A stretch of 58,724 nt of DNA from Palleronia marisminoris (GTDB lineage: Bacteria; Pseudomonadota; Alphaproteobacteria; Rhodobacterales; Rhodobacteraceae), in contig NZ_FWFV01000014.1 of assembly GCF_900172315.1 (NCBI RefSeq), positions 1 to 58,724 of the forward strand. The letters run 5' to 3'. Shown here piece by piece: positions 1-58,724 of this stretch. The first letter of the stretch is position 1. Every line of letters begins with the position of its first letter. Both the position numbers and the translations under genes were made by a program. Under the pieces are notes generated by a model. It was given only the letters and a program-made list of their open reading frames with translations, was not told the origin of the DNA and searched no databases.

Positions 1-565
1 ATCGATGACAGATCCGGGCTGGTGAAGCGGGGTGATCGTGATATCGTCTTCCAAGGCGTATCGCTCCTTCGGGAGGTTCTGGCAGGCTTTGACACCCGCC
101 ACGATACGCCGCCTTCTCAGGCCCCATTACCCAAAATCTCGCATAGCTCCGTCCGGTCCGTGCGAACGCTTTTCGCAAGCCGCCTTGTGCCAGCGCCCGG
201 CGATCTCCAGGAGCGCGTTGCAGGCGGTCTACGTACGCCTAGGCACAACGCCTGCACGGCTGGCAAGCGCGACAAGGCTCAGTCGCGCGATCCCCCGCTG
301 CTTAAGTCGGCCAAGCGGTCTCAGACGCCCGCGGCTGCCGTTCCGAACTTCTTCAGCATCGCGGGAAGCCGCCGAGTCAGGAGCTCTCCGATACGGCGAG
401 CGAGCCACTTGAGAAAGAGAGGGAGCGCATACCCGTAGTTGACCTCCGCTGACGCCTTGATCGCCACAATGAAGGCAAGACCATCAGCGTGTCCGTGCGG
501 TTCGTCGAACATGCCGTGACACCCCAAGATGCGGGAATGTCGATCAACCGGATGTCGTTGCCAGT
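1..565 (-). pseudogene. Decayed second copy of the DUF927 C-terminal region
   Basis: Conceptual translation of the minus strand gives, across at least two frames, the same order of motifs as the DUF927 gene at 1613-2284. These are an IDIPAS-like segment near 550, then a FDEPHGHADG segment, then an LPAML segment near 340. The better copy has FDELHGHADG and QLPAML. The remainder down to position 1 keeps weak similarity to that copy but is broken by stops and frame changes. The fragment is probably the residue of a duplication of an island or plasmid gene. It continues off the left edge of the window, so its true end is unknown. The identification rests on similarity inside the window only. Confidence 0.5.
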
Positions 566-770
566 TGGGTGGATCTGCCAGCTTTCCGCGAAATGAAGGA
601 ATGGCGGGGTTCTCCGAGGTCGAGAGCAAGGCGGTCTGAGAAAAACCGTCGGTGCCTGGTTCATTTCCGGCGTTTGCGCCTGCGCGAGGTCGTGTTTCCG
701 ATGGCGGAACGAGAACCCGCCTCCGGCAGGCCCGGCGTGGTCAAGAGGGCCACGTCTAGGCGGAAGCGGG

Positions 771-1259
771 TCAGATGGGCAGGGGGTGGATCGTGGCACG
801 AGGGCGACCGGCGTCCTCCCAGAGGAAGGCCAGGGTGATCGGCAGGCGGAAGCGGCGGGGGCCGGCGGCGCCAGGGTTCAGCCAAAGGATGCCGCCGGCT
901 TCCTCGATGGCGGGCTTGTGGGAGTGGCCAGAGATCACGACGTTCCACCCCTCGGCTCCCGGATCGGCCTGCAGGGACTTGCGGTCGTGGATCATGTGGA
1001 TCCGCAGGCCCTCGATCGTGAGGGTCACCGTTTCGGCCAGGACTCCGGCCCAGTCGCCGCGATCGATATTGCCGCGGATTGCAGTCACCGGCGCGATGCG
1101 CGCCAGCGCGTCGAGGTGGTCTGGATCGCCGATATCGCCCGCGTGCAGGATGCGGTCGACGCCTTCGAGAGCCTCCAACGCCTCGGGGCGGAGCAGGCCG
1201 TGCGTGTCGGAGATGACGCCGATGCGTCCTCGTAGGGGCGGCTGGTCGAGTGCGGGCAT
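771..1259 (-). CDS. YfcE-type metallophosphoesterase
   Basis: The 162-residue product carries the calcineurin-like phosphoesterase motifs in order: SDTHG near residues 17-21, HAGDIGD near 40-46, GNID near 63-66, and GHSHKP near 110-115. These supply the Asp, His and Asn ligands of a dinuclear metal centre. The length and motif spacing fit the small MJ0936/YfcE phosphodiesterase group, which hydrolyses simple phosphodiesters in vitro and is cytoplasmic. The gene looks intact. Its neighbours on both sides are decayed genes, so context gives no hint of a physiological substrate. A start at 1259 gives an N terminus that leads directly into the first motif. Confidence 0.85.
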   Translation of the reverse strand: MPALDQPPLRGRIGVISDTHGLLRPEALEALEGVDRILHAGDIGDPDHLDALARIAPVTAIRGNIDRGDWAGVLAETVTLTIEGLRIHMIHDRKSLQADPGAEGWNVVISGHSHKPAIEEAGGILWLNPGAAGPRRFRLPITLAFLWEDAGRPRATIHPLPI

Positions 1260-1274
1260 TGGCGCAGCTCCTGT

Positions 1275-1616
1275 TCAGCGAAGGAATGGGCGGTGCGGGG
1301 CGCGCAATGCCTCGGCTTCGCCGGCCAGCGCCGCCAGCTCGATGCCGACGTCAGTCGCCATACCAGAGACATGCGTCGTGCGTACCTGCGCGCCCGGGAC
1401 CATCGTCGTGACCGCGTTCTGCAGCCCGATGACGTAGCTGATTGCCATCACCGTCAGGGCCTCGCCGGTCTGCTGGGGACGGGTCACGAGCAAAGCTCCG
1501 AGGCCAGGAGCAAGGCGGCCTCCTCCTCGGCTCGAGCCGCGGCCGAAGCTCATCTGCCTGCGGATCGCATGGCGCAGTTCGGGAGGCCGCGAGGGAGGGC
1601 GACCGCTCATCTTCAA
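1275..1616 (-). pseudogene. DUF1275 (YoaK-type) membrane protein remnant
   Basis: Only the segment at about 1287-1465 is recognisable. It includes IGLQNAV followed closely by VRTTHVSGMATDVGIELAAL, which is the conserved core of DUF1275 membrane proteins. Complete members have about 220-240 residues and six or seven membrane segments. Here the upstream part is unrelated Arg- and Gly-rich sequence, and the reading frame stops soon after the core. The gene is therefore truncated at both ends. The fragment overlaps the 3' end of the neighbouring DUF927 remnant by a few bases, which suggests a deletion joint between two decayed genes. Confidence 0.6.
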
Positions 1617-3081
1617 TCCTCGAACCTGTCGCGCCGCAAGCGGTAGGTGCGGGGCCGGTCCGGGACGTAGCGTCCGGGGAGGCGGTGCAGAAGATCCCGC
1701 GCCGCCTCCTGAAGTGACCGGTTACCGGCGATCTCGGCGAACACCTCGCAGTCGAGGTAGATATGATCCGCGTCGATCCAGCCGGCGAATTCTCCCTCGG
1801 CCTCGGTTCCTTCAGGAAGGGAGGTGAAGCGGTCAGGCGTGCGCACGAGCGCGGTCAGCCGATCCATCATGCCGTCGAGTCCGTTCGCGCGTTTTTCGCC
1901 GGCCGCGTTGTGCCAGAGCCCGGCGTTCTCAAGGAGCGCGTTCCAGGCGGTCTCCGTTCGCCATGGCACAACGCCCGCGCGGCTGGCGAGCTCGCCGGCG
2001 ATGGCGACAAGGGCCAGTCGCGCGATCACCCGCTGCGCGGGGCCATCAAGTGGACCCAGGCGCTTTGTCGCTGCCCGCTCGAACATCTTGAGCATCGCCG
2101 GCAGCTGCTCAGTCTCGAGCTTGCCGATACGTGGGACCAGCCAGTCAAGATAGGCCGGGAGTGCATGTCCATGGTTGGCTTCCGCTGCTGCCTTGATCGC
2201 CATGGCAAAGTCGTGACCATCTGCATGTCCGTGCAACTCATCGAATACGCCGTGACGCCAGGCGGACGCGGGGATATCGATCAACTGCGCGCTGCGCGGG
2301 CGACCGTGGATTTGCCGCTCGACGTCTTGCTGTGGAGATTGATGCCGACCGTATCGAGGCGCGAAGGCCCAAGAAGCGGCCCCACGAAGCCCATGGCCAC
2401 GCCCGCGATGAGCGCGGGGTTGCCGACCGACCAGCGACCGATCGTGGTCTGCCAGTCTTCAAGGGTTCCCGATACGGGCATTGGCGTGGCGCCCGACAGC
2501 CGCACTATCTCCGTGATCGGCCGCGATGCGCAGACCTCGCCGTCAGGACGGATGAACACGGAGGCGCCGTTCGGCAGGTCGAGCCAGCCTGGGCGGTCGG
2601 CGAGATACCCTGTAGCGTCGACATCCCAAGCCTTGATCAATGCCGTGAGGTCTGCAGGTTTGCCGCGAAGATCGAGACCAACATGGGTCAGGGCGTTGAC
2701 CACGGCCGCGGGACGTGTGCTCAGCTCCGCAACCGGCACGATGACAGTGCGGATCCGCCCGTCGAAATCCCGCAGGGCGATCTCGAGAGGCCTGCCGGTC
2801 CCGTCGGGAGTTCGCAGGCGGCGGAGGACGCGGATCGGACTGCAGACCGGGGCATAGTCTCCAGCCTTGGTCAGCTGATACAACAGACCGATATCGAGGA
2901 AATACAGATATCCTCTCGGCAGCTCCTCCTCCATCTCGCGCAGGAAGGTCTCCGTCTCCGTTTCCTCTCGCGGCGCCTCGTCATCCGCGGGCGCGTGTTC
3001 GTCCGCCGAGACGATCGGGACGGGGAGATGCGTACGGGCCTCGTCGTCTGGATGAGGCTCACCTGGATCGTGGTGGGGCAT
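1613..3081 (-). pseudogene. DUF927-domain protein gene with internal deletion and frame break
   Basis: The 5' part (3081-2281) encodes an acidic N terminus and then the DUF927 region, ending at a Walker A motif, SGKST, followed shortly by a stop. The 3' part (2284-1613) resumes in another frame with IDIPAS and FDELHGHADG, the usual C-terminal half. In typical DUF927 proteins a long ATPase core lies between these two motifs. Here only a few codons separate them, so some hundreds of bases are missing and the join is out of frame. DUF927 proteins are helicase-like ATPases carried by plasmids, integrative elements and phages. The product is unlikely to work. The gene suggests a defunct mobile replicon or island at this end of the window. 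Confidence 0.7.
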
Positions 3082-3139
3082 ATCTTGCGGTCTCCGTGGA
3101 AGGTCTCCACGAATATGCTGTCAGAGACCCCCGTGTGTC

Positions 3140-3510
3140 ATGCACTTGTCCAAAGGTATTTTGAAATCCGATGGCGATACGAATGGAGCCATTGGACACG
3201 AGCTCGCTCCCGGGCATCGGACCGACCATTGGACAGGTCAGACGGTCTGGCGCGATATCCTGCTGGGCGGCGCCGCTACTACCACGGCGGGCAATCGTTT
3301 CATGGAAGGCCACAGGTGACCGTGTCGTGTTTCACTTGGTGCGGGCCGTACGACGCTGTCCAACGGTCCGACTGTCCAAGGCGTTGAGCGCGGAGGGCGG
3401 TTCCAGCCGGAGGAACCGCCGCTCTCTCCACGCCAGCTCCGAACGTGGGATAGCAGGTCGCGGGCTCGCATTGCCGGCGCTGTCCAACAGTCCAACAGTC
3501 CAAGGCGTCG
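3140..3510. repeat. Cluster of TGTCCAA words (iteron-like)
   Basis: The heptamer TGTCCAA or its complement TTGGACA occurs at 3147, 3192, 3229, 3357, 3373 and 3481. Two near copies (AGTCCAA) follow at 3489 and 3497. Six exact copies within about 340 bp is far above chance. They lie upstream of the DUF927 gene, in DNA with no recognisable coding sequence. Such clusters serve as iterons at plasmid origins or as arrays of regulator sites. The sequence alone does not say which. Confidence 0.5.
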
Positions 3511-3597
3511 AGCGGGTAGGACGGCTCCAGCCGCAGGAACCGCCGCTCGCTCGACGCCTGCTCCGAATGCGAAATAGCAGGTTGTGAGCTTGCATCG
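3357..3597. repeat. Two tandem copies of a 115-bp unit with an internal hairpin
   Basis: The segment from about 3357 to 3475 is repeated at about 3481-3597 with roughly 80 percent identity by eye. Each unit begins with TGTCCAA words and runs through a GC-rich inverted repeat into a stretch ending GCTTGCATCGC or similar. In the first unit the inverted repeat GGCGGTTCC / GGAACCGCC is perfect with a 5-base loop. In the second it is imperfect. No open frame here looks like a real protein. The two units could be part of an old replication or maintenance region. Confidence 0.6.
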
Positions 3598-3811
3598 CGG
3601 GCGGTTGAACAGGAAAACCGGCGCCGTCCGCGTTGATGATGCCAAGGAAACCGAAGTGGAAGACCCGGACGCACTGGAGGCGACACGGCGGTTGACGCTG
3701 GCCTGGCTCAACAAGACCTTCGGCCTTGGGATTGGTGACTGGAGGCGCAGCCAATCGGCTCTGCGGGAAGGCATGGTCGCCATCGCGACGGTGATCGAGA
3801 AAAAGTCCTGA
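3584..3811 (+). CDS. Small hypothetical protein
   Basis: A 75-residue frame begins with GTG at the end of the second repeat unit and stops shortly before the antiporter gene. The C-terminal two thirds read like a genuine soluble helical protein with acidic and amphipathic stretches (for example LAWLNKTFGLG and REGMVAIATVIEKKS). The first 15 residues are repeat-derived and basic. No family was recognised. It may be the C-terminal remnant of a longer plasmid or island gene whose start was lost when the repeats formed. The ribosome binding site is weak, so translation is doubtful. Confidence 0.3.
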   Translation: MSLHRGRLNRKTGAVRVDDAKETEVEDPDALEATRRLTLAWLNKTFGLGIGDWRRSQSALREGMVAIATVIEKKS

Positions 3812-3850
3812 CTGTGTGACGGCCACGGACGCCAAGCCTCGTCATTTTCA

Positions 3851-5629
3851 TCACGACCCTCCCTTCGGCACCGGCGGAACGGGTGTCAGAGGCTCGGGCA
3901 CTGGTGCCGTCAGCATCTTGTCCCGCCCGGACATGATGTCGCCCTGCACCTGTTCGGCCAGGCGCTGCACATCGCGACGGCGGATGTCGTCCAGCGCCTT
4001 GGCCACTGCGGCCTCATCCCAGCCAAGCCGACGGAGCCCCTCGGCCCCCATCAGCAAGGCCGATTCGGCTGTCTCGCGGATCTCATAGTCCACGCCTGCG
4101 CGGATCAGTTCCATCGAATGGCCACGATCGTAGCTGCGCGCCAGCACTGCAGCATTCGGGAACTCGTGCTGGACCTGTTCGACAATGCTGTTGACGGCGT
4201 GTCGATCATCGACACAGATCAAGATCACCTGCGCCTGCGCAGCGCCCGAGCTGCGTAGAATGTCCAGCCGCATGCCATCGCCGAAATAGACCTTGTACCC
4301 GAAGCGCGCAGCCTCGCGGATACGGTTGGGGTTGTTGTCGATCACCGAAACCTGCGCGCCCCACGCCAGCAGCACTTGCACAGCGATCTGACCGAAACGC
4401 CCGAAGCCGATCACAAGGACCTGTCCGCCCAGCTTGCTTGCCGGCTCCACCCCATCCAGCGTTGACCCAGGATCACGCAACAGCCTGTCGGCAGCGATCA
4501 AGATCAGCGGCGTGATCGCCATGGACAATATCACGACGGTCGAGAAGATCGCATTTTCCCGCCCGTCGATGACCTCGCCTGCCACCGCGGCCGTATAGAG
4601 GACGAAGGCAAATTCGCCCCCTTGCGCGAACATCACAGTGCGGCGCAACGCGGCGAGATTGGTCCCGCCAAAGGCCCGCGCTGTGGCATAAATGGCGACA
4701 GCCTTGACCAGCACATAGACCAGCAACATGGCCAGCAGCAGCGGCCATTCCGCCGCGACGACGGCCAAGTTCAACGACATGCCGACAGCAAGAAAGAACA
4801 GCCCCATCAACAAGCCCTTAAATGGCTCGATATCGCTTTCGATCTGGTGGCGATAGCTGGAGCCGGACAGCAGGACGCCGGCCAGAAACGCGCCCATTGC
4901 CATCGACAGGCCCACCGCCTCCATCAGGAGGGCCGCGCCCAGCACGACCAGCAGCGCCCCCGCGCTCAGCACCTCGCGGGCACGGGCGCGCGCCAGAAGG
5001 GCAAAGAACGGCCCCAGCAGCCAATAGCCCGTCACTAGCAGCGCGGCCAGCCCGGCCAGCGCCAGCGCCACGGCACTCAGCCCGCCACTGCCTTGTCCGA
5101 CGGGCGACAGAAAGGCCACAACCGCCAGCAAGGGCACGATCAACAAATCTTCGAACAGAAGGATCGAGACGGATTTCTGCCCCTCGGGGCTGGCGATCTC
5201 TTTGCGCTCCTGCAAGGTCGACATGATCACCGCTGTCGAGGACAGCACGAACCCGGCTCCGGCAATGAAGGCCGTGACCGGTGGAAACGCGAAGACCGCC
5301 GCGCCCGCCAGCGACAGCAAGGCAATCGCGAGGCTCACCTGAGCCAGCCCCAGCCCGAAAATCTGCGCCCGCAGCGCCCAGAGCTTTTGCGGTCGCAACT
5401 CCAGCCCGATGATGAACAGGAACATCACCACGCCAAGTTCTGCGAAATGCAGGATCGTGTCGGGGTCCGTGAACAGTCCGAGCACGGATGGTCCGACCAG
5501 CGCCCCGGCGGCGAAGTACCCCAGCACCGACCCAAGCCCCAGTCGCCGGAACAAAGGCACGGCAATGACCGCTGCGCCCAACAGCACGACCACAGGGCCG
5601 ATGGTCGGGCCCAATCCTCCTACGGCCAT
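3851..5629 (-). CDS. CPA2-family potassium/proton antiporter with RCK domain
   Basis: The 592-residue protein has an N-terminal Na+/H+-exchanger domain of about 390 residues with around 12 hydrophobic segments. A cytoplasmic RCK/TrkA-N domain follows, beginning near residue 410 with a nucleotide-binding GFGRFG loop, and the tail is proline-rich. This is the KefB/KefC/YbaL architecture. Such proteins export K+ in exchange for protons and respond to NAD(H) or glutathione adducts. The start is taken at the ATG at 5629, since an upstream TTG adds only a few residues. The family fits a neighbourhood rich in electrophile and oxidative stress genes. No separate ancillary subunit gene (KefF or KefG) is seen beside it. 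Assignment to KefB rather than YbaL is not possible from sequence alone. Confidence 0.9.
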   Translation of the reverse strand: MAVGGLGPTIGPVVVLLGAAVIAVPLFRRLGLGSVLGYFAAGALVGPSVLGLFTDPDTILHFAELGVVMFLFIIGLELRPQKLWALRAQIFGLGLAQVSLAIALLSLAGAAVFAFPPVTAFIAGAGFVLSSTAVIMSTLQERKEIASPEGQKSVSILLFEDLLIVPLLAVVAFLSPVGQGSGGLSAVALALAGLAALLVTGYWLLGPFFALLARARAREVLSAGALLVVLGAALLMEAVGLSMAMGAFLAGVLLSGSSYRHQIESDIEPFKGLLMGLFFLAVGMSLNLAVVAAEWPLLLAMLLVYVLVKAVAIYATARAFGGTNLAALRRTVMFAQGGEFAFVLYTAAVAGEVIDGRENAIFSTVVILSMAITPLILIAADRLLRDPGSTLDGVEPASKLGGQVLVIGFGRFGQIAVQVLLAWGAQVSVIDNNPNRIREAARFGYKVYFGDGMRLDILRSSGAAQAQVILICVDDRHAVNSIVEQVQHEFPNAAVLARSYDRGHSMELIRAGVDYEIRETAESALLMGAEGLRRLGWDEAAVAKALDDIRRRDVQRLAEQVQGDIMSGRDKMLTAPVPEPLTPVPPVPKGGS

Positions 5630-5836
5630 CGGCTTAACCCTCTCAAATGGCAACGCCGGCGCGCGGTGGCGCCGAGTGTCGCGTGCATAGTTGCACCAGC
5701 GCGGGTCACCTCGGCTGCTGGCAATGGCTTTTTCGGCTCCAGACCTGCGTTGATCAACGAGCGGCGCAGTTCATCGACTGGGGGCGGCGGCAGCATCTTC
5801 ATTGCTTCGGATGGTGTGCCGACCGCAGCGAGCGTG

Positions 5837-7105
5837 TTATTGGACATCACGTCTCGGGCCGGCCAAACACGTCGTGCCATTCAGGATGGCGGTCGAACTT
5901 TGCCTTCGCGAACGGGCAGATTGGTAGGATGACGACTTTTTGCGCCGCGCATCATCGGTCGCCTGTCGCACCAGCCTCTCTCTGATCTTGCGGCCACGCA
6001 GGGCCGCAGAAACTTCGGTGTGGTCAATGATGATCATCCCGGCGCCGGCGCGGCTGTAGGTCATCTCGGCCTCGTGGCCATCGATGACCAAGTGGTAACG
6101 TCCCTTCGACGCGCCATCTTCCCGTTCAACCTTGACGTCGCTGGGCGTGGGCGCAGCCTTTTCAAGGCTCGCGTTCTGCCGCCGCACCTGGCGCGGTTGC
6201 CCTTGTGCGCATTCCAGAAGGTCGCGGTCCCACTTGCCTAGGTCGGCGGCCGCCTCGTAGGTCGGGACCAGGAAAGCCATCAGGGCTTCGTCGGGATCGG
6301 CTGCACTCTGCACGGCATCGTAGGGCAATATGAATTCCGACAGGCCGTCATGCCAGAAGGCCGCATCGGGTCTGATCAGCGCGCTGCGATAACCGCCCGG
6401 CACAGGATAGGCGTAGGCATAGAAGGCCGGATAGTCGATCCCGTTACCGCCCGGCCAGAAACCTGCCGAGGACACTTCGCGGTCATAAGCTTCCCGCGCC
6501 ACGTCGTCGGGGAGGGACGGAACGCCGGCAGGGTGGAGTGGCGCACGTCGCCCCGAGAAACGCGTGACCGCAAGATCCAGCGCGCCCCAGAACAGGTGAA
6601 CGGGACTGAACTTGTCGAGAAAGGAGGTCCGGAACCTGCCCATCACCCTGTCGATCGCCACAAGGGCCTGATGGTAGCGCTGTACGGAGTCCCGGTCATA
6701 GGGTCGGTCCCGATGATCCTCTCTGAACGGGACTGGGTCAGGCACCTCGTTTGGGGTGTCGTTGAAACTCGACGTGCCCCCGAGGTCGGTAATCAGCTGC
6801 ACGAAGTTCGCGCGGAACGCCGCGACCGTGGTCGGCCCGAGCGCGAACATTGCAGCGCGGCCGCTGCCGCAGGTGCCCACGATCTTGTGCTCCAAGAAAT
6901 TGAACCTGAATTCGATGCCGGGACCGTCCGGTATGGTCGACGATGTCAGGCCTGTTGGCGTAACATAGAATGTCGCGTTCCAAGCATGGTTGAGCCAAGG
7001 CGTGTGCGCCAGCCTGTATTTGCCGACGATCTGCAGGTACAGATGCAGGGCGGAACAGCTCTCACGCCATTCAAGGTGGTCGAGTTGGGGCCATTTGGTG
7101 CTCAT
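5837..7105 (-). CDS. DUF5996 protein fused to a GNAT acetyltransferase domain, C-terminal frameshift
   Basis: Residues 1 to about 305 match the DUF5996 family, with typical Trp- and His-rich motifs such as VHLFWGALDLA and HPAGVP. After a polar linker, residues about 340-390 form the start of a small NATD1/YjdJ-type acetyltransferase domain (YHLVIDGHEAEMTYSR). As read, the last 32 residues are Ser/Arg-rich and unlike the family. Adding one base in the run of five T at 5937-5941 restores a tail with CPFAKAKFDRHPEW and an immediate stop, which is the expected end of this acetyltransferase. The gene is therefore a fusion with a recent frameshift or a sequencing slip. The start at 7105 follows a GGAGA ribosome binding site. 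DUF5996 has no known function. A pirin gene lies upstream on the same strand. Confidence 0.75.
   Translation of the reverse strand: MSTKWPQLDHLEWRESCSALHLYLQIVGKYRLAHTPWLNHAWNATFYVTPTGLTSSTIPDGPGIEFRFNFLEHKIVGTCGSGRAAMFALGPTTVAAFRANFVQLITDLGGTSSFNDTPNEVPDPVPFREDHRDRPYDRDSVQRYHQALVAIDRVMGRFRTSFLDKFSPVHLFWGALDLAVTRFSGRRAPLHPAGVPSLPDDVAREAYDREVSSAGFWPGGNGIDYPAFYAYAYPVPGGYRSALIRPDAAFWHDGLSEFILPYDAVQSAADPDEALMAFLVPTYEAAADLGKWDRDLLECAQGQPRQVRRQNASLEKAAPTPSDVKVEREDGASKGRYHLVIDGHEAEMTYSRAGAGMIIIDHTEVSAALRGRKIRERLVRQATDDARRKKSSSYQSARSRRQSSTAILNGTTCLAGPRRDVQ
5937..5941. other. Homopolymer frameshift in the DUF5996-GNAT gene
   Basis: A run of five T (five A on the coding strand) marks the point where the acetyltransferase reading frame leaves its family pattern. 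One extra A would join the Lys-Lys codons to the in-family VVILPICPFAK segment. Confidence 0.6.
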
Positions 7106-7203
7106 TGCGCGTTTCTCCGTTCAGCATCTGTTCCTTCGGGGAACCAGTCACTTGATATCGGGTCGCTCGCGTTGCGCCCCGCCGATAGGTCCGTTGGCGC
7201 GGG

Positions 7204-8139
7204 TCAATTCGGCAAGGGGATGTGCTCATCGCGGTCATCGGCCGGAAGATCAAAGCGCCCCTTACCCCAGTTAGCGGTGCGCCATTCGATCTTGGCCGCT
7301 TCGATACGCTCCTGCGATGAGGCGACGAAGTTCCACCAGATGTAACGGGGGCCGGGAAAGGTCGCGCCTCCAAGGATCATCAGCCGCGCGCCCCGCTCGC
7401 CGGCGGCGACCGTGATCCTGTCGCCCGGACGGAAGACCATCATCCGACCCGCATCGAAATCCTGTCCCGCGACCGAGATGGAGCCGTCAACGATGTAGAT
7501 GCCCCGGTCTTCGTGATCATCCGGCATCGGCAGCCGGCTTCCCGGCTCGAGCTGAACATCGGCGTAGAAGGTTTCCGACAGCATCGTCGCAGGAGCGGTC
7601 TGGCCATAAGCGCTGCCGAGGATAAGCCGCACCGAGACGCCACTGTCCTCGATCATCGGCAACGTCTCCTTGCCGTGATGCTCGAAACTGGGTGCCACAT
7701 CTTCATGTGCGTCAGGCAGGGCCAGCCACGTCTGGATTCCGAACAGGCCGTTGGGACCGCTGCGGGCCGCAGCGGAGGTCCGCTCCGAATGGGTCACGCC
7801 GCGCCCGGCGACCATCCAGTTCAGCGCGCCGGGGCTGATGATCTGGTCGGCGCCGGTGCTGTCCCGATGGTGGAAGTCGCCGCGATAAAGATAGGTCACC
7901 GTGCCAAGGCCGATATGCGGATGTGGCCGGACGTCGATGCCCTGGCCGGTCAGCAGTTCGGCCGGCCCGGCCTGATCGAAGAAGATGAACGGTCCCACCA
8001 TCTGCCGCTTTGGGGCGGGCAGGGCGCGCCGGACCTCGAAGCCGCCGAGATCGCGGGACCGCGGAACGATGAGCGTTTCGATCGCGTCCACGCTGACATC
8101 GTCGGGACAGCCCGGTTCGAGTGCAGGATTCCAGCTCAT
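7204..8139 (-). CDS. Pirin family protein (copy 1)
   Basis: The 311-residue product is a bicupin pirin. The N-terminal cupin holds the metal-binding pattern HPHIGLGT, then FHHRDSTG and VTHSER, and the C-terminal cupin ends with a WWNFVAS segment. Bacterial pirins bind iron. Some have quercetin 2,3-dioxygenase activity and others modulate redox metabolism, and the substrate here is unknown. The start at 8139 follows an AAGGA site. The gene lies 29 bp downstream of the catalase gene on the same strand, so the two are probably cotranscribed. A paralogue of exactly the same length lies at 33917-34852. Confidence 0.92.
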   Translation of the reverse strand: MSWNPALEPGCPDDVSVDAIETLIVPRSRDLGGFEVRRALPAPKRQMVGPFIFFDQAGPAELLTGQGIDVRPHPHIGLGTVTYLYRGDFHHRDSTGADQIISPGALNWMVAGRGVTHSERTSAAARSGPNGLFGIQTWLALPDAHEDVAPSFEHHGKETLPMIEDSGVSVRLILGSAYGQTAPATMLSETFYADVQLEPGSRLPMPDDHEDRGIYIVDGSISVAGQDFDAGRMMVFRPGDRITVAAGERGARLMILGGATFPGPRYIWWNFVASSQERIEAAKIEWRTANWGKGRFDLPADDRDEHIPLPN

Positions 8140-8168
8140 TGATGTGATCCTTTTCGATCAGGGTTCAT

Positions 8169-9632
8169 TCAGAATTGCGGGTCCAGCGCGTCCAGCGCAG
8201 CGCAGACGCCGGCGCCATACTCAGGATGGACTTGTTGGAAGAGGTCGATCTGCCGCTCGATGATCTCAACAGGTACACTGCGCATTGCTGCTGCAACGTT
8301 GGTAAACAGTCGATCTTTCTGTGCGGCGTCGAACAACTCGAACAGCGCCCGCGGCTGACTGAAATCGTCGGTGCCGTCCCGATGATCGAACCTGGCAGCC
8401 GGACCATTCAGGTCGAGCGGCGGTTCGGTGAACGCGCTGTCCTGCCGTGGGCCGCCGAAGCTGTTTGGCTCGTAGTACGCATCGGGACTGGCCGCGTTGG
8501 CGAAGAAACGCATGGCCCCGTCCTTGTGGTAATGATGGACCGGGCATCTCGGCCTGTTGACCGGCAGCGCTTCGTAATGGGTTCCGAGCCGATAGCGATG
8601 TGCATCCGCGTAAGCGAAGATCCGGCCCTGAAGCATCCTGTCCGGTGAGTGGCCGATGCCCCGGACGACATTCGACGGGCTGAAGGCCAGAAGCTCGACC
8701 TCGGCGAAATAGTTGTCGGGATTGCGGTTGAGTTCGAGCATGCCAATCTCGATCAGCGGGAAGCCCGCGTGGGGCCAGACCTTTGTAAGGTCGAACGGGT
8801 TGAACGATAATGCGCCCGCCTCGGCCTCCGTCATGATCTGAACCTGCACGGTCCACTGGGGAAACTCCCCAGCCTCGATCGCGCCGAACAGGGCTTCCTG
8901 ATATCCCTCGCGCGTTTCACCGATGACCTTCTCCGCCTCGGCGTGGGTATAGTGGCGATGTCCTTGCCGCGTCTTGAAGTGGAACTTGACCCAGACCCGC
9001 TCGCCTTTGTCATTCCACAGGCTGTAGGTGTGACTGCCGTAACCATTCATGTGCATCGGGCTGACGGGGAGACCTCGGTCGGAAAAGAGCATCGTTATCT
9101 GGTGCAGGCTCTCGGGCGACAGCGACCAGAAGTCCCACATCGCCGTCGGCGACCGCAGATTGGTCCGCGGGTGGCGTTTCTGCGTATGAATGAAGTCGGG
9201 GAACTTGAGCGGATCACGAACGAAGAAGACCGGCGTGTTGTTGCCGGCGAGGTCCCAGTTGCCTTCCTCCGTGTAGAACTTGAGCGCGAAGCCACGCACG
9301 TCCCGTTCATGGTCGGCCGCGCCCATTTCTCCGGCCACGGTAGAAAAGCGCGCAATCATCGGCGTCTCAGTGCTGGGTTGCAGCACACGGGCGCAGGTCA
9401 GATGCGAAATGTCGCCTGTGATCTTCAACGTTCCATGCGCGCCCCAGCCCTTGGCGTGGACGACGCGCTCGGGAATCCGCTCGCGGTTCTGGTGCGCCAG
9501 TTTCTCGATCAGATGCCAGTCCTGCATAAGGACCGGTCCCCGATCGCCCGCAGTGAGGCTGTTCTGGTTGTCAGCGACCGGCGCGCCGGCTGTGGTTGTG
9601 AGACGGAGTGTCGAAGGTTCTTGAGGAGGCAT
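8169..9632 (-). CDS. Monofunctional haem catalase, small-subunit type
   Basis: The 487-residue sequence has the full haem-catalase core: the distal His in [11 protein letters not shown] (His59), the distal Asn in [16 protein letters not shown], and the proximal Tyr in the [14 protein letters not shown] helix. The length matches clade 3 small-subunit catalases, which break hydrogen peroxide into water and oxygen in the cytoplasm. There is no signal peptide. A TetR gene lies upstream on the same strand and a pirin gene 29 bp downstream, so a stress-response operon is likely. No OxyR-type regulator is seen nearby. The start ATG at 9632 has an AGGA site about 8 bp upstream. Confidence 0.95.
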
Positions 9633-9887
9633 CGTCGGTCCTGTTCAATCGAGCCATGCCGGCTTCCGGCTTAGTGCGCTTGCCGTCTCGTGATCATGCT
9701 GGCAGGCGACAGATTCTGCACAGAACTGCGCATTGATCAGAGTTCTAGCGGACGAATTAAGGCTCTACGTCGCTGGATCTGCTGCAAAGATGCCAATCTT
9801 GCGACTTGGTTCCGTGGCCGGTCGGCCTTAGACGGCGACCTTCGCGCTGCCGGGGTGACCTGTCTGCGCCCGGCAGCGCTGCTTGTG

Positions 9888-10511
9888 CTAGGCGCTGAAG
9901 CAGCAGGCCTTGATGCCGGCGTCAATGGCGATGACCTGCCTGTCGAGTTCGGCCCTCGTGACGTTTTTGCCTTGGATGATCATCCGCATGTAGAGGGGGG
10001 AAAAGAGCAGATCGAGCGCCAGCTCCCTGTCGAGGTTCTCGTGCAGTTCGTGGCGGTTGATGGCGCGATCCAGCAAACCATGCCCGAACTGTCGGCGTGC
10101 CATGGCAGCGCGGTCCAGTACCGTCGCCAGTTCGCCCGATCGCAAGCGTTCGGCGACCAGATCGGCGATGATCCGGCGGACCAGTGGATGCCGCAGCACA
10201 GTGCGCGTGGCTTGAAGAAATGCTCGGGCATCCGCTTTCAGAGATCCATGATCGGTGGGATCCAGCATCGCGATCTCAATGCTGGCGATCGCGTCCGACG
10301 CGAACTCGCGTTTCGAGGCCCATCTCCGGTAAATTGCGGCCTTGCCGATCCCCGCGCAGGCAGCCACGCGTTCAAGGCTTATCCCCACATATCCGGTTCT
10401 TGCCCACTCCTCGAACAATGCCCGAAACAACTTGTCCGTCAGGTCAGGGCGGATCACTGCCGCTCCGCTCGGTTTGCGCTTCTTACTGACGCCGATACTC
10501 TTGCGTTCCAT
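9888..10511 (-). CDS. TetR/AcrR family regulator, left copy
   Basis: The 207-residue protein has an N-terminal TetR helix-turn-helix at about residues 25-70 (ISLERVAACAGIGKAAIYRRW) and a helical ligand domain after it. It closely resembles the TetR protein at 19166-19780. The two share the opening MERKSI, the PSGAAVIRP segment and most of the helix-turn-helix. The gene diverges from a pair of AraC genes. A 16-bp imperfect palindrome lies 22 bp before the start and is shared with the other copy, which suggests autoregulation and control of the AraC pair. The ligand is unknown. Confidence 0.9.
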   Translation of the reverse strand: MERKSIGVSKKRKPSGAAVIRPDLTDKLFRALFEEWARTGYVGISLERVAACAGIGKAAIYRRWASKREFASDAIASIEIAMLDPTDHGSLKADARAFLQATRTVLRHPLVRRIIADLVAERLRSGELATVLDRAAMARRQFGHGLLDRAINRHELHENLDRELALDLLFSPLYMRMIIQGKNVTRAELDRQVIAIDAGIKACCFSA

Positions 10512-10533
10512 CCACTACCTCTTTAATGTGAAC

Positions 10534-10549
10534 GGAGCGGTATCGTTCC
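10534..10549. promoter_or_regulatory. Candidate TetR operator, left
   Basis: Read toward the TetR gene the site is GGAACGATACCGCTCC, an imperfect palindrome (GGAACG / CGCTCC). It lies 22 bp upstream of the TetR start and between the divergent TetR and AraC genes. Thirteen of 16 bases match the site before the right-hand TetR gene. Operator function is inferred. Confidence 0.6.
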
Positions 10550-10609
10550 GATCATGCCGTGTGAAGAGGTGGTCGAGGTGGGGTAATGCCGCCTCACAGG
10601 AGACACGAC

Positions 10610-11548
10610 ATGGTACGGCCTGCGTATGCGTCTTCCTCGCAATGGTACTATGACGGACCACTGGGGTCCTATGTGCGCACGTTGAAATCCCCGGGCGGAG
10701 TCCTCGATCTCTTCGAAGTAGCGCGACCGGCCGGGGATATGTCTCGCCCGGGGCTGCCGGATATCGTGCTGTATCAGGACATGATGGGCAGTAGCCGTGT
10801 GAGCGGGGACTTGGGCGGGGGACGGTTCGATATAACGAGCGAGAAAGGTGGCATCTGCCTCGCCGCGCCGAACTTTTCCACCTCCGCGATCATGGAAGAA
10901 AGCCATCAGCTTCGCAGCTTGGCGTTCCCGACGGCGCAGTGGCAAAGCGTGCTCGATGAAGCCGGCGAGGGTCGGTTCTCGTTCGACAGTGCCTCGATCT
11001 ACGGTCACATGTTCGACTCGCCGGCCATCAGATCCCTGCTCCGGAACCTGTGGGTCCTTGGCGATGAAGAAGGTGCGCCCTCGCGTCTGCTGGCGCGGGC
11101 CGCAGGCTGCGAGATCCTGGCCGAGCTGTGTCGGCTGAGCGGGACACCGTTCGCGCCAGCAAAGGGCGGCCTTGCGCTCTGGGCCGAGCGGCGCTGCGTG
11201 GACCTGATGCGCGCGAGGCTCTCGGAGGATATCTCCCTTGATGAACTGGCCGCCGAGGCGCAGCTCTCTCCGTTCCATTTCGCCCGCATGTTCAAGCAAA
11301 GCGTCGGCGTGCCGCCACGAGTGTACCTGACGCGGTTGCGCATGGAGAAGGCCTGCGAACTGCTCGAACAGACGGACCTGTCGATTACTGAGATCGCGCT
11401 CGAGGTCGGGTATTCGTCCAACCAGGTCCTCGCCCGGGTATTCGTCAAGCATCAACGCATGAGTCCTACTGATTATCGTCGGGCGGTTCGCAACCCGCCG
11501 CGCCGAGTGCTGGGAGCGGCGACTACAGCATCCAACGCACAGCGATGA
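10610..11548 (+). CDS. AraC family regulator with cupin-type N-terminal domain, copy A1
   Basis: The product has 312 residues from the ATG at 10610, which is preceded by a CAGGAG site 7 bp upstream. The N-terminal half resembles the cupin-6 sensing domain of AraC regulators. The C-terminal 100 residues carry two helix-turn-helix motifs, with ISLDELAAEAQLSPFHFARMF first and ITEIALEVGYSSNQVLARVF second. The DNA-binding part is very similar to three other AraC proteins in the window. The stop overlaps the start of copy A2 by 4 bp (ATGA). Regulators of this type are often linked to alpha/beta hydrolase or oxidoreductase genes, and three hydrolases follow here. The inducer is unknown. Confidence 0.9.
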   Translation: MVRPAYASSSQWYYDGPLGSYVRTLKSPGGVLDLFEVARPAGDMSRPGLPDIVLYQDMMGSSRVSGDLGGGRFDITSEKGGICLAAPNFSTSAIMEESHQLRSLAFPTAQWQSVLDEAGEGRFSFDSASIYGHMFDSPAIRSLLRNLWVLGDEEGAPSRLLARAAGCEILAELCRLSGTPFAPAKGGLALWAERRCVDLMRARLSEDISLDELAAEAQLSPFHFARMFKQSVGVPPRVYLTRLRMEKACELLEQTDLSITEIALEVGYSSNQVLARVFVKHQRMSPTDYRRAVRNPPRRVLGAATTASNAQR

Positions 11549-12456
11549 ACGTGCCAGCCTATTCTTCGTATCTGCAATGGTATAGCGAGGGTCAGCTCGG
11601 GTCCTATGTGCGAACACTAAGATCAGCCGGCGAAATGCTCAGTTTGCTGGAGGCCGCGCCGCCACCCGGAGACAATTCCGGCCCCGCTGTTCCGGATCTC
11701 GTCCTGGCCCAGGACATGCTTGGAGGGAGCAAAGTCACCGGCAACTTGGGAGGGGGGCGTTTTGACGTAATGAGCAAAAAAGGGGGCTTGTTCCTGGCGG
11801 CACCGCACTTTGCACGTACTTCTATCGTGGACATCAACCATCAGATACGCGCCGTGGCATTTCCTGTCGCGCAGTGGCAGACTATCATGGAAGAATCCGT
11901 AGACGGCCAATTTGCATTCGACTTTGCCCGTGTCCATGACGGAATGTTTGACTCGCCTGCAATCCGGTCAACGCTTCGGAAGCTATGGTCTCTTTGCGAA
12001 GACGAAGGGGCGCCCTCGCGTCTGCTGGCGCGTGCGGCAGGCTGCGAAATCCTCGCCGAACTCTGCCGCTTAGGCGGGGCGCCGTTTACTCCGGCCAGAG
12101 GAGGCCTTGCGTCTTGGGCCGAGCGCAACGTGCGGGATCTGATGCGCGCGCGGCTTTCGGAGGATATCAGCCTCGACGAACTGGCCGCTGAGGCGCAGCT
12201 GTCGCCATTTCATTTCGCCCGCATGTTCAAGCAGAGCGTCGGTGTGCCTCCACGCGTTTACCTGACGCGTTTGCGGGTGGAGAAGGCGTGCGAACTCCTC
12301 GAGCATTCGGACCTTCCGATCACGGAGATCGCACTGGACGTCGGGTATTCGTCGAACCAGGTTCTCGCCCGGGTGTTCAGCAAGCACATGTGCGTGACGC
12401 CGTCCGACTATCGGCGCGCCGTTCGAGATCCTGTGCGCAGTTTTGCGCTACGGTAA
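11545..12456 (+). CDS. AraC family regulator with cupin-type N-terminal domain, copy A2
   Basis: The 303-residue protein is a tandem paralogue of A1, with its start codon inside the A1 stop (ATGA). The N-terminal cupin-like half is more diverged than the C-terminal helix-turn-helix half, where LSPFHFARMFKQSVGVPP is identical to A1. Two tandem regulators translated together, with nearly the same DNA-recognition helices but different sensing halves, could form heterodimers or read different ligands at shared sites. That is inference. It faces the hydrolase gene at 12679 tail to tail. Confidence 0.9.
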   Translation: MNVPAYSSYLQWYSEGQLGSYVRTLRSAGEMLSLLEAAPPPGDNSGPAVPDLVLAQDMLGGSKVTGNLGGGRFDVMSKKGGLFLAAPHFARTSIVDINHQIRAVAFPVAQWQTIMEESVDGQFAFDFARVHDGMFDSPAIRSTLRKLWSLCEDEGAPSRLLARAAGCEILAELCRLGGAPFTPARGGLASWAERNVRDLMRARLSEDISLDELAAEAQLSPFHFARMFKQSVGVPPRVYLTRLRVEKACELLEHSDLPITEIALDVGYSSNQVLARVFSKHMCVTPSDYRRAVRDPVRSFALR

Positions 12457-12678
12457 TTTTCACTGGCTCCGGCTGCAGGCACAGCGCCCCGGCTCTGAAT
12501 CGCTCGGCCCACCAGATCAAGGTCATTGGACTTGAGCGTTCCACGCCGCTTCTGCCACGCTGAGCTGCTCAGAACACGGAGGATTGCCGAAGTGGCGCTG
12601 GCCTCGTCCGTACTTCAGCGGGCCGGCGTCATGGAACATGAGCGCGGCCCGGTCCCGCGGCCCGCGCCGTAGTCGCCG

Positions 12679-13443
12679 TCAATCCACTGCTTCGGCCGCC
12701 TGTCGGATCACGTCGGCCACGTCGGCGGGGTTTGTCATTGTCAACATGTGACCATTCTCGATTTCCACGACCGTCGAACCGGCCCGCTCCGACATCTGCC
12801 GCTGCAGGTCGGGGGGAATGGTCCGGTCGAGGGTGGCGATGACCGACCAACTCGGCTTCTCGGCCCACGCCGCCGATTGTGTCTCGTATTCGAGGATGGA
12901 CGCGTTGGATGCTGCCTGCGACCTTGCGACGAAGATGGCGTCTTCAGCCGACAGACCGTTGCCGACGACCGAGAGAAAGCCGTCTTCATGGATCAGGTAG
13001 TGGCCATCTTCGAAGACCGTGAGCATGTCGGACGACAACGCGCCCGGATTGGAGGCCAGCAGGCTCCCGCCGCTTTCCCCTGCATCGGGTTGGAACGCGG
13101 CGACGTAGACGAGGCCCCTGACGTCCGGGTTCACGCCGACTTCGCTGATCACCACGCCGCCGTAGGAATGCCCGACCAGCAGGATCGGACCATCTTGAAC
13201 GTCGACGATCCGCTGGACCGCGGCAATATCGTCCTCGGTGGAGGTCAGCGGCATCTGCACGACCGTGACCTTGTAGTCCTCTGCGGTCAGGCGGTCATAG
13301 ACGGCGCGCCAGGTGCTGCCGTCGACATTCGCGCCATGGACGAGAACGATGTTGTTCACATCGGCGAGCGCCGCGCCTGACTGCGCGGTCACGACACCGA
13401 CAGCCATGGCGCTGGAAATCAGGAGAGCTTGTAGATTGTTCAT
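12679..13443 (-). CDS. Exported alpha/beta hydrolase, EstC/salicylate-esterase-like
   Basis: The 254-residue protein has an N-terminal signal peptide (LLISSAMAVGVV core, probable cleavage near ALA at residue 27). An alpha/beta hydrolase fold follows. The oxyanion region is LVHGANVDGS and the nucleophile is Ser93 in GHSYGG. An acidic residue lies in TLDRTIPP and the catalytic His in ENGHML near the end. This layout matches EstC and plant methyl-salicylate esterase-like enzymes, so it is probably a periplasmic esterase. A paralogue lacking a clear signal peptide is at 30686-31486. The start ATG at 13443 was chosen because it begins the signal peptide. The gene lies 52 bp after the dehalogenase-like gene on the same strand, so they likely form one operon. 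Confidence 0.85.
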   Translation of the reverse strand: MNNLQALLISSAMAVGVVTAQSGAALADVNNIVLVHGANVDGSTWRAVYDRLTAEDYKVTVVQMPLTSTEDDIAAVQRIVDVQDGPILLVGHSYGGVVISEVGVNPDVRGLVYVAAFQPDAGESGGSLLASNPGALSSDMLTVFEDGHYLIHEDGFLSVVGNGLSAEDAIFVARSQAASNASILEYETQSAAWAEKPSWSVIATLDRTIPPDLQRQMSERAGSTVVEIENGHMLTMTNPADVADVIRQAAEAVD

Positions 13444-13495
13444 GATCTGGGTCTCGTTTTGATGTTGCTGCAGGGAGTCCGGTCTGCGCGAGTTG

Positions 13496-14425
13496 TCATG
13501 TCGGCATTCGGTTTTCGGGCATCGAGAACGTATCGGTGCCATTGTTTTCCATCGGTAGAACGCGACCAAGGAAGTCACGGATCAGCGTTGCAATTTCGCC
13601 GGCGTGGGTTTCCAATGCAAAGTGTCCGGCATCCAGAAGATGAACCTCGGCGTTCGGAAGGTCGCGCTTGTAGGCTATAGCGCCTGCGGGGATGAAGGCC
13701 GGATCATAGCGCCCCCACGTCGCCAGTAGCGGCGGACGATGCTGGCGGAAATACGACTGGAAGTCCGGATAGCGCGCCACATTGGTGCGGTAGTCACGGA
13801 TCAGGTCGAGCTGGATATCCTCCGCGCCGGGCCGCGCCATGTAGGCGATGGCGAGTTCGTATCCGTCGGGAGAAAGAAGCTCCGGGTCGGCTCCAGTTCC
13901 GTATTGCCAGTTCCTGATCGTGTCGAGTGACAACGACGGTCGGCAAGCTTCGCGGTTAGCTTCGCTCGCACCGCGCCAATAAGCCTCCCACGGTCCCCAC
14001 TGGTCGCTGAAGCCATCGACATGGGCGTTGCCGTTCTGGCTGATGATTGCGGAAACTCGCTCGGGGTGGCGCATTGCCAGACGCAGACCAGCCGGCGCGC
14101 CGTAATCGAAGATGTAAAGCGCACACCGGTCGAGCGACAGCGAGTCGGTGAACCCTTCGATCACGTCGGCGAGCCGGTCGAAGTTGTAGTCGAACGCCCC
14201 GCGTGGCGGTGACTTGGTCTGGCCGAAGCCAGGCAGGTCGGGCGCAATGAGCCGATAGCTATCAGCCAGAAGCGGAATCAGGTCACGAAACATGTGGCTA
14301 GCCGTCGGGAACCCATGCAGCATCAGGATAACAGGCGCGTCGGCCGGCCCGGCTTCGCGATAGATTACGTCGACCCCGCCGACCGGTTGGGTCTTGAATC
14401 TTGTACGTCTGGATTTGGAGTGCAT
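13496..14425 (-). CDS. Alpha/beta hydrolase of the epoxide hydrolase / haloalkane dehalogenase type
   Basis: The 309-residue sequence shows the oxyanion motif LHGFPTAS, the strand-turn segment DLPGFGQT, and an Asp nucleophile (Asp107) in the elbow YIFDYGAPAG. The catalytic His lies in LDAGHFALE. Asp rather than Ser as nucleophile places it with epoxide hydrolases and haloalkane dehalogenases. The residue after the nucleophile is Tyr, whereas most characterised members have Trp, so halide chemistry cannot be assumed. No signal peptide is present. It is the first gene of a two-gene unit with the exported esterase downstream. The substrate is unknown. Confidence 0.85.
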   Translation of the reverse strand: MHSKSRRTRFKTQPVGGVDVIYREAGPADAPVILMLHGFPTASHMFRDLIPLLADSYRLIAPDLPGFGQTKSPPRGAFDYNFDRLADVIEGFTDSLSLDRCALYIFDYGAPAGLRLAMRHPERVSAIISQNGNAHVDGFSDQWGPWEAYWRGASEANREACRPSLSLDTIRNWQYGTGADPELLSPDGYELAIAYMARPGAEDIQLDLIRDYRTNVARYPDFQSYFRQHRPPLLATWGRYDPAFIPAGAIAYKRDLPNAEVHLLDAGHFALETHAGEIATLIRDFLGRVLPMENNGTDTFSMPENRMPT

Positions 14426-15008
14426 CTCGAGTTTGCTCCGGATTGTTGAGCATTGGCAGGGGCGTCACTGACTTCGGTGGTCATCACCCTAGGACAGCCG
14501 CATTGTCGACCAACGACCGCTAGGCCCGGTCGGACTGCGGGCGATCACCTTGAGAATTGTCAGCCTTGTGGGGTGACCCTGGCGCTCGGTTCACTGAAAT
14601 GCGGCGCCGAGGCTGCCGCGTTGGTGCGATTCTTGCGGCCTTTGCGACTTTCAGGTGGTGGCGCATCTCGACCAGCAGGACCGGGTTCGAGGACAGGCAC
14701 TGAGGGATCGGCGATTGTCCGGACGGAGGCCGTGGTCCGCATCGGGCGATGTCAAAGGCCCGGAGATGACATTCTTTTGGCTCTTGGCCCCTGTCCACGT
14801 CTGTCGCGTTCTGGCGATGGGCCGGGACCACGGCCTGGCCCCGCCTGTGCGAATCGAAGGTCAGCAAGATCGGCACCAATCCGGCAGCCTCCGCGACGCG
14901 AGGCGCGGGAACGCTCGCTACGGTGTAGCCATGGGTCGGTGCATCGCGGCCCCGGCCTTCCCTGCAACATCCGGCAACCGCTGAAACCCGACCGAAGGAA
15001 CGGCAACC
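14426..15008. other. Intergenic region between divergent hydrolases
   Basis: These 583 bp separate two divergently transcribed hydrolase genes and must hold both promoters. Frames are open on both strands, but the translations are Arg- and Pro-rich and resemble no family known to me. A decayed gene is possible and was not recognised. An AAGGAA ribosome binding site lies just before 15009. Confidence 0.4.
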
Positions 15009-15839
15009 ATGGCAATCATCACCACATCGGACGGCACAAACCTCTTCTACAAGGACTGGGGACCGAAAGACGCCCAGCCGGTCTTGTTCCATCACGGCTG
15101 GCCGCTCAGCGCAGATGATTGGGACAACCAGATGCTGTTCTTTCTGGCCGAGGGTTATCGCGTGATCGCGCATGATCGGCGTGGGCACGGCAGGTCCGAC
15201 CAGACCGACACCGGCAACGATATGGACACCTACGCGGCGGATGTTGACGAGATCGTCAAGGCGCTGGACTTACAGAACGCAATCCATATCGGCCATTCGA
15301 CGGGTGGAGGCGAGGTTACGCGCTATGTCGCCCGGGCCGAGCGCGGCCGCGTGGCCAAGGCCATACTGATCGCTGCCATTCCGCCCCTCATGGTTCAGTC
15401 CGATGCGAACCCGGATGGTGTGCCGCTTGAGGTTTTCGATGCATTTCGATCCGCGGTGGCGGCGAACCGGGCCCAGTTCTTTCTCGATGTGCCAAGCGGA
15501 CCTTTCTACGGCTTCAACCGAGAGGGCGCGACCGTCAGCAACGGCCTGATCGGCAATTGGTGGCGCCAGGGCATGGCCGGCGGCGCAAAGGCGCATTATG
15601 ATTGCATCGCGGCTTTTTCCGAAACCGACCTAACCGAAGACCTGAAAGCGATCGCCGTTCCGGTCCTGTTCCTGCACGGCGAGGATGACCAGGTCGTCCC
15701 AATCGCGAACTCGGCGCACAAGGCGATCAAGCTGGTGCAGGACGGCACGTTGAAAACCTATCCAGGCTTGTCGCACGGCCTGTTCGCCACGCATCCTGAA
15801 GTCGTGAATCCGGATCTGCTGGCCTTCATTCGCGCCTGA
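15009..15839 (+). CDS. Alpha/beta hydrolase of the cofactor-free haloperoxidase / arylesterase type
   Basis: The 276-residue protein matches the length and pattern of non-haem chloroperoxidases (perhydrolases). The oxyanion motif is HHGWPLSADDW, HDRRGHGRS comes next, the nucleophile is Ser97 in GHSTGGGE, the acid is in GEDDQVVP, and the catalytic His is in LSHGLFATH. Enzymes of this kind hydrolyse aryl esters and form peracids that can oxidise halides. It is cytoplasmic by sequence. A GC-rich hairpin follows 22 bp after the stop. It diverges from the dehalogenase-like gene. The AraC genes on either side are plausible regulators, by position only. Confidence 0.92.
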   Translation: MAIITTSDGTNLFYKDWGPKDAQPVLFHHGWPLSADDWDNQMLFFLAEGYRVIAHDRRGHGRSDQTDTGNDMDTYAADVDEIVKALDLQNAIHIGHSTGGGEVTRYVARAERGRVAKAILIAAIPPLMVQSDANPDGVPLEVFDAFRSAVAANRAQFFLDVPSGPFYGFNREGATVSNGLIGNWWRQGMAGGAKAHYDCIAAFSETDLTEDLKAIAVPVLFLHGEDDQVVPIANSAHKAIKLVQDGTLKTYPGLSHGLFATHPEVVNPDLLAFIRA

Positions 15840-15860
15840 TACGCCTTCGTCATAGGTGAA

Positions 15861-15887
15861 CGGCGGTTGCGAGACTCGCGACCGCCG
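15861..15887 (+). terminator. GC-rich hairpin after the haloperoxidase-type gene
   Basis: CGGCGGTTGCGAG pairs with CTCGCGACCGCCG with a single wobble position, and lies 22 bp past the stop codon. There is no long T run after it, so it is a possible but not a textbook intrinsic terminator. Confidence 0.45.
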
Positions 15888-16023
15888 AAAGCGGTATATT
15901 ACTCAGGTCTGAGACCAGAGCGCTCTTTGGTCGGCGGAATTTGCTTGATTCACAGGACCACTGGTGTGTTCAACCCGAGCCCGATCGGGCCGTACCAGAC
16001 GTTTGAGGCAACAGGATAAAAGC

Positions 16024-16510
16024 GATGCGTGTTCTAGAGGTTGCCATCGCCGGCTTCGGGGGCGTGTGGCGCGCTACGACCGATCTTCTGCTGGCCCGCC
16101 GGATCGCTATCGGCGCGTCTATGGCGCCGACGTTTGCCTAGACGCGGTCTGCGGATCGCTCGCCGGCCTGGCCGATCCCTTCGGCCTGGAACCGGGGCGC
16201 CTGAACACCATTGAGCCAGGTCTGTCAGGCCCGGATTTCATCGGAACGAGCGGCGACGACATTCGCGTCGAGGCAGGGCCAAGCGATTTGCGCACCGGTA
16301 ACCGGGCCTTGCCTACATCCGCTCATCCCTCACGGCCGGGCGCCACGCCATCGTCATCTCGAAGGGGGCGCTCGTCTATAGCGGGCCGGAACTGCGCGCT
16401 CTGGCGGGGCGTCCGGTTCGATGCTGAAGCTCGGCGGCGCGGCCGCCGCAGCCCTGCCGACCATCGCCCTCATCGAACAGAGCTTGAAGGGCTGCGAGGC
16501 TCCTCGTCGT
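16024..16510 (+). pseudogene. Homoserine dehydrogenase-like remnant
   Basis: Across two or three frames the translation gives VAIAGFGGV (Rossmann loop), then a YGADV..DAVCGS segment, then AGRHAIVISKGALVYSGPELRALAG, and finally a LKLGGAAAAALPTIALIEQSLKGC stretch (here described in parts). This order is that of the NAD-binding half of homoserine dehydrogenase-like enzymes. The frame breaks after about 35 codons and again later. The substrate-binding half is missing after the LKGC segment. The remnant lies inside the symmetric regulator block and runs directly into the glutamine amidotransferase remnant. Confidence 0.6.
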
Positions 16511-16559
16511 ACTGGCGGACCGATCGCCGTCTACGATAACACTCGTTCGTCGCGACCGA

Positions 16560-17043
16560 GATTGCATTGCTCAGGGCACGCTTGGAAGCCGACCTGCCGA
16601 CGCTGGACATAGGCCTTGGCGCGCAACGGATCGCCGCAGCTCTCCGCGCTCGCGTCTACCCGGGGCCGACGAAAGAAATCAGCTTATTGCCACCTAAGCT
16701 TGCAAGCTCTGGCGAATTCGACCCTCTCGGCCCTTCGCGCGACGTTCATGTGTTGCACTGGCATGTCGACACTTTCGAGCTGCCTCGTGGCTACAGCCTT
16801 CTCGCGTCGACACCTGTATTCCGGCACCGGGCATTTTCTTGCGGGCCGAACGTGCTCGGGCTCCAGTTTATCCCGAAGTTCACGGCATCGATTTCGAACA
16901 CTGGCTCAGGACACGCAAATAAACTGGCGACCGCCAGTCTCAGCGCCGCGCGGCTGCGCAGCTATGCCGAACGATATGGCGGCACTCTCGAGAAAGCCGG
17001 CGCCGTGATGCTGGCGCAATGGGTGTCATGCCCCACTCGATGA
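16560..17043 (+). pseudogene. Class I glutamine amidotransferase remnant with lost catalytic residues
   Basis: The translation keeps the amidotransferase layout: EADLPTL, then LGAQRIAAAL.ARVYPG, then VHVLHWHVDTFELP, then GPNVLGLQF, and a C-terminal YGGTLEKAG segment. The nucleophile elbow normally reads GICLGAQ, but here it reads DIGLGAQ, so the catalytic Cys is gone. The usual QFHPE motif reads QFIPK, so the His and Glu of the triad are also lost. The N-terminal 60-80 residues are absent. All catalytic residues are replaced while the rest of the fold is conserved, so this is a decaying gene or a non-catalytic relic. A short frame from 16567 remains open. Confidence 0.7.
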
Positions 17044-17075
17044 TGGCTGCCATGGCAATGGTAGGCGGAGTTGCA

Positions 17076-17990
17076 TCAAGACGGAGCCAACCTCGGTCCT
17101 CCCCGAACCGCCCGGCGATATTCGGAAGGACTCGTGTGCCGATGTTTAAGGAACACCCGCGCGAGCACCTGATTTGAAGAGTAGCCGACCTCTAGCGCAA
17201 TCTGAGTGATTGGAAGGTCAGTCTGTTCAAGCAGTTCGCAGGCTTTCTCCACGCGCAATCGCGTCAGGTAGACGCGTGGCGGCATGCGGAGGCTTTGCTT
17301 GAACATGCGGGCGAAATGAAACGTTGAGAGCTCAGCCTCGGCCGCCAGTTCGTCAAGGGTGATATCTTCCGAAAGTCGGGCCCGCATCAGTTCCAGACAG
17401 CGCCGCTCTGCCCACGGCGCCAGTCCCCCGCGTGCCGTAGTGAGCGGCGAGCCAGCCAAGCGGCAAAGCTCGGCCAGAATCTCGCAACCGGCGGCCTGCG
17501 CCAAAAGTCGCGACGGCACACCCTCCTCATCGCAAAGACGCCAAAGCTGGTGCTGTAAAGACCGGATCCTGGGCGACGTGAACGCTCCGCGGTGCAAAGC
17601 ACCGAAATCGAGAGAGGAGGCCCGATTCGGGGCGTTCTCGAACATATGGCTCCAAGAACTGACAGGAAACGCTATGGAGCGAATCTGGTGGTCGCTGTCG
17701 ACTCTGATCGAGTTGGCGAAACTCGGCGCGGCAAGGAAGAAGTGGCCTCGCTGTGTCGTCGCATTGAAGCGTCCCGAGCCAAGGTCGGCGCTAACGCCAA
17801 AGCCCCCCCGAAGATCGTGGTGCAGGACGAGCTCGGGCACGGCGGGGTCCGACATCTCGACCGCTGGCATGGCAGTTTCGATCAGGTTGAGAAAGCCGCC
17901 GGAGGATTTTATCGTCCGGACATAGGGCGCAAACGGGCCGCCACGGAACCACTGGACGAAGGAGGAATAGCGTGGCGGCGTCATTTTCAT
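17076..17990 (-). CDS. AraC family regulator with cupin-type N-terminal domain, copy A3
   Basis: The 304-residue protein is the mirror partner of copy A2: it is the second gene of a tandem pair and its ATG overlaps the A4 stop by 4 bp. The C-terminal helix-turn-helix pair is very close to the other copies, but the recognition region has changes (LSTFHFARMFKQSLRMPP). The N-terminal half again matches the cupin-6 type. It reads into the dead glutamine amidotransferase gene tail to tail. The function of the pair is unknown. Likely targets are the flanked hydrolases or genes elsewhere. Confidence 0.9.
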   Translation of the reverse strand: MKMTPPRYSSFVQWFRGGPFAPYVRTIKSSGGFLNLIETAMPAVEMSDPAVPELVLHHDLRGGFGVSADLGSGRFNATTQRGHFFLAAPSFANSIRVDSDHQIRSIAFPVSSWSHMFENAPNRASSLDFGALHRGAFTSPRIRSLQHQLWRLCDEEGVPSRLLAQAAGCEILAELCRLAGSPLTTARGGLAPWAERRCLELMRARLSEDITLDELAAEAELSTFHFARMFKQSLRMPPRVYLTRLRVEKACELLEQTDLPITQIALEVGYSSNQVLARVFLKHRHTSPSEYRRAVRGGPRLAPS

Positions 17991-18928
17991 TCCCCTGCCG
18001 TCTCAAGCGCTGCGCTTGCGGATACAGAGATCTGGCGCACCGGATCGCGCACCGCCCGGCGATAGTCGGACGGGCTCATGCGTCGATGCTTGATGAACAC
18101 CCGCGCGAACACCTGGCTCGACGAGTAGCCGACCGTTAGCGCAATCTGAGTGATTGGAAGGTCGGTCCGTTCAAGGAGCTCGCAGGCTTTCTCCACGCGC
18201 AAACGCGTCAGGTAGACCCGTGGCGGCACACCGACGCTTTGCTTGAACATGCGGGCGAAATGAAACGGAGAGACCTTTGCCTCGACTGCCAGATCATCAA
18301 GAGAGATGTCTTCCGAGAGCCGCGCGCGCATCAGTTCAACGGAGCGCCGCTCGGCCCAAGGCGCGAGGCCGCCCTTGACTTGCCCGAACGGTGCCCCGCC
18401 CAATCGGCAGAGTTCGGCTAGGATCTCGCAGCCTGCCGCCTGCGCCAGCAGGCGCGACAGCATGCCCTCCTCAATCCGCAGAGCCCACAGGTTCCGAATC
18501 GCGAACCGGATAGTGGGCGACGCGAACGACCCCATGCTTAAATCCCGATAGTCTATGAAAAACTGGCCGTCGGTGGCTTCATCCAGAACGGACTGCCACT
18601 GCGCCAACGGAAACGACAAGCTGCGAAGCTCATGAGCGGCGTCAACAATGACCGTATTTGCGAACCTCAGAGCGGAGAGAAAAAAACCGCCCTTTTCGCT
18701 CCCTACATCGAACCGCTCCCCTCCCATATCTCCGATGACGCGGCTGCCGCCATGCAGATCTTGATAGAGGACGATATCCGGGACGGCAGGATCAGACATG
18801 TCGCCGGCCGGCTGCGCGGCTTCAAGCAGATGAATTGCACCACCTGCGGACGTCGTCGTGCGCACATAGCTCGCCAAGTGGCCGGCGCTATACCATTGGG
18901 CAAAAGAGGTATAGGCCGGCATGCTCAT
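17987..18928 (-). CDS. AraC family regulator with cupin-type N-terminal domain, copy A4
   Basis: The 313-residue protein is the first gene of the right-hand AraC pair and the mirror partner of A1. The start at 18928 has a GGAGA site 6 bp upstream. The DNA-binding half shares VSPFHFARMFKQSVGVPP with A1 and A2 except for one or two residues, and the second helix-turn-helix reads VGYSSSQVFARVF. The gene diverges from the right-hand TetR gene across about 240 bp. That gap is longer than on the left, where it is about 100 bp. Confidence 0.9.
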   Translation of the reverse strand: MSMPAYTSFAQWYSAGHLASYVRTTTSAGGAIHLLEAAQPAGDMSDPAVPDIVLYQDLHGGSRVIGDMGGERFDVGSEKGGFFLSALRFANTVIVDAAHELRSLSFPLAQWQSVLDEATDGQFFIDYRDLSMGSFASPTIRFAIRNLWALRIEEGMLSRLLAQAAGCEILAELCRLGGAPFGQVKGGLAPWAERRSVELMRARLSEDISLDDLAVEAKVSPFHFARMFKQSVGVPPRVYLTRLRVEKACELLERTDLPITQIALTVGYSSSQVFARVFIKHRRMSPSDYRRAVRDPVRQISVSASAALETAGE

Positions 18929-19127
18929 GCTGTGTCTCCAACGCTATCGGTGATCGGGCCGATCCGTCCGCCCCGCTCGCGCTTCGATCGGCGTCATTGC
19001 TCGATGCAAGCGTTTCCCTTTCAGGTCGCATGAAAAAATACCTGCGGTAATCCACGTGTCCGCGGCGCCCGCAACGGCTCTGAAGCCCCCGTCGAAGATC
19101 GTTTCGGCCCCTGTTCACAGCATGGCG

Positions 19128-19143
19128 CGAACGCTACCGTTCC
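19128..19143. promoter_or_regulatory. Candidate TetR operator, right
   Basis: The site CGAACGCTACCGTTCC ends 22 bp before the right-hand TetR start, exactly the distance seen on the left. It is palindromic (GAACG / CGTTC) and matches the left site at 13 of 16 positions. Operator function is inferred. Confidence 0.6.
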
Positions 19144-19165
19144 ATCGACAATGGGGGAATTCTGG

Positions 19166-19780
19166 ATGGAACGCAAGAGTATCGACGCGGGGAAAAGCGG
19201 GCGAAAACCGAGTGGGGCAGCGGTCATCCGGCCTGAACTGACCACAACGCTTTTCAAGGCGTTGTTTGAGGAGTGGGCAGAGACCGGCTATGCAGCAATA
19301 AGCTTGGAGCGCGTAGCGGCACGGGCGGGCGCAGGCAAGGCGGCAATATACCGGCGATGGCCGTCGAAAGTGGAGTTTGCGTGCGATGCGATACAGGTCG
19401 TTTGCCTCGGCCTGCCTGATTTAGGCGATTGCTGCTCCTTACGGAAAGAACTTGACGCATTTCTTCGAAAAACGCGGGTGGTTCTCCGACATCCGATGAT
19501 CCGCAAGATCATCCTGGATGCGGCAGCTGAACGAGACAGAACTCCCGAGCTTTCGGCGGTACTGGACGCCGTGGTTGCCGCGCGCCGACGATTCGGAAAC
19601 GGAATGCTGGATCGCGCTATCGCCCGCAACGAATTGCAACCCGACCTCGACAGGGAGCTTGCACTCGATCTTCTCGTATCGTCCATCTACATGCGTATGA
19701 TCTTGCGACGAAAAAACGTTTCAATCGCTGAACTCGACAAGCAGGCGGTTGTGATTGAATCCGCGATCAAGGCCTGCTGA
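19166..19780 (+). CDS. TetR/AcrR family regulator, right copy
   Basis: The 204-residue protein is a paralogue of the TetR at 9888-10511. Both begin MERKSI and share PSGAAVIRP, the helix-turn-helix ISLERVAARAGAGKAAIYRRW and the C-terminal DLDRELALDLL segment. The middle of the ligand domain is diverged, so the two may bind different molecules. The start ATG at 19166 was preferred over one 15 bp upstream because it aligns with the left copy, where the bases around the start are almost identical. The gene diverges from the A4-A3 pair. Confidence 0.9.
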   Translation: MERKSIDAGKSGRKPSGAAVIRPELTTTLFKALFEEWAETGYAAISLERVAARAGAGKAAIYRRWPSKVEFACDAIQVVCLGLPDLGDCCSLRKELDAFLRKTRVVLRHPMIRKIILDAAAERDRTPELSAVLDAVVAARRRFGNGMLDRAIARNELQPDLDRELALDLLVSSIYMRMILRRKNVSIAELDKQAVVIESAIKAC

Positions 19781-19921
19781 CGATTCGCCTGCCTGCACAG
19801 CAGGCACCTGCGTATTCAGCCGCGAGACCCATACCCGTGCGAGCAATCGTTCCGAAACTATTCACAGGCCACTGATGCGAAGTTCCGTAAATGTGGGATC
19901 TCGAGAATTCGTCGGCGTTAG

Positions 19922-21289
19922 TAGGCTGCTGTAGAAGTCGGCCCTCGACCCGGTTTGAGGAACTTGATTCATCCTTTGGGCCATCAGGGTGGAGGGATGA
20001 AGATGCGCGGCATAGACGAGACGAGCGGATCTCTGTTCAGCTATGTTGATCTGGAGGCGCGCATTCCGGCGCGGCATCCGCTGGGCAAGATCAGGCAGGT
20101 GGTGAACGACGCGCTCGCCAGTCTCGATGTCGATTTTGAAGCGCTTTATAGCGATCTCGGTCGCTCCTCGATTGCGCCGGAACGCCTGATCCGGGCCAGC
20201 CTGCTCCAGATACTCTTTTCGGTTCGCTCGGAGCGGCAGTTGATGGAGCAGATGCAGTATAACCTGCTGTTCCGCTGGTTCGTGGGGCTCGGCATCGACG
20301 ACCAGGTCTGGGTCCCGACGGTGGTCACGAAGAACCGCGACCGACTGCTGGCGACCGAGATGTCGCGCGCGCAAGGTGATGGCCGCGATCCTGACACACC
20401 GGAAGGTCGCGCCGCTCCTGTCGGACGAGCATTTCTCGGTCGACGGCACGCTCGTCAAAGCCTGGGCCTCGATGAAGAGCTCTCAGCCGCAGCCCGACGT
20501 TGCACCGCCCGATGACGAAGGGCCGGGCGACCCGCCCTCGCCAGACACGACCGCCGCCGACCAGCCCGAACAGACCCAAACCGAGACCGACCCGATGGCC
20601 CGCCCAACTCACCAGCACCGCAACGCCGAGGTCGACTTTCGGGGCGAGATGCGCTCGAACGCCACCCATGTCTCGACGACCGATCCCGACGCCCGGCTCT
20701 ACAAGAAGTCGCCTGGCACCGGGGCAATGCTATGCTTCATCGGCCATGCTCTGATGGAGAACCGAAGCGGCCTGATCGTCCAGGGTGATCTGACCGAAGC
20801 GGACGGCCATGCCGAACGGCGTGCAGCGCTCGACATGGTCCATCGCCAGTCTCCGGGATCTACCCGCAAGCTAACCCTCGGAGCGGACAGGGGATATGAC
20901 GCTGCCAAGTTTAGCTAATCTGCGACAGGCCTGTGTGACACCGCATGTCGCACAGAAATCGCGTCGTTCAGCGATTGACGGGCGCACCACCCGGCACAAG
21001 GGCTATGACTTGTCCCTGAAGCACCGGAAGCGGATCGAAGAGGCATTCGGCTGGGCCAAGACCGTCGGGCACATGGCCCAGACCGTCTATCGCGGCGTCG
21101 AGCGGGTGCGCTCCCGCTTCATCCCGACGATGGCGGCCAACAACCTCGCCCGGCTGCCCCGCTTGCTGGCGGCATGAAGCCGAAAGGCGGCATCAGCCGC
21201 GCATAACCTTTGCGCTGACGGGCGGACGCTCAAGTCCGCAGGTCTATTCAAGGAAACCATTCAGCCCCGGCGACATCTTCAGCAGCCTG
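19922..21289 (+). mobile_element. IS5-like insertion sequence, inactivated
   Basis: An imperfect terminal inverted repeat bounds the element. The left end reads AGGCTGCTGTAGAAGTCG and the complement of the right end reads AGGCTGCTGAAGATGTCG. About 1.37 kb lies between them and holds one broken transposase gene. No clear target duplication was found. The right end sits inside a peptidase-like remnant. Confidence 0.7.
19997..21177 (+). pseudogene. IS5-family transposase, two frameshifts
   Basis: The gene starts at 19997 behind a GGAGGG site. The first part contains the conserved FSYVDLEARIPARHPLGKI and NLLFRWFVGLGIDD segments. Near 20383 four extra bases (GCGC) shift the frame. The second part (from about 20390) holds the DDE-type FSVDGTLVKAWASMKS and LTLGADRGYDAAKF motifs. 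Near 20915 a further base change introduces a stop, and the C-terminal part resumes with HRKRIEEAFGWAKTVG. All expected segments are present in order, so the gene was complete before the frameshifts. The copy cannot move itself now. Confidence 0.85.
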
Positions 21290-21690
21290 TTGGGAAACGA
21301 CAACCCACCACTCTCTTCTCCGAAGGATGGGTCAGGTTGCCGGACCGCACTTCGACATCCGCAACCGCCATCTGGAAGACGTGCCAACTCCAATCCGCAT
21401 TCACGTTCTTCAAATGGAGGATGGAGTCCTCGTTCGTTGACCGGAAGTACCGCTTGAAGTTGGGATGCGCGTCGGTGGTGATCCGGCGTTCGCCCTCAAG
21501 TTTCCGGCGCTCCTTTCGCTTGATGTCGGATGGGAAGTCATTCAGTCTATCGCGGCATGATGCTATGTAAGCGATCCGGGTGCCGTCCGGCGACATCTGT
21601 GCTCCGGAATACACCGGGGCAGCGAACAGAGCTTCAAACTGAATCGGGTTGAACTCGGAAATGGCAACTGCCCGATCTCGGGGGCTGTGA
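21290..21690 (-). pseudogene. S9-type peptidase N-terminal remnant cut by the IS5-like element
   Basis: Reading leftward, the frame gives FEALFAAPVYSGAQMSPDGTRIAYIAS, a beta-propeller opening typical of S9 (prolyl oligopeptidase-like) enzymes (key residues SPDG and IAYI). It continues with SILHLKNVNADWSWHVF, another propeller blade. The family is normally about 600-700 residues, but only about 110 remain before the right end of the IS element. The catalytic hydrolase domain is absent from the window. No ATG start is visible in the upstream frame, so the 5' end is also damaged. Confidence 0.5.
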
Positions 21691-21732
21691 CCGAGAGCGC
21701 GTTTCGCGATGCCACGTCTTCGCCGCCTCGCT

Positions 21733-23115
21733 TTAACTCCTGCGCATCAAGATCATCTTCTGCTGGGTCAGATCTCGCATGGTGTAGGGGATTCCGCCGG
21801 TGCCGTAGCCGGACTGCTTGCGGCCGGCGAAGGGCATCCAGTCGGTCCGGAAGGCGGTGGGGTCATTGATCATCACCGCCGAGGCGTCGAGACGGTTGGC
21901 CGTGCGCATCGCGACGTCGATATTCTGCGCGAAGACGCTGGCCTGGAACGCAACGGGCAGGGAATTGGCCTGCGTGATGGCGGCGTCGAGATCGGTGTAG
22001 CGAGAAACCGCGACCACGGGGCCGAACACCTCCTGCGTCGAGATCTTCGCGTCCATGGCGGGATCAAGCAGCACCGCCGGCTGCAAGGTCGTTTCCGAAA
22101 GGCGTTGGCCACCGGTCGCCAGTGTCGCACCGCCGCCGATCGCCTCCTCAACCCATTCTGCGACCCGGTCGGCTTCGCGCGGCAGGATCAGCGGCCCGAC
22201 CTCAGTGTCTGCGAGGCTGGGATCACCGGTGCGCAACGTCTCGACGCGGGCGACGAGCCTTTGCGTGAAATCGTCGGCGATGTCCCTTTGAACGTAGATG
22301 CGCTGCGTTGAGACGCAAACCTGGCCTGCATGATAGTAGCCGCCCTTGACGATCGGCTCGATGATCTTGTCGAGATCAGCGCTGCGGTCGACGATGGCTG
22401 GTGCCAAACCGCCATGTTCGAGGGCCGAGCGCGCACCGTGGGCGAGCTTCGCATGCAGCTGCCAGCCGACCTTTGCCGAACCGATGAAGCTCAGGAAAGC
22501 GATGCGCCTGTCGGTCGCGAGCTTTTCGGCAAGCTCGTTGCCCTTAGGGATGAAGCACTGGCACCATGCCTCGGGTAAGCCGGCTTCATGGACCAGCGCA
22601 ACGAAGTTCAGGCAAGACAACGGTGTCGTGCCCGCCGGCTTGATGATGACTGGACAGCCTACGGCGATGGCTGGTGCGACTTGGTGGACGATCAGGTTCA
22701 GCGGATGATTGAACGCCGAGATTGCTGCGACGACGCCGATCGGTTCCCTGGTTGTGAAGGCCCAGCGGTCTTCCGACGCCACCGACAGCCCCATCGGAAT
22801 TTCGCGACCGCTTAGGTTGCGCAGTTCGTCTGCGGCATTGTGAACGCCGTCGATGGCGCGTTTTGTCTCGACGATTGCGTCGGGAAGGGGCTTTCCGCCC
22901 TCGCGGGCGATTTGCAGGGCAAAGTGATCGCGGTTGCCGTCCATCAGGCGGGCGAGCTCGCGCAGGATCGCAATGCGCTGGTGCGGCTTGAGCCACCCGT
23001 CGCGATCTTTGAAGACGCGCTCAGCTGCCTGCAGCTTGCGTTCCAAGGCGGCGGCATCATCGGTCGCGATCTCTGCGATTGGTTCGCGATCGTATGCCTG
23101 AACGACAGTCAACAT
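21733..23115 (-). CDS. NAD(P)-dependent aldehyde dehydrogenase
   Basis: The 460-residue protein has the aldehyde dehydrogenase layout: a Rossmann region with ISAFNHPLNL and KPAGTTPLS, the general-base Glu in ALEHGGLAP, the catalytic Cys in GQVCVSTQR, and the C-terminal EVFGPVV and PFAGRKQSGYG motifs. The Glu-containing motif reads LEHGG where most members have LELGG, a minor change. The gene is preceded by an AAGGAG site. It starts 43 bp after the stop of the interrupted acetolactate synthase-type gene, so the two probably form one operon. The substrate is not evident. The cofactor preference was not resolved. Confidence 0.92.
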   Translation of the reverse strand: MLTVVQAYDREPIAEIATDDAAALERKLQAAERVFKDRDGWLKPHQRIAILRELARLMDGNRDHFALQIAREGGKPLPDAIVETKRAIDGVHNAADELRNLSGREIPMGLSVASEDRWAFTTREPIGVVAAISAFNHPLNLIVHQVAPAIAVGCPVIIKPAGTTPLSCLNFVALVHEAGLPEAWCQCFIPKGNELAEKLATDRRIAFLSFIGSAKVGWQLHAKLAHGARSALEHGGLAPAIVDRSADLDKIIEPIVKGGYYHAGQVCVSTQRIYVQRDIADDFTQRLVARVETLRTGDPSLADTEVGPLILPREADRVAEWVEEAIGGGATLATGGQRLSETTLQPAVLLDPAMDAKISTQEVFGPVVAVSRYTDLDAAITQANSLPVAFQASVFAQNIDVAMRTANRLDASAVMINDPTAFRTDWMPFAGRKQSGYGTGGIPYTMRDLTQQKMILMRRS

Positions 23116-23158
23116 GGGGGTTCTCCTTGAGCTTTCGATCGCTTGTCGCGACAGGCGG

Positions 23159-23379
23159 TCATCCGCAATTCACGTCGGGTGAGCGGTTGCGCAGCTCGTC
23201 GACCAGAACGCGGGTGTTTTCGGAATAGTCGATCGGCACGTCGACCAAGTGAACGCCGCCGCCGGCGAAGGCGGCCTCAAGCACCGCCACGAGATCCGCG
23301 ACCGCGCTCACCCGCGACCCGCGTGCGCCGTAAGCCTCGGCATAGCGCACGAAATCGGGATTGCCGAAGCTCATGCCGA
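23159..23379 (-). pseudogene. Acetolactate synthase-type gene, 3' part separated by IS1595 element
   Basis: The fragment encodes the C-terminal 70 or so residues of a thiamine diphosphate enzyme, with FGNPDFVRYAEAYGARG and VHLVDVPIDYSEN motifs that normally end acetolactate synthase large-subunit-like proteins. Joined to the fragment at 24580-26014 by removing the insertion and one copy of the 8-bp duplication, the frame is continuous (VDGYPD then FGMSFGNPDF). The restored protein would have about 551 residues. Confidence 0.85.
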
Positions 23380-23387
23380 AATCCGGA
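23380..23387. repeat. Target site duplication, left copy (AATCCGGA)
   Basis: The 8-bp sequence AATCCGGA flanks the IS1595-type element directly on the left and recurs at 24580-24587. Eight bases is the usual duplication length for this family. Confidence 0.9.
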
Positions 23388-24579
23388 CGCCTCTATCCCC
23401 CAAACATAGCAGCCGCCGAAAGGGGATTTTTTGTCAAGGGGTTGTGGCGAGATCGACACGAGGTGAGATCCGCGAGTTCTTTTCACGCTCCGTAAAGGGC
23501 AGATGGCCAAGGTTCCTTGTCGCGCGTATTGCCGGGGAGCTGCGAATGATCACGGAACTGAAGTCCATCGGAGACATCTACACAAAGATGCCGAGCAGCG
23601 ACGATGCGCGGCGTTTCCTCGAAGATCTGATATGGGCCGACGGACGCGTCTGCCCGCATTGCGGCGGCCTTTGCTCGACGGAGCTGAAAGGCGCCTCACA
23701 TCGCTCCGGGCTCTACCAGTGCAACGAATGCCGGGGACAGTTCACGATCACCACGAAGACGCCGATGCACGCCACCAAGCTGGACCTCCGTGTCTGGCTG
23801 GCGGCCATCTACACGGTGCTGAACTCCTCGAAAGGCGTCTCCTCCGTGGTGCTCGCCAGGATGATCGGCACCACGCAGAAATGTGCTTGGAAGCTCGGCC
23901 ACGCGATCCGGGAAATGATGCGCGAGGACTACGGGAGCAATGCTCTGCTTTCCGGCATCGTCGAGGTCGACGAGACGTCCGTCGGCGGAGCACCCAAGTT
24001 CAAAAAGGGCAAGAAGAACAAGCGCGGCAAGGGCACCAAGAAGACGCCGGTGATGGTGGCAGTAGCGCGTGGCGGTGAGGCCAGGGCCGCCGTGCTTCCA
24101 GGGATATCGAGCTCGGATTTCGAGCCCCTGATCCGGGGCTGGGTGGCCGGTGATGCGACGATGATGACTGATGGTAGCAGTTGCTATAACTTCATCACGT
24201 CTGCGTTCCCCGTCCACCACCGCGTAATCCACAGCAAGAAGCAGTTCGCCATCCCGGCGACCGGCGCTCACGTCAATACCGCGGAAGGCTTCGGAGCCTT
24301 CATCGAGCGGGCTCGCGTCGGCGTCTACCACCGGATCACGGGATATCACACGCAACGCTATCTCGACGAGCTGACGTGGCGATGGAACCGGCGCGAGCCC
24401 GTCGAGGAAATCCGCACCGACAAGAAAGGAAGAACCTCACCGCATATTCGCTGGAAGCCTCTTCCGGTTGTCCAGATGATGCGATTTCTGCTGAAGAGCG
24501 CTCCCGGAAGAGAGATGCGGCGATCCGAGAACTATGGCTTGAGGTGGCCAGCGGCTGCTTTGCTTGGGGGATAGAGGCG
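23388..24579 (+). mobile_element. IS1595-family insertion sequence, complete
   Basis: The 1192-bp element has terminal inverted repeats starting CGCCTCTATCCCCCAA at both ends, with about 24 of 26 positions matching. It is flanked by the perfect 8-bp duplication AATCCGGA. It carries one intact transposase gene. Ends, duplication and gene are all intact, so the insertion is recent and may be mobile. Confidence 0.95.
23546..24574 (+). CDS. IS1595-family (ISXO2-like) transposase
   Basis: The 342-residue protein has an N-terminal zinc-ribbon (CPHCGG and CNECRGQF around residues 35-65). A DDE-type domain follows with VEVDETSVGGAPKFKKGKKN as its opening motif, and later MMTDGSSCYNF and a C-terminal FIERARVGVYHRITGYH segment. 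These are the hallmarks of ISXO2-like transposases. The ATG at 23546 was chosen as the first start ahead of the conserved region. The gene reads opposite to the interrupted enzyme gene. Nothing suggests inactivation. Confidence 0.93.
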   Translation: MITELKSIGDIYTKMPSSDDARRFLEDLIWADGRVCPHCGGLCSTELKGASHRSGLYQCNECRGQFTITTKTPMHATKLDLRVWLAAIYTVLNSSKGVSSVVLARMIGTTQKCAWKLGHAIREMMREDYGSNALLSGIVEVDETSVGGAPKFKKGKKNKRGKGTKKTPVMVAVARGGEARAAVLPGISSSDFEPLIRGWVAGDATMMTDGSSCYNFITSAFPVHHRVIHSKKQFAIPATGAHVNTAEGFGAFIERARVGVYHRITGYHTQRYLDELTWRWNRREPVEEIRTDKKGRTSPHIRWKPLPVVQMMRFLLKSAPGREMRRSENYGLRWPAAALLGG

Positions 24580-24587
24580 AATCCGGA
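24580..24587. repeat. Target site duplication, right copy (AATCCGGA)
   Basis: This is the second direct copy of the 8-bp duplication made by the IS1595-type insertion. It lies immediately after the right inverted repeat. Confidence 0.9.
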
Positions 24588-26014
24588 TAGCCGTCCACCG
24601 CCTGCTTCCAGCGGATCATCCCGTAGGCGCTGTCGTTGAGGATGACCACCACGAGGTCCAGCCCGAGCCGCACGGCGGTCTCCATCTCCTGCGAGTTCAT
24701 CATGAAGCCGCCATCGCCGCAGACCGCCATTACGCGGCGGCTTGGGTAAAGCATCGCCGCCATCATGGCCGAGGGCAGGCCGGCGCCCATCGTCGCCAGC
24801 GCATTGTCGAGTAGCAGGGTGTTGGCGACATGGGTGCGGTAGTTGCGCGCGAACCAGATCTTGTACATGCCGTTGTCGAGGCAGACGATGCCGTCCTCGG
24901 GCATGACCTTGCGGACATCGTGGACGATGCGCTGCGGCGTGATCGGAAAGCGGTCCTCCTCGGCGCGGTCGTTGAGGCGGGCGAGAATCTTTTGGCGCAG
25001 GACGAGCATGCCTTCGTCCTGCACCAGCCGGCCTTCCAGCCGTTCACCGAGCGTCTCGAGGGACGCCCCGATATCGCCGATCACCTCGAGGTCGGGGTGA
25101 TAGACCTGTTCCACCGTGGCCGATTGGTAGCCGACATGGATTACCTTGGGCCCACCGGCGCTCTTCATCAGAAACGGGGGCTTCTCCACGGTGTCGTGGC
25201 CGATGGCGACGATCAGGTCGGCGCGCGCGACAGCTTCGTGAACGTAGTCGCCCTCCGACAGCGCGGCGGTTCCCATGTAGAGGTCGGAGCCGCCGGTGAC
25301 CGCGCCCTTGCCCATCTGGGTGTTAAAGAACGGCAGGCGGGTGCGCCGCACGAAGCTCGACAGCGCCTCGACCAGCCGGGGCCGGTTGCCCGCTGCTCCA
25401 ATCATCACGAGCGGATGCTTGGCGGCGAGGATCGCGTCCGCGGCACGGTCGATCGCTGCGGCAGCGGCGACGGGGCGATCGAGCGTGTGGGCCGGAATGG
25501 CGAGGACCTGACCGATCTCCCTCCCCGCGACGTCCTCTGGCAGTTCCAGATGCACCGGCCCGGGCCGCTCGTCCATCGCGACGCGAAACGCGTCTCGGAC
25601 GATTGCGGGGATGCTGGCCGCACTGACGATCTGGCGCGTCATCTTGGTCAGCGGCTTCATTGAGGCGACGATGTCTACGATCTGGAAGCGCGCCTGCGCC
25701 GCGCTCATCACCGGCTTCTGGCCGGTGATGAGGATAGTCGGCATGGCGCCGAGATGAGCATAGGCTGCGCCGGTCGAGAAATTTAGCGCGCCCGGCCCGA
25801 GCGTAGCGAGGCAGACACCGGGCCTGCCAGTAAGCCGGCCATGGGTCGCTGCCATGAATGCCGCCGCCTGCTCATGGCGCGTCAGGACAAGCTCGATCCG
25901 CGAACTGCGCACGGACTCCAGCACGTCGAGGTTCTCCTCCCCCGGCACGCCGAAGATGCGCTCCACCCCCTCGTTCTCCAGCGCGGCGACCAGAAGGTCC
26001 GATCCCTTCGGCAT
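24580..26014 (-). pseudogene. Acetolactate synthase-type thiamine diphosphate enzyme, 5' part
   Basis: This part encodes about 475 residues. It has the N-terminal pyrophosphate-binding domain with the catalytic Glu in GVPGEENLD and RHEQAAAFMA, a central domain, and the cofactor-binding motif GDGGFMMN..ETAVRLGLDLVVVILND at the C-terminal side (key residues GDGG and ND). It stops being homologous at the IS1595 insertion. Excision of the element restores an open frame, so this is an insertional knockout, not old decay. The start at 26014 follows an AAAGGA site. The family makes acetolactate from pyruvate or carries out related decarboxylations. The aldehyde dehydrogenase gene downstream is likely cotranscribed. 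Confidence 0.88.
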
Positions 26015-26149
26015 GGTGTTGATCCTTTTCATGGCAGTTTCGGCGGAACTCTGTCGATCCAAGACGACTAGGGGTCACTGCCACCTATTGTTCCCGCGTC
26101 ACGAGGCCGGCTGTCACGCCAATCTAGCCCGCGGCAACGCGGTAGGGTG

Positions 26150-26355
26150 CATAAAAACCGCCTATGAAACTGCAGCACCGGACGACCTTGCCACCGCATG
26201 CGAGCTGTGAAGCAATCCCCCGACCCGAAAACTCATATGGTAACTCGGTATGTATTTGGCCAAGCTGGTCATCTTCCACGCGTCTACACTGCCACGATGT
26301 CGCCATCACTGCCGTCTATCGGGAGCTCGAAACGATGGTCGGTGGAATTGTTCAT
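26150..26355 (-). pseudogene. NATD1-type GNAT acetyltransferase remnant
   Basis: A start ATG at 26355, with an AAAGGAG site, begins MNNSTDHRFELPIDGSDGD. That is how small YjdJ/NATD1-like acetyltransferases start. A stop follows after 23 codons. In another frame further on, IHTELPYEFSGRGIASQLA gives the acetyl-CoA binding loop (key residues GRGIAS). The rest of the roughly 95-residue family length is unrecognisable. The gene has decayed by frameshift and deletion. Confidence 0.6.
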
Positions 26356-26430
26356 GACTTTGCTCCTTTGTTTCCCAAAGTTCGTGAGCTGTCTTCAGGT
26401 GATATCCGCGCGCTCAGAGATGGAGGACAT

Positions 26431-27471
26431 CTACGCTGCATCATGCGCCGCCCGGACCATCGGTGCGGCCTCCGTGCCAAGAAGCTCGATCGAGCGCTTC
26501 ATCGCCGCCGTCTCGAGCGAGGCCGTGCTCATCTGGAAGGTAATGCGTGAAATGCCGCCGAGCGTCTCGCTCGCCTTCAGCATCTTGGCGGCCACCGTCT
26601 TCGGTGCGCCGACCAGGAACGCGCCTTCAGGGCCAGCCATGGCCTCGAACTGCTGACGCGTCGGTGGCGCCCAACCGCGCTCTTTCCCGATCGTGCCGGT
26701 GAGATGCGCCCAGCCGGGGTAGAAAGCATCCTTGGCTTGCTCATCCGTCTCTCCGACAAAGCCCATCGCATGGATGCCCACGCTGAGTTTTTCCGCATTT
26801 TGTCCGGCGCGAAGGCCGGCCTCGCGATAGAGATCGACGAGGGGGCGGAAACGCTCGAAGGTGCCGCCGATGATGGCGATCATCAGCGGAAGGCCTAGCT
26901 CGCCCGCGCGTTGAAAGGACTGCGGCGTGCCGCCGACGCCGACCCATAGCGGCACTCGCGACTGATGCGGACGCGGGAAGACGCCAACACCGCGGAGCGC
27001 CGGGCGATGACGTCCATCCCATGTGATGTTGGTCGTTTCGCGGAGTTTCAGGAGCAGATCGAGCTTTTCAGCGAAAAGCTCGTCATAGTCTCGGGTGTCG
27101 AGGCCGAACAACGGAAAGGCCTCGACGAACGAGCCTCGCCCTACAACGATTTCGGCGCGCCCCCTCGAAATCAGATCGAGCGTTGCGAATTCCTGAAAAA
27201 CCCGTACGGGATCGGCTGCGCTGAGCACCGATACCGCGCTCGTCAGCCGGATTCTCCCGGTACGGGCTGCGGCCGCTGCAAGAATGACAGCTGGCGCGGA
27301 ATCGAGAAATTCGGCGCGATGATGCTCTCCGATGCCGAAGACATCGAGCCCGGCACGGTCGGCAACCTCGATCTCCTCAAGAAGGTCCGCCATGCGATCA
27401 GTCGCCGAGGGAAGTCGCCCGGTCGCAGGGTCAGGAAGTATGGCCGCAAAACTGTCGATGCCGATTTCCAT
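26431..27471 (-). CDS. LLM-class flavin-dependent oxidoreductase
   Basis: The 346-residue protein has the luciferase-like monooxygenase barrel. Typical pieces are FGIGEHHRAEF near residue 46, ILAAAAARTGRIRL, VVGRGSF, and VGVGGTPQSFQRAGELGLP. The family uses FMN or F420 and often oxidises small organic compounds. No substrate can be named. The gene follows the isochorismatase/SnoaL chimera by 42 bp on the same strand and may share its promoter. A very short trace of the same motif (DVFGVGEHHR) lies near 36040 on the other strand. Confidence 0.9.
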   Translation of the reverse strand: MEIGIDSFAAILPDPATGRLPSATDRMADLLEEIEVADRAGLDVFGIGEHHRAEFLDSAPAVILAAAAARTGRIRLTSAVSVLSAADPVRVFQEFATLDLISRGRAEIVVGRGSFVEAFPLFGLDTRDYDELFAEKLDLLLKLRETTNITWDGRHRPALRGVGVFPRPHQSRVPLWVGVGGTPQSFQRAGELGLPLMIAIIGGTFERFRPLVDLYREAGLRAGQNAEKLSVGIHAMGFVGETDEQAKDAFYPGWAHLTGTIGKERGWAPPTRQQFEAMAGPEGAFLVGAPKTVAAKMLKASETLGGISRITFQMSTASLETAAMKRSIELLGTEAAPMVRAAHDAA

Positions 27472-27513
27472 TGTGTGTTCTCTTGGTTTTTGCCGATCTT
27501 GATGAACGACATT

Positions 27514-28260
27514 TTATAGCAAAGCGCGCGATTGGGCTGGTTCGGGGCGTGCGAGATGTGTCGCATGGTCAGGGTTGGCCATCGAGATGCCGCTGCTGGT
27601 TTCCGTTGCAGCCACCTCGCTCTGCAACACGTCCCAATGCTCGGCAAGGTTGCCGCCCTCAATCCGGAAGATATCGATTGCGATCTGCGGTTCATCCGCC
27701 CAGCCGCGGATGCGTCCATGGATGGCGACGAGATTGTCCTCAGCGACGGCCAGCCCGGTTTCGTAGTAGACATGGGCGGGCAACCCCGCGACGATCGCCT
27801 GCAACGCGTCGCGGCCTTGGGGAATGTTCGGGTTGTGCTGGGCATAATCCGGAGCGTAGAGCCGATCCACGGTCGAGGCTTCATGGGGAAAGTGGCCATC
27901 ACGCGACCCGCAGATCACGTCTCCGACGATCGTCCTTACTGCAACAAGGCGCTGGTGCTCGAAGCGATGACGGACCGCATCGACAAACTTTGGATCTTGG
28001 CAGGTGTTTGTGAGTTTGCTTTCAATCACCTCCTGGCCGGGAAGCACGTCCGTGACATGCTGGAAGATCACGCCGCCGAGTTCCGCGACGACACTGGTCA
28101 GGATGGTGGTGTCGAAGACCTTGGCCATTTTGGCGAGCGCGGGCGTAGTGTTCACCACCGCCTGCGGGTCGTGGCTGTTCAGGTCCGCGAGCTGGTAACG
28201 CTGATCGAGGACAGAATCATCTTGGCGAAGAAGAGAGCCAGGGCCGTTACGGAAAGGCAT
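27514..28260 (-). CDS. Chimeric isochorismatase-like / SnoaL-like protein
   Basis: Residues 1 to about 95 match the YcaC-type isochorismatase family (MPFRNG.GSLLR.DDSVL start, then NTTPALAKMAKVF, ILTSVVAE and TDVLPGQEVIE). The family normally reads LIDHQP after the DSVL segment, but here the sequence goes straight to DQRYQLADL, so the catalytic Asp motif is missing. At about residue 95 the protein switches to a SnoaL/NTF2-like domain with DRLYAPDYAQHNPNIPQGRDAL and GNLAEHWDVLQ. The intervening half of the hydrolase is lost. The frame remains open through the joint. A GAGGAG site precedes the ATG at 28260. The SnoaL-like half may fold, but the hydrolase half cannot be active. Confidence 0.75.
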   Translation of the reverse strand: MPFRNGPGSLLRQDDSVLDQRYQLADLNSHDPQAVVNTTPALAKMAKVFDTTILTSVVAELGGVIFQHVTDVLPGQEVIESKLTNTCQDPKFVDAVRHRFEHQRLVAVRTIVGDVICGSRDGHFPHEASTVDRLYAPDYAQHNPNIPQGRDALQAIVAGLPAHVYYETGLAVAEDNLVAIHGRIRGWADEPQIAIDIFRIEGGNLAEHWDVLQSEVAATETSSGISMANPDHATHLARPEPAQSRALL

Positions 28261-28393
28261 CTCAGTCTCCTCGGAATCTAGAAATTCTGGCGTCTCCGGT
28301 GGAAGCTAGCGGTCTCCCTCAAGCGCTGCGTTGCGGAACCTGCCGATCCGGTGCCGTTCTTGCTTCCGTTGCGCCGTATCGCGTGAGAAGGCT

Positions 28394-28409
28394 CGAACGC
28401 TACCGCTTG
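28394..28409. promoter_or_regulatory. Partial match to the TetR-operator motif
   Basis: CGAACGCTACCGCTTG shares its first 12 bases with the right-hand TetR site at 19128 and matches 13 of 16 overall. It lies about 135 bp upstream of the isochorismatase/SnoaL chimera. The palindromic right arm is weaker than in the other two sites. It may be chance. Confidence 0.25.
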
Positions 28410-28456
28410 CACGAAACTTGCTTCTGACTACAGCGCAGAAGTCGTCGTGCACGTGG

Positions 28457-28690
28457 GGAGCCGGTTTCACGTCTATCCGGCCCGGGGCGGCGATCGAGTT
28501 GGCCGCAGCGTGGATGGGAATCGCGTGTGCGCCCGAGTTCGCGATCGCAGGCATGCTCGAGACGGGCCGTCCCGTTTCGTTGCTCAAGGACCTCGACACT
28601 GACGGTGGGGCGGTCAGCGCCGTCTACCTTGAGCGACGCGCGCTCGTTGAACGCCTTCGTCTCGAGGGCGACGAAGCGATCGCAGAACAG
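28457..28690 (+). pseudogene. LysR-type regulator C-terminal remnant
   Basis: The translation gives GAAIELAAAWMGIACAPEFAIAGMLETGRPV and then SAVYLERRALVERLRL (in parts). This is the end of a LysR substrate-binding domain, where family members usually read AAAGLGIA and YP.RR. The DNA-binding half is absent. The fragment runs into the convergent isochorismatase stub at about 28690. Confidence 0.55.
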
Positions 28691-28709
28691 GTCGCCTGCG
28701 GCTGGTGGT

Positions 28710-28830
28710 CGATCAGCAGCAGAGTGTGGTTGTCTGGCGTCAGCAGGCTCTCGGCCAGGTCGGCAGCATGTGCTGCCGTGAAGGACAGGGATAGCGAGAC
28801 AAGGGCTGCGCCGCTGGTTTTAAGGCTCAT
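28710..28830 (-). pseudogene. N-terminal stub of an exported isochorismatase-family hydrolase
   Basis: A start at 28830 gives a signal-peptide-like segment (ALVSLSLSFTAAHAADLA) and then LTPDNHTLLLIDHQPQ, which contains the catalytic Asp of isochorismatase-like hydrolases. After about 40 residues the sequence becomes Arg- and Ser-rich and unrelated. It is a second, separate remnant of this family. The chimera at 27514 has its own N terminus. Confidence 0.55.
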
Positions 28831-28923
28831 GGTCGTTCCTCTCTTGGATGGGAATGAGTTGCGGAAGTTGCCGGAGCGCTTGGGCGCTCTTGGCCAGAGC
28901 GCTCCGAAAGACGCGGAATTTAC

Positions 28924-29120
28924 CTAGGCGGCGAGAGCGTCGACTTCGGCTTCACCCTTGGCGATGGCCGTCTCCGCGCCGAACGCCATGGCATCGGCAG
29001 CGACGAACTTGATATCGTCGATGCCGAAGAAGCCAAGCATGTGACGCACGTAGTTCGAGGCGAAATCGATATTGGAGCCGAACGGCGTGCCATCGTGAAG
29101 GCCACGATCGCCACCATCCC
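28924..29120 (-). pseudogene. FMN-dependent azoreductase (AzoR/AcpD) C-terminal remnant
   Basis: The last 50 codons read GSNIDFASNYVRHMLGFFGIDDIKFVAADAMAFG (in parts), ending ALAA. This corresponds to the C-terminal part of AzoR-type NADH:quinone/azo reductases, where YLRHMLGFIGI-like text is diagnostic. A frame change near 29085 separates it from an upstream piece with AIVA. The N-terminal flavodoxin fold is missing. Together with the LysR stub it may be what is left of a divergent LysR-azoreductase pair. Confidence 0.5.
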
Positions 29121-29361
29121 GTTGGGCGGTGCCGGCTTCCCAGCCTCGAGTGGCGAGGCGAGCGCGCCGTCGAAACCAGCAAGCCGGGCACCGTTGCAGC
29201 AGGTTGTGCGCCGCACGGAAGGGTTGAATCCGCAATCGTGAAAAGGAGCGTCTGATTTAGGCAGATCGCCTTAGAAGGCCACCCCGATGCCGGCTGGTGC
29301 GCGCCCGGACCGAACGCAGCGCCGCCGGGCAACTCCGGCTTGCTTGAGGACAGGATCGCGA

Positions 29362-29820
29362 ATGAACACGCAGGTTGAATTCGGTGGCACAGAGCGAGGC
29401 TATGCCACGGGTATGGTTCTATGGCTACTTCGGCTGGAAGCGCTGGCGATACTCGCTGCAAGCACGACGTTTTTCTTTTTATTTGACGGCAGGATCTGGA
29501 TGTTCGCCATTCTGTTCTTTGCTCCGGACCTCAGTATTGCCGGCTATACGTTAAGCACGAAGGCGGGCGCAGTTCTCTACAACGCCGCACACAGCTACGC
29601 ACCGCACATACTCCTAGCAGTCGCTGGTGTTCTGGTCAGGTTCCCAACTCTCTGGCAAATCGCACTGATATTCTTGGCTCATGCCGCCTTCGACCGGAGC
29701 CTGAGCTACGGGCTGAAATACGCAGCTGGCTTCCGCCACACCCATCTCGGGCAGATTGGCGCCAAGCCGAGGCGACGGCTGAATTCGGTCAACAAGCAGA
29801 GGAAAGATGGAAAAAACTGA
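29362..29820 (+). CDS. DUF4260 integral membrane protein
   Basis: The 152-residue protein starts at 29362 and has hydrophobic segments at about residues 20-38, 42-60 and 84-110. The conserved signature includes LRLEALAIL, FAPDLSIAGY, LYNAAHSYAPH and a C-terminal FDRSLSYGLKYAAGFRHTHLG, which define DUF4260. The domain is complete and the length is near normal. The function is unknown. The neighbours are gene stubs, so this is one of the few intact genes between 28.3 and 30.6 kb. Confidence 0.88.
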   Translation: MNTQVEFGGTERGYATGMVLWLLRLEALAILAASTTFFFLFDGRIWMFAILFFAPDLSIAGYTLSTKAGAVLYNAAHSYAPHILLAVAGVLVRFPTLWQIALIFLAHAAFDRSLSYGLKYAAGFRHTHLGQIGAKPRRRLNSVNKQRKDGKN

Positions 29821-30685
29821 AATCATTGTCACGCGGGGCTTCCGCGAGACCCTTCGCATCAACTTACACATCTAGACCGCCGTGCGGATCGGGAACCGTG
29901 GAGAGACATTCGTACAGGGCGGGTGGAACGATGAGCTCGAGATTGCCACGGCAATCGAGGACGAGATCAGCGCAGCATCTGACAATATCGCCTTTGTACT
30001 GGCGCCCGGTGCGTCTGGAGCCAAGTCGTCCATCTTTGAAGAGCTACCACGTCGGCGGCTTTCCGTCGGTCGTCAACCAGACTATCGTGCGTCTGTACCG
30101 GCAGCATAAGCCGGACCACGCGCCGACCTAGAAGCAGTTGGCCGTCGAGGCGCTGGGTCTCCCCGCGATGCGCTTTGAAATGCGGGTCAGCGCCATCACC
30201 GACTAGGGCCGCTGCCTTCTTGGATGAGTGAAAGCGCGTACCTCTGCCCTCTACCTGCTTGCCTCCCGCGCTTGCCCTTAGCAAGAGCGTTACCGCGGCA
30301 CGTCTCGTCGCGGCCGCCGGAGAAGGTGGTATCGCTGCTTCCGGCATTCCGCTGCGTTGGGCCGCAGGATGCGGTCGGCAACTGTATCCCTCGGACCACT
30401 GGACCAAACCGGCCAGCTCGACGGGACATGATCGGTGTTTTCCATCGCTCGGGTCATTGATCCGCAAGATCGGCACATCGACGGCAGCTTCAGCGCCGTA
30501 GCATTCCTGGCCGAACGCTAAGAATTGTCCCGAGAAGCGGGTTCTGCGCTCCGTTTCAAACATTGGACTTTCAAGGCTTGCGCAGGACGTTCTCTCTCCG
30601 TGCCGGGTCACCGGCATGGGCCGCTTTCCGGCGACCCGCGGCGACGGTCGCACCCCACCTTCCAGATCAGAAAGGAACGACGACC
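29821..30685. other. 865-bp region with no recognised gene
   Basis: Several short frames exist on both strands. One at 29811 begins MEKTEIIVTRGFRETLRI and stops after 22 codons. Another near 30020-30130 gives a Val- and Tyr-containing stretch that looks coding. None could be assigned to a family. The region resembles decayed coding sequence. The end just before 30686 carries an AAAGGA ribosome binding site for the next gene. Confidence 0.4.
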
Positions 30686-31486
30686 ATGAAGATGACCGAA
30701 AAAAACACTGCCGCCGCGGCGGTCGCGGGCAGTGCCGCCCCTGGCGCCGATGCCGAACCCATCCGCAACATCGTCCTAGTTCACGGCGCCTTCGCCGACG
30801 GGTCCGGGTGGCGCGGGGTCTACGACAACCTGACCGCGCGCGGCTATGCCGTGAGCATCGTGCAGAACCCCCTGACCTCCTTCGCCGACGATGTCGCGGC
30901 GACCCAGCGGGTCCTTAACCGGCAAGACGGCCCGGTGATCTTGGTGGGCCATTCCTATGGCGGCAGCGTCATCACCGAGGCCGGCAGCCATCCAAGCGTC
31001 GGGGGACTTGTCTACGTGGCGGCCTTTGCTCCCGAGATCGGCCAATCGACACTCGACCAGTATGCCAAGATCCCGCCGCCGCCGAACTTCTTGCCAGAAG
31101 AACAGTCCGACGGCTTCGCCTACCTCAATGCAGACCTCTTCCGTGCAGGCTTTGCCGCCGACAGCGATGAGGCCGACGCGGCGTTCCTGAGGGATGCACA
31201 GGTACCGATCGCGATGGCCGCACTCGCAGCACCCGTGACCGTCGCCGCCTGGATGACCAAGCCCAGCTGGTACGTCGTTGCAACCGAAGATGGTGCTATC
31301 GCCCCCGATCTTCTGCGCAGCACCGCCCGCCGGATCGGTGCCGAGACGACCGAGGTGCCCGGCAGCCATGTCGTGTTCCTGACCCAGCCAGAGGCCGTCG
31401 CCGACGTGATCGACGCCGCGGCCAAGGGTGCGGCAGAGGCGGTCGAAGGGTTTGGTGACACAGGCATGCTCGGCCCGCTGGAGTGA
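30686..31486 (+). CDS. Alpha/beta hydrolase, EstC/salicylate-esterase-like (paralogue)
   Basis: The 266-residue product resembles the exported esterase at 12679-13443 along its length, with LVHGAFADGSGWR, the nucleophile Ser90 in GHSYGGSV, LVYVAAFAPE, an acid in ATEDGAIAPD and the catalytic His in PGSHVVFL. The N terminus is Ala-rich with a weak hydrophobic core and two Lys residues, so export is possible but less clear than for the other copy. The start at 30686 has an AAAGGA site 9 bp upstream. It is followed at 31592 by a glutathione transferase gene on the same strand. Confidence 0.88.
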   Translation: MKMTEKNTAAAAVAGSAAPGADAEPIRNIVLVHGAFADGSGWRGVYDNLTARGYAVSIVQNPLTSFADDVAATQRVLNRQDGPVILVGHSYGGSVITEAGSHPSVGGLVYVAAFAPEIGQSTLDQYAKIPPPPNFLPEEQSDGFAYLNADLFRAGFAADSDEADAAFLRDAQVPIAMAALAAPVTVAAWMTKPSWYVVATEDGAIAPDLLRSTARRIGAETTEVPGSHVVFLTQPEAVADVIDAAAKGAAEAVEGFGDTGMLGPLE

Positions 31487-31591
31487 TACCGCCAAACCTG
31501 AACGCGGACCGAGCCGCACACAATGATCAGCCTTGCCCAGGTCGTACTTTTGGCTTTCGGGCTGGCTCTGAATAAATGGGAGAATGATATT

Positions 31592-32212
31592 ATGCCTACC
31601 CTGTATTACGCCGTCGGCGCTTGCTCGCTGGCACCTCACATCGCCCTCGAATGGATCGGGGCGCCCTATGAGGCCATCAACGTGCAGTACGGCTCCAAAG
31701 AACTTGTCGCAGTGAATCCCGCCGGTGCGGTGCCGACTCTTCGCGAAGACGATGGCTGGCTTCTGACGCAATGCGGCGCGATCCTCGACTACCTCGCCTC
31801 CAAGCACCCCGAAGCGGGGCTTTCTGGCGGCGACAGCATACGCGAAAAGGCTGAAGCGCATCGCTGGTCCGCCTTCTTCACCTCGGACGTTCATGCTTCA
31901 TTCTGGCCGATCTTCATGCCTTTCCGCTACACGACAGACACAAGCGAAGCCGCCCGGAGTACAGTGATCGAGGCAGGACAGAGGTTGGTCACCAAACAGT
32001 TCCGCATTCTGGATAGCCATCTCGACACCCGGGACTACATTCTTGATGGGGGACGCTCAGTGATCGATGCCTATTCCTTTCCGATGATTCGTTGGGCCAT
32101 AAAACTCTTGCCAAATGGATTAAGGGAGTACCCCAACGTGCGGACGCTGCATGACAGGATCGCTGCCGATCCCGCAGTACAGAAAGTGCTTGACCGCGAG
32201 AGCGGTACTTGA
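31592..32212 (+). CDS. Glutathione S-transferase, beta-class-like
   Basis: The 206-residue protein starts MPTLYYAVGACSLAPHIALEW. The GACSLAPHI motif with Cys11 is the active-site region of beta-class bacterial transferases. The thioredoxin-fold half ends with VNPAGAVPTL and the glutathione-binding LTQCGAILDYLA. An all-helical C-terminal domain with a DAYSFPMIRW segment follows. The ATG at 31592 was preferred over an upstream frame extension that would add a hydrophobic stretch without a ribosome site. The next gene starts 20 bp after the stop, so the two are probably translated from one message. A role in conjugating electrophiles is likely. Confidence 0.9.
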   Translation: MPTLYYAVGACSLAPHIALEWIGAPYEAINVQYGSKELVAVNPAGAVPTLREDDGWLLTQCGAILDYLASKHPEAGLSGGDSIREKAEAHRWSAFFTSDVHASFWPIFMPFRYTTDTSEAARSTVIEAGQRLVTKQFRILDSHLDTRDYILDGGRSVIDAYSFPMIRWAIKLLPNGLREYPNVRTLHDRIAADPAVQKVLDRESGT

Positions 32213-32232
32213 CCGCAAGCGCCCTGGAAGCA

Positions 32233-33792
32233 ATGACAACGGGCCTTCACCACGTCACCGGCATCACCGCCAACGTGCAGGCCAATGTCGACTTCTACGT
32301 CGGCTTCCTCGGCCTCAAGCTCGTGAAGCGGACCGGCGGCTACGCGGATGCCGAACAACTGCATCTGCTCTATGGAGACGGCATCGGCAGCCCCGGATCG
32401 CTGCTGACCTTCCTCGTGTGGGAGGCGGCCGGCCGAGGCCGCACCGGCATCGGACAAGTCTCGGAAGTGGCGCTAGCGGTTGCGCCGTGCTCGATCGGCG
32501 ACTGGCTGACAAAGGCGCTCGCGGCTCGCGTCCCATTCGAGGGACCCTCCCGCGAGTTCGGCGAGCCGGTCTTGCGGCTAAAAGATCCTGACGGGCTGAT
32601 CGTAAAACTGGCGGGTGTCGACATGCCGACGCAAGCGCCGATTGCGGGCGCGCCGACGCGGATACGGGGCGTCACCGTATTGACCGACAAGGCTGTAGAA
32701 ACCGCACAGTTCGTGTCCCGCTTCGGCTACGGGCCTGCCGAGCGCCAAGGCATGACGCGGCGTATGGTGTCGGATACCGACGTCGTTGACGTAAGGGAGG
32801 TGTCGGGATTCGTGCCCTCCGTGCCGGGCGCCGGCGTGCCGGACCATGTGGCTTTCCGCGCGCAGGATGCCGATGCGGTACGGGCAATGCGGCTGTCGCT
32901 GAGAAATCATGGACCCACCGAGGTTCATGACAGGAAATACTTCCTGTCGCTCTATGTTCGTGATCCTGTCGGCATTCTCATGGAGTATGCGACCGATGGG
33001 CCGGGAATGATCGTCGACGAGGCACAAGAATCGCTTGGCCAGACATTGTTCCTGCCGCCACAGGATACTGACCGCGCGGAAGATCTGAAAGCAATGCTGC
33101 CGCAATTCTCTCTTCCCGGCGAAGAGCGCTTCCCTGCGCGCGACCTCCCCTTCATTCATCGCTTTAGCCGGCCGGAGCACCCGGATGGCACGACAGTGGT
33201 GCTGCTGCATGGCAGCGGCGGGCACGAAGCCGACCTGATGCCGATCGCGCGCCGCATGGCACCGCACGCTACGCTCCTGGGGGTGCGCGGCCGGGCGATT
33301 GAGGAAGGCACCAATCGCTGGTTCCGCCGGATCGACGCCACGACGATCGATGAGGCCGATCTCCGCGGCGAGGCGGAAGCCTTCGCAGCCTTCGTCAGAG
33401 CCGCCATCAGCGACTATGGGCTGGACGCGGCCAGGCTTGCCTTCCTCGGATACTCCAACGGCGCGAACCTGCTGGCCGCCGTCATCCAACTGCATCCCGG
33501 CGTCGTGCGCCGCGCGATCTTGCTGCGGAACATTCAGGCGACGGAGAAATCCGAGACTGGAGATCTTGCGGGAACGCGCGTGCTTATGCTCGATGGACGT
33601 GCCGACCCCTTCGTCCGCTCCGAGACGACGTTGGCAGACGACCTGCGTGCCCGTGGTGCGACAGTCGATGCCCGCACGCTTTCTGCCGGTCATGCGCTGT
33701 CTGGCGCCGATGTCTTGGAGGCGGCGGATTGGCTTCGAAAAAATCTGTCGGACGCAGAGACCACCCAGATGCGTGATCCCCAGGCGAGGTAA
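32233..33792 (+). CDS. Ring-cleavage dioxygenase-like protein fused to an alpha/beta hydrolase (MhqO-MhqD type)
   Basis: The 519-residue protein has two parts. Residues 1 to about 305 hold two vicinal-oxygen-chelate modules, with the first metal ligand in LHHVTGI, a second in the DHVAFRAQD region and a Glu in ILMEYATDGPG. This is the layout of hydroquinone-specific dioxygenases such as MhqO. Residues about 320-510 form an alpha/beta hydrolase with LLHGSGGHEADL, nucleophile Ser in GYSNGANLL, and a late His in SAGHALSG, like MhqD. In Bacillus these are separate genes of the quinone response. Fusion would couple ring opening and product hydrolysis. Start ATG 32233 has a GGAAG site. It is followed by convergent pirin copy 2. 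Confidence 0.85.
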   Translation: MTTGLHHVTGITANVQANVDFYVGFLGLKLVKRTGGYADAEQLHLLYGDGIGSPGSLLTFLVWEAAGRGRTGIGQVSEVALAVAPCSIGDWLTKALAARVPFEGPSREFGEPVLRLKDPDGLIVKLAGVDMPTQAPIAGAPTRIRGVTVLTDKAVETAQFVSRFGYGPAERQGMTRRMVSDTDVVDVREVSGFVPSVPGAGVPDHVAFRAQDADAVRAMRLSLRNHGPTEVHDRKYFLSLYVRDPVGILMEYATDGPGMIVDEAQESLGQTLFLPPQDTDRAEDLKAMLPQFSLPGEERFPARDLPFIHRFSRPEHPDGTTVVLLHGSGGHEADLMPIARRMAPHATLLGVRGRAIEEGTNRWFRRIDATTIDEADLRGEAEAFAAFVRAAISDYGLDAARLAFLGYSNGANLLAAVIQLHPGVVRRAILLRNIQATEKSETGDLAGTRVLMLDGRADPFVRSETTLADDLRARGATVDARTLSAGHALSGADVLEAADWLRKNLSDAETTQMRDPQAR

Positions 33793-33916
33793 AGCGACCT
33801 GCCACTCGACTGTCAGCCGATCCACACCGGAACACGGTTTAATCACGTCGATTGACGCAGATTGAGAAATCGCTCGGGAGTGAAGCGCATCGTCGCGCCG
33901 GGGGGCGGTGCGGCGC

Positions 33917-34852
33917 TCAGTCGGGCAGCGGGATGTGCTCGTCGCGGTCGTCCGCGGGCAGGTCGAAGCGGCCGGCGCCCCAGCGTGCGGCCCGCCACTC
34001 GGCCTTGGCCTCCTCGATGCGCTCCTGCGACGACGCGACGAAGTTCCACCAGATGTAGCGCGGTCCAGACAGCGTCGCACCGCCGAGGATCATCAGACGG
34101 GCACCCCTCTCGCCGGCGGCGACCGTGATCCGGTCGCCCGGCCGGAACACCATCATCCGGCCCGCCTCGAACGTCTGGCCTGCCACGCTGATCGACCCCT
34201 CGGAGATGTAGATCCCCCGATCCTCGTGGTCGTCCGGCATCGGCAGACGCCGCCCCGCCTCGAGCAGGACATCGGCATAGAACGTCTCGGAGAACATCCG
34301 CGCCGGCGCCGTCTCGCCGTAGGCGGTCCCGAGGATCAGCCGGACCGAGACGCCGTCGTCCTCGATCACCGGAAGGGTCGCCTTGCCGTGGTGCTGGAAG
34401 CTGGGCGTCGTGTCCTCGTCGCGCTCGGGCAGGGCGAGCCAGGTCTGGATGCCGAAGAGCCCGTGCGGCCCCTTCAGCGCCTCGACCGAAGTGCGCTCGG
34501 AATGGGTGACGCCACGGCCCGCGACCATCCAGTTCACGTCGCCCGGCCGGATCACCTGGTCGGCGCCCGTGCTGTCGCGGTGATGGAAGTCGCCGCGATA
34601 GAGATAGGTGACCGTGCCGAGCCCGATATGCGGGTGCGGCCGCACGTCAATGCTCTGTCCGGTCAGAAGTTCGGCAGGGCCGGCCTGGTCGAAAAAGATG
34701 AAGGGGCCCACCATCTGCCGTTTCGGCGCAGGCAGCGCACGCTTGACCTCGAAGCCTCCAAGGTCGCGCGCCCGCGGGATGATGAGAGTCTCGACCGCGT
34801 CGGCGCCCGTCTCGTCGGGGCAGCCTGGCGCGAGTGCAGGGTTCCAGCTCAT
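33917..34852 (-). CDS. Pirin family protein (copy 2)
   Basis: The 311-residue protein has exactly the length of pirin copy 1 and is highly similar (MSWNPALAPGCPDE start, HPHIGLGT, FHHRDSTG, WWNFVAS). The codon usage of this copy appears more GC-rich than copy 1 by eye. The start at 34852 was chosen because it aligns with copy 1. An in-frame upstream ATG would add 17 residues. It lies 133 bp downstream of a LysR gene on the same strand and converges on the dioxygenase-hydrolase fusion. A function in quinone or flavonoid oxidation is plausible from its neighbours only. Confidence 0.92.
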   Translation of the reverse strand: MSWNPALAPGCPDETGADAVETLIIPRARDLGGFEVKRALPAPKRQMVGPFIFFDQAGPAELLTGQSIDVRPHPHIGLGTVTYLYRGDFHHRDSTGADQVIRPGDVNWMVAGRGVTHSERTSVEALKGPHGLFGIQTWLALPERDEDTTPSFQHHGKATLPVIEDDGVSVRLILGTAYGETAPARMFSETFYADVLLEAGRRLPMPDDHEDRGIYISEGSISVAGQTFEAGRMMVFRPGDRITVAAGERGARLMILGGATLSGPRYIWWNFVASSQERIEEAKAEWRAARWGAGRFDLPADDRDEHIPLPD

Positions 34853-34985
34853 TCGACGTCCTCTCCTTGGCAGCCGGTCGATCACCGCTCCGGCCAGCGA
34901 CACGGTTCATGGCCGATCTAGCGAGGGATAGCGGAGGCAGCTAGCGCCGTGGGCCGGGGTGTTGTGTCGCCGAACGGGGAACGCT

Positions 34986-35879
34986 TCATCCGTGAAGCCC
35001 CCAGCGTTCGGGGTTCGTTCTGAAGTCCTCCACCAACAGATCGGCAAGAACCCGAACTTTCTGGGCCGGGTGCGGTCCGGGCGGCCTGATGACGTAAGCG
35101 CCGGCAGTCGGCGGTGGATAGTCCGTCATGACCCGCACCAGGGCGCCCGATGCGAGTTCCGCGTGAATGAGGCAGTCCGGCAGGAACGCGAGGCCGAGGC
35201 CCTTGACCGCAGCAGTCGCCAGCGCCGTGCCGTTGTCGGCCTTGAACCGGCCCTGCGGATGCACACGCACCACCTTTTCGTCGTCCATGAGCCGCCACGG
35301 CTCCGTCCCCTGAAGAAGCGCGTCATGCCCCGCGAGATCGTCAGGCGTCTTCGGCGCACCACGTTCGCGGATGTAGTCGGGGCTGGCGACGAAGCTGCCC
35401 TCGATCGGTCCGACACGCCGCGCGACCAGGTTCGAATCCTCGAGGTAGCCGACCCGGATCGCGCAATCGAACCCCTCGGCGATCAGGTCGACGAAGCGAT
35501 CGGTGTAGCAGCTGATGATCTGAAGCTGCGGGTGCCGCCGCGCCATGTCGGCAAGGGCGGGCGCGAAGTGCGTTGGCCCGAACGACAGTGGGACGCTGAC
35601 CCGAAGGCGACCGCGGAGCTCACCTGTCGGATGGATCGTCTCGCGCGCAAGGTCGATCTCGGTGCCGATCCGGGCCGCATGCTCGCGGAACGTGACCCCC
35701 GCTTCGGTGAGCGCGGCGCCCCGCGTCGTGCGCGCGAGCAGCTGGACGCCGAGGTCCGCCTCGATCCGGGCCAGCCTGCGGCTGACGATCGATTTCGACA
35801 CCCCGAGCCGACGCGCAGCGGGCGAGACGCCGCCGGCGTCGGCGACCTCGACGAAGGTTCTGATATCCTCGATGTCCAT
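34986..35879 (-). CDS. LysR family transcriptional regulator
   Basis: The 297-residue protein has the N-terminal winged helix (VEVADAGGVSPAARRLGVSKSIVSRRLARIE within residues 10-40) and a substrate-binding domain with RVSVPLSFGPTHFAPAL and LPDCLIHAELASG. The length is typical. The effector is unknown. It probably precedes pirin copy 2 in the same direction. LysR regulators of this CrgA/AaeR-like subgroup often control genes for aromatic or quinone compounds. There is no divergent partner gene intact upstream. Confidence 0.9.
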   Translation of the reverse strand: MDIEDIRTFVEVADAGGVSPAARRLGVSKSIVSRRLARIEADLGVQLLARTTRGAALTEAGVTFREHAARIGTEIDLARETIHPTGELRGRLRVSVPLSFGPTHFAPALADMARRHPQLQIISCYTDRFVDLIAEGFDCAIRVGYLEDSNLVARRVGPIEGSFVASPDYIRERGAPKTPDDLAGHDALLQGTEPWRLMDDEKVVRVHPQGRFKADNGTALATAAVKGLGLAFLPDCLIHAELASGALVRVMTDYPPPTAGAYVIRPPGPHPAQKVRVLADLLVEDFRTNPERWGLHG

Positions 35880-36194
35880 TCCGGCGTTCCCCGTTCCGCA
35901 TCACGCCTCCCGCATTCAGAATGCTAGCGTGCCGCAGAGCGCAATGACAGGATCGCTCGCAGGTCTCGGCGCCGGCCTGCCCGCGAACCGCCCGCGCGCC
36001 GAAACCAGTCGAGTCGGTTCAACCTGGAAAGCCTTTGACGTGTTCGGCGTCGGCGAGCACCACCGGGTCTCGGCTCGCTACACGGAGCGCGTCGCTGCAC
36101 TCGCAAAATCGGCTTGGCGGGCCTTGGTCGGTTTGGAGTCGGACCGCTCGTTCGCCGCGTGGCGCATGAGCGGTCGCAATGCGGGACGGAGCGG
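35880..36194. other. 315-bp region with a trace of an LLM oxidoreductase
   Basis: On the plus strand near 36030-36070 the translation reads AFDVFGVGEHHR, matching a conserved segment of LLM flavin oxidoreductases such as the gene at 26431. The match covers only about 12 residues with no other support nearby. The rest shows no recognised gene. Confidence 0.3.
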
Positions 36195-37088
36195 TCATCC
36201 GTTTTCGGCGAGTTTCATTGCCGCAAACTCGGCTATGCCTTCACTTTGCCCGTCACTGAAGCTCGCAACGGTGACCGGTTCTTCGAGATCGGGGAAATGA
36301 TAGACGGCGTTTACGCAGAACGGGCCGGCGCCAGAGTGCCCGATTGCGCGCCCGGCGACGCCCACGCGGCCGCTCATGAGGCCGAGGCCATAGCCATGGT
36401 CGATCCAAGGCCTTCCTTGGATCGCCCCGCCCAGAGGGTATCGGTGCAGCATTTCAGCGAGTGTTGCCGCCTTCAGCAGCCTGGATGTGAACAGCGCATG
36501 AAGCAGCCATGCTGCATCTGCGGCGGTCCCGATCAGGCACCCGTGGTAGACCCAACCCGGGTGATACTGCATGGCAGCCTGCCAATGGACCCGCGAGAAG
36601 TCTTCCCGGGTGGTGGCAAGCGCTATGCTGCGAAGTCCAAGCGGCTCACAGATCATGTCTTTGACGAGGCATGCGAAGGATCGATCCGCAACATCCTCCA
36701 CCCGTTCCCGCGCCAGCATGTAACCGACATTCGAGTAGGCCCAGCCTTGGCCCGGTGCGAACCTCCTTCCCTGGGCCATGGCCGCGCTCAGGAGGTCGTC
36801 GCGAGACCAAGGCTCCTCATCATTTCGCACGGCAGCATGATAATCACGAAGCGTGCCGTAATCTGGGAGTCCGGCGGTGTGGCTCAGAAGCTGGCGGAGT
36901 GTGAATGGCTGGCCCGCGATAGGCTCATCCAGATCAATCTTGCCCGCCTCAGCCAGCTTCAGGGCACAGATCGCGATGACCGTCTTCGTGAAGCTCCAGT
37001 AGGGAAAGATCGGCGCGCTATCGCCGGATGCCACTTCTGGAGCGTCACCGCAAATCCGGCAGGAAAAGATGGGTCGGCTTTGTGTCAT
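36195..37088 (-). CDS. Serine hydrolase of the beta-lactamase (class C) fold
   Basis: From the ATG at 37088 the protein has 297 residues. It carries the penicillin-binding motifs: the nucleophile motif SFTK near residue 32, the YSN triad in WAYSNVGYML near 118, and an HSG motif in IGHSGAGPF near 250. No signal peptide is seen at this start, so it may be cytoplasmic. Members of this family act as esterases, peptidases or amidases, and a resistance role should not be assumed. It lies 78 bp downstream of the LacI gene on the same strand and could be cotranscribed. Confidence 0.87.
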   Translation of the reverse strand: MTQSRPIFSCRICGDAPEVASGDSAPIFPYWSFTKTVIAICALKLAEAGKIDLDEPIAGQPFTLRQLLSHTAGLPDYGTLRDYHAAVRNDEEPWSRDDLLSAAMAQGRRFAPGQGWAYSNVGYMLARERVEDVADRSFACLVKDMICEPLGLRSIALATTREDFSRVHWQAAMQYHPGWVYHGCLIGTAADAAWLLHALFTSRLLKAATLAEMLHRYPLGGAIQGRPWIDHGYGLGLMSGRVGVAGRAIGHSGAGPFCVNAVYHFPDLEEPVTVASFSDGQSEGIAEFAAMKLAENG

Positions 37089-37166
37089 GGCCGATCGATA
37101 GCACGTGAAAGACCGGCATCTAAGGGCGCGAAGTGGCTGACGGACAGGCGTCAAAGCGAGGGTGGC

Positions 37167-38180
37167 CTATGCGGTGAGACTCGAACGCTCGATCAGCTTG
37201 CCATCGACGAGAACGTGCCGCGCATCGGTCCGGCCGTGGATGCGCGACAGCAGCAGGCGGGTACCCTCTGCGCCCTGGCGCGCTCCGTCGTGGTTGTAGG
37301 AAGCCAGATCGATCTGCGGCAGCGCGGCCGCCGGGCTGTCGTCGAAACCGACGACGGCAATCTCGGACGGGATGCGCCAGCCTTTGGCGCGGCCTTGGGA
37401 GACGAGATCGATGCCGTGCAGGTCGCTCCAGCAGATATAGGCCTCGGGCTGATCCGGCCGGGCGACCAGCGGCGCGATCGCTTCGCGCTTGTGCTGCTCG
37501 GACAGGCGATTGATCCGGATGTGCTCGGTCAGGCCCAGCGCCATCATCTCGGCGGTGTAGCCGACCTCGCGTTGATACGAGACATCGCTGTCATTGGAAC
37601 TGCGGTCGATGCTCACCATCTCGATCCGGCGGCGCCCGTCCCGGTGAACCCGGCGGACGATCTGACGCATCGCCTCGACATCGTTGCCGTTCACCGTGTC
37701 GAAGTCGGTGGAACCCGGTTCGTGATGGCCGACGACCACTGTCGGGATCTGCTTGGCGTACTTGGAAAGAAGCGCTCCCTTCAGGCGGGGCGCGACCAGG
37801 ATGATCCCATCCATCCTGAAGTCCAGCATCGAATCGATCAGCGACGTTTCGATCATCATATCGGCCCGTCCGACAGCCAGCATGCTCTTGTAGTTCGCCT
37901 GCGACAGCTCGTTCATGATGCCCGAGACGATGACAGGCAGGAACGGGTTCTCCATTTCGACCAGCAGGATACCCACTGTCTGCGTGCGCCCGCGCATGCT
38001 GCGTGCCGCCATGCTGGGCCGATAGCCCAGCCGCGAGATCGACGAGTCCACCTTCTTTCGCAGCTCGTCGCTGACGCCATAGGCGTTGCGCAGCACCTTC
38101 GAGACGGCCGAGACCGAGACGCCGGCATCCTGCGCGACGGTTCGTATCGTGACACGCTGGCTGGTCGTTCCGTCGTCCAC
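37167..38180 (-). CDS. LacI family transcriptional regulator
   Basis: The protein starts with GTG at 38180, which sits 5 bp behind a strong AGGAGGT site, and has 337 residues. An ATG 48 bp upstream lacks such a site. The DNA-binding domain (VTIRTVAQDAGVSVSAVSKVLRN) is followed by the hinge and a periplasmic-binding-protein-like domain (LLVEMENPFLPVIV, GFDDSPAAALPQID). It diverges from the ArsR-arabinofuranosidase-transport operon across about 470 bp. Control of that operon by an arabinose-derived ligand is a reasonable inference. A 12-bp imperfect palindrome lies 67 bp upstream of the start. Confidence 0.88.
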   Translation of the reverse strand: MDDGTTSQRVTIRTVAQDAGVSVSAVSKVLRNAYGVSDELRKKVDSSISRLGYRPSMAARSMRGRTQTVGILLVEMENPFLPVIVSGIMNELSQANYKSMLAVGRADMMIETSLIDSMLDFRMDGIILVAPRLKGALLSKYAKQIPTVVVGHHEPGSTDFDTVNGNDVEAMRQIVRRVHRDGRRRIEMVSIDRSSNDSDVSYQREVGYTAEMMALGLTEHIRINRLSEQHKREAIAPLVARPDQPEAYICWSDLHGIDLVSQGRAKGWRIPSEIAVVGFDDSPAAALPQIDLASYNHDGARQGAEGTRLLLSRIHGRTDARHVLVDGKLIERSSLTA

Positions 38181-38247
38181 GCGACCTCCTGTCTTCCGGC
38201 TCCGCCCGAGATAAAGCAATTCCCCCATGATCTGTATAAGGTTCTAC

Positions 38248-38259
38248 GTATAACGATAC
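38248..38259. promoter_or_regulatory. Imperfect palindrome GTATAACGATAC upstream of the LacI gene
   Basis: GTAT and ATAC flank an AACG centre. It resembles the GATACGTATC palindrome before the ArsR gene. It could be an operator for autoregulation by the LacI protein. Confidence 0.4.
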
Positions 38260-38439
38260 ACCAGGCGACCATCGGGAGGAAAGATGGATGTTTCGGCGAA
38301 ACGCGCTCCGGCGCGCGAACAGGTTTTCAGCACGGCCCGACCCGTGGCTCCGGCTTGCGATCCGGGCGAGGGCGGGCGAGCTTTGTCGAAACCACCTTCC
38401 AGGCGGACGGACGCCCGGTGCTGGGCCGCGGCGGCCGAG

Positions 38440-38575
38440 ATGAGGCTCTGAGCAGGCGAGGAGGTCGCCGTGATCGGCGGCGGCAACTCGGCCTGGCGGG
38501 CGGTGGTTCACCTGGCGTCGCATGTTCGCAAGGTGCGCATGTTCGTGTGCGGCCCCGCGCTGGCCCAGCCAGTTA
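38440..38575 (+). pseudogene. Thioredoxin reductase-like remnant
   Basis: The plus-strand translation reads GEEVAVIGGGNSAWRAVVHLASHVRKVRMFVCGPALA (in parts). The NADPH-binding segment of thioredoxin reductase-like flavoproteins normally reads GGGNSAGQAAVHLA with LVRG later. Only this Rossmann segment is preserved, followed by unrelated sequence. The fragment lies in the space between the LacI and ArsR genes. Confidence 0.55.
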
Positions 38576-38605
38576 TAGGCTTTGACCGCTGCGGCTCGCT
38601 GCGCT

Positions 38606-38622
38606 TATCACATCCTGTGATA
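38606..38622. promoter_or_regulatory. Perfect palindrome TATCACATCCTGTGATA before the ArsR-type gene
   Basis: Two 7-bp arms, TATCACA and TGTGATA, are separated by three bases. The site lies 27 bp before the start codon, where it would overlap the promoter or leader. It is a strong candidate operator. The cognate regulator (ArsR-type or LacI) is not determined. Confidence 0.55.
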
Positions 38623-38631
38623 CGTATCGGG
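38619..38631. promoter_or_regulatory. Motif GATACGTATCGGG before the ArsR-type gene
   Basis: It contains the perfect palindrome GATACGTATC. It overlaps the palindrome at 38606-38622 by four bases. Twelve of 13 bases match the motif at 39643-39655 before the arabinofuranosidase gene. Confidence 0.5.
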
Positions 38632-38649
38632 ATTGGGCGGAGAAGCGGA

Positions 38650-39579
38650 ATGAACGGCAAATTCATCGTCGTCGACCCGGAGAAGGACTTCGGGATCCTC
38701 AAGGCCCTCTCCTCGCCGACCCGCGTGAATATCCTGAAGCTCTTGCGCACCTCCGGCCCGACCAATGTCAACGTGATCGCCGAGAGGCTCGGCCTGCCTC
38801 AATCGTCCGTGTCCACCAACGTCCGCCTCCTCGAGGAAGCGGGGCTGGTCGAAACGGAGTCGCGAAATGCGCGGCGCGGCACGCAGAAACTGTGCCGCGC
38901 AATCTATGACGAGTTGATCGTGGTCTTCCGAGACGAGCAGGAAGCGACCGGCGACGACGTCATCGATGTCGCGATGCCTGTGGGCCTGTATTCTCATTGC
39001 GAAGTCAGGGCGCCTTGCGGCCTGTGTTCGCCCGAGGGTGTCGTCGGGTTGCTGGACGTCCCGTCATCGTTCCTCGAACCCGACCGCATGAAGGCCGCTC
39101 TGCTCTGGTTCACCAATGGCTTCGTCGAGTACCAGTTTCCGAACAATGCCAAGCTCGTCGGTTCGGAACTCGATGCCGTGGAGGTCTCGATGGAGCTCAG
39201 TTCCGAAGTCCCCGGCACCAGCCCGGACTGGCCATCGGACATCTCTGTTTCGATCAATGGTTGCCCGCTGGGCGCGTGGACCTCGCCCGGTGATTACGGC
39301 GACAAGCGCGGCCTCTATACGCCGAGATGGTGGGCGCTGAGGGGGTCGCAGTACGGGATGCTGAAGACCTGGTCCGTGACGCGGATGGGCAGCTTCGTGG
39401 ACGGTCTGCGGATTTCCGACGTGACGCTGGCCGACCTGGACCTCACGCAGCATCGGTCGATCCGGCTGCGAATCGAGGTGAAGGAAGAGGCCCGCCATCC
39501 GGGCGGCGTGAATATCTTCGGCCGTGGTTTCGGCAACTACGATCAGAACATCCTTCTTCGCCTGAGGAGGAGCGCCTAG
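38650..39579 (+). CDS. ArsR-type regulator with long C-terminal domain
   Basis: The 309-residue protein starts at 38650 behind a GGAGAAG site. Residues about 10-85 form an ArsR winged helix (LSSPTRVNILKLLRTSG and LGLPQSSVSTNVRLLEEAGLVE). Residues about 100-309 form a second domain containing clustered Cys and His (YSHCEVRAPCGLCS) and many Trp and Gly residues. Such two-domain ArsR proteins commonly accompany arabinofuranosidase and sugar-transport genes, and the C-terminal domain could sense a sugar or a metal. The regulator is the first gene of the transport locus. Palindromes lie just upstream and before the next gene. Confidence 0.85.
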   Translation: MNGKFIVVDPEKDFGILKALSSPTRVNILKLLRTSGPTNVNVIAERLGLPQSSVSTNVRLLEEAGLVETESRNARRGTQKLCRAIYDELIVVFRDEQEATGDDVIDVAMPVGLYSHCEVRAPCGLCSPEGVVGLLDVPSSFLEPDRMKAALLWFTNGFVEYQFPNNAKLVGSELDAVEVSMELSSEVPGTSPDWPSDISVSINGCPLGAWTSPGDYGDKRGLYTPRWWALRGSQYGMLKTWSVTRMGSFVDGLRISDVTLADLDLTQHRSIRLRIEVKEEARHPGGVNIFGRGFGNYDQNILLRLRRSA

Positions 39580-39642
39580 CCCGACCTCTTCGCGCAAGAG
39601 CCTTGACTGCATGGTGCCGTTCCGGCTTCAATTCGACAACGC

Positions 39643-39655
39643 GATACTTATCGGG
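39643..39655. promoter_or_regulatory. Motif GATACTTATCGGG before the arabinofuranosidase gene
   Basis: It differs at one base from the GATACGTATCGGG motif upstream of the ArsR-type gene. It lies 28 bp before the start codon. A shared operator for the two transcripts is inferred. Confidence 0.5.
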
Positions 39656-39683
39656 TTTTCGGATATACATTCGGGGGAGGGCT

Positions 39684-41213
39684 ATGAAGGCACGTGCCGC
39701 GATTCATCGAGACTTCCGCATCTCGCGCATCGACGACCGCCTCTATTCCGCCTTCATCGAGCATATGGGACGTGCGATCTATTCCGGGATCTACGAGCCC
39801 GGCCACCCACATGCCGACCACCGCGGGTTTCGGCAGGACGTTCTGGGGCTGGTGCGGGATCTCGACGTTCCGGCAATCCGCTATCCGGGCGGTAACTTCG
39901 TCTCGGCCTATGACTGGAAGGATGGTATCGGCCCCAAGACCGAGAGGCCGGTGCGTCTGGACCTTGCGTGGAGGTCGCGGGAGACCAACCAGGTCGGCAT
40001 CAACGAATTCGCCGAATGGGCCGGAGAAGCCGGAATCGAGATGATGCTGGCGGTCAACCTGGGCACCGGCACGTTGCAGGACGCACGCGAATTCATGGAG
40101 TACGTCAATCACCCGTCCGGCACCACGTGGTCCGACCTTCGCCGGTCGCACGGGGTGGAGCAGCCGTACGGCGTGAAGATGTGGTGCCTGGGTAACGAGA
40201 TGGACGGCCCATGGCAGATCGGGCACCGCACGGCCCGAGACTACGGACGCGTCGCGAACCAGACCGCGAAGGCGCTGAAGGCTCTCGATCCGTCGATCGA
40301 GACGATCGTGTGCGGGTCCTCCAACGACGAGATGCCGACCTACCCGGATTGGGAGCGCGAAGTTCTGGAGGAATGCTACGAGAACGTCGACTATATCTCT
40401 CTGCACAAGTACTTCGGCAACAACAGCCGGGACACCCTGAACTACTTCGGAAAGATCGAGCAGACCGGCCGCTACATCCAGGCGATCGCAGGGACGATCG
40501 ACCACGTGAAGGCGAAGAAGCGGGCGAAGAACGACATCTTCATCTGCTTCGACGAGTGGAACGTGTGGTATCACAGCCGCGCCGAAGACAAGGCCCGGGT
40601 GAAGGCGTGGGACTGGCCGGAGGCGCCATCCCTCCTCGAAGAGACCTACAACTTCGAGGATGCGCTGTTCGTCGCCGGGCTACTGAACGAGTTCATCCGT
40701 CGATCGGACCGGGTAAAGATCGCGTGTATCGCTCAGCTGGTGAACGTGATCGCGCCGATCCGCGCGGAACGTGGTGGACCGGCGTGGCGGCAGACGATCT
40801 ACTGGCCCTATCAGATGGCCAGCCTCTACGGCCGAGGAGACGCGCTGGCGGTGCAGGTGGATGCGCCCCGGTACGACTGCCGGGTCGCCGATGACGTCTC
40901 GTATCTCGACATCGCGGTGACGCACGATGCCGCGGCGGGGATGCTCACCATTTTCGCGCTGAACCGGCATCTGACCGAAGCAGCGGACCTCGACGTCGAG
41001 ATGGCAGGCTTCAACGCGCGCCGCGTGGCGCTGCATCGGGTGATGGAAGGACACGACTTGCAGGCTACGAATTCGGCCGAAGCCCCTGACCGCATCGCTC
41101 CTGCCGATGGCTCGGGCGCGGCACTGGACGACGGCCGCCTTCGCGCGCGGCTGGGACCGCTGTCATACCACGTGATCCGCCTTGAGCTGGAGGAGGTGGC
41201 AGGCAGCGGCTGA
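39684..41213 (+). CDS. Alpha-L-arabinofuranosidase, GH51
   Basis: The 509-residue protein lacks a signal peptide and is intracellular. The start ATG at 39684 follows a GGGGGAGG site. The (beta/alpha)8 barrel holds the acid/base Glu172 in CLGNEMDGPW and the nucleophile Glu291 in FDEWNVWYH, both in the order and spacing of GH51. RYPGGNFVSAYDWKDGIGP near residue 66 is also diagnostic. A small beta-sandwich domain completes the C terminus. The enzyme releases arabinofuranose from imported arabino-oligosaccharides. The ABC transporter genes follow within the same transcription direction. Confidence 0.95.
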   Translation: MKARAAIHRDFRISRIDDRLYSAFIEHMGRAIYSGIYEPGHPHADHRGFRQDVLGLVRDLDVPAIRYPGGNFVSAYDWKDGIGPKTERPVRLDLAWRSRETNQVGINEFAEWAGEAGIEMMLAVNLGTGTLQDAREFMEYVNHPSGTTWSDLRRSHGVEQPYGVKMWCLGNEMDGPWQIGHRTARDYGRVANQTAKALKALDPSIETIVCGSSNDEMPTYPDWEREVLEECYENVDYISLHKYFGNNSRDTLNYFGKIEQTGRYIQAIAGTIDHVKAKKRAKNDIFICFDEWNVWYHSRAEDKARVKAWDWPEAPSLLEETYNFEDALFVAGLLNEFIRRSDRVKIACIAQLVNVIAPIRAERGGPAWRQTIYWPYQMASLYGRGDALAVQVDAPRYDCRVADDVSYLDIAVTHDAAAGMLTIFALNRHLTEAADLDVEMAGFNARRVALHRVMEGHDLQATNSAEAPDRIAPADGSGAALDDGRLRARLGPLSYHVIRLELEEVAGSG

Positions 41214-41271
41214 CTGCGGCCGGGCCGGGAGGAAACGTGGCCCCGCCGTCATTGTAGCAAGGGAGGAAGAG

Positions 41272-42525
41272 ATGATTACCGCAATGAACCGTAGAATGGT
41301 GCTGAGAGGCGTGGCGCCCGCGCTAGCCTTTGCCGCCACCATCGCCGGCACGGCCGCCGCACAGGACGCGATCCGCGTCATCAGCCATCGGCAGCCGGCG
41401 CTCGAATACTACACCCAGCAGATGGTCGAGGCGCTGCCCGAGGGCAGGGTGACGACGGAGCTGATGCCGATCGACAAGGAACTGGAGCTGGCATCGATCA
41501 CCATGTCGTCGGAGTCGGACGCGATCGACGTGCTCTACCTGAACGACGCGTCGTTCCAGCGCTTCGCCGCCAACGGATGGCTGGAGCCGCTCGACGACCT
41601 GTGGGAGAAGTACAGGGAGGAGTACGACCTCGACGACTTCCCCCAATCGGTGATCGATTCCGTCACGTATGACGGCCACATCTACTCCATGCCGATCCTG
41701 ACCAACACCGAGCTGTTCTTCTACCGCAAGGACCTTCTGGAAGAGGCGGGCATCGAGCCGCCCGAGACGATGGAAGAGTACAAGGCGGCCGCGGCCGAAC
41801 TCGACAGTGCGCGGACGGCCGGAACGATCATGTCGCTCAAGCCCGTGGACGCGGCCTTGAACGAGGCGCACTGGTACATGAACTCGATCGGAGATGGCTG
41901 GTTCGACGAGGAATGGCGGCCGATCTTCAACAACGCCGCCGGCGTCGAGGCGATCACCAAGCTGAAGGAGATGACGGAGCACGCGCCCCGCGGCTTCACA
42001 TCTCACGCCAACGACGAATCCACGATCAACCTGCAGCAGGGGCTGGCGGCCATGGGCCTTCAGTGGTTCACCCGCGCTGCGGCGATGGACGATCCCGAAC
42101 AGTCCCGCGTGGTCGACCAGATCGACTGGGTCGCCCCTCCGGGCGGCGGTGCGCGCATCGCGAATGACGGCTTCGCGATTTCAAGGTTCTCGTCCGGCGA
42201 CAAGGAGGAAATGTTCCGCATGATGGCAGAGGCTGCCAGCCGGGAAAGCATGCGAGAAGGGGCGCAATACGCGATGCCGCCGCGCCTCTCGATCCTCGAA
42301 GATCCGGCGCTGGCCGAACAGTATCGCTGGTATCCTGCAGCCCGCGCCGCGCTTGAAGGCGGCAAGGCCTTCCCCGCGATGCCCGACTTCCTCGACGTGG
42401 GCGAGATCGTGACCCGCCACATCCTGCGCGCCGTCACCGGCGAGGCCGAGGTTCAGGCGGCGCTCGATCAGGCCGCTGCCGAGACCGAGGAGCTTCTCGC
42501 CTCGCGCGGCTACTACGACGAATGA
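41272..42525 (+). CDS. Sugar ABC transporter substrate-binding protein
   Basis: The 417-residue protein starts at 41272 behind a GGGAGGAAGA site. It has an export signal with a twin-Arg-like NRRMVLRG followed by a hydrophobic segment and TAAAQ as a likely cleavage site near residue 31. The mature part resembles the family 1 solute-binding proteins, with SMPILTNTELFFYRKDLLEEAGIEPPETMEEY as typical text (in parts). It is followed by two permease genes and an ATPase gene. The position after arabinofuranosidase suggests an arabino-oligosaccharide ligand. A stable RNA hairpin lies after the stop. Confidence 0.92.
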   Translation: MITAMNRRMVLRGVAPALAFAATIAGTAAAQDAIRVISHRQPALEYYTQQMVEALPEGRVTTELMPIDKELELASITMSSESDAIDVLYLNDASFQRFAANGWLEPLDDLWEKYREEYDLDDFPQSVIDSVTYDGHIYSMPILTNTELFFYRKDLLEEAGIEPPETMEEYKAAAAELDSARTAGTIMSLKPVDAALNEAHWYMNSIGDGWFDEEWRPIFNNAAGVEAITKLKEMTEHAPRGFTSHANDESTINLQQGLAAMGLQWFTRAAAMDDPEQSRVVDQIDWVAPPGGGARIANDGFAISRFSSGDKEEMFRMMAEAASRESMREGAQYAMPPRLSILEDPALAEQYRWYPAARAALEGGKAFPAMPDFLDVGEIVTRHILRAVTGEAEVQAALDQAAAETEELLASRGYYDE

Positions 42526-42530
42526 GCGTG

Positions 42531-42557
42531 GCGGCCCGCGGGCGTTCCGCGGGCCGC
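42531..42557 (+). other. Strong RNA hairpin between binding-protein and permease genes
   Basis: GCGGCCCGCGG and CCGCGGGCCGC form a perfect 11-bp stem with a GCGTT loop, 5 bp after the stop codon and 29 bp before the next start. There is no T run after it. Intergenic hairpins at this position in other sugar transport operons protect upstream mRNA and lower permease expression, so a similar role is likely here. Confidence 0.6.
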
Positions 42558-42585
42558 TCTCCGGTTCACACAAGGAGATCCGACA

Positions 42586-43461
42586 ATGGTACGCTGGCAG
42601 CGCGGCCTCTGGCTATTCTTCGTGCCGAGTTTCGGGTTGTTGGCCGTGGTCCTGCTGTGGCCGCTGGGCTACGCGATCTACCTGAGCTTCTTCGACTATT
42701 ACCTCGGCTCGAATGTGCGCAGCTTCATCGGGCTGGGCAATTACGTGGACCTGCTCACCGAACAGCGTCTGTGGCGATCGATGTGGACGACCATCGTGAT
42801 CGCCTTCGGCTCGGTCGGGCTGGAATTCGTCGTGGGGTTCGCATTGGCCCTGGCGCTTTACCGGCTGAACAGCAGTGCGCGGGTCTTCTCGGTCCTGCTG
42901 TTCCTGCCGCATATCGTGACCCCGGTCGTGGCGGCGCTTTTCCTGAAGTGGATGCTGGCTGCGAACTGGGGCTTCGTGGACGCCACGCTGCTGACCTTCG
43001 GCATCACGCCGCCCGACTGGTTGGGCGATCCGTTCTGGGCGAAGATCAGCGTCATCCTCGCCGATGCGTGGATCTTCACGCCGCTCATCATGATGGTGCT
43101 CTATGCGGGCCTCCAGGGACTGGATGAGTCCCTCATCGAGGCGGCGCAGATCGACGGCGCAAGCAATTGGCGGATCCTGCGTCACGTGATCATCCCGGCG
43201 CTGATCCCGGCGATCATCTTCACCATTTCGGTCCGGTTGATGGACGTCTTTCGCTTCTTCGACATCATCTACGTGCTGACCGGCGGCGGGCCCGGCACCG
43301 CGACCGAGACGATCACCATCTATACCTACCAGCTTGGCTTCCGGATGCTTCAGGTCGGCAAGGCCTCGGCGCTTGGCGTCATCACCCTGGTGATCGTCGC
43401 GGCACTTCTGCTGACCATCAACCGGCTTCTGAACAGCATCTACCGGGGAGGGGACCGATGA
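42586..43461 (+). CDS. Sugar ABC transporter permease, MalF type
   Basis: The 291-residue membrane protein has six predicted hydrophobic segments. The EAA-type cytoplasmic loop, EAAQIDGASNWRILRHVIIPAL (in parts), lies near residues 185-206 and contacts the ATPase. The N terminus begins with a short basic sequence and a membrane segment. It belongs to the binding-protein-dependent transport permease family. The stop overlaps the start of the second permease (ATGA), which indicates translational coupling. Confidence 0.93.
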   Translation: MVRWQRGLWLFFVPSFGLLAVVLLWPLGYAIYLSFFDYYLGSNVRSFIGLGNYVDLLTEQRLWRSMWTTIVIAFGSVGLEFVVGFALALALYRLNSSARVFSVLLFLPHIVTPVVAALFLKWMLAANWGFVDATLLTFGITPPDWLGDPFWAKISVILADAWIFTPLIMMVLYAGLQGLDESLIEAAQIDGASNWRILRHVIIPALIPAIIFTISVRLMDVFRFFDIIYVLTGGGPGTATETITIYTYQLGFRMLQVGKASALGVITLVIVAALLLTINRLLNSIYRGGDR

Positions 43462-44300
43462 CCGTCGCGGATTCACCGAAACGTCGTCAACGCGAGACCT
43501 ACCTGATCTTCATCGCCCTTTGCATCTTCACCTTCATCAATCTGATGCCGTTGATCTGGGCGGTTCTGACCTCGCTGAAGGACCCAAGGGACGCCTTCAC
43601 CATCCCGCCGACGATCATCTTCGAGCCGACGCTCGAGTATCACCGTCAGGTCTGGTTCGAGAACGACTTCTTTCGCTACCTGAAGAACAGCCTGATCGTG
43701 TCGGCGGGGACCGTCTTCATCTCGGTCCCTTTCGGGTGCCTTGCCGCCTATGCCCTGTCGCGCATCCCGCGCCGAAGCGCCGGCCCGATCCTGAGCGCGC
43801 TTTTCACCATCCGCATGTTTCCCCACATGCTGCTGGCGATCCCGTTCTTCGTGATGGGCACGTTTCTGAACCTGATCGACAGCTACGTTCTTTTGATCCT
43901 GGCCCTGGTGGCGATCAATCAGCCGTTCACGATCTGGCTCATGCACGGCTTCTTCCTCGAGATTCCGCGCGACCTGGACGAGGCGGCGGCTATCGACGGC
44001 TGCACGAGCTGGCAAGCCTTCCGCATCGTGATCCTGCCCTTGGCCCGCCCCGGCATGACCGTTGCGGCGTTGTTCAGCCTTCTTCTGTCCTACAACGAAT
44101 TCCTCTTCGCGCTGGTCCTGACCGGCACCGATACCAAGACGCTTCCCGTGGCCATTGCCTCCTTCGGGGGCGAGGACATCTCGGCCTGGTCGCTTTCTGC
44201 CGCGGGTGCGATCGGGATCATGTTGCCGATCGTGATCGTGATGCTGGTCCTGCAACGCCACCTCGTGCGCGGTCTGACGGCCGGGGCGGTCAAGGGATGA
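43458..44300 (+). CDS. Sugar ABC transporter permease, MalG type
   Basis: The 280-residue membrane protein pairs with the preceding permease. The EAA loop reads DEAAAIDGCTSWQAFRIVILPLARPG (in parts) near residue 180, and the C terminus contains FLFALVLTGTDTKTLPVAI. Six membrane segments are seen. The start at 43458 lies within the stop of the upstream gene. Together with the partner and the ATPase it should form the transmembrane pore. Confidence 0.93.
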   Translation: MTVADSPKRRQRETYLIFIALCIFTFINLMPLIWAVLTSLKDPRDAFTIPPTIIFEPTLEYHRQVWFENDFFRYLKNSLIVSAGTVFISVPFGCLAAYALSRIPRRSAGPILSALFTIRMFPHMLLAIPFFVMGTFLNLIDSYVLLILALVAINQPFTIWLMHGFFLEIPRDLDEAAAIDGCTSWQAFRIVILPLARPGMTVAALFSLLLSYNEFLFALVLTGTDTKTLPVAIASFGGEDISAWSLSAAGAIGIMLPIVIVMLVLQRHLVRGLTAGAVKG

Positions 44301-44335
44301 GCAGGCTGAACTCCAACGAGACGAAGGTGTAGGAC

Positions 44336-45400
44336 ATGGCTCCACTGGCTATCCGACGCGCGACCAAGTCCTTCGGCGGCTTCGAGGTCCTGCATGGCAT
44401 CGACATCGACATCGAAGACGGCGAGTTCGTCGTCCTCGTCGGACCCTCGGGTTGCGGGAAGTCGACCCTTCTGCGCCTGATCGCGGGCCTCGAGGACATC
44501 ACGACGGGCGAAATCCTGATCGACGACAAGGAGGTCAGCCGACTGCATCCCAAGGACCGCGACATCGCCATGGTGTTCCAGTCCTACGCGCTCTACCCGC
44601 ACATGAGCGTGGCCGAGAACATGGGCTTCTCGCTCCGGATGCGCGACGTCAAGCCGCCGGAGCGCGACCGCAAGGTTCAAGCCGCGGCCGAGATCCTGGG
44701 ACTTACCCCGTTGCTGGACCGATACCCGCGCCAGTTGTCTGGCGGGCAGCGCCAGCGCGTCGCCATGGGGCGCGCCATCGTGCGCGATCCCAAGGTCTTC
44801 CTGTTCGACGAACCGCTCTCGAACCTGGATGCCAAGCTGCGGGTGCAGATGCGGGCCGAGATCCGCGTGCTGCACAAGAAGCTGAAGACCACGATCGTGT
44901 ATGTCACGCACGACCAGATCGAAGCCATGACCATGGCCGACAAGATCGTGGTCCTGCGCGACGGCCACGTGGAACAGATCGGCTCGCCCCTGGAACTGTA
45001 CGACACGCCGGCCAACGCCTTCGTCGGCGGGTTCATCGGCTCGCCCGCCATGAACATGCTGAACGGGCGCATCGGCGAGGGCGGACGGTCGTTCGTCACA
45101 GACAACGGGGCCGAACTGCCTCTTGCAGCGCCGCCGCGCATCGAACCTGGCCGAGCGACCATCATGGGTCTGCGCCCCGAGGACATCGAGATAGACGAGG
45201 CGGGTTTCCCCGCGCAGGTGCAACTGATCGAACCGACGGGTGCCGATATCCACGTCAACCTGGAGGTTTCGGGCGACGTGTTGACGGCAGTGTTCCACGA
45301 ACGCCTTGGCCTGAGCGAAGGGCAATCCGTCCGCCTGAGCATTCCTGTGGACAAGGTGCACTTCTTCGATCCCGACAGCGGCGACAGGATCGTCGGCTGA
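44336..45400 (+). CDS. Sugar ABC transporter ATPase, MalK/UgpC type
   Basis: The 354-residue protein has a Walker A motif GPSGCGKST at residues 36-44, the signature LSGGQ at 134-138, Walker B with FLFDEP at 155-160 and the switch His in VTHDQ. The C-terminal 110 residues form the regulatory MOP/TOBE-like domain found in ATPases of oligosaccharide importers (GLRPEDIEID). The start at 44336 lies 35 bp after the permease stop. Such ATPases sometimes serve several transporters. Confidence 0.93.
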   Translation: MAPLAIRRATKSFGGFEVLHGIDIDIEDGEFVVLVGPSGCGKSTLLRLIAGLEDITTGEILIDDKEVSRLHPKDRDIAMVFQSYALYPHMSVAENMGFSLRMRDVKPPERDRKVQAAAEILGLTPLLDRYPRQLSGGQRQRVAMGRAIVRDPKVFLFDEPLSNLDAKLRVQMRAEIRVLHKKLKTTIVYVTHDQIEAMTMADKIVVLRDGHVEQIGSPLELYDTPANAFVGGFIGSPAMNMLNGRIGEGGRSFVTDNGAELPLAAPPRIEPGRATIMGLRPEDIEIDEAGFPAQVQLIEPTGADIHVNLEVSGDVLTAVFHERLGLSEGQSVRLSIPVDKVHFFDPDSGDRIVG

Positions 45401-45599
45401 TCGGGCTATCCGCAACGATGCCTCACAAGGGAAAGCGAACTGAGACGCAGGAGGATGTCTTCCGCCCGCTCCGCTGGCGCTGCAGATTGCTTCGGCAGAG
45501 GGCAGCGGTCCGGCCTTCCACATTCTTTCCTGATGCAGCATGACTCGGCACCGCGAAGCAAGGCGCTGTCACGTCGGTGCGGCAAGGATGGCATGACTC

Positions 45600-46715
45600 A
45601 TGGATGATCGACGTTTCCTATCCCGGCTCGTCCTGTCTGCGCTGGCGGCGGCAGTCGTCGGGATCGCGTGGCAGGCCGGACCGAGTATCATCGAGAGCAT
45701 GCTGACGCCGCCGCCCCAGCCACGGCAGGTCGACCCGCGGCCCGATCTTCCTTCGGATGAGCGGTCGGTCATCGAGACCTTTCAGGCGGCGCGCGAAAGC
45801 GTCGTGTTCATCACCACGTCCTCGCGCGTCATCGACCCCTGGAGCCGCCGCTCCACCGAGGTGCCCCGCGGAACCGGATCGGGCTTCGTCTGGGACGCGC
45901 AGGGACATGTCATAACGAACAACCACGTGATCGCCGGTGCGGACGGTGCCTTGGTGCAGCTGGCAGATGGCGAGACCTACCAGGCTCGACTGGTCGGCAC
46001 CGATCCTGCCCATGATCTCGCCGTGCTCAGGATCGAAGGCGGCGACGCGCCGCCTCTCCTGCTCGGACGCAGCGCGGACATCCAGGTCGGACAGAAGGTG
46101 CTGGCGATCGGCAATCCGTTCGGGCTCGACTGGACATTGACCACGGGCGTCGTCTCGGCCCTGGACCGTGAGTTCCCCGGAGAAGGTCGCCGAACGCTCC
46201 GCGGATTGATCCAGACCGATGCGGCGATCAATCCCGGTAATTCCGGCGGGCCGCTCCTCGACAGCGCGGGTCGGCTGATCGGGGTGAACACCGCGATCTT
46301 CAGCCCGTCGGGGGGCAGCGCGGGCATCGGCTTCGCCGTTCCGGTGGACGTGGTGAATCGGGTGGTGCCGCAACTGATCGAACACGGTCGCTATACTCCG
46401 CCGGCACTGGGGATAGACTACGACCAGCGGATCAATGAACTGGCGCGCCGCCAAGGGCTGGCGGGGGTCGTGGTGCTGGGCGTCGTTCCCGGCTCGGGCG
46501 CGGAAAGAGCGGGCCTCGAGCCGGCGAGGTTCACTGCCGACGGCCGCCTCGTTCCGGGCGACATCGTCGTCGGGGTAGGGGGAAGCCCTGTCGTGACCAG
46601 CGAGGATCTCCTGGTCGCTCTCGACACGCACGAGCCCGGCGACCAGGTCGAGATCGAGTTGCTGCGCAATGGTCGGCAGCACAGCGTGACAGTCGCTCTG
46701 GAAGGTCCTGCCTAG
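45600..46715 (+). CDS. HtrA/DegP-type serine protease with one PDZ domain
   Basis: The 371-residue protein has an N-terminal hydrophobic segment (LSALAAAVVGIAW, residues 12-24) that is either a signal anchor or signal peptide. The chymotrypsin-fold domain has His109 in TNNHVIAG, Asp139 in HDLAVLR and Ser215 in GNSGGP. A single PDZ domain occupies about residues 265-365 (GVVVLGVVPGSGAERAGL). This is the DegS-like short arrangement. It is a periplasmic or membrane-anchored protease of envelope quality control. A secreted acidic protein follows at 46824. Confidence 0.93.
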   Translation: MDDRRFLSRLVLSALAAAVVGIAWQAGPSIIESMLTPPPQPRQVDPRPDLPSDERSVIETFQAARESVVFITTSSRVIDPWSRRSTEVPRGTGSGFVWDAQGHVITNNHVIAGADGALVQLADGETYQARLVGTDPAHDLAVLRIEGGDAPPLLLGRSADIQVGQKVLAIGNPFGLDWTLTTGVVSALDREFPGEGRRTLRGLIQTDAAINPGNSGGPLLDSAGRLIGVNTAIFSPSGGSAGIGFAVPVDVVNRVVPQLIEHGRYTPPALGIDYDQRINELARRQGLAGVVVLGVVPGSGAERAGLEPARFTADGRLVPGDIVVGVGGSPVVTSEDLLVALDTHEPGDQVEIELLRNGRQHSVTVALEGPA

Positions 46716-46823
46716 GAGGTGGGGGAGGTGCCTCCTGTCACGAAGGCCGGCTTCTCGCGCCCGGAACCGATCCGGGACAGCCGCGTTTCACAGTGTCGAT
46801 TTTCGGCATGGGAGGATGAAAAA

Positions 46824-47381
46824 GTGAAACGTGTAACGATGAACATGCTTTTGGCCAGCTGCGCGGTTTTCGGATTCGGGGCGTCGATGGCGTTCGCTGA
46901 TTGCGCGGAGGAAATCAGCGCACTTCAGGCTGATGGTGGCATGAGCGCGGAAACCGGCGCATCAGATACGGGCCGGACCGGCATTGCCAAGGACGGCACG
47001 CTTGCTCCGCTCGAGGAGCCCAATGCTACCGAGGCTGAGGGCGCCGCCGCTGGAGGCGATGTCGCCACAACAACTTCCGCCGGCGAAGAGCCTGCCGATC
47101 AAGATGCATCGGCCGGTGGCGGGGGCGACAACGACATCGCCAAGGATGGCACCCAGGCGCCCCTGGCGGAAGATGGCACTGCCGCCGAAGGAAACGGCAC
47201 CGGGATGGACGAGGACTCGGCAATCGCCGTTTCGCAGCAGGACGCTGAAGCTCAACAGGATCTCGCGTCCGGCGCGAACGACGGGATCCGTGTCGAGGCC
47301 CTGGAACGCGCGCAAGCCGCCCTTGATCGCGGTGACGAAGACGCGTGCTTGCAGGCGGTCGAAGAGGCGCGCGGCGCCTGA
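46824..47381 (+). CDS. Secreted acidic protein with two IAKDGT repeats
   Basis: The start is GTG at 46824, 8 bp after a GGAGG site. An ATG at 46839 is an alternative. The protein has 185 residues and an N-terminal signal peptide (LASCAVFGFGASMAFA). The mature part is rich in Ala, Gly, Glu and Asp. It has two copies of IAKDGT.APL at about residues 54-64 and 105-115, separated by acidic low-complexity sequence. Two Cys residues lie at about 27 and 175. No family with known function was recognised, and similar IAKDG proteins are found in other alphaproteobacteria. The gene lies about 110 bp after the protease gene and may be cotranscribed. Confidence 0.75.
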   Translation: MKRVTMNMLLASCAVFGFGASMAFADCAEEISALQADGGMSAETGASDTGRTGIAKDGTLAPLEEPNATEAEGAAAGGDVATTTSAGEEPADQDASAGGGGDNDIAKDGTQAPLAEDGTAAEGNGTGMDEDSAIAVSQQDAEAQQDLASGANDGIRVEALERAQAALDRGDEDACLQAVEEARGA

Positions 47382-47712
47382 TTCAAGGCGCGTATGACTG
47401 CTTGATGGCAGCCCCTCCTCGCGGCGTTTGTGGCATCACGCCACAACGGCGCGAGTTCATGGCGGTGTGACCGCTCAGCCGACGAGCGATGCGCCGTCCG
47501 GTGATATGCAGCTAAATTGGCCGCACGCTGCCCCTCCGTGTCTGAGAAGCCAGTGAACCCGCGTGTGCAGCGCGATCCAGCCTTCGATCAACGAGCGGTG
47601 ACGTGTCTGATCTCGGTTGGTTGAGCGACGCCCAAGGGGCGCACGAACGTGATCGTGCCATCTCTCAACGGATTTCATGGCAGCCTCGCGGCAACCGGAT
47701 GGAGGACAGGAT
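47382..47712. other. 331-bp intergenic region
   Basis: No coding sequence was recognised. An inverted AAGGGGC/GCCCCTT-type or similar structure was not evident. The end of the region carries a GGAGGACAGG ribosome binding site for the next gene. Confidence 0.4.
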
Positions 47713-48159
47713 ATGGACCTACCTGCAAAGGGTGGTTGCCGCTGCGGCCGTCTGCGGTTCGAGATCACGGCTCCGCCGCTGTTGACGAACGCCTGCCATT
47801 GCCGGGGATGCCAAAAGATGACGGGCGGCCCGTTCTCGCTGTCGATCGCAATCCCGGCATCGGACTTTCGTCTTGTCGCAGGTGAAGACGGTCCGGGTGG
47901 CGTCGACCACAGCTTTGGGCACCGTTTCTGCATGAATTGCCTGAGCTGGGTCTTCACGCGCCCGCCGGGCGTGGAGGCATCGGTGAATGCGCGGACGACC
48001 ATGCTGGACAACGTGCCTGCAGAGCCTCCATTCGTGGAAACCTGCGCGGCGGAGCGATTGGGGTGGGTTCATACCGGGGCGCGGCATTCTGCCCCGGCTT
48101 TCCCGGAAGCTGAGCAATGGGGCGAGCTGGTCGAGGCTTTCGCTGCATCGCGAGTATGA
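47713..48159 (+). CDS. GFA-domain (glutathione-dependent formaldehyde-activating type) protein
   Basis: The 148-residue protein has the zinc-binding pattern of the GFA family: GGCRCGRLRF at about residues 8-17, NACHCRGCQKMTGG at 27-40 and FCMNCLSWVF at 73-82. Family members resemble S-hydroxymethylglutathione synthase, but most have no proven activity. The start at 47713 is set by the GGAGGACAGG site. The length is typical. The following gene starts within or shortly after this one. Confidence 0.9.
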   Translation: MDLPAKGGCRCGRLRFEITAPPLLTNACHCRGCQKMTGGPFSLSIAIPASDFRLVAGEDGPGGVDHSFGHRFCMNCLSWVFTRPPGVEASVNARTTMLDNVPAEPPFVETCAAERLGWVHTGARHSAPAFPEAEQWGELVEAFAASRV

Positions 48160-48323
48160 GGCTTGCCGCGGTGAAGAAGGAGATGAAGGGCCACCCGGCG
48201 ACGCATGGGATGATCAAGACACTTCGATTGGCGTGCCCCCTGATCGGCTTCGGCGCAGAACTACTCGTACTTGGGGAACCGATCTGGCTGCTTGCGATTG
48301 CCTTCGAACAAGTCTGGAGAAGG

Positions 48324-48791
48324 ATGATGCTTTCCTCTTTTCTGATGGGACTCATCGGCGGCCAACGCGCAATGACACCTCTTGCCGCAGTGGCTGTCGC
48401 CGCTGCGACCAATCGATTGCGCTCGGACAACGGCGCGCCTCATTTCCTCTCGCACCCGCTCATAACTGCCGGAGCGGTGGCTTTCGCGATCGCCGAAATG
48501 GCTGGTGATAAGCAGAAGACAGCACCGGATCGCATCGTGCCGATCGGCATCACCGCTCGTGTCATCACCTCGGCTATTGCGGGAGCATCGCTTGCGACGC
48601 GTCGGCAGCGGTGGCTCGGTGCCGCGGTTGGTGGTGCTACGGCCGGAATTGCATCCTATCCGGGCTGGCGCACGCGGGTCAGGGCAATGGAATATGCCGG
48701 CCAGACGTCGACCGGCTTCCTCGAGGACGCGGCCGTGTTGGCCGGCGCCACAGCGATCATCAAGGAACACTCGTCACGCGAACCGCGATGA
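48324..48791 (+). CDS. DUF4126-type membrane protein
   Basis: From the ATG at 48324, behind a GGAGAAGG stretch, the 155-residue protein begins MMLSSFLMGLIGGQRAMTPLAAVAVAAA, which is the usual start of DUF4126 proteins (key residues GLIGGQRAMTP). It goes on with HPLITAGAVAFAIAEMAGDK, AARVITSAIAGAS and ATAGIASYPGWR (a glycine-rich membrane segment each). The same frame is open back to an ATGA overlap with the upstream gene at 48156, giving 211 residues, so a longer product is possible. The family has no known function. Confidence 0.75.
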   Translation: MMLSSFLMGLIGGQRAMTPLAAVAVAAATNRLRSDNGAPHFLSHPLITAGAVAFAIAEMAGDKQKTAPDRIVPIGITARVITSAIAGASLATRRQRWLGAAVGGATAGIASYPGWRTRVRAMEYAGQTSTGFLEDAAVLAGATAIIKEHSSREPR

Positions 48792-48991
48792 CGCGGATTT
48801 ATCCTCTGGATGCCGGATGCATTGCGCAGGACAGCCGTCGTTGTAGGGATGCTTGAGTGCCTTGGCGCGCCATTGGCAGTTCATGCGAAGTGTCCTGTCC
48901 GGAACGACCTGTGCGGCCGGCCACGATTGGATGAGCAAGCCGCGCCGAGCTGAGGAACGCGATCGACCCGCCAATTGTCATGCATCGTTCT

Positions 48992-49540
48992 TCATCTCCT
49001 CGAATTCCGAACGACATGCTTCACCAGCCGCGCCAGGGCCCGGTGAAGGGCGACGCGCACTGCGCCGGCAGTCATGCCATAGCGGGCGCTCGCTTCGTCC
49101 GCGCTGTCACCCAACAGCTTGATCGCGCGGACAATACCTGCGGATTTCACATCGAGCTGCGACAAGAGCATTTCCACATCGAGCGCAACCTCCGGACTGA
49201 CGACGTTCGGATCGGCGATCTGGAGCGTCTTGTCCTCGGTGGAAATGAAAAAGTGCCGCGGCCTTCGCCGGAACGCATCCACAGTCTTGTACCGAGCGAT
49301 CGCATAGAGCCACGGCGCCACCGGATCACCCGTTCGCAATGTGTGCCGTTTTTCATGTACGGCGATCAGTGTTTCCTGAAGAATATCCTTGCATTCGTCT
49401 CGCGAGCCCCGATGCCGCGCTACGATGACGCCCCAGAGGACGGGAGATATTTCCCTCAGGAACTGAGAATAGGCAATGTCGTCGCCGCAATTCGCGCGTC
49501 GAAGCAGGTCAGCCCATCTGGCGTCGCGACTGCGTGTCAT
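48992..49540 (-). CDS. ECF-type RNA polymerase sigma factor
   Basis: The 182-residue protein has sigma region 2 (LQETLIAVHEKRHTLRTG and PWLYAIARYKTVDAFRRR) and region 4 (SADEASARYGMTAGAVRVALHRALARL), with a short linker. The length and the PWLYAIARYK motif fit the SigF-like group of ECF factors of alphaproteobacteria, which answer oxidative or metal stress. No clear anti-sigma gene is seen beside it. The start at 49540 lies 5 bp behind an AAGGA site. The gene diverges from a small exported protein. Confidence 0.88.
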   Translation of the reverse strand: MTRSRDARWADLLRRANCGDDIAYSQFLREISPVLWGVIVARHRGSRDECKDILQETLIAVHEKRHTLRTGDPVAPWLYAIARYKTVDAFRRRPRHFFISTEDKTLQIADPNVVSPEVALDVEMLLSQLDVKSAGIVRAIKLLGDSADEASARYGMTAGAVRVALHRALARLVKHVVRNSRR

Positions 49541-49745
49541 GCCCATCCTTCGTCTGGAAGCGTGGGAGTGTTACACGGATTTCGCCTGTATAACGGGCTT
49601 GTGATGCGGGGTTCTAAGCAGCTCCAACCTTGGCGCGGCCGAACCTCACATCGGCGTGAGCGTGGTAATGGACGTCGTCGCCTTTCCGAAGTGGCTGAGG
49701 CACGCTGTCAATAGTGGCGGCGGCAAACCCGCAAAGCGATGCGCC

Positions 49746-50003
49746 ATGATACCTCTCAGGATAATTCTTCCCGCCGCACTCGTCCTCGTCCTCGCGACGC
49801 AGCAATCCGCAGTCGCGATGCCGGGCGACCAACTCCGGTCCGCCGTTGGCCACTACCTGCTTACCGCGGGCGTAGGCGAGCCCGATCTGTCCCGGCTCTC
49901 CACCGGCGAACTTACGCGCCTCATCTTCATTTTCGAAGATGGTGCGTCCCAAGGCAACAAGCGGTTGCTCGCCCGGACGTATCTTCGCCAGATTGGTGGC
50001 TGA
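49746..50003 (+). CDS. Small exported hypothetical protein
   Basis: An 85-residue frame from the ATG at 49746 begins MIPLRIILPAALVLVLATQQSAVA, a signal peptide with an AVA-type cleavage site. The mature part of about 60 residues is polar and helical (RSAVGHYLLTAGV, ELTRLIFIFEDG, KRLLARTYLRQIGG). No family was recognised. It diverges from the ECF sigma gene across about 200 bp and could be part of its regulon. The ribosome binding site is weak. Confidence 0.5.
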   Translation: MIPLRIILPAALVLVLATQQSAVAMPGDQLRSAVGHYLLTAGVGEPDLSRLSTGELTRLIFIFEDGASQGNKRLLARTYLRQIGG

Positions 50004-50259
50004 TCTTCGTTGGGAACAATCTGGAATCACGACACTCATGCGGAGGCAACCGCAATAGGTACAGTGGGTATGTCGATCCCGTAGTTACCGAAGCCCACGG
50101 CGTGGCGATTCAGAAAGGCCGCGCCGTGTCCCCGCCGGCAACTTGATGCCCGCAAGACCCTGGAGCGAACGCCCCTGCGACTTCGATGTGTGGACAAACC
50201 TGCCGCAGCAAGATCGATCGAGAACCGAGCGAGCAACCCGCCCGCCCTACGGCCCCAAA

Positions 50260-50649
50260 TCAGCCCGTGAGCAGGTGGGTGAGCGCCCGGAGCAGTTCGA
50301 CGGTGTCGTAGGGTTTTTTCACCAACGGTGCATCCCGGAAGGCCGGTTCTTCCCCGTGCTTGGCGGTGTACCCAGTGACGACGACGAAGGGAATGTTCTG
50401 CTCGCGCAAGGCAGTGGCGACCGGCGCCGACGACTCGCCGTTGAGGTTCATGTCGAGCGTGACGACATCGGGGCGTTCAGCACCGAGCACGGCGAGTGCG
50501 CGCTCGACGTTGCGGACCGGCTGGAGGACCTCGTACCCTTGATCCTCGAGCAACATCTCGAGATCCATCGCCAACAGCATTTCATCCTCGACGATGAGCA
50601 CGCGACGCCCCGCCAGCGCTCGCGGGTTCTCAGTGGCTGCGATGGTCAC
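50260..50649 (-). CDS. Single-domain response regulator
   Basis: The 129-residue protein is only a receiver domain. The acidic pair EDE lies near residues 21-23, the phospho-acceptor Asp66 in VVTLDMNLNG, the conserved Thr in VVVTGYT near residue 92, and the Lys in LVKKPYD near 112. It has no output domain. It starts 5 bp after the stop of the large kinase gene on the same strand, so it is very likely its phosphorylation partner, acting as a phosphate sink or as a link to another protein. Confidence 0.93.
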   Translation of the reverse strand: MTIAATENPRALAGRRVLIVEDEMLLAMDLEMLLEDQGYEVLQPVRNVERALAVLGAERPDVVTLDMNLNGESSAPVATALREQNIPFVVVTGYTAKHGEEPAFRDAPLVKKPYDTVELLRALTHLLTG

Positions 50650-50654
50650 TCTCC

Positions 50655-53600
50655 TTACGTGACGGGGAATACTATCTCTGCCGTCAAACCCTTCGGAGTG
50701 AAGCGAAGTTCCGCCGTGCCCTCGAGTTCGTAGGTGCAGGCGCGCTCGATCAGCCTCGTGCCGAACCCGCGGGGGACTTCATTCGCAACCGGCGGGCCTC
50801 CGCATTCTGCCCACGTCAGGCGGATCTGGCGCTGCTCGTCCTCCCCTTCCGCGTCCCAGGTGACGCGGAGTTCACCCTCCGCGGTCGAGAGGGCGCCGTA
50901 TTTCGACGCATTGGTCGCGAGCTCGTGCAGGATGAGCGCAAGGCCGAGGCCCTGTTTCGGCGTCAGCTGCGTCGCCGGGCCGTTGTCGACCTGGTCGATC
51001 GACCCGTCCCGGCCGTAGGGCGAGAGCGTGGACCGGATCAGCGTCGCGAGATCGGCGGATTGCCAGTTCGTCGCGAGCAACTGGTCGTGGGCGTGCGCCA
51101 GGGCCTGGATGCGGCCGACGAACCGGTCCCGGTATTGCTCGGTCGTCATGCTCGACGCACATGGCTGCCGCGCGAGCGCCTGAACCACCGTCAGCGTGTT
51201 CTTCACCCTGTGGCTCAGCTCGTGTGTGAGCAGTCGGTGCTGATCTTCCGCCTCCTTGCGGTCCGAGATGTCGCGGAACAGCACGCCGAGGCGGTGATCG
51301 TCCGCGGCGCCGATGGGGAAGGCGTAGGTTTCATAGTGGCGGTTCAGGGGGGCCGCGGGCGCGTCGAACCGTTCGGGCTTGCCGGTGCGGACGATGTGAC
51401 CGTAGATTTCGATCCAATGATGCTCGAGATCGGGCACAAGCTCGTGCGCGGTTCGGCCTACGGCGTTCTCCAGCCCCGTCTGTCGCGCGAAGGCGTCGTT
51501 GACCTCGATGAACCTGTAGTCGATCGGCGCGCCCTCGGCCGTGAAGATGATCTCGATGATGCCGAAGCCCTCGTCGATCGAATTGAACAGCGTCTGGTAC
51601 CGGTGCTGGCTTTCAACGAGCTGCTGCTCGGCCTTGAGGCGCGAGGTGATGTCGACGAAGGTCACGACGACACCGTCGATCCGGTCCTCGACCGTGCGGT
51701 AGGGCCGGATGCGCATCATGAAGCAGCGCCCGTCCTTGGCCTGCACCTCGGTTTCGAGCGGCGAGAGATCCCGCAACACCCGACGCGCGTCCTTTTCGAG
51801 GTCGTCGTAACGCAGCCGGTGCGTGAAATCGGTGAAATTGCGCCCCGCGTCCATCTCGGTGACGTTGAAGAGATCGCCGATCGGCGGCGTGAACATCCGT
51901 ATCCGCAGCTTGGCGTCGAGGAACAGCGTGCCGATCTCGGTCGCCGCGGTCAGGTTCTGAAGGTCGCTATGGGCGGTCGAGATGCTCTCGAGCTTGATCT
52001 TCAGCTCGGTGTTCACGGTCTGGAGCTCTTCGTTCATCGACTGGAGCTCTTCCTTCGATGTCTCGAGCTCTTCCGACGTGGCGCGGTATTCCTCGTTGAT
52101 GGATTGCAGCTCTTCGTTCGCGGCGCGCAGATCCTCGATCGCCGCCTCGTGCTCGCCCCGGCTTGCCACGAGCGACTCCTGCGCGGCCTTCAGTTCCGCA
52201 TGCAGGCGGCGCACCTCGTCGTCCCGGACCTCGCCCGGATCGACGTCGTCGTCCGGCGCGGACAGCGCCGGGCCGGCATCGAGGAAAAGCACCATTGCCT
52301 GCCCGACAGCCCCTTCGCGCACCGGCACGGGGGCGATCTGCATCGCGATGCGGCGCTTCTCGCCGTCGACGGCGATCGGCGTGGGGTGTGTCATCGTGGC
52401 CATCCGGCTCTGCAGCGCGCGGTCCAGCCCCACCTTCAGGTCGAGGCGCAGCTCGGGCCGCACCACCTCGGACAGCTTGCCCGAGAAGGTGCCGGCGGAA
52501 TGCTGGATGAACCGGCCGGCATTGGGCGACAGGTGCAGGATCTGCTGGTTCGCGTCGACCAGCACGCTGGGTGGCGCAACCTTTTCGAGCGCCTCGGCGT
52601 GCTGTTCCAGCGGCGCGGGGTGGCGGTCGCGATGGAGTTCCGGCGCGGGCGCCGGCTGCCGTTGCGAAAGCTCTGCGGTGCCCTGTGGAAGCGTGGGCAT
52701 GTGCCGCCGCGCCCGGGGAAGGGTCCGGAAGATTCGCGCCTCGCGGTCGAAGCTCGAGAAGAACTCGCTGGAGTCCGCCGTTTCCGCCGATCCGAGGAAC
52801 AGGGCGCCATTCGGCTTCAAGCCGTAGTGGAACAGGCTCAGAAGCTGCTCCTGCAGCGTTCGCTCCATGTAGATCAGCATGTTGCGGCAGGCGACCAGGT
52901 CGAGGCGCATGAAGGGCGGGTCCTTCAGCACGCTGTGGGACGCGAAGAGGACCGTGTCCCGCAGCTCCTTGCGGACCCGGTAATGCGTGCCCTCGTCGAT
53001 GAAGAACCGCTCGAGCCGCTCCATCGACACGTCGGCTTCGATCGAGCGAGGATAGCGTCCCTCGCGCGCCGTGCCGAGCGCACCCTCGTCCAGGTCGCTG
53101 GCGAAGATCTGGATCGGCATCTTCAGCCGGCGCCGCTCGGCCTCTTCCAGCATCAGCATCGCGAGGCTGTAGGCCTCTTCGCCGGTCGCGCATCCCGCCG
53201 ACCAGGCGCGGACCCCTTCATCGCCCGCCTCTTCGATGAGCGGCCCGATGACCTTCGCCGCCAGCGCCTCGTAGGCGCCCTCGTCGCGGAAGAACTGGGT
53301 GACCGAGATCAGCAGGTCGCCGAAAAGCTCCTGGGCCTCCTCGGGCGTGCCGAGGACGAACTTGGAATACTCGGCAAGGCTGGTCACTCCGCAGACCTGC
53401 ATGCGCCGCAGCACCCGGCGCATCACGGTCGCGCGCTTGTAGCTCGAGAAGTCGTGGCCCGTGCGGGCGCGCAGGATGCCGATGATCCGGCGCAGGTCGT
53501 TCGACGCGCCTTCCTCGTCGAGCGACCGCACCGCCCCCTTGCTTTTTGCCACGTCCACGATGTGCTCGGCCAGGCGGTCGAGCGGGGCGATGAAGCTGAC

Positions 53601-54131
53601 GACGCCGGTGGCGATGGCGTTCTGCGGCATCGCGCTGAACTCGGCCTCGGCGGGGTCCTGCGCCAGGACAAGGCCGCCGCCTTCGTGGATGGACCTGACC
53701 CCGTTCGCCCCGTCCGAGCCGGCGCCGCTGAGGACCACGGCCATGCCATCGCCGCGCGCCGCCGCGATCGAGCGAAAGAGGACATCGACCGGCGCCCGGC
53801 GGCCCCGCGGCTCGGTGAATTCGCGGGCGTGGACGTTGTCGCCCTCGATCACCAACTCGCGGTCGGGCGGGATCACGTAGATGCAGTTCGCCCGCAGCTC
53901 GGGCGTGTCAGTGACCTGGTGGACGTCCATCGTCGTGCAGGCCGAGAGGATCTCGGCCATGGAGCTGGGATGCTCGGGCGCCAGGTGAACGATGACGATA
54001 TAGGCCAGTCCCAGATCGTCCGGCAGTTGCCGAAACAGGCTGCGGAGCGCGTGAACGCCGCCAGCGGAAGCGCCGATGGCACAGATCGGGACGGGACCAT
54101 TCTTCGGCTGACAGCTCGTATCGTTGGCCAC
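50655..54131 (-). CDS. CheB-CheR-PAS-HWE sensor histidine kinase
   Basis: The 1158-residue protein starts with GTG at 54131, 10 bp behind an AGGAGG site. Residues 10-190 are a CheB methylesterase (Ser22 in GASAGG, His49 and Asp140 in LSGAGSD). Residues 210-470 are a CheR methyltransferase (GCATGEEAYS and SDLDEGAL). A PAS-like segment, a long coiled coil (residues about 650-740) and two further PAS domains follow. The kinase part has HWE-type motifs, ELSHRVKNTLTVVQALARQ near residue 960 and ELATNASKYGALS near 1070. It is cytoplasmic, with no membrane segment. CheB-CheR fusions with histidine kinases are known in alphaproteobacteria. Their signals are poorly known, and blue light or chemotaxis-like adaptation have been proposed. 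Confidence 0.93.
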   Translation of the reverse strand: MANDTSCQPKNGPVPICAIGASAGGVHALRSLFRQLPDDLGLAYIVIVHLAPEHPSSMAEILSACTTMDVHQVTDTPELRANCIYVIPPDRELVIEGDNVHAREFTEPRGRRAPVDVLFRSIAAARGDGMAVVLSGAGSDGANGVRSIHEGGGLVLAQDPAEAEFSAMPQNAIATGVVSFIAPLDRLAEHIVDVAKSKGAVRSLDEEGASNDLRRIIGILRARTGHDFSSYKRATVMRRVLRRMQVCGVTSLAEYSKFVLGTPEEAQELFGDLLISVTQFFRDEGAYEALAAKVIGPLIEEAGDEGVRAWSAGCATGEEAYSLAMLMLEEAERRRLKMPIQIFASDLDEGALGTAREGRYPRSIEADVSMERLERFFIDEGTHYRVRKELRDTVLFASHSVLKDPPFMRLDLVACRNMLIYMERTLQEQLLSLFHYGLKPNGALFLGSAETADSSEFFSSFDREARIFRTLPRARRHMPTLPQGTAELSQRQPAPAPELHRDRHPAPLEQHAEALEKVAPPSVLVDANQQILHLSPNAGRFIQHSAGTFSGKLSEVVRPELRLDLKVGLDRALQSRMATMTHPTPIAVDGEKRRIAMQIAPVPVREGAVGQAMVLFLDAGPALSAPDDDVDPGEVRDDEVRRLHAELKAAQESLVASRGEHEAAIEDLRAANEELQSINEEYRATSEELETSKEELQSMNEELQTVNTELKIKLESISTAHSDLQNLTAATEIGTLFLDAKLRIRMFTPPIGDLFNVTEMDAGRNFTDFTHRLRYDDLEKDARRVLRDLSPLETEVQAKDGRCFMMRIRPYRTVEDRIDGVVVTFVDITSRLKAEQQLVESQHRYQTLFNSIDEGFGIIEIIFTAEGAPIDYRFIEVNDAFARQTGLENAVGRTAHELVPDLEHHWIEIYGHIVRTGKPERFDAPAAPLNRHYETYAFPIGAADDHRLGVLFRDISDRKEAEDQHRLLTHELSHRVKNTLTVVQALARQPCASSMTTEQYRDRFVGRIQALAHAHDQLLATNWQSADLATLIRSTLSPYGRDGSIDQVDNGPATQLTPKQGLGLALILHELATNASKYGALSTAEGELRVTWDAEGEDEQRQIRLTWAECGGPPVANEVPRGFGTRLIERACTYELEGTAELRFTPKGLTAEIVFPVT

Positions 54132-54268
54132 GGCAGCTTTTCCTCCTGAAGGAATGCTGCACTGAACCACATTTCTACCAGAAGAAACATGGGTGTGAGG
54201 CTGTATACTGTCTGCGGGCATGACTGCGACCAGCTCGCCCATGCCCGCGCGTCTGATGCATCGGAGAG

Positions 54269-54295
54269 GCCGGCGGACAGAGTTCGTCCGCCGGC
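54269..54295 (-). terminator. GC-rich hairpin downstream of the barrel-type secreted protein gene
   Basis: GCCGGCGGAC and GTCCGCCGGC form a perfect 10-bp stem with a 7-base loop, 17 bp beyond the stop at 54312. There is no T run on either strand, so this may be a terminator or a stabilising structure. Confidence 0.45.
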
Positions 54296-54311
54296 GCGTC
54301 AATTCAATGCG

Positions 54312-54938
54312 TCACCGACCGCCATGGCCGTAATCGGCGGCGTCCATCGTGGCGTCGAGCGCAGCAAATGTGCCCGGGCTTGGATTGAGTGCGCTGGCTG
54401 CGGTCTCCTCCGCGAACTCCATCTGAAGGCGGACGCCATAGCCGTCGCTCATGCCGAGAAGCGTCTGCCGGATCTCTGCGGGCGCATCGGCATAGTCCCC
54501 CGTGCCGCCGGTCACGGCGCGGACGATCTCGACATCCGTCTCCGCCAGTTCCGGCCCCTGGGTGATCAGAAGCTCGCCGCCGTCGAACACGATGATCTGC
54601 CGGGTGACGACCACCGTGCCGGCCACGGTGCGGAAGCCGTCGCCGACATAGTAGCCGTCGCAGGTCCAGGTGCCGATGACCTTGTCCGGGAAGGCCGGGG
54701 TGCCGTCCGGGTTGGTCCCCTCGACCCCGCCGTCGAGCGTGCCGGCGGGGTAGACGTAGCCTTGGGTGACGAAGGCGTTGCCGTAGGCCGGCATGCCGTC
54801 CTCGAAGACCGGCGCGTCGCCGTAGACGAAGCGGCTGAGATCCTCGGCCACGTCGAAGGCGGTATGCGCGCCGCCGGCAATGGCTGCGGCCGGGACCGTG
54901 GCGAGCAAAGCGGCGAGGATCAGGTGGGTCGGTTTCAT
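54312..54938 (-). CDS. Secreted barrel-like protein (allene-oxide-cyclase-like fold)
   Basis: From the ATG at 54938 the 208-residue protein has a signal peptide (LILAALLATVPAAAIA). The mature part contains GTWTCDGYYVGDGF, TVVVTRQIIVFDGGELLITQGPE and a GTGDYADAPAEI segment (in parts), which resembles the allene-oxide-cyclase or dirigent-type beta barrel. That fold is found in secreted bacterial proteins of unknown role. An alternating pattern of hydrophobic residues supports a beta-rich fold. The upstream neighbour on the same strand is a DUF1127-like gene 37 bp away. No enzyme activity can be inferred. Confidence 0.6.
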   Translation of the reverse strand: MKPTHLILAALLATVPAAAIAGGAHTAFDVAEDLSRFVYGDAPVFEDGMPAYGNAFVTQGYVYPAGTLDGGVEGTNPDGTPAFPDKVIGTWTCDGYYVGDGFRTVAGTVVVTRQIIVFDGGELLITQGPELAETDVEIVRAVTGGTGDYADAPAEIRQTLLGMSDGYGVRLQMEFAEETAASALNPSPGTFAALDATMDAADYGHGGR

Positions 54939-54975
54939 TCTGTAATTCCTTTTGGGGTTCAGGAGGGGTCGCCGC

Positions 54976-55203
54976 TCAGCGCATGTGCTGGATGAGGGAC
55001 CATGGGTCGGAGAAGCGGGTGTCGTGCGAAGATGCGGCATGGCGGGTCAGGCCGATATCGGCGAGCAGGTGGTCGCTGGGTGCCAGCAGAGTTCCGTGCA
55101 GCGACGGGTTGGGTCGCCGCCTGGGCCATGGGTTCAGCACCCACATGGCAGCGCGGGCGCCTGTGGGAGCCACAACGCGTGCAGCAGTCTGGTCGGTCGG
55201 CAT
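54976..55203 (-). CDS. Small DUF1127-like protein
   Basis: The 75-residue frame starts at the ATG at 55203 behind an AAGGA site. Its second half reads DHLLADIGLTRHAA, which is the conserved LADIGL signature of DUF1127 (YjiS-like) proteins. The first half is Pro- and Arg-rich (NPWPRRRPNP) and lacks the usual N-terminal helix. Such proteins are abundant in alphaproteobacteria, and some bind RNA. The larger frame on the same strand that runs back to 55851 is a shadow of the TPR gene. Confidence 0.7.
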   Translation of the reverse strand: MPTDQTAARVVAPTGARAAMWVLNPWPRRRPNPSLHGTLLAPSDHLLADIGLTRHAASSHDTRFSDPWSLIQHMR

Positions 55204-55229
55204 ATCGGGCTTCCTTCGTTCGGGGGATG

Positions 55230-56555
55230 TCATGCCGCCGCCATCCCGGCGGCGCGGCGGGCGAAGAGCTGGGCAAGCGGGCTTTCGTGCCGGACCTCGA
55301 CGCGCTCGTTCGCCAGGGCGGCGGCAAGGTTGGCCTGGCCCGAGCGGAACGCGGCCTCGATCAGCGTCAGGTCGATGACGTCGCGCTGCGCATGGCTGCC
55401 GCCGAAGCGATGCGCGACGGACCGGATCGGGCGCAGCAGCGCCGTGGTCCGGGCGTAGTCGCCGTCGCCGAAGGCAAGGATGGCGCGGGCGACGGCGTGG
55501 CCGACGTCGCGGGTGAAGCCCGCGTTGTCGTCGTCGCGCGCCATCGCCTCGGCCTGCGCCTCGATCACGGCTGTCGCCGCATCGCGCCGGCCGGCGCCGA
55601 CGAAGGCCATCACCGCATGGGTGTCGTTGAAGGCGTAGCTGCCGGTCGCCGCGGCCGCCTCCCATCCCTGGGCAACCGTCTGCCAGCGGTCGCCGACATC
55701 GACGCCGCGCAGGTGCAGCCGCCAGAGCAGCGCCGAAGCGTCGACCATGTCGAGAACGACGCCCGAGCGTCCGCCCTCCATCTCGCCGTCGAAGAGGGCG
55801 AGCACGGCGTCGTAATCGCCGATGTCGTGATGGTAGAGGGCGAGGTGCCACCAGTTGTGGACCTGGAAGAAGCTGTCGGTCGCCCAGGCGGCGGGGTTCG
55901 CGCGCATCCAGGCGATGCCGTCTTCCTGCCGGCTCTGCATCTCCAGCACATGGGCCACCGCGTGCTGCGACCAGCCATCCCGCGGCTCGAGCTCGACGCC
56001 GCGCCGCCCCTCGGCCTCGGCGCGGCCGTAGGCGCCGGTCTCCTCCAGCCCGAAGGCATGCATGCCGAGGACCGAGTGGAAGCCAGGCACGCCCTCGTCC
56101 CAGGAGGGCAGGGCGCGGGCGATGCGGTCGCGCAGCATCCGGCTGTGGCCCGTGAAGAAGTCGATCTGGTGCCCGCCCAGTAGCGCCAGCGCATCACGCG
56201 GGGCGTCGATCGTCACATCCTCGAGCACCCGCCCGGCCTGCTGCCAGCGTCCGTCGATCAGGTGGCCGATCGCCGCGACGTGGCCGCGTTCGCGTGCGGT
56301 GCCGGCCGCAGCGGCGGCGGCGGCGTGGGCGGCGCGTGCGACCGGCAGGGCCGATGGTTCGGTGCCGAGCAGATGCAGCCACGCCTTCAACGCATGCGCC
56401 ATGGCAAAGCCCGGCGCCGCCTCGATCGCGGCGTCGACCTGTGCCACCGGGTCGCCGCGGTAGCATTGCAGGTCGGCGACCGCCGCCTCGTACGGGACCA
56501 GCGCGGCGGCGGTGGCCCCCGTGACGTCGAGCCCGCGGATGTCCTTGAGTGTCAT
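55230..56555 (-). CDS. TTC38-type tetratricopeptide repeat protein
   Basis: The 441-residue protein begins MTLKDIRGLDVTG and contains degenerate tetratricopeptide-type helical pairs along its length. Motifs typical of the TTC38 group are FAMAHALKAWL, HQIDFFTGHSRMLRD, HAVAHVLEMQSRQEDGIAWM, and HNWWHLALYHHDIGDYD (key residues HNWWHLAL). The function of the family is unknown. The gene diverges from another TPR protein across about 155 bp, so the two may share regulation. The start at 56555 was preferred over an upstream GTG or ATG by motif alignment. Confidence 0.85.
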   Translation of the reverse strand: MTLKDIRGLDVTGATAAALVPYEAAVADLQCYRGDPVAQVDAAIEAAPGFAMAHALKAWLHLLGTEPSALPVARAAHAAAAAAAGTARERGHVAAIGHLIDGRWQQAGRVLEDVTIDAPRDALALLGGHQIDFFTGHSRMLRDRIARALPSWDEGVPGFHSVLGMHAFGLEETGAYGRAEAEGRRGVELEPRDGWSQHAVAHVLEMQSRQEDGIAWMRANPAAWATDSFFQVHNWWHLALYHHDIGDYDAVLALFDGEMEGGRSGVVLDMVDASALLWRLHLRGVDVGDRWQTVAQGWEAAAATGSYAFNDTHAVMAFVGAGRRDAATAVIEAQAEAMARDDDNAGFTRDVGHAVARAILAFGDGDYARTTALLRPIRSVAHRFGGSHAQRDVIDLTLIEAAFRSGQANLAAALANERVEVRHESPLAQLFARRAAGMAAA

Positions 56556-56711
56556 GTCGTCGTTCTTCCTCTGGGTTCGGGCCGCGGTCGGCCCATTGGC
56601 GTTCACATCGGAAGGCGTGAGAACGCGCCCCACGTCGTGAGGAAGCTTCCCTTACGTCAGGATGCGCCGTAGAGTGCCGCATTCGACTGTGATCGAGGGG
56701 GGCCCGGACGC

Positions 56712-58523
56712 ATGAACGGCACGACTCCCATACAGTCCGGCCTGCCGGTCATCGCCGTCATGCCGCTCGTCAGCCGCGGCGATGCCTGGCTTTCGGACCC
56801 CGTCCTGCAGGGCCTGCACGAGGATATCTGCGGCGCGTTGAGCCGGTTCCGCTCCCTCGCGGTGATCTCGCCGCACTCCGCGCTGGCGGTGGCGGGATGC
56901 GACGATGGCGAGGTGGGCCGGCGGCTGGGTGCCAGCCACGTCCTGCGCGGCCGGATCACGGGGGGCGATGGCGGGCTGCACCTGACCGCCAGCCTCGTCG
57001 CCACAGCCCAGGCGCAGCAGCTTTGGAGCGATCAGATCGAGCTGCCCTCGGACGACCCCTTCGCGCTACGCGACGAAGTCGTGGCACGCGTCGCCGCGAG
57101 CCTGCACGCGCGGCTCGACGAGGTTGCCCGGTCCGAGGTCCGGCGCAGCGTGGCGGTGCCGGCGCATAACGGGCTGGTGCTGCACGGGCTTGCGCTGATG
57201 CGAGACGGGACGCGCGAGGCGGACGATGCGGCCCGCGCGATCTTCGAGGACGTGCTCGGTCGCGACCCCTCCAACGCCCGCGCCCATGCCGGGATCGCGC
57301 TCAGCTGGTTCAACGAGTGGAGCTGCCAATTCTGGGACCGCTTCGACGAGAACAGCAGGCTCGCCTACCACCACGCGCACCGGGCGCTCGACCTCGACGA
57401 CGGCGACGCCATGGTCCACCTCGTCATCGCCAAGGTGCAGCTTTTCCGCCGCGCCTTCGAGAGCGCGTCGTGGTATCTCGACAGGGCGGTGGCGCTTTGC
57501 CCCAACGATGCCGATCTGCTGGTGCAGGCGGCGCTCTGCGAGATTTATCTCGGCCGCCCGGAGGCGGGCGTCGCGCATGTCGCGCGTGCAATGCGGCTGC
57601 ACCCCTACCACCCGAACGGCTATTTCGGCATCGCCGCGCTGGCGCATTTCCTCGCGCGCGATCTCGACACGGCGCTGGCAATGGGGGCGAAGGCGGACCG
57701 ACTGCCCTTCGTCGACGCCTCGGGCTTCTCCGCCTCGGCGCTGGCCCATGCCGACCGCCTAGACGAGGCGCGGCAGGCGCTGGCGCAGTTCCATGCCGAC
57801 TTCGCCGAGAAGATCGCCTTTGGCGCGCCGGTGCCGCCCGGAGAGCCCATTCGCTGGTTCCTGAAGGTGAACCCGTTCCGCAGGCCGGAGGACGCCGCTT
57901 ACGTCGCCGCCGGCCTTGAGCGCCTGGGCGAGACGATGGCGCCCGCTCCGATGCGGATCGAGGTGCCGGGGGCGGCGCGGCTGCTGCGGGCGCAGATCGG
58001 CTGGGTCGCGGACTTCGCCGGCCAGCGTGTCGCATTCCCGGACCTCAAGGGGTTGTACGACCTGCGCCGCCTGCTCGAGCGGCCGGGAGAGGAGGTGCAT
58101 TGCCTCGACCTGGCCGATCGCGCCGAGACCACGTACGGCGCCGACGCTGCGCTCGACGACCGTGCCCGCGCCGACCTGAAGGCCCGCGTGCGGGAACTTG
58201 GCGAGGAATTGGCAGAGGCCGAGGACATGAACGACATCGGCCGGGCCGAGCGGGCGCGGTCCGAGATGGACGCCATCGTCGACGCCCTGTCCAGCGCCCT
58301 CGGACTTGGCGGGCGCGGCCGCCGGCTGGGCGACCTGGCTGAACGCGCCCGAACGACGGTGACGTGGCGCCTGCGCTACGCGCTGCGCAAGGTCGAGGCG
58401 GCGCATCCAGCGCTCGGCCGTCACCTCGCCGCAAGCGTCCGCACCGGCGTCTTCTGCGTCTATCTGCCGGAGACGCCGATCGCCTGGAGCTTCGACGAAC
58501 CGGCGGCAGCCGTCCCGGCCTGA
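56712..58523 (+). CDS. TolB-like/TPR protein with helical C-terminal domain
   Basis: The 603-residue protein has an N-terminal segment (AVMPLVSRGDAWLSDPVLQGLHEDI) resembling the TolB-like domain that follows cyclase domains in bacterial sensors. TPR-like repeats occupy about residues 150-360 (ARAHAGIALSWFNEW, ALDLDDGDAMVHLVIAKVQLF). The C-terminal 130 residues contain a segment with ALGLGGRGRRLGDLAERART and HPALGRHLAASVRTGVFCVYLPE (in parts), which is found in many large bacterial ATPase-type regulators. No cyclase catalytic domain is present, so it may be a stand-alone partner. It diverges from the TTC38-type gene. Confidence 0.7.
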   Translation: MNGTTPIQSGLPVIAVMPLVSRGDAWLSDPVLQGLHEDICGALSRFRSLAVISPHSALAVAGCDDGEVGRRLGASHVLRGRITGGDGGLHLTASLVATAQAQQLWSDQIELPSDDPFALRDEVVARVAASLHARLDEVARSEVRRSVAVPAHNGLVLHGLALMRDGTREADDAARAIFEDVLGRDPSNARAHAGIALSWFNEWSCQFWDRFDENSRLAYHHAHRALDLDDGDAMVHLVIAKVQLFRRAFESASWYLDRAVALCPNDADLLVQAALCEIYLGRPEAGVAHVARAMRLHPYHPNGYFGIAALAHFLARDLDTALAMGAKADRLPFVDASGFSASALAHADRLDEARQALAQFHADFAEKIAFGAPVPPGEPIRWFLKVNPFRRPEDAAYVAAGLERLGETMAPAPMRIEVPGAARLLRAQIGWVADFAGQRVAFPDLKGLYDLRRLLERPGEEVHCLDLADRAETTYGADAALDDRARADLKARVRELGEELAEAEDMNDIGRAERARSEMDAIVDALSSALGLGGRGRRLGDLAERARTTVTWRLRYALRKVEAAHPALGRHLAASVRTGVFCVYLPETPIAWSFDEPAAAVPA

Positions 58524-58597
58524 CCGTCGCGGGAGCCGAGCACCCGCTCCATCAGGCTCGCCTAGAACAAGCTGCCGTCGTCGACGCCCTGGCACGC

Positions 58598-58724
58598 TGA
58601 ACTGCTGCCGGTTTCGTGGACACGAAGATAAGATCGTGACCATGGAACTGGAGAGTGGACATGACGAGACGGAAGTTCCGCCGCGAGTTCAAGATCGAGC
58701 CTGTGAAGCTGGTGACGGAGCGGG
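58598..58724 (+). mobile_element. IS3-family element, left end (partial)
   Basis: The sequence from 58598 reads TGAACTGCTGCCGGTTTCGT and GGACAC, which resembles the terminal repeat of IS3-family elements. It is followed by the start of an OrfA-type gene. The right end lies outside the window. Confidence 0.7.
58661..58724 (+). CDS. IS3-family OrfA transposase, partial at window edge
   Basis: An ATG at 58661 begins MTRRKFRREFKIEPVKLVTE, a basic helix-turn-helix start that is typical of the OrfA of IS3-type elements. Only 21 codons are in the window. The intactness of the element cannot be judged. Confidence 0.75.
   Translation, partial: MTRRKFRREFKIEPVKLVTER

Follow-up and report, generated by a model that had tools for sequence, protein, structure and literature searches.

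RamR is a TetR protein whose gene is divergent from ramA. RamA is a short, single-domain protein, and MarA, SoxS, Rob, and RamA share a degenerate marbox. An N-terminal cupin-like sensor/dimerization domain is common, though not universal, in the AraC/XylS family, and direct-repeat sites are expected of AraC-family dimers. In the ramR-ramA system of Salmonella and Klebsiella, a local repressor of the gene for an AraC-family regulon activator is released by a ligand (PMC7216687). MarA, SoxS, Rob, and RamA are related AraC activators that serve different stresses through overlapping networks (PMC7216687, PMC10268841).

Here we describe a locus from Palleronia marisminoris in which two TetR genes and four AraC-family genes are arranged as a mirror image. 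(The window that we analyzed is a stretch of 58,724 nucleotides.) We propose, with a probability of roughly 0.7, that the two halves descend separately from a single mobile regulatory module and stand tail to tail, and that they act by the TetR-AraC-operator mechanism given below. The enzyme-and-regulator cluster is best read as a widespread, horizontally spread regulon. Searches of an open-access library turned up no account of it.

Gene layout and regulators

The sequence-only reading had noticed a mirror order of genes, a 4-bp overlap in both AraC pairs, and three alpha/beta hydrolases inside the block. All of this is borne out, with ORFs where it had placed them. On the left, TetL (9888..10511, minus strand; TetR_N and TetR_C_11) is divergent from the plus-strand AraC genes LA (10610..11548, in an ORF that opens at 10586) and LB (11545..12456). 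On the right, RB (17076..17990) and RA (17987..18928) are on the minus strand and the right TetR gene (19166..19780, in an ORF that opens at 19151) is on the plus strand. The AraC genes overlap by ATGA, which likely leads to translational coupling. The hydrolases are H1 (12679..13443, minus strand; Abhydrolase_6; start codon chosen in this analysis), H2 (13496..14425, minus strand; Abhydrolase_1), and H3 (15009..15839, plus strand; Abhydrolase_1). By eye, the N terminus of H1 resembles a signal peptide.

LA, LB, RA, and RB are 61-70% identical to each other. The N-terminal halves are indeed diverged (45-57% identity), but the description of the helix-turn-helix (HTH) halves as nearly identical was an overstatement (77-84%). 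The same contrast holds across the family, with a median identity of 81% for the HTH versus 53.5% for the N half (2775 pairs from 75 members), so we dropped gene conversion as the cause of the C-half similarity. All four proteins have the double HTH domain above the cut-off (PF12833/PF00165). A predicted model of LA has the canonical AraC fold: its DNA-binding domain matches those of AraC, MarA, and AdpA, and its N half aligns to the cupin-like sensor domains of BgaR and AraC. A Pfam search with the N halves of LA and RB matched no family, and a search of solved structures by sequence found no chain that covers the AraC N half.

The two TetRs are 64% identical, and both contain PF00440 (HTH) and PF16859 (ligand domain). 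A predicted palindrome, RRAACGNTANCGTTYY (10534..10549, one mismatch), is just upstream of TetL, and another (19128..19143, one mismatch) is just upstream of the right TetR. Across 17 upstream regions, the candidate palindrome is at a nearly constant distance (-41 to -44). As in ramRA, then, a TetR gene is divergent from an AraC gene, here with the predicted palindrome between them.

Origin of the mirror arrangement

The sequence-only reading suggested an old inverted duplication, with outer AraC pairing with outer and inner with inner. On this view an ancestral TetR-AraC array would have gained an inverted copy, and divergence or reciprocal loss of members would have followed. The mirror order is perfect, with 4-bp overlaps on both sides, and the left and right DNA arms are imperfect inverted repeats (best match 80% over 494 nt). 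Also, a plasmid of Rhizobium sp. WL3 carries one TetR along with three AraCs in tandem, of types RA (slot 1, TetR-adjacent), LA (slot 2), and LB (slot 3), so left and right hold complementary members of this array, as expected from reciprocal loss. But if the halves arose by segmental duplication, then the mirror partners should be each other's closest relatives, and AU tests reject this for both LA+RA (p = 8.2e-5, and 0.0030 in a second test) and LB+RB (p = 9.3e-6 and 0.0185; the values vary with the rows included). The TetR pairing survives with 17 rows (p = 0.138), but it is rejected with 27 (p = 0.0165), and the two TetRs are in different clades: TetL groups with most Rhizobiales TetRs (99/98 with 17 rows, 93/89 with 27) and the right TetR with those of Pelagibacterium, Methylobrevis, and Aurantimonas (96/89). 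Nor were neighbors duplicated together, as the left half encloses H1-H2 and the right half encloses H3 and two gene remnants. Two features that had pointed to duplication, the overlap of 4 bp and the conserved HTH, are frequent across the family: in other loci, 10 of 15 tandem pairs have an overlap of exactly 4 bp. Third codon positions are 38-65% identical, so any common origin is old. Finally, none of 13 genus mates has the AraC family, and a half-module occurs alone in many other genera, an outcome that the sequence-only reading had itself named as evidence against a duplication. We consider an inverted duplication to be largely refuted by the pairing tests and unlikely overall; a very old event that involved a longer array and was followed by reciprocal loss keeps a small probability.

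Instead, each regulator has its own relatives. (The scan of genome contigs for relatives retained the best 80 of 203.) LB is sister to the third AraC of Rhizobium sp. WL3 (99/86). In a 74-row tree, LA falls in a 26-row clade with the second AraC of WL3 (98/96), a placement not recovered in an 80-row tree whose bootstrap had not settled. In both trees, the RB clade holds the first AraC of Pelagibacterium and the second AraC of Paracoccus nototheniae (100/99). RA falls within a 12-row clade (100/97, 74-row tree) and is 83% identical to a Chelativorans protein. A sisterhood of LA and LB survives the AU test (p = 0.185). The set of paralogues has members among alpha-, beta-, and gammaproteobacteria.

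Gene order in the right half is that of a Rhizobiales locus, and loci L009, L019, L025, and L060 share it. The full right-hand order is missing in two others: L015 has no match to the glutamine amidotransferase (GATase), and L024 has none to the acetolactate synthase (ALS) or aldehyde dehydrogenase (ALDH). H3 has relatives in 28 loci, with a median identity of 83%. The remnants, found with tblastn, resemble homoserine dehydrogenase (HSDH; 15992..16498, plus strand, with pieces in three frames) and GATase (16540..17040, plus strand, residues 67-234 of 234); these identities come from Pfam runs on an intact relative of each.

We also searched for the same symmetrical layout elsewhere. None of 47 genomes that carry the family has two TetRs of at least 60% identity. 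These genomes contain 11 neighboring non-tandem pairs of family members less than 30 kb apart, of which 2 are convergent, 4 are divergent, and 5 are on the same strand. Because none of these genomes has two close TetRs and neighboring loci have no preferred orientation, the mirror looks accidental: most likely, it arose by rearrangement or by separate acquisition. If this is right, even so conspicuous a mirror symmetry does not require an inverted duplication.

A predicted operator and its putative targets

Separate motif runs upstream of the catalase and upstream of H3 yielded an identical word. (To avoid artefacts from Shine-Dalgarno sequences and start codons, the runs used upstream regions without their last 26 bases.) The candidate AraC-type operator is 42 bp long, with two direct repeats 20 bp apart. 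The exact core occurs 74 times in 55 loci (1.02 Mb; 72 distinct contexts), versus once after one mononucleotide shuffle. We built a matrix from the 55 of 72 distinct sites with a repeat offset of 20, leaving out the other 17. A -10-like hexamer lies at 18-19 nt in 29 of 95 sites, and at most two sites have one at any other offset, so in these 29 predicted sites the direct repeats stand at a fixed distance from a -10-like element. Operator matches number 99, in 50 of 58 sources; 37 of the 99 have no assigned downstream ORF common to three sources. Sites of 25 bits are absent from 7 of the 55 loci, and two loci (L044 and L045) have none at all near the AraC gene.

The window, on which the matrix was not trained, has six sites of at least 26 bits; 20 Markov-simulated windows have none of 6 or more. 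Downstream of the six window sites lie genes for the catalase, hydrolases, and other enzymes. A minus-strand site (9767..9808, 38.2 bits) precedes the catalase gene (8169..9632), which is followed by genes for a pirin family protein (7204..8139) and a DUF5996 protein whose C-terminal part is acetyltransferase-like (5837..7105), all on the minus strand. (The first two are named after WL3 homologues that are 84% and 86% identical.) Between the modules, one site is upstream of H2-H1 (14601..14642, minus strand, 39.8 bits) and another is upstream of H3 (14858..14899, plus strand, 42.5 bits). The former first turned up as an inverted repeat (I12). The strongest site (28328..28369, minus strand, 43.0 bits) precedes a co-directional minus-strand run: an ORF with an isochorismatase-family-like N part and a SnoaL-like C part (27514..28260), which is probably a fusion of two neighboring genes, a luciferase-like monooxygenase (LLM; 26431..27471), a split ALS-like gene (23165..26062), and an ALDH family gene (21733..23115). 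The ALS-like gene is interrupted at about 23387-24568 by a stretch that holds an IS1595-type transposase ORF. We dropped SnoaL as a name for the commonest operator target, as the two relatives tested belong to the isochorismatase family. A weaker plus-strand site (29173..29214, 26.2 bits) is upstream of a DUF4260 gene (29287-29820). The last (30458..30499, plus strand, 39.2 bits) is upstream of H4, another alpha/beta hydrolase (30563..31486), with genes for a GST (31523-32212) and a glyoxalase/VOC protein (32209-33792) downstream on the same plus strand. Scanning the window upstream of the AraC and TetR genes found no operator, so we dropped AraC autoregulation through it.

The operator co-occurs with the AraC family. 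Of 47 genomes with the family, 44 have a strict match and 3 do not, versus 5 of 47 for a reversed-pattern control. A caveat is that this is partly circular, because the motif was learned from loci selected for holding the AraC. Among 99 relatives that lack the family, none has an exact operator, and in the genus mates (13 of 13) it is absent even with one mismatch allowed. In a sample of 385 genomes from the class, exact operators are present in both genomes with the family and in 0 of the 383 others. Matches with a single mismatch (7 of the 99 relatives and 31 of the 383 class genomes) are slightly more frequent than under the reversed control, which gives 4 and about 20 genomes. Few cases are independent of motif training: genome G1025, a contig of Halomonas salipaludis, the WL3 plasmid, and the window itself. 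In H. salipaludis, operators precede ALS and H3-HSD-GAT on a different contig from its AraC.

Proposed mechanism and comparison with known systems

We propose that TetR binds its palindrome between the divergent genes and would repress both its own gene and the two AraC genes as long as no signal detaches it. After its release, the AraC proteins, which would each sense through a separate cupin-type domain, would bind the common 42-bp operator, whose proximal half-site would take the place of a -35 box. In this way AraC may recruit RNA polymerase to the promoters of the catalase, several alpha/beta hydrolases, the isochorismatase-like/LLM/ALS/ALDH run, and others. What rests directly on the data is the gene layout, the phylogenies, the synteny, and how the predicted operator is conserved, spaced, and distributed. 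Binding and activation by AraC, gating by TetR, and the nature of the physiological signal and ligands are predictions from sequence. The regulon probably serves the detoxification or breakdown of some organic compound. The two-input system of the sequence-only reading survives in a changed form: we infer multiple inputs from four different sensor halves with similar DNA-reading helices, which probably act through one predicted operator in front of the hydrolase genes and those for other enzymes.

Conceivably, the halves are functionally separate systems with different operators, and the 42-bp motif belongs to just one type of paralogue. The sensor halves are only 45-57% identical, and this direct repeat is the sole motif that was recovered, so another motif with fewer sites may have escaped detection. 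But genomes whose single AraC is of the RA, LA, or another clade have a similar consensus (although the sites were picked with one matrix), and HTH residues, H223-K229 and S269-F278 for example, are for the most part unchanged across 30 aligned members. Separate systems therefore seem unlikely. We consider it rather improbable that a different regulator targets the element, or that it is a feature of promoters that travel with the enzyme genes. It does track target genes even with the AraC on another contig, and it was found in loci selected through the AraC; against this, its direct repeats have a 20-bp period, which fits AraC-family dimers, the exact site is missing from all 383 sampled class genomes without the family, and the TetR palindrome differs from it in sequence.

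Under our preferred reading of two descendants of one module, we see about an even chance that tandem arrays of AraC paralogues (types RA, LA, LB, and RB) spread horizontally as interchangeable sensors, with genomes gaining, losing, and reshuffling them, while the HTH half and the operator stay fixed. If so, a single additional gene would let a bacterium connect its existing enzyme set to a new input, and the window would be two arrays with complementary sensors (LA+LB and RA+RB) that feed one set of promoters. The system would also offer a natural experiment on how paralogous activators retain a common DNA code as their sensors drift apart, along with a portable, well-defined operator/promoter unit.

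As in ramR-ramA, the proposed local TetR repressor would control the AraC-family activator genes of a regulon. Unlike RamA, the activators here carry cupin-like sensors (as modeled for LA) and are frequently encoded two or three in a row, and unlike in ramR-ramA, the operators precede enzyme genes. Compared to regulators of the AraC/BgaR type, the N halves of LA and RB match no Pfam family. The proposed overlapping control of one gene set by several related AraC activators resembles mar/sox/rob. In contrast to mar/sox/rob, the predicted operator here consists of direct repeats that span 42 bp, often at a fixed distance from a -10-like element, and the paralogues are clustered in tandem in a set that spans three classes of proteobacteria. 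By analogy, the best reading is that this system works like ramRA plus mar/sox/rob without being either.

Two related modules, probably not an inverted duplication

The layout described in the sequence-only reading is correct: six regulator genes flank three alpha/beta hydrolases (H1, H2, and H3). The left module consists of TetL (9888-10511, minus strand) and the tandem AraC genes LA (10610-11548, plus) and LB (11545-12456, plus); the right module consists of the AraC genes RB (17076-17990, minus) and RA (17987-18928, minus) and TetR (19166-19780, plus). The four AraC proteins are 61-70% identical (45-57% in the N-terminal half and 77-84% in the C-terminal half), and TetL is 64% identical to TetR. 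Third codon positions of the regulator copies are 38-65% identical, and the left and right DNA arms are imperfect inverted repeats (best stretch, 494 nt at 80%). The homology is genuine, though old. Exact 4-bp overlaps occur in 10 of 15 tandem AraC pairs in other loci.

That reading had also proposed an inverted duplication, with outer AraCs pairing with outer and inner with inner. We scanned genome contigs for relatives and kept the best 80 of 203 (78 loci); among those kept, 55 loci (L008-L062) contain the same AraC subfamily as the window (58-87% identity). A first AraC tree had 80 rows, including 5 outgroup rows, and its bootstrap had not settled. For a second tree (74 rows), the outgroup and six divergent rows were removed and five rows were added. 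In both trees, LB, RB, and RA each belong to a supported clade that includes other genera. The 80-row tree does not resolve the position of LA, whereas the 74-row tree places it in a clade of 26 rows (98/96). AU tests rejected the outer pair LA+RA (p = 8.2e-5; 0.0030 in a further test) and the inner pair LB+RB (p = 9.3e-6; 0.0185 in a further test). TetL and TetR likewise fall apart from each other, and p for their pairing was 0.138 with 17 rows and 0.0165 with 27 rows. Single half-modules are found in many relatives. An inverted duplication is not supported: the AraC mirror partners are not closest relatives, and half-modules occur alone elsewhere.

As for neighbors, RA+RB was rejected (p = 0.00057) and LA+LB was not (p = 0.185); LA and LB may thus have arisen by local duplication. 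The clearest lone module is on a plasmid of Rhizobium sp. WL3, where a single TetR gene accompanies a tandem of three AraCs of types RA, LA, and LB, in that order. The halves in the window thus contain complementary members of a WL3-like array, plus RB.

Nor is the mirror orientation special. In 47 genomes with 79 family matches (E <= 1e-60), 25 have one match and 22 have two or more. The 11 neighboring non-tandem pairs within 30 kb comprise 2 convergent, 4 divergent, and 5 same-strand pairs. One TetR of at least 60% identity is present in 19 of the 47 genomes and two in none of them; the complete mirror of six genes therefore did not turn up in this set.

The AraC family is absent from 13 genus mates (E <= 1e-60 or stricter, here and below). 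With the own genome counted and at most five candidates scored per genome, it is present in 4/394 genomes of the family sample, 2/390 of the order sample, and 2/385 of the class sample. Among the relatives kept from the contig scan, carriers outside this class are Halomonas, Billgrantia, Aliidiomarina, Advenella, and two MAGs. The own genome has a fifth full copy (contig C24) and a truncated one (C21). Its AraC family was probably acquired horizontally.

Cargo and decay beside the modules

In order from the right flank inward, the right half has acetolactate-synthase-like (ALS) and aldehyde dehydrogenase (ALDH) genes, TetR, RA, RB, glutamine-amidotransferase-like (GATase) and homoserine-dehydrogenase-like (HSDH) genes, and H3. 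Of eight relatives checked, four (L009, L019, L025, and L060) share this order; in these, catalase separates ALDH from TetR, and there are one or two AraCs. We did not find a GATase match in L015, or ALS or ALDH in L024 and L020, and L014 (from Rubrimonas) differs. H1 and H2 come after the left half, as in L014. In the window, GATase and HSDH are fragments only (within 15992-17040), and ALS is interrupted at about 23387-24568 by sequence containing an IS1595-type transposase (ORF 23249-24574, plus; Pfam). The right module therefore shows decay; we saw no broken frames in TetL, LA, LB, H1, or H2. (Between the right TetR and ALDH, at 19955-20918 on the plus strand, are a transposase-like ORF (DUF772) and an overlapping ORF with no Pfam match.) Farther along is a large CheB-CheR-PAS-HWE histidine kinase ORF (1215 aa; 50655-54302, minus).

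A common predicted operator

Motif runs were done separately for each promoter class, and the same word was recovered upstream of catalase and upstream of H3. Its core, GCAAGANYGGCA, occurs 74 times (72 distinct contexts) in 55 loci (1.02 Mb, with some overlap between loci), and once after one mononucleotide shuffle. The full predicted operator is GCAAGAtCGGCAcC-N6-GCAg.ttC.GCgcC; its self-similarity peaks at a 20-bp shift (0.57; next best, 0.38). A -10-like hexamer lies at offset 18-19 in 29 of 95 unique sites, and at any other offset in at most 2. With the usual promoter spacing, the proximal half-site would then occupy the -35 position, probably a class II activator arrangement.

A matrix from 55 sites in 34 loci, with the window left out, finds six window sites of at least 26 bits: upstream of catalase, H2-H1, H3, the run of 27514-28260, LLM (luciferase-like monooxygenase), ALS, and ALDH, a DUF4260 gene, and H4 (an alpha/beta hydrolase; 30563-31486). 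Twenty Markov-simulated windows had no sites of at least 6 bits. Inverted repeat I12, from the DNA self-comparison, corresponds to the two predicted operators that separate H2 from H3. (The N-terminal part of ORF 27514-28260, on the minus strand, resembles isochorismatase-family genes of relatives and its C-terminal part is SnoaL-like; these are separate neighboring genes in Rhizobium sp. WL3.) The pirin family gene at 33917-34903 (minus; Pfam) adjoins a LysR regulator and has no operator match.

Across 50 of 58 sources there are 99 sites of at least 25 bits. Of these, 62 are upstream of an ORF common to at least three sources (isochorismatase-like 22, H3 17, catalase 8, and others), and 37 are not assigned. 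As a point against a link between the operator and the AraC family, no site reaches 25 bits in seven of the 55 loci, and L044 and L045 lack any near their AraC. Phyllobacterium salinisoli has two identical H3-operator copies about 1.2 kb apart (L009, 13868 and 15115). More predicted operators in the own genome, at L116 (C18; 1023-1154), L117 (C24; 5973-6014), and L091 (C21; 7444-8076), are near genes for a zinc alcohol dehydrogenase, a luciferase-like monooxygenase, and an isochorismatase.

Sites with at most one mismatch occur in 44 of 47 AraC-bearing genomes (reversed pattern, 5/47); weaker sites are present in the loci of the other three (G700, G707, and G740). Of 99 relatives that lack the family, none has an exact site and 7 have single-mismatch matches (reversed control, 4 genomes); the own genome has 9 in the same comparison. 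Of the 385 genomes in the class sample, only two contain the AraC family (the own genome and G1025), and both have exact sites. The other 383 have none; 31 of them have single-mismatch matches, versus about 20 genomes for the reversed control. G1025 and Rhizobium sp. WL3 were outside the matrix training, and both have operators around their modules. Halomonas salipaludis has operators before ALS and H3-HSDH-GATase on a different contig from the AraC. A comparison by clade, covering 24 of the 25 single-AraC genomes, gave a similar site consensus for RA-only, LA-only, and other clades, with all sites chosen by one matrix.

A proposed regulatory scheme

In 17 regions, the palindrome RRAACGNTANCGTTYY precedes the TetR start by 41-44 bases, although it is weak in two of them. 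The predicted copies in the window, at 10534-10549 (left) and 19128-19143 (right), have one mismatch each; at two mismatches the window has 3 matches versus 1.05 expected, a weak count by itself.

We favor, with a probability of roughly 0.7, two module descendants arranged tail to tail, with TetR-gated AraCs that have a common predicted operator. A ligand would free TetR from the DNA, the tandem AraCs would then be produced, and each AraC, with its own ligand, would switch on the same operators. These operators precede genes for catalase, four alpha/beta hydrolases, LLM, ALDH, and an isochorismatase-like protein, and GST and VOC genes follow H4; the set suggests that the system serves to detoxify or break down an organic compound. 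Tandem clustering of the activators and a 42-bp direct repeat as the predicted operator set it apart from its nearest working analogs, ramR-ramA and the overlapping regulons of MarA, SoxS, Rob, and RamA (PMC7216687).
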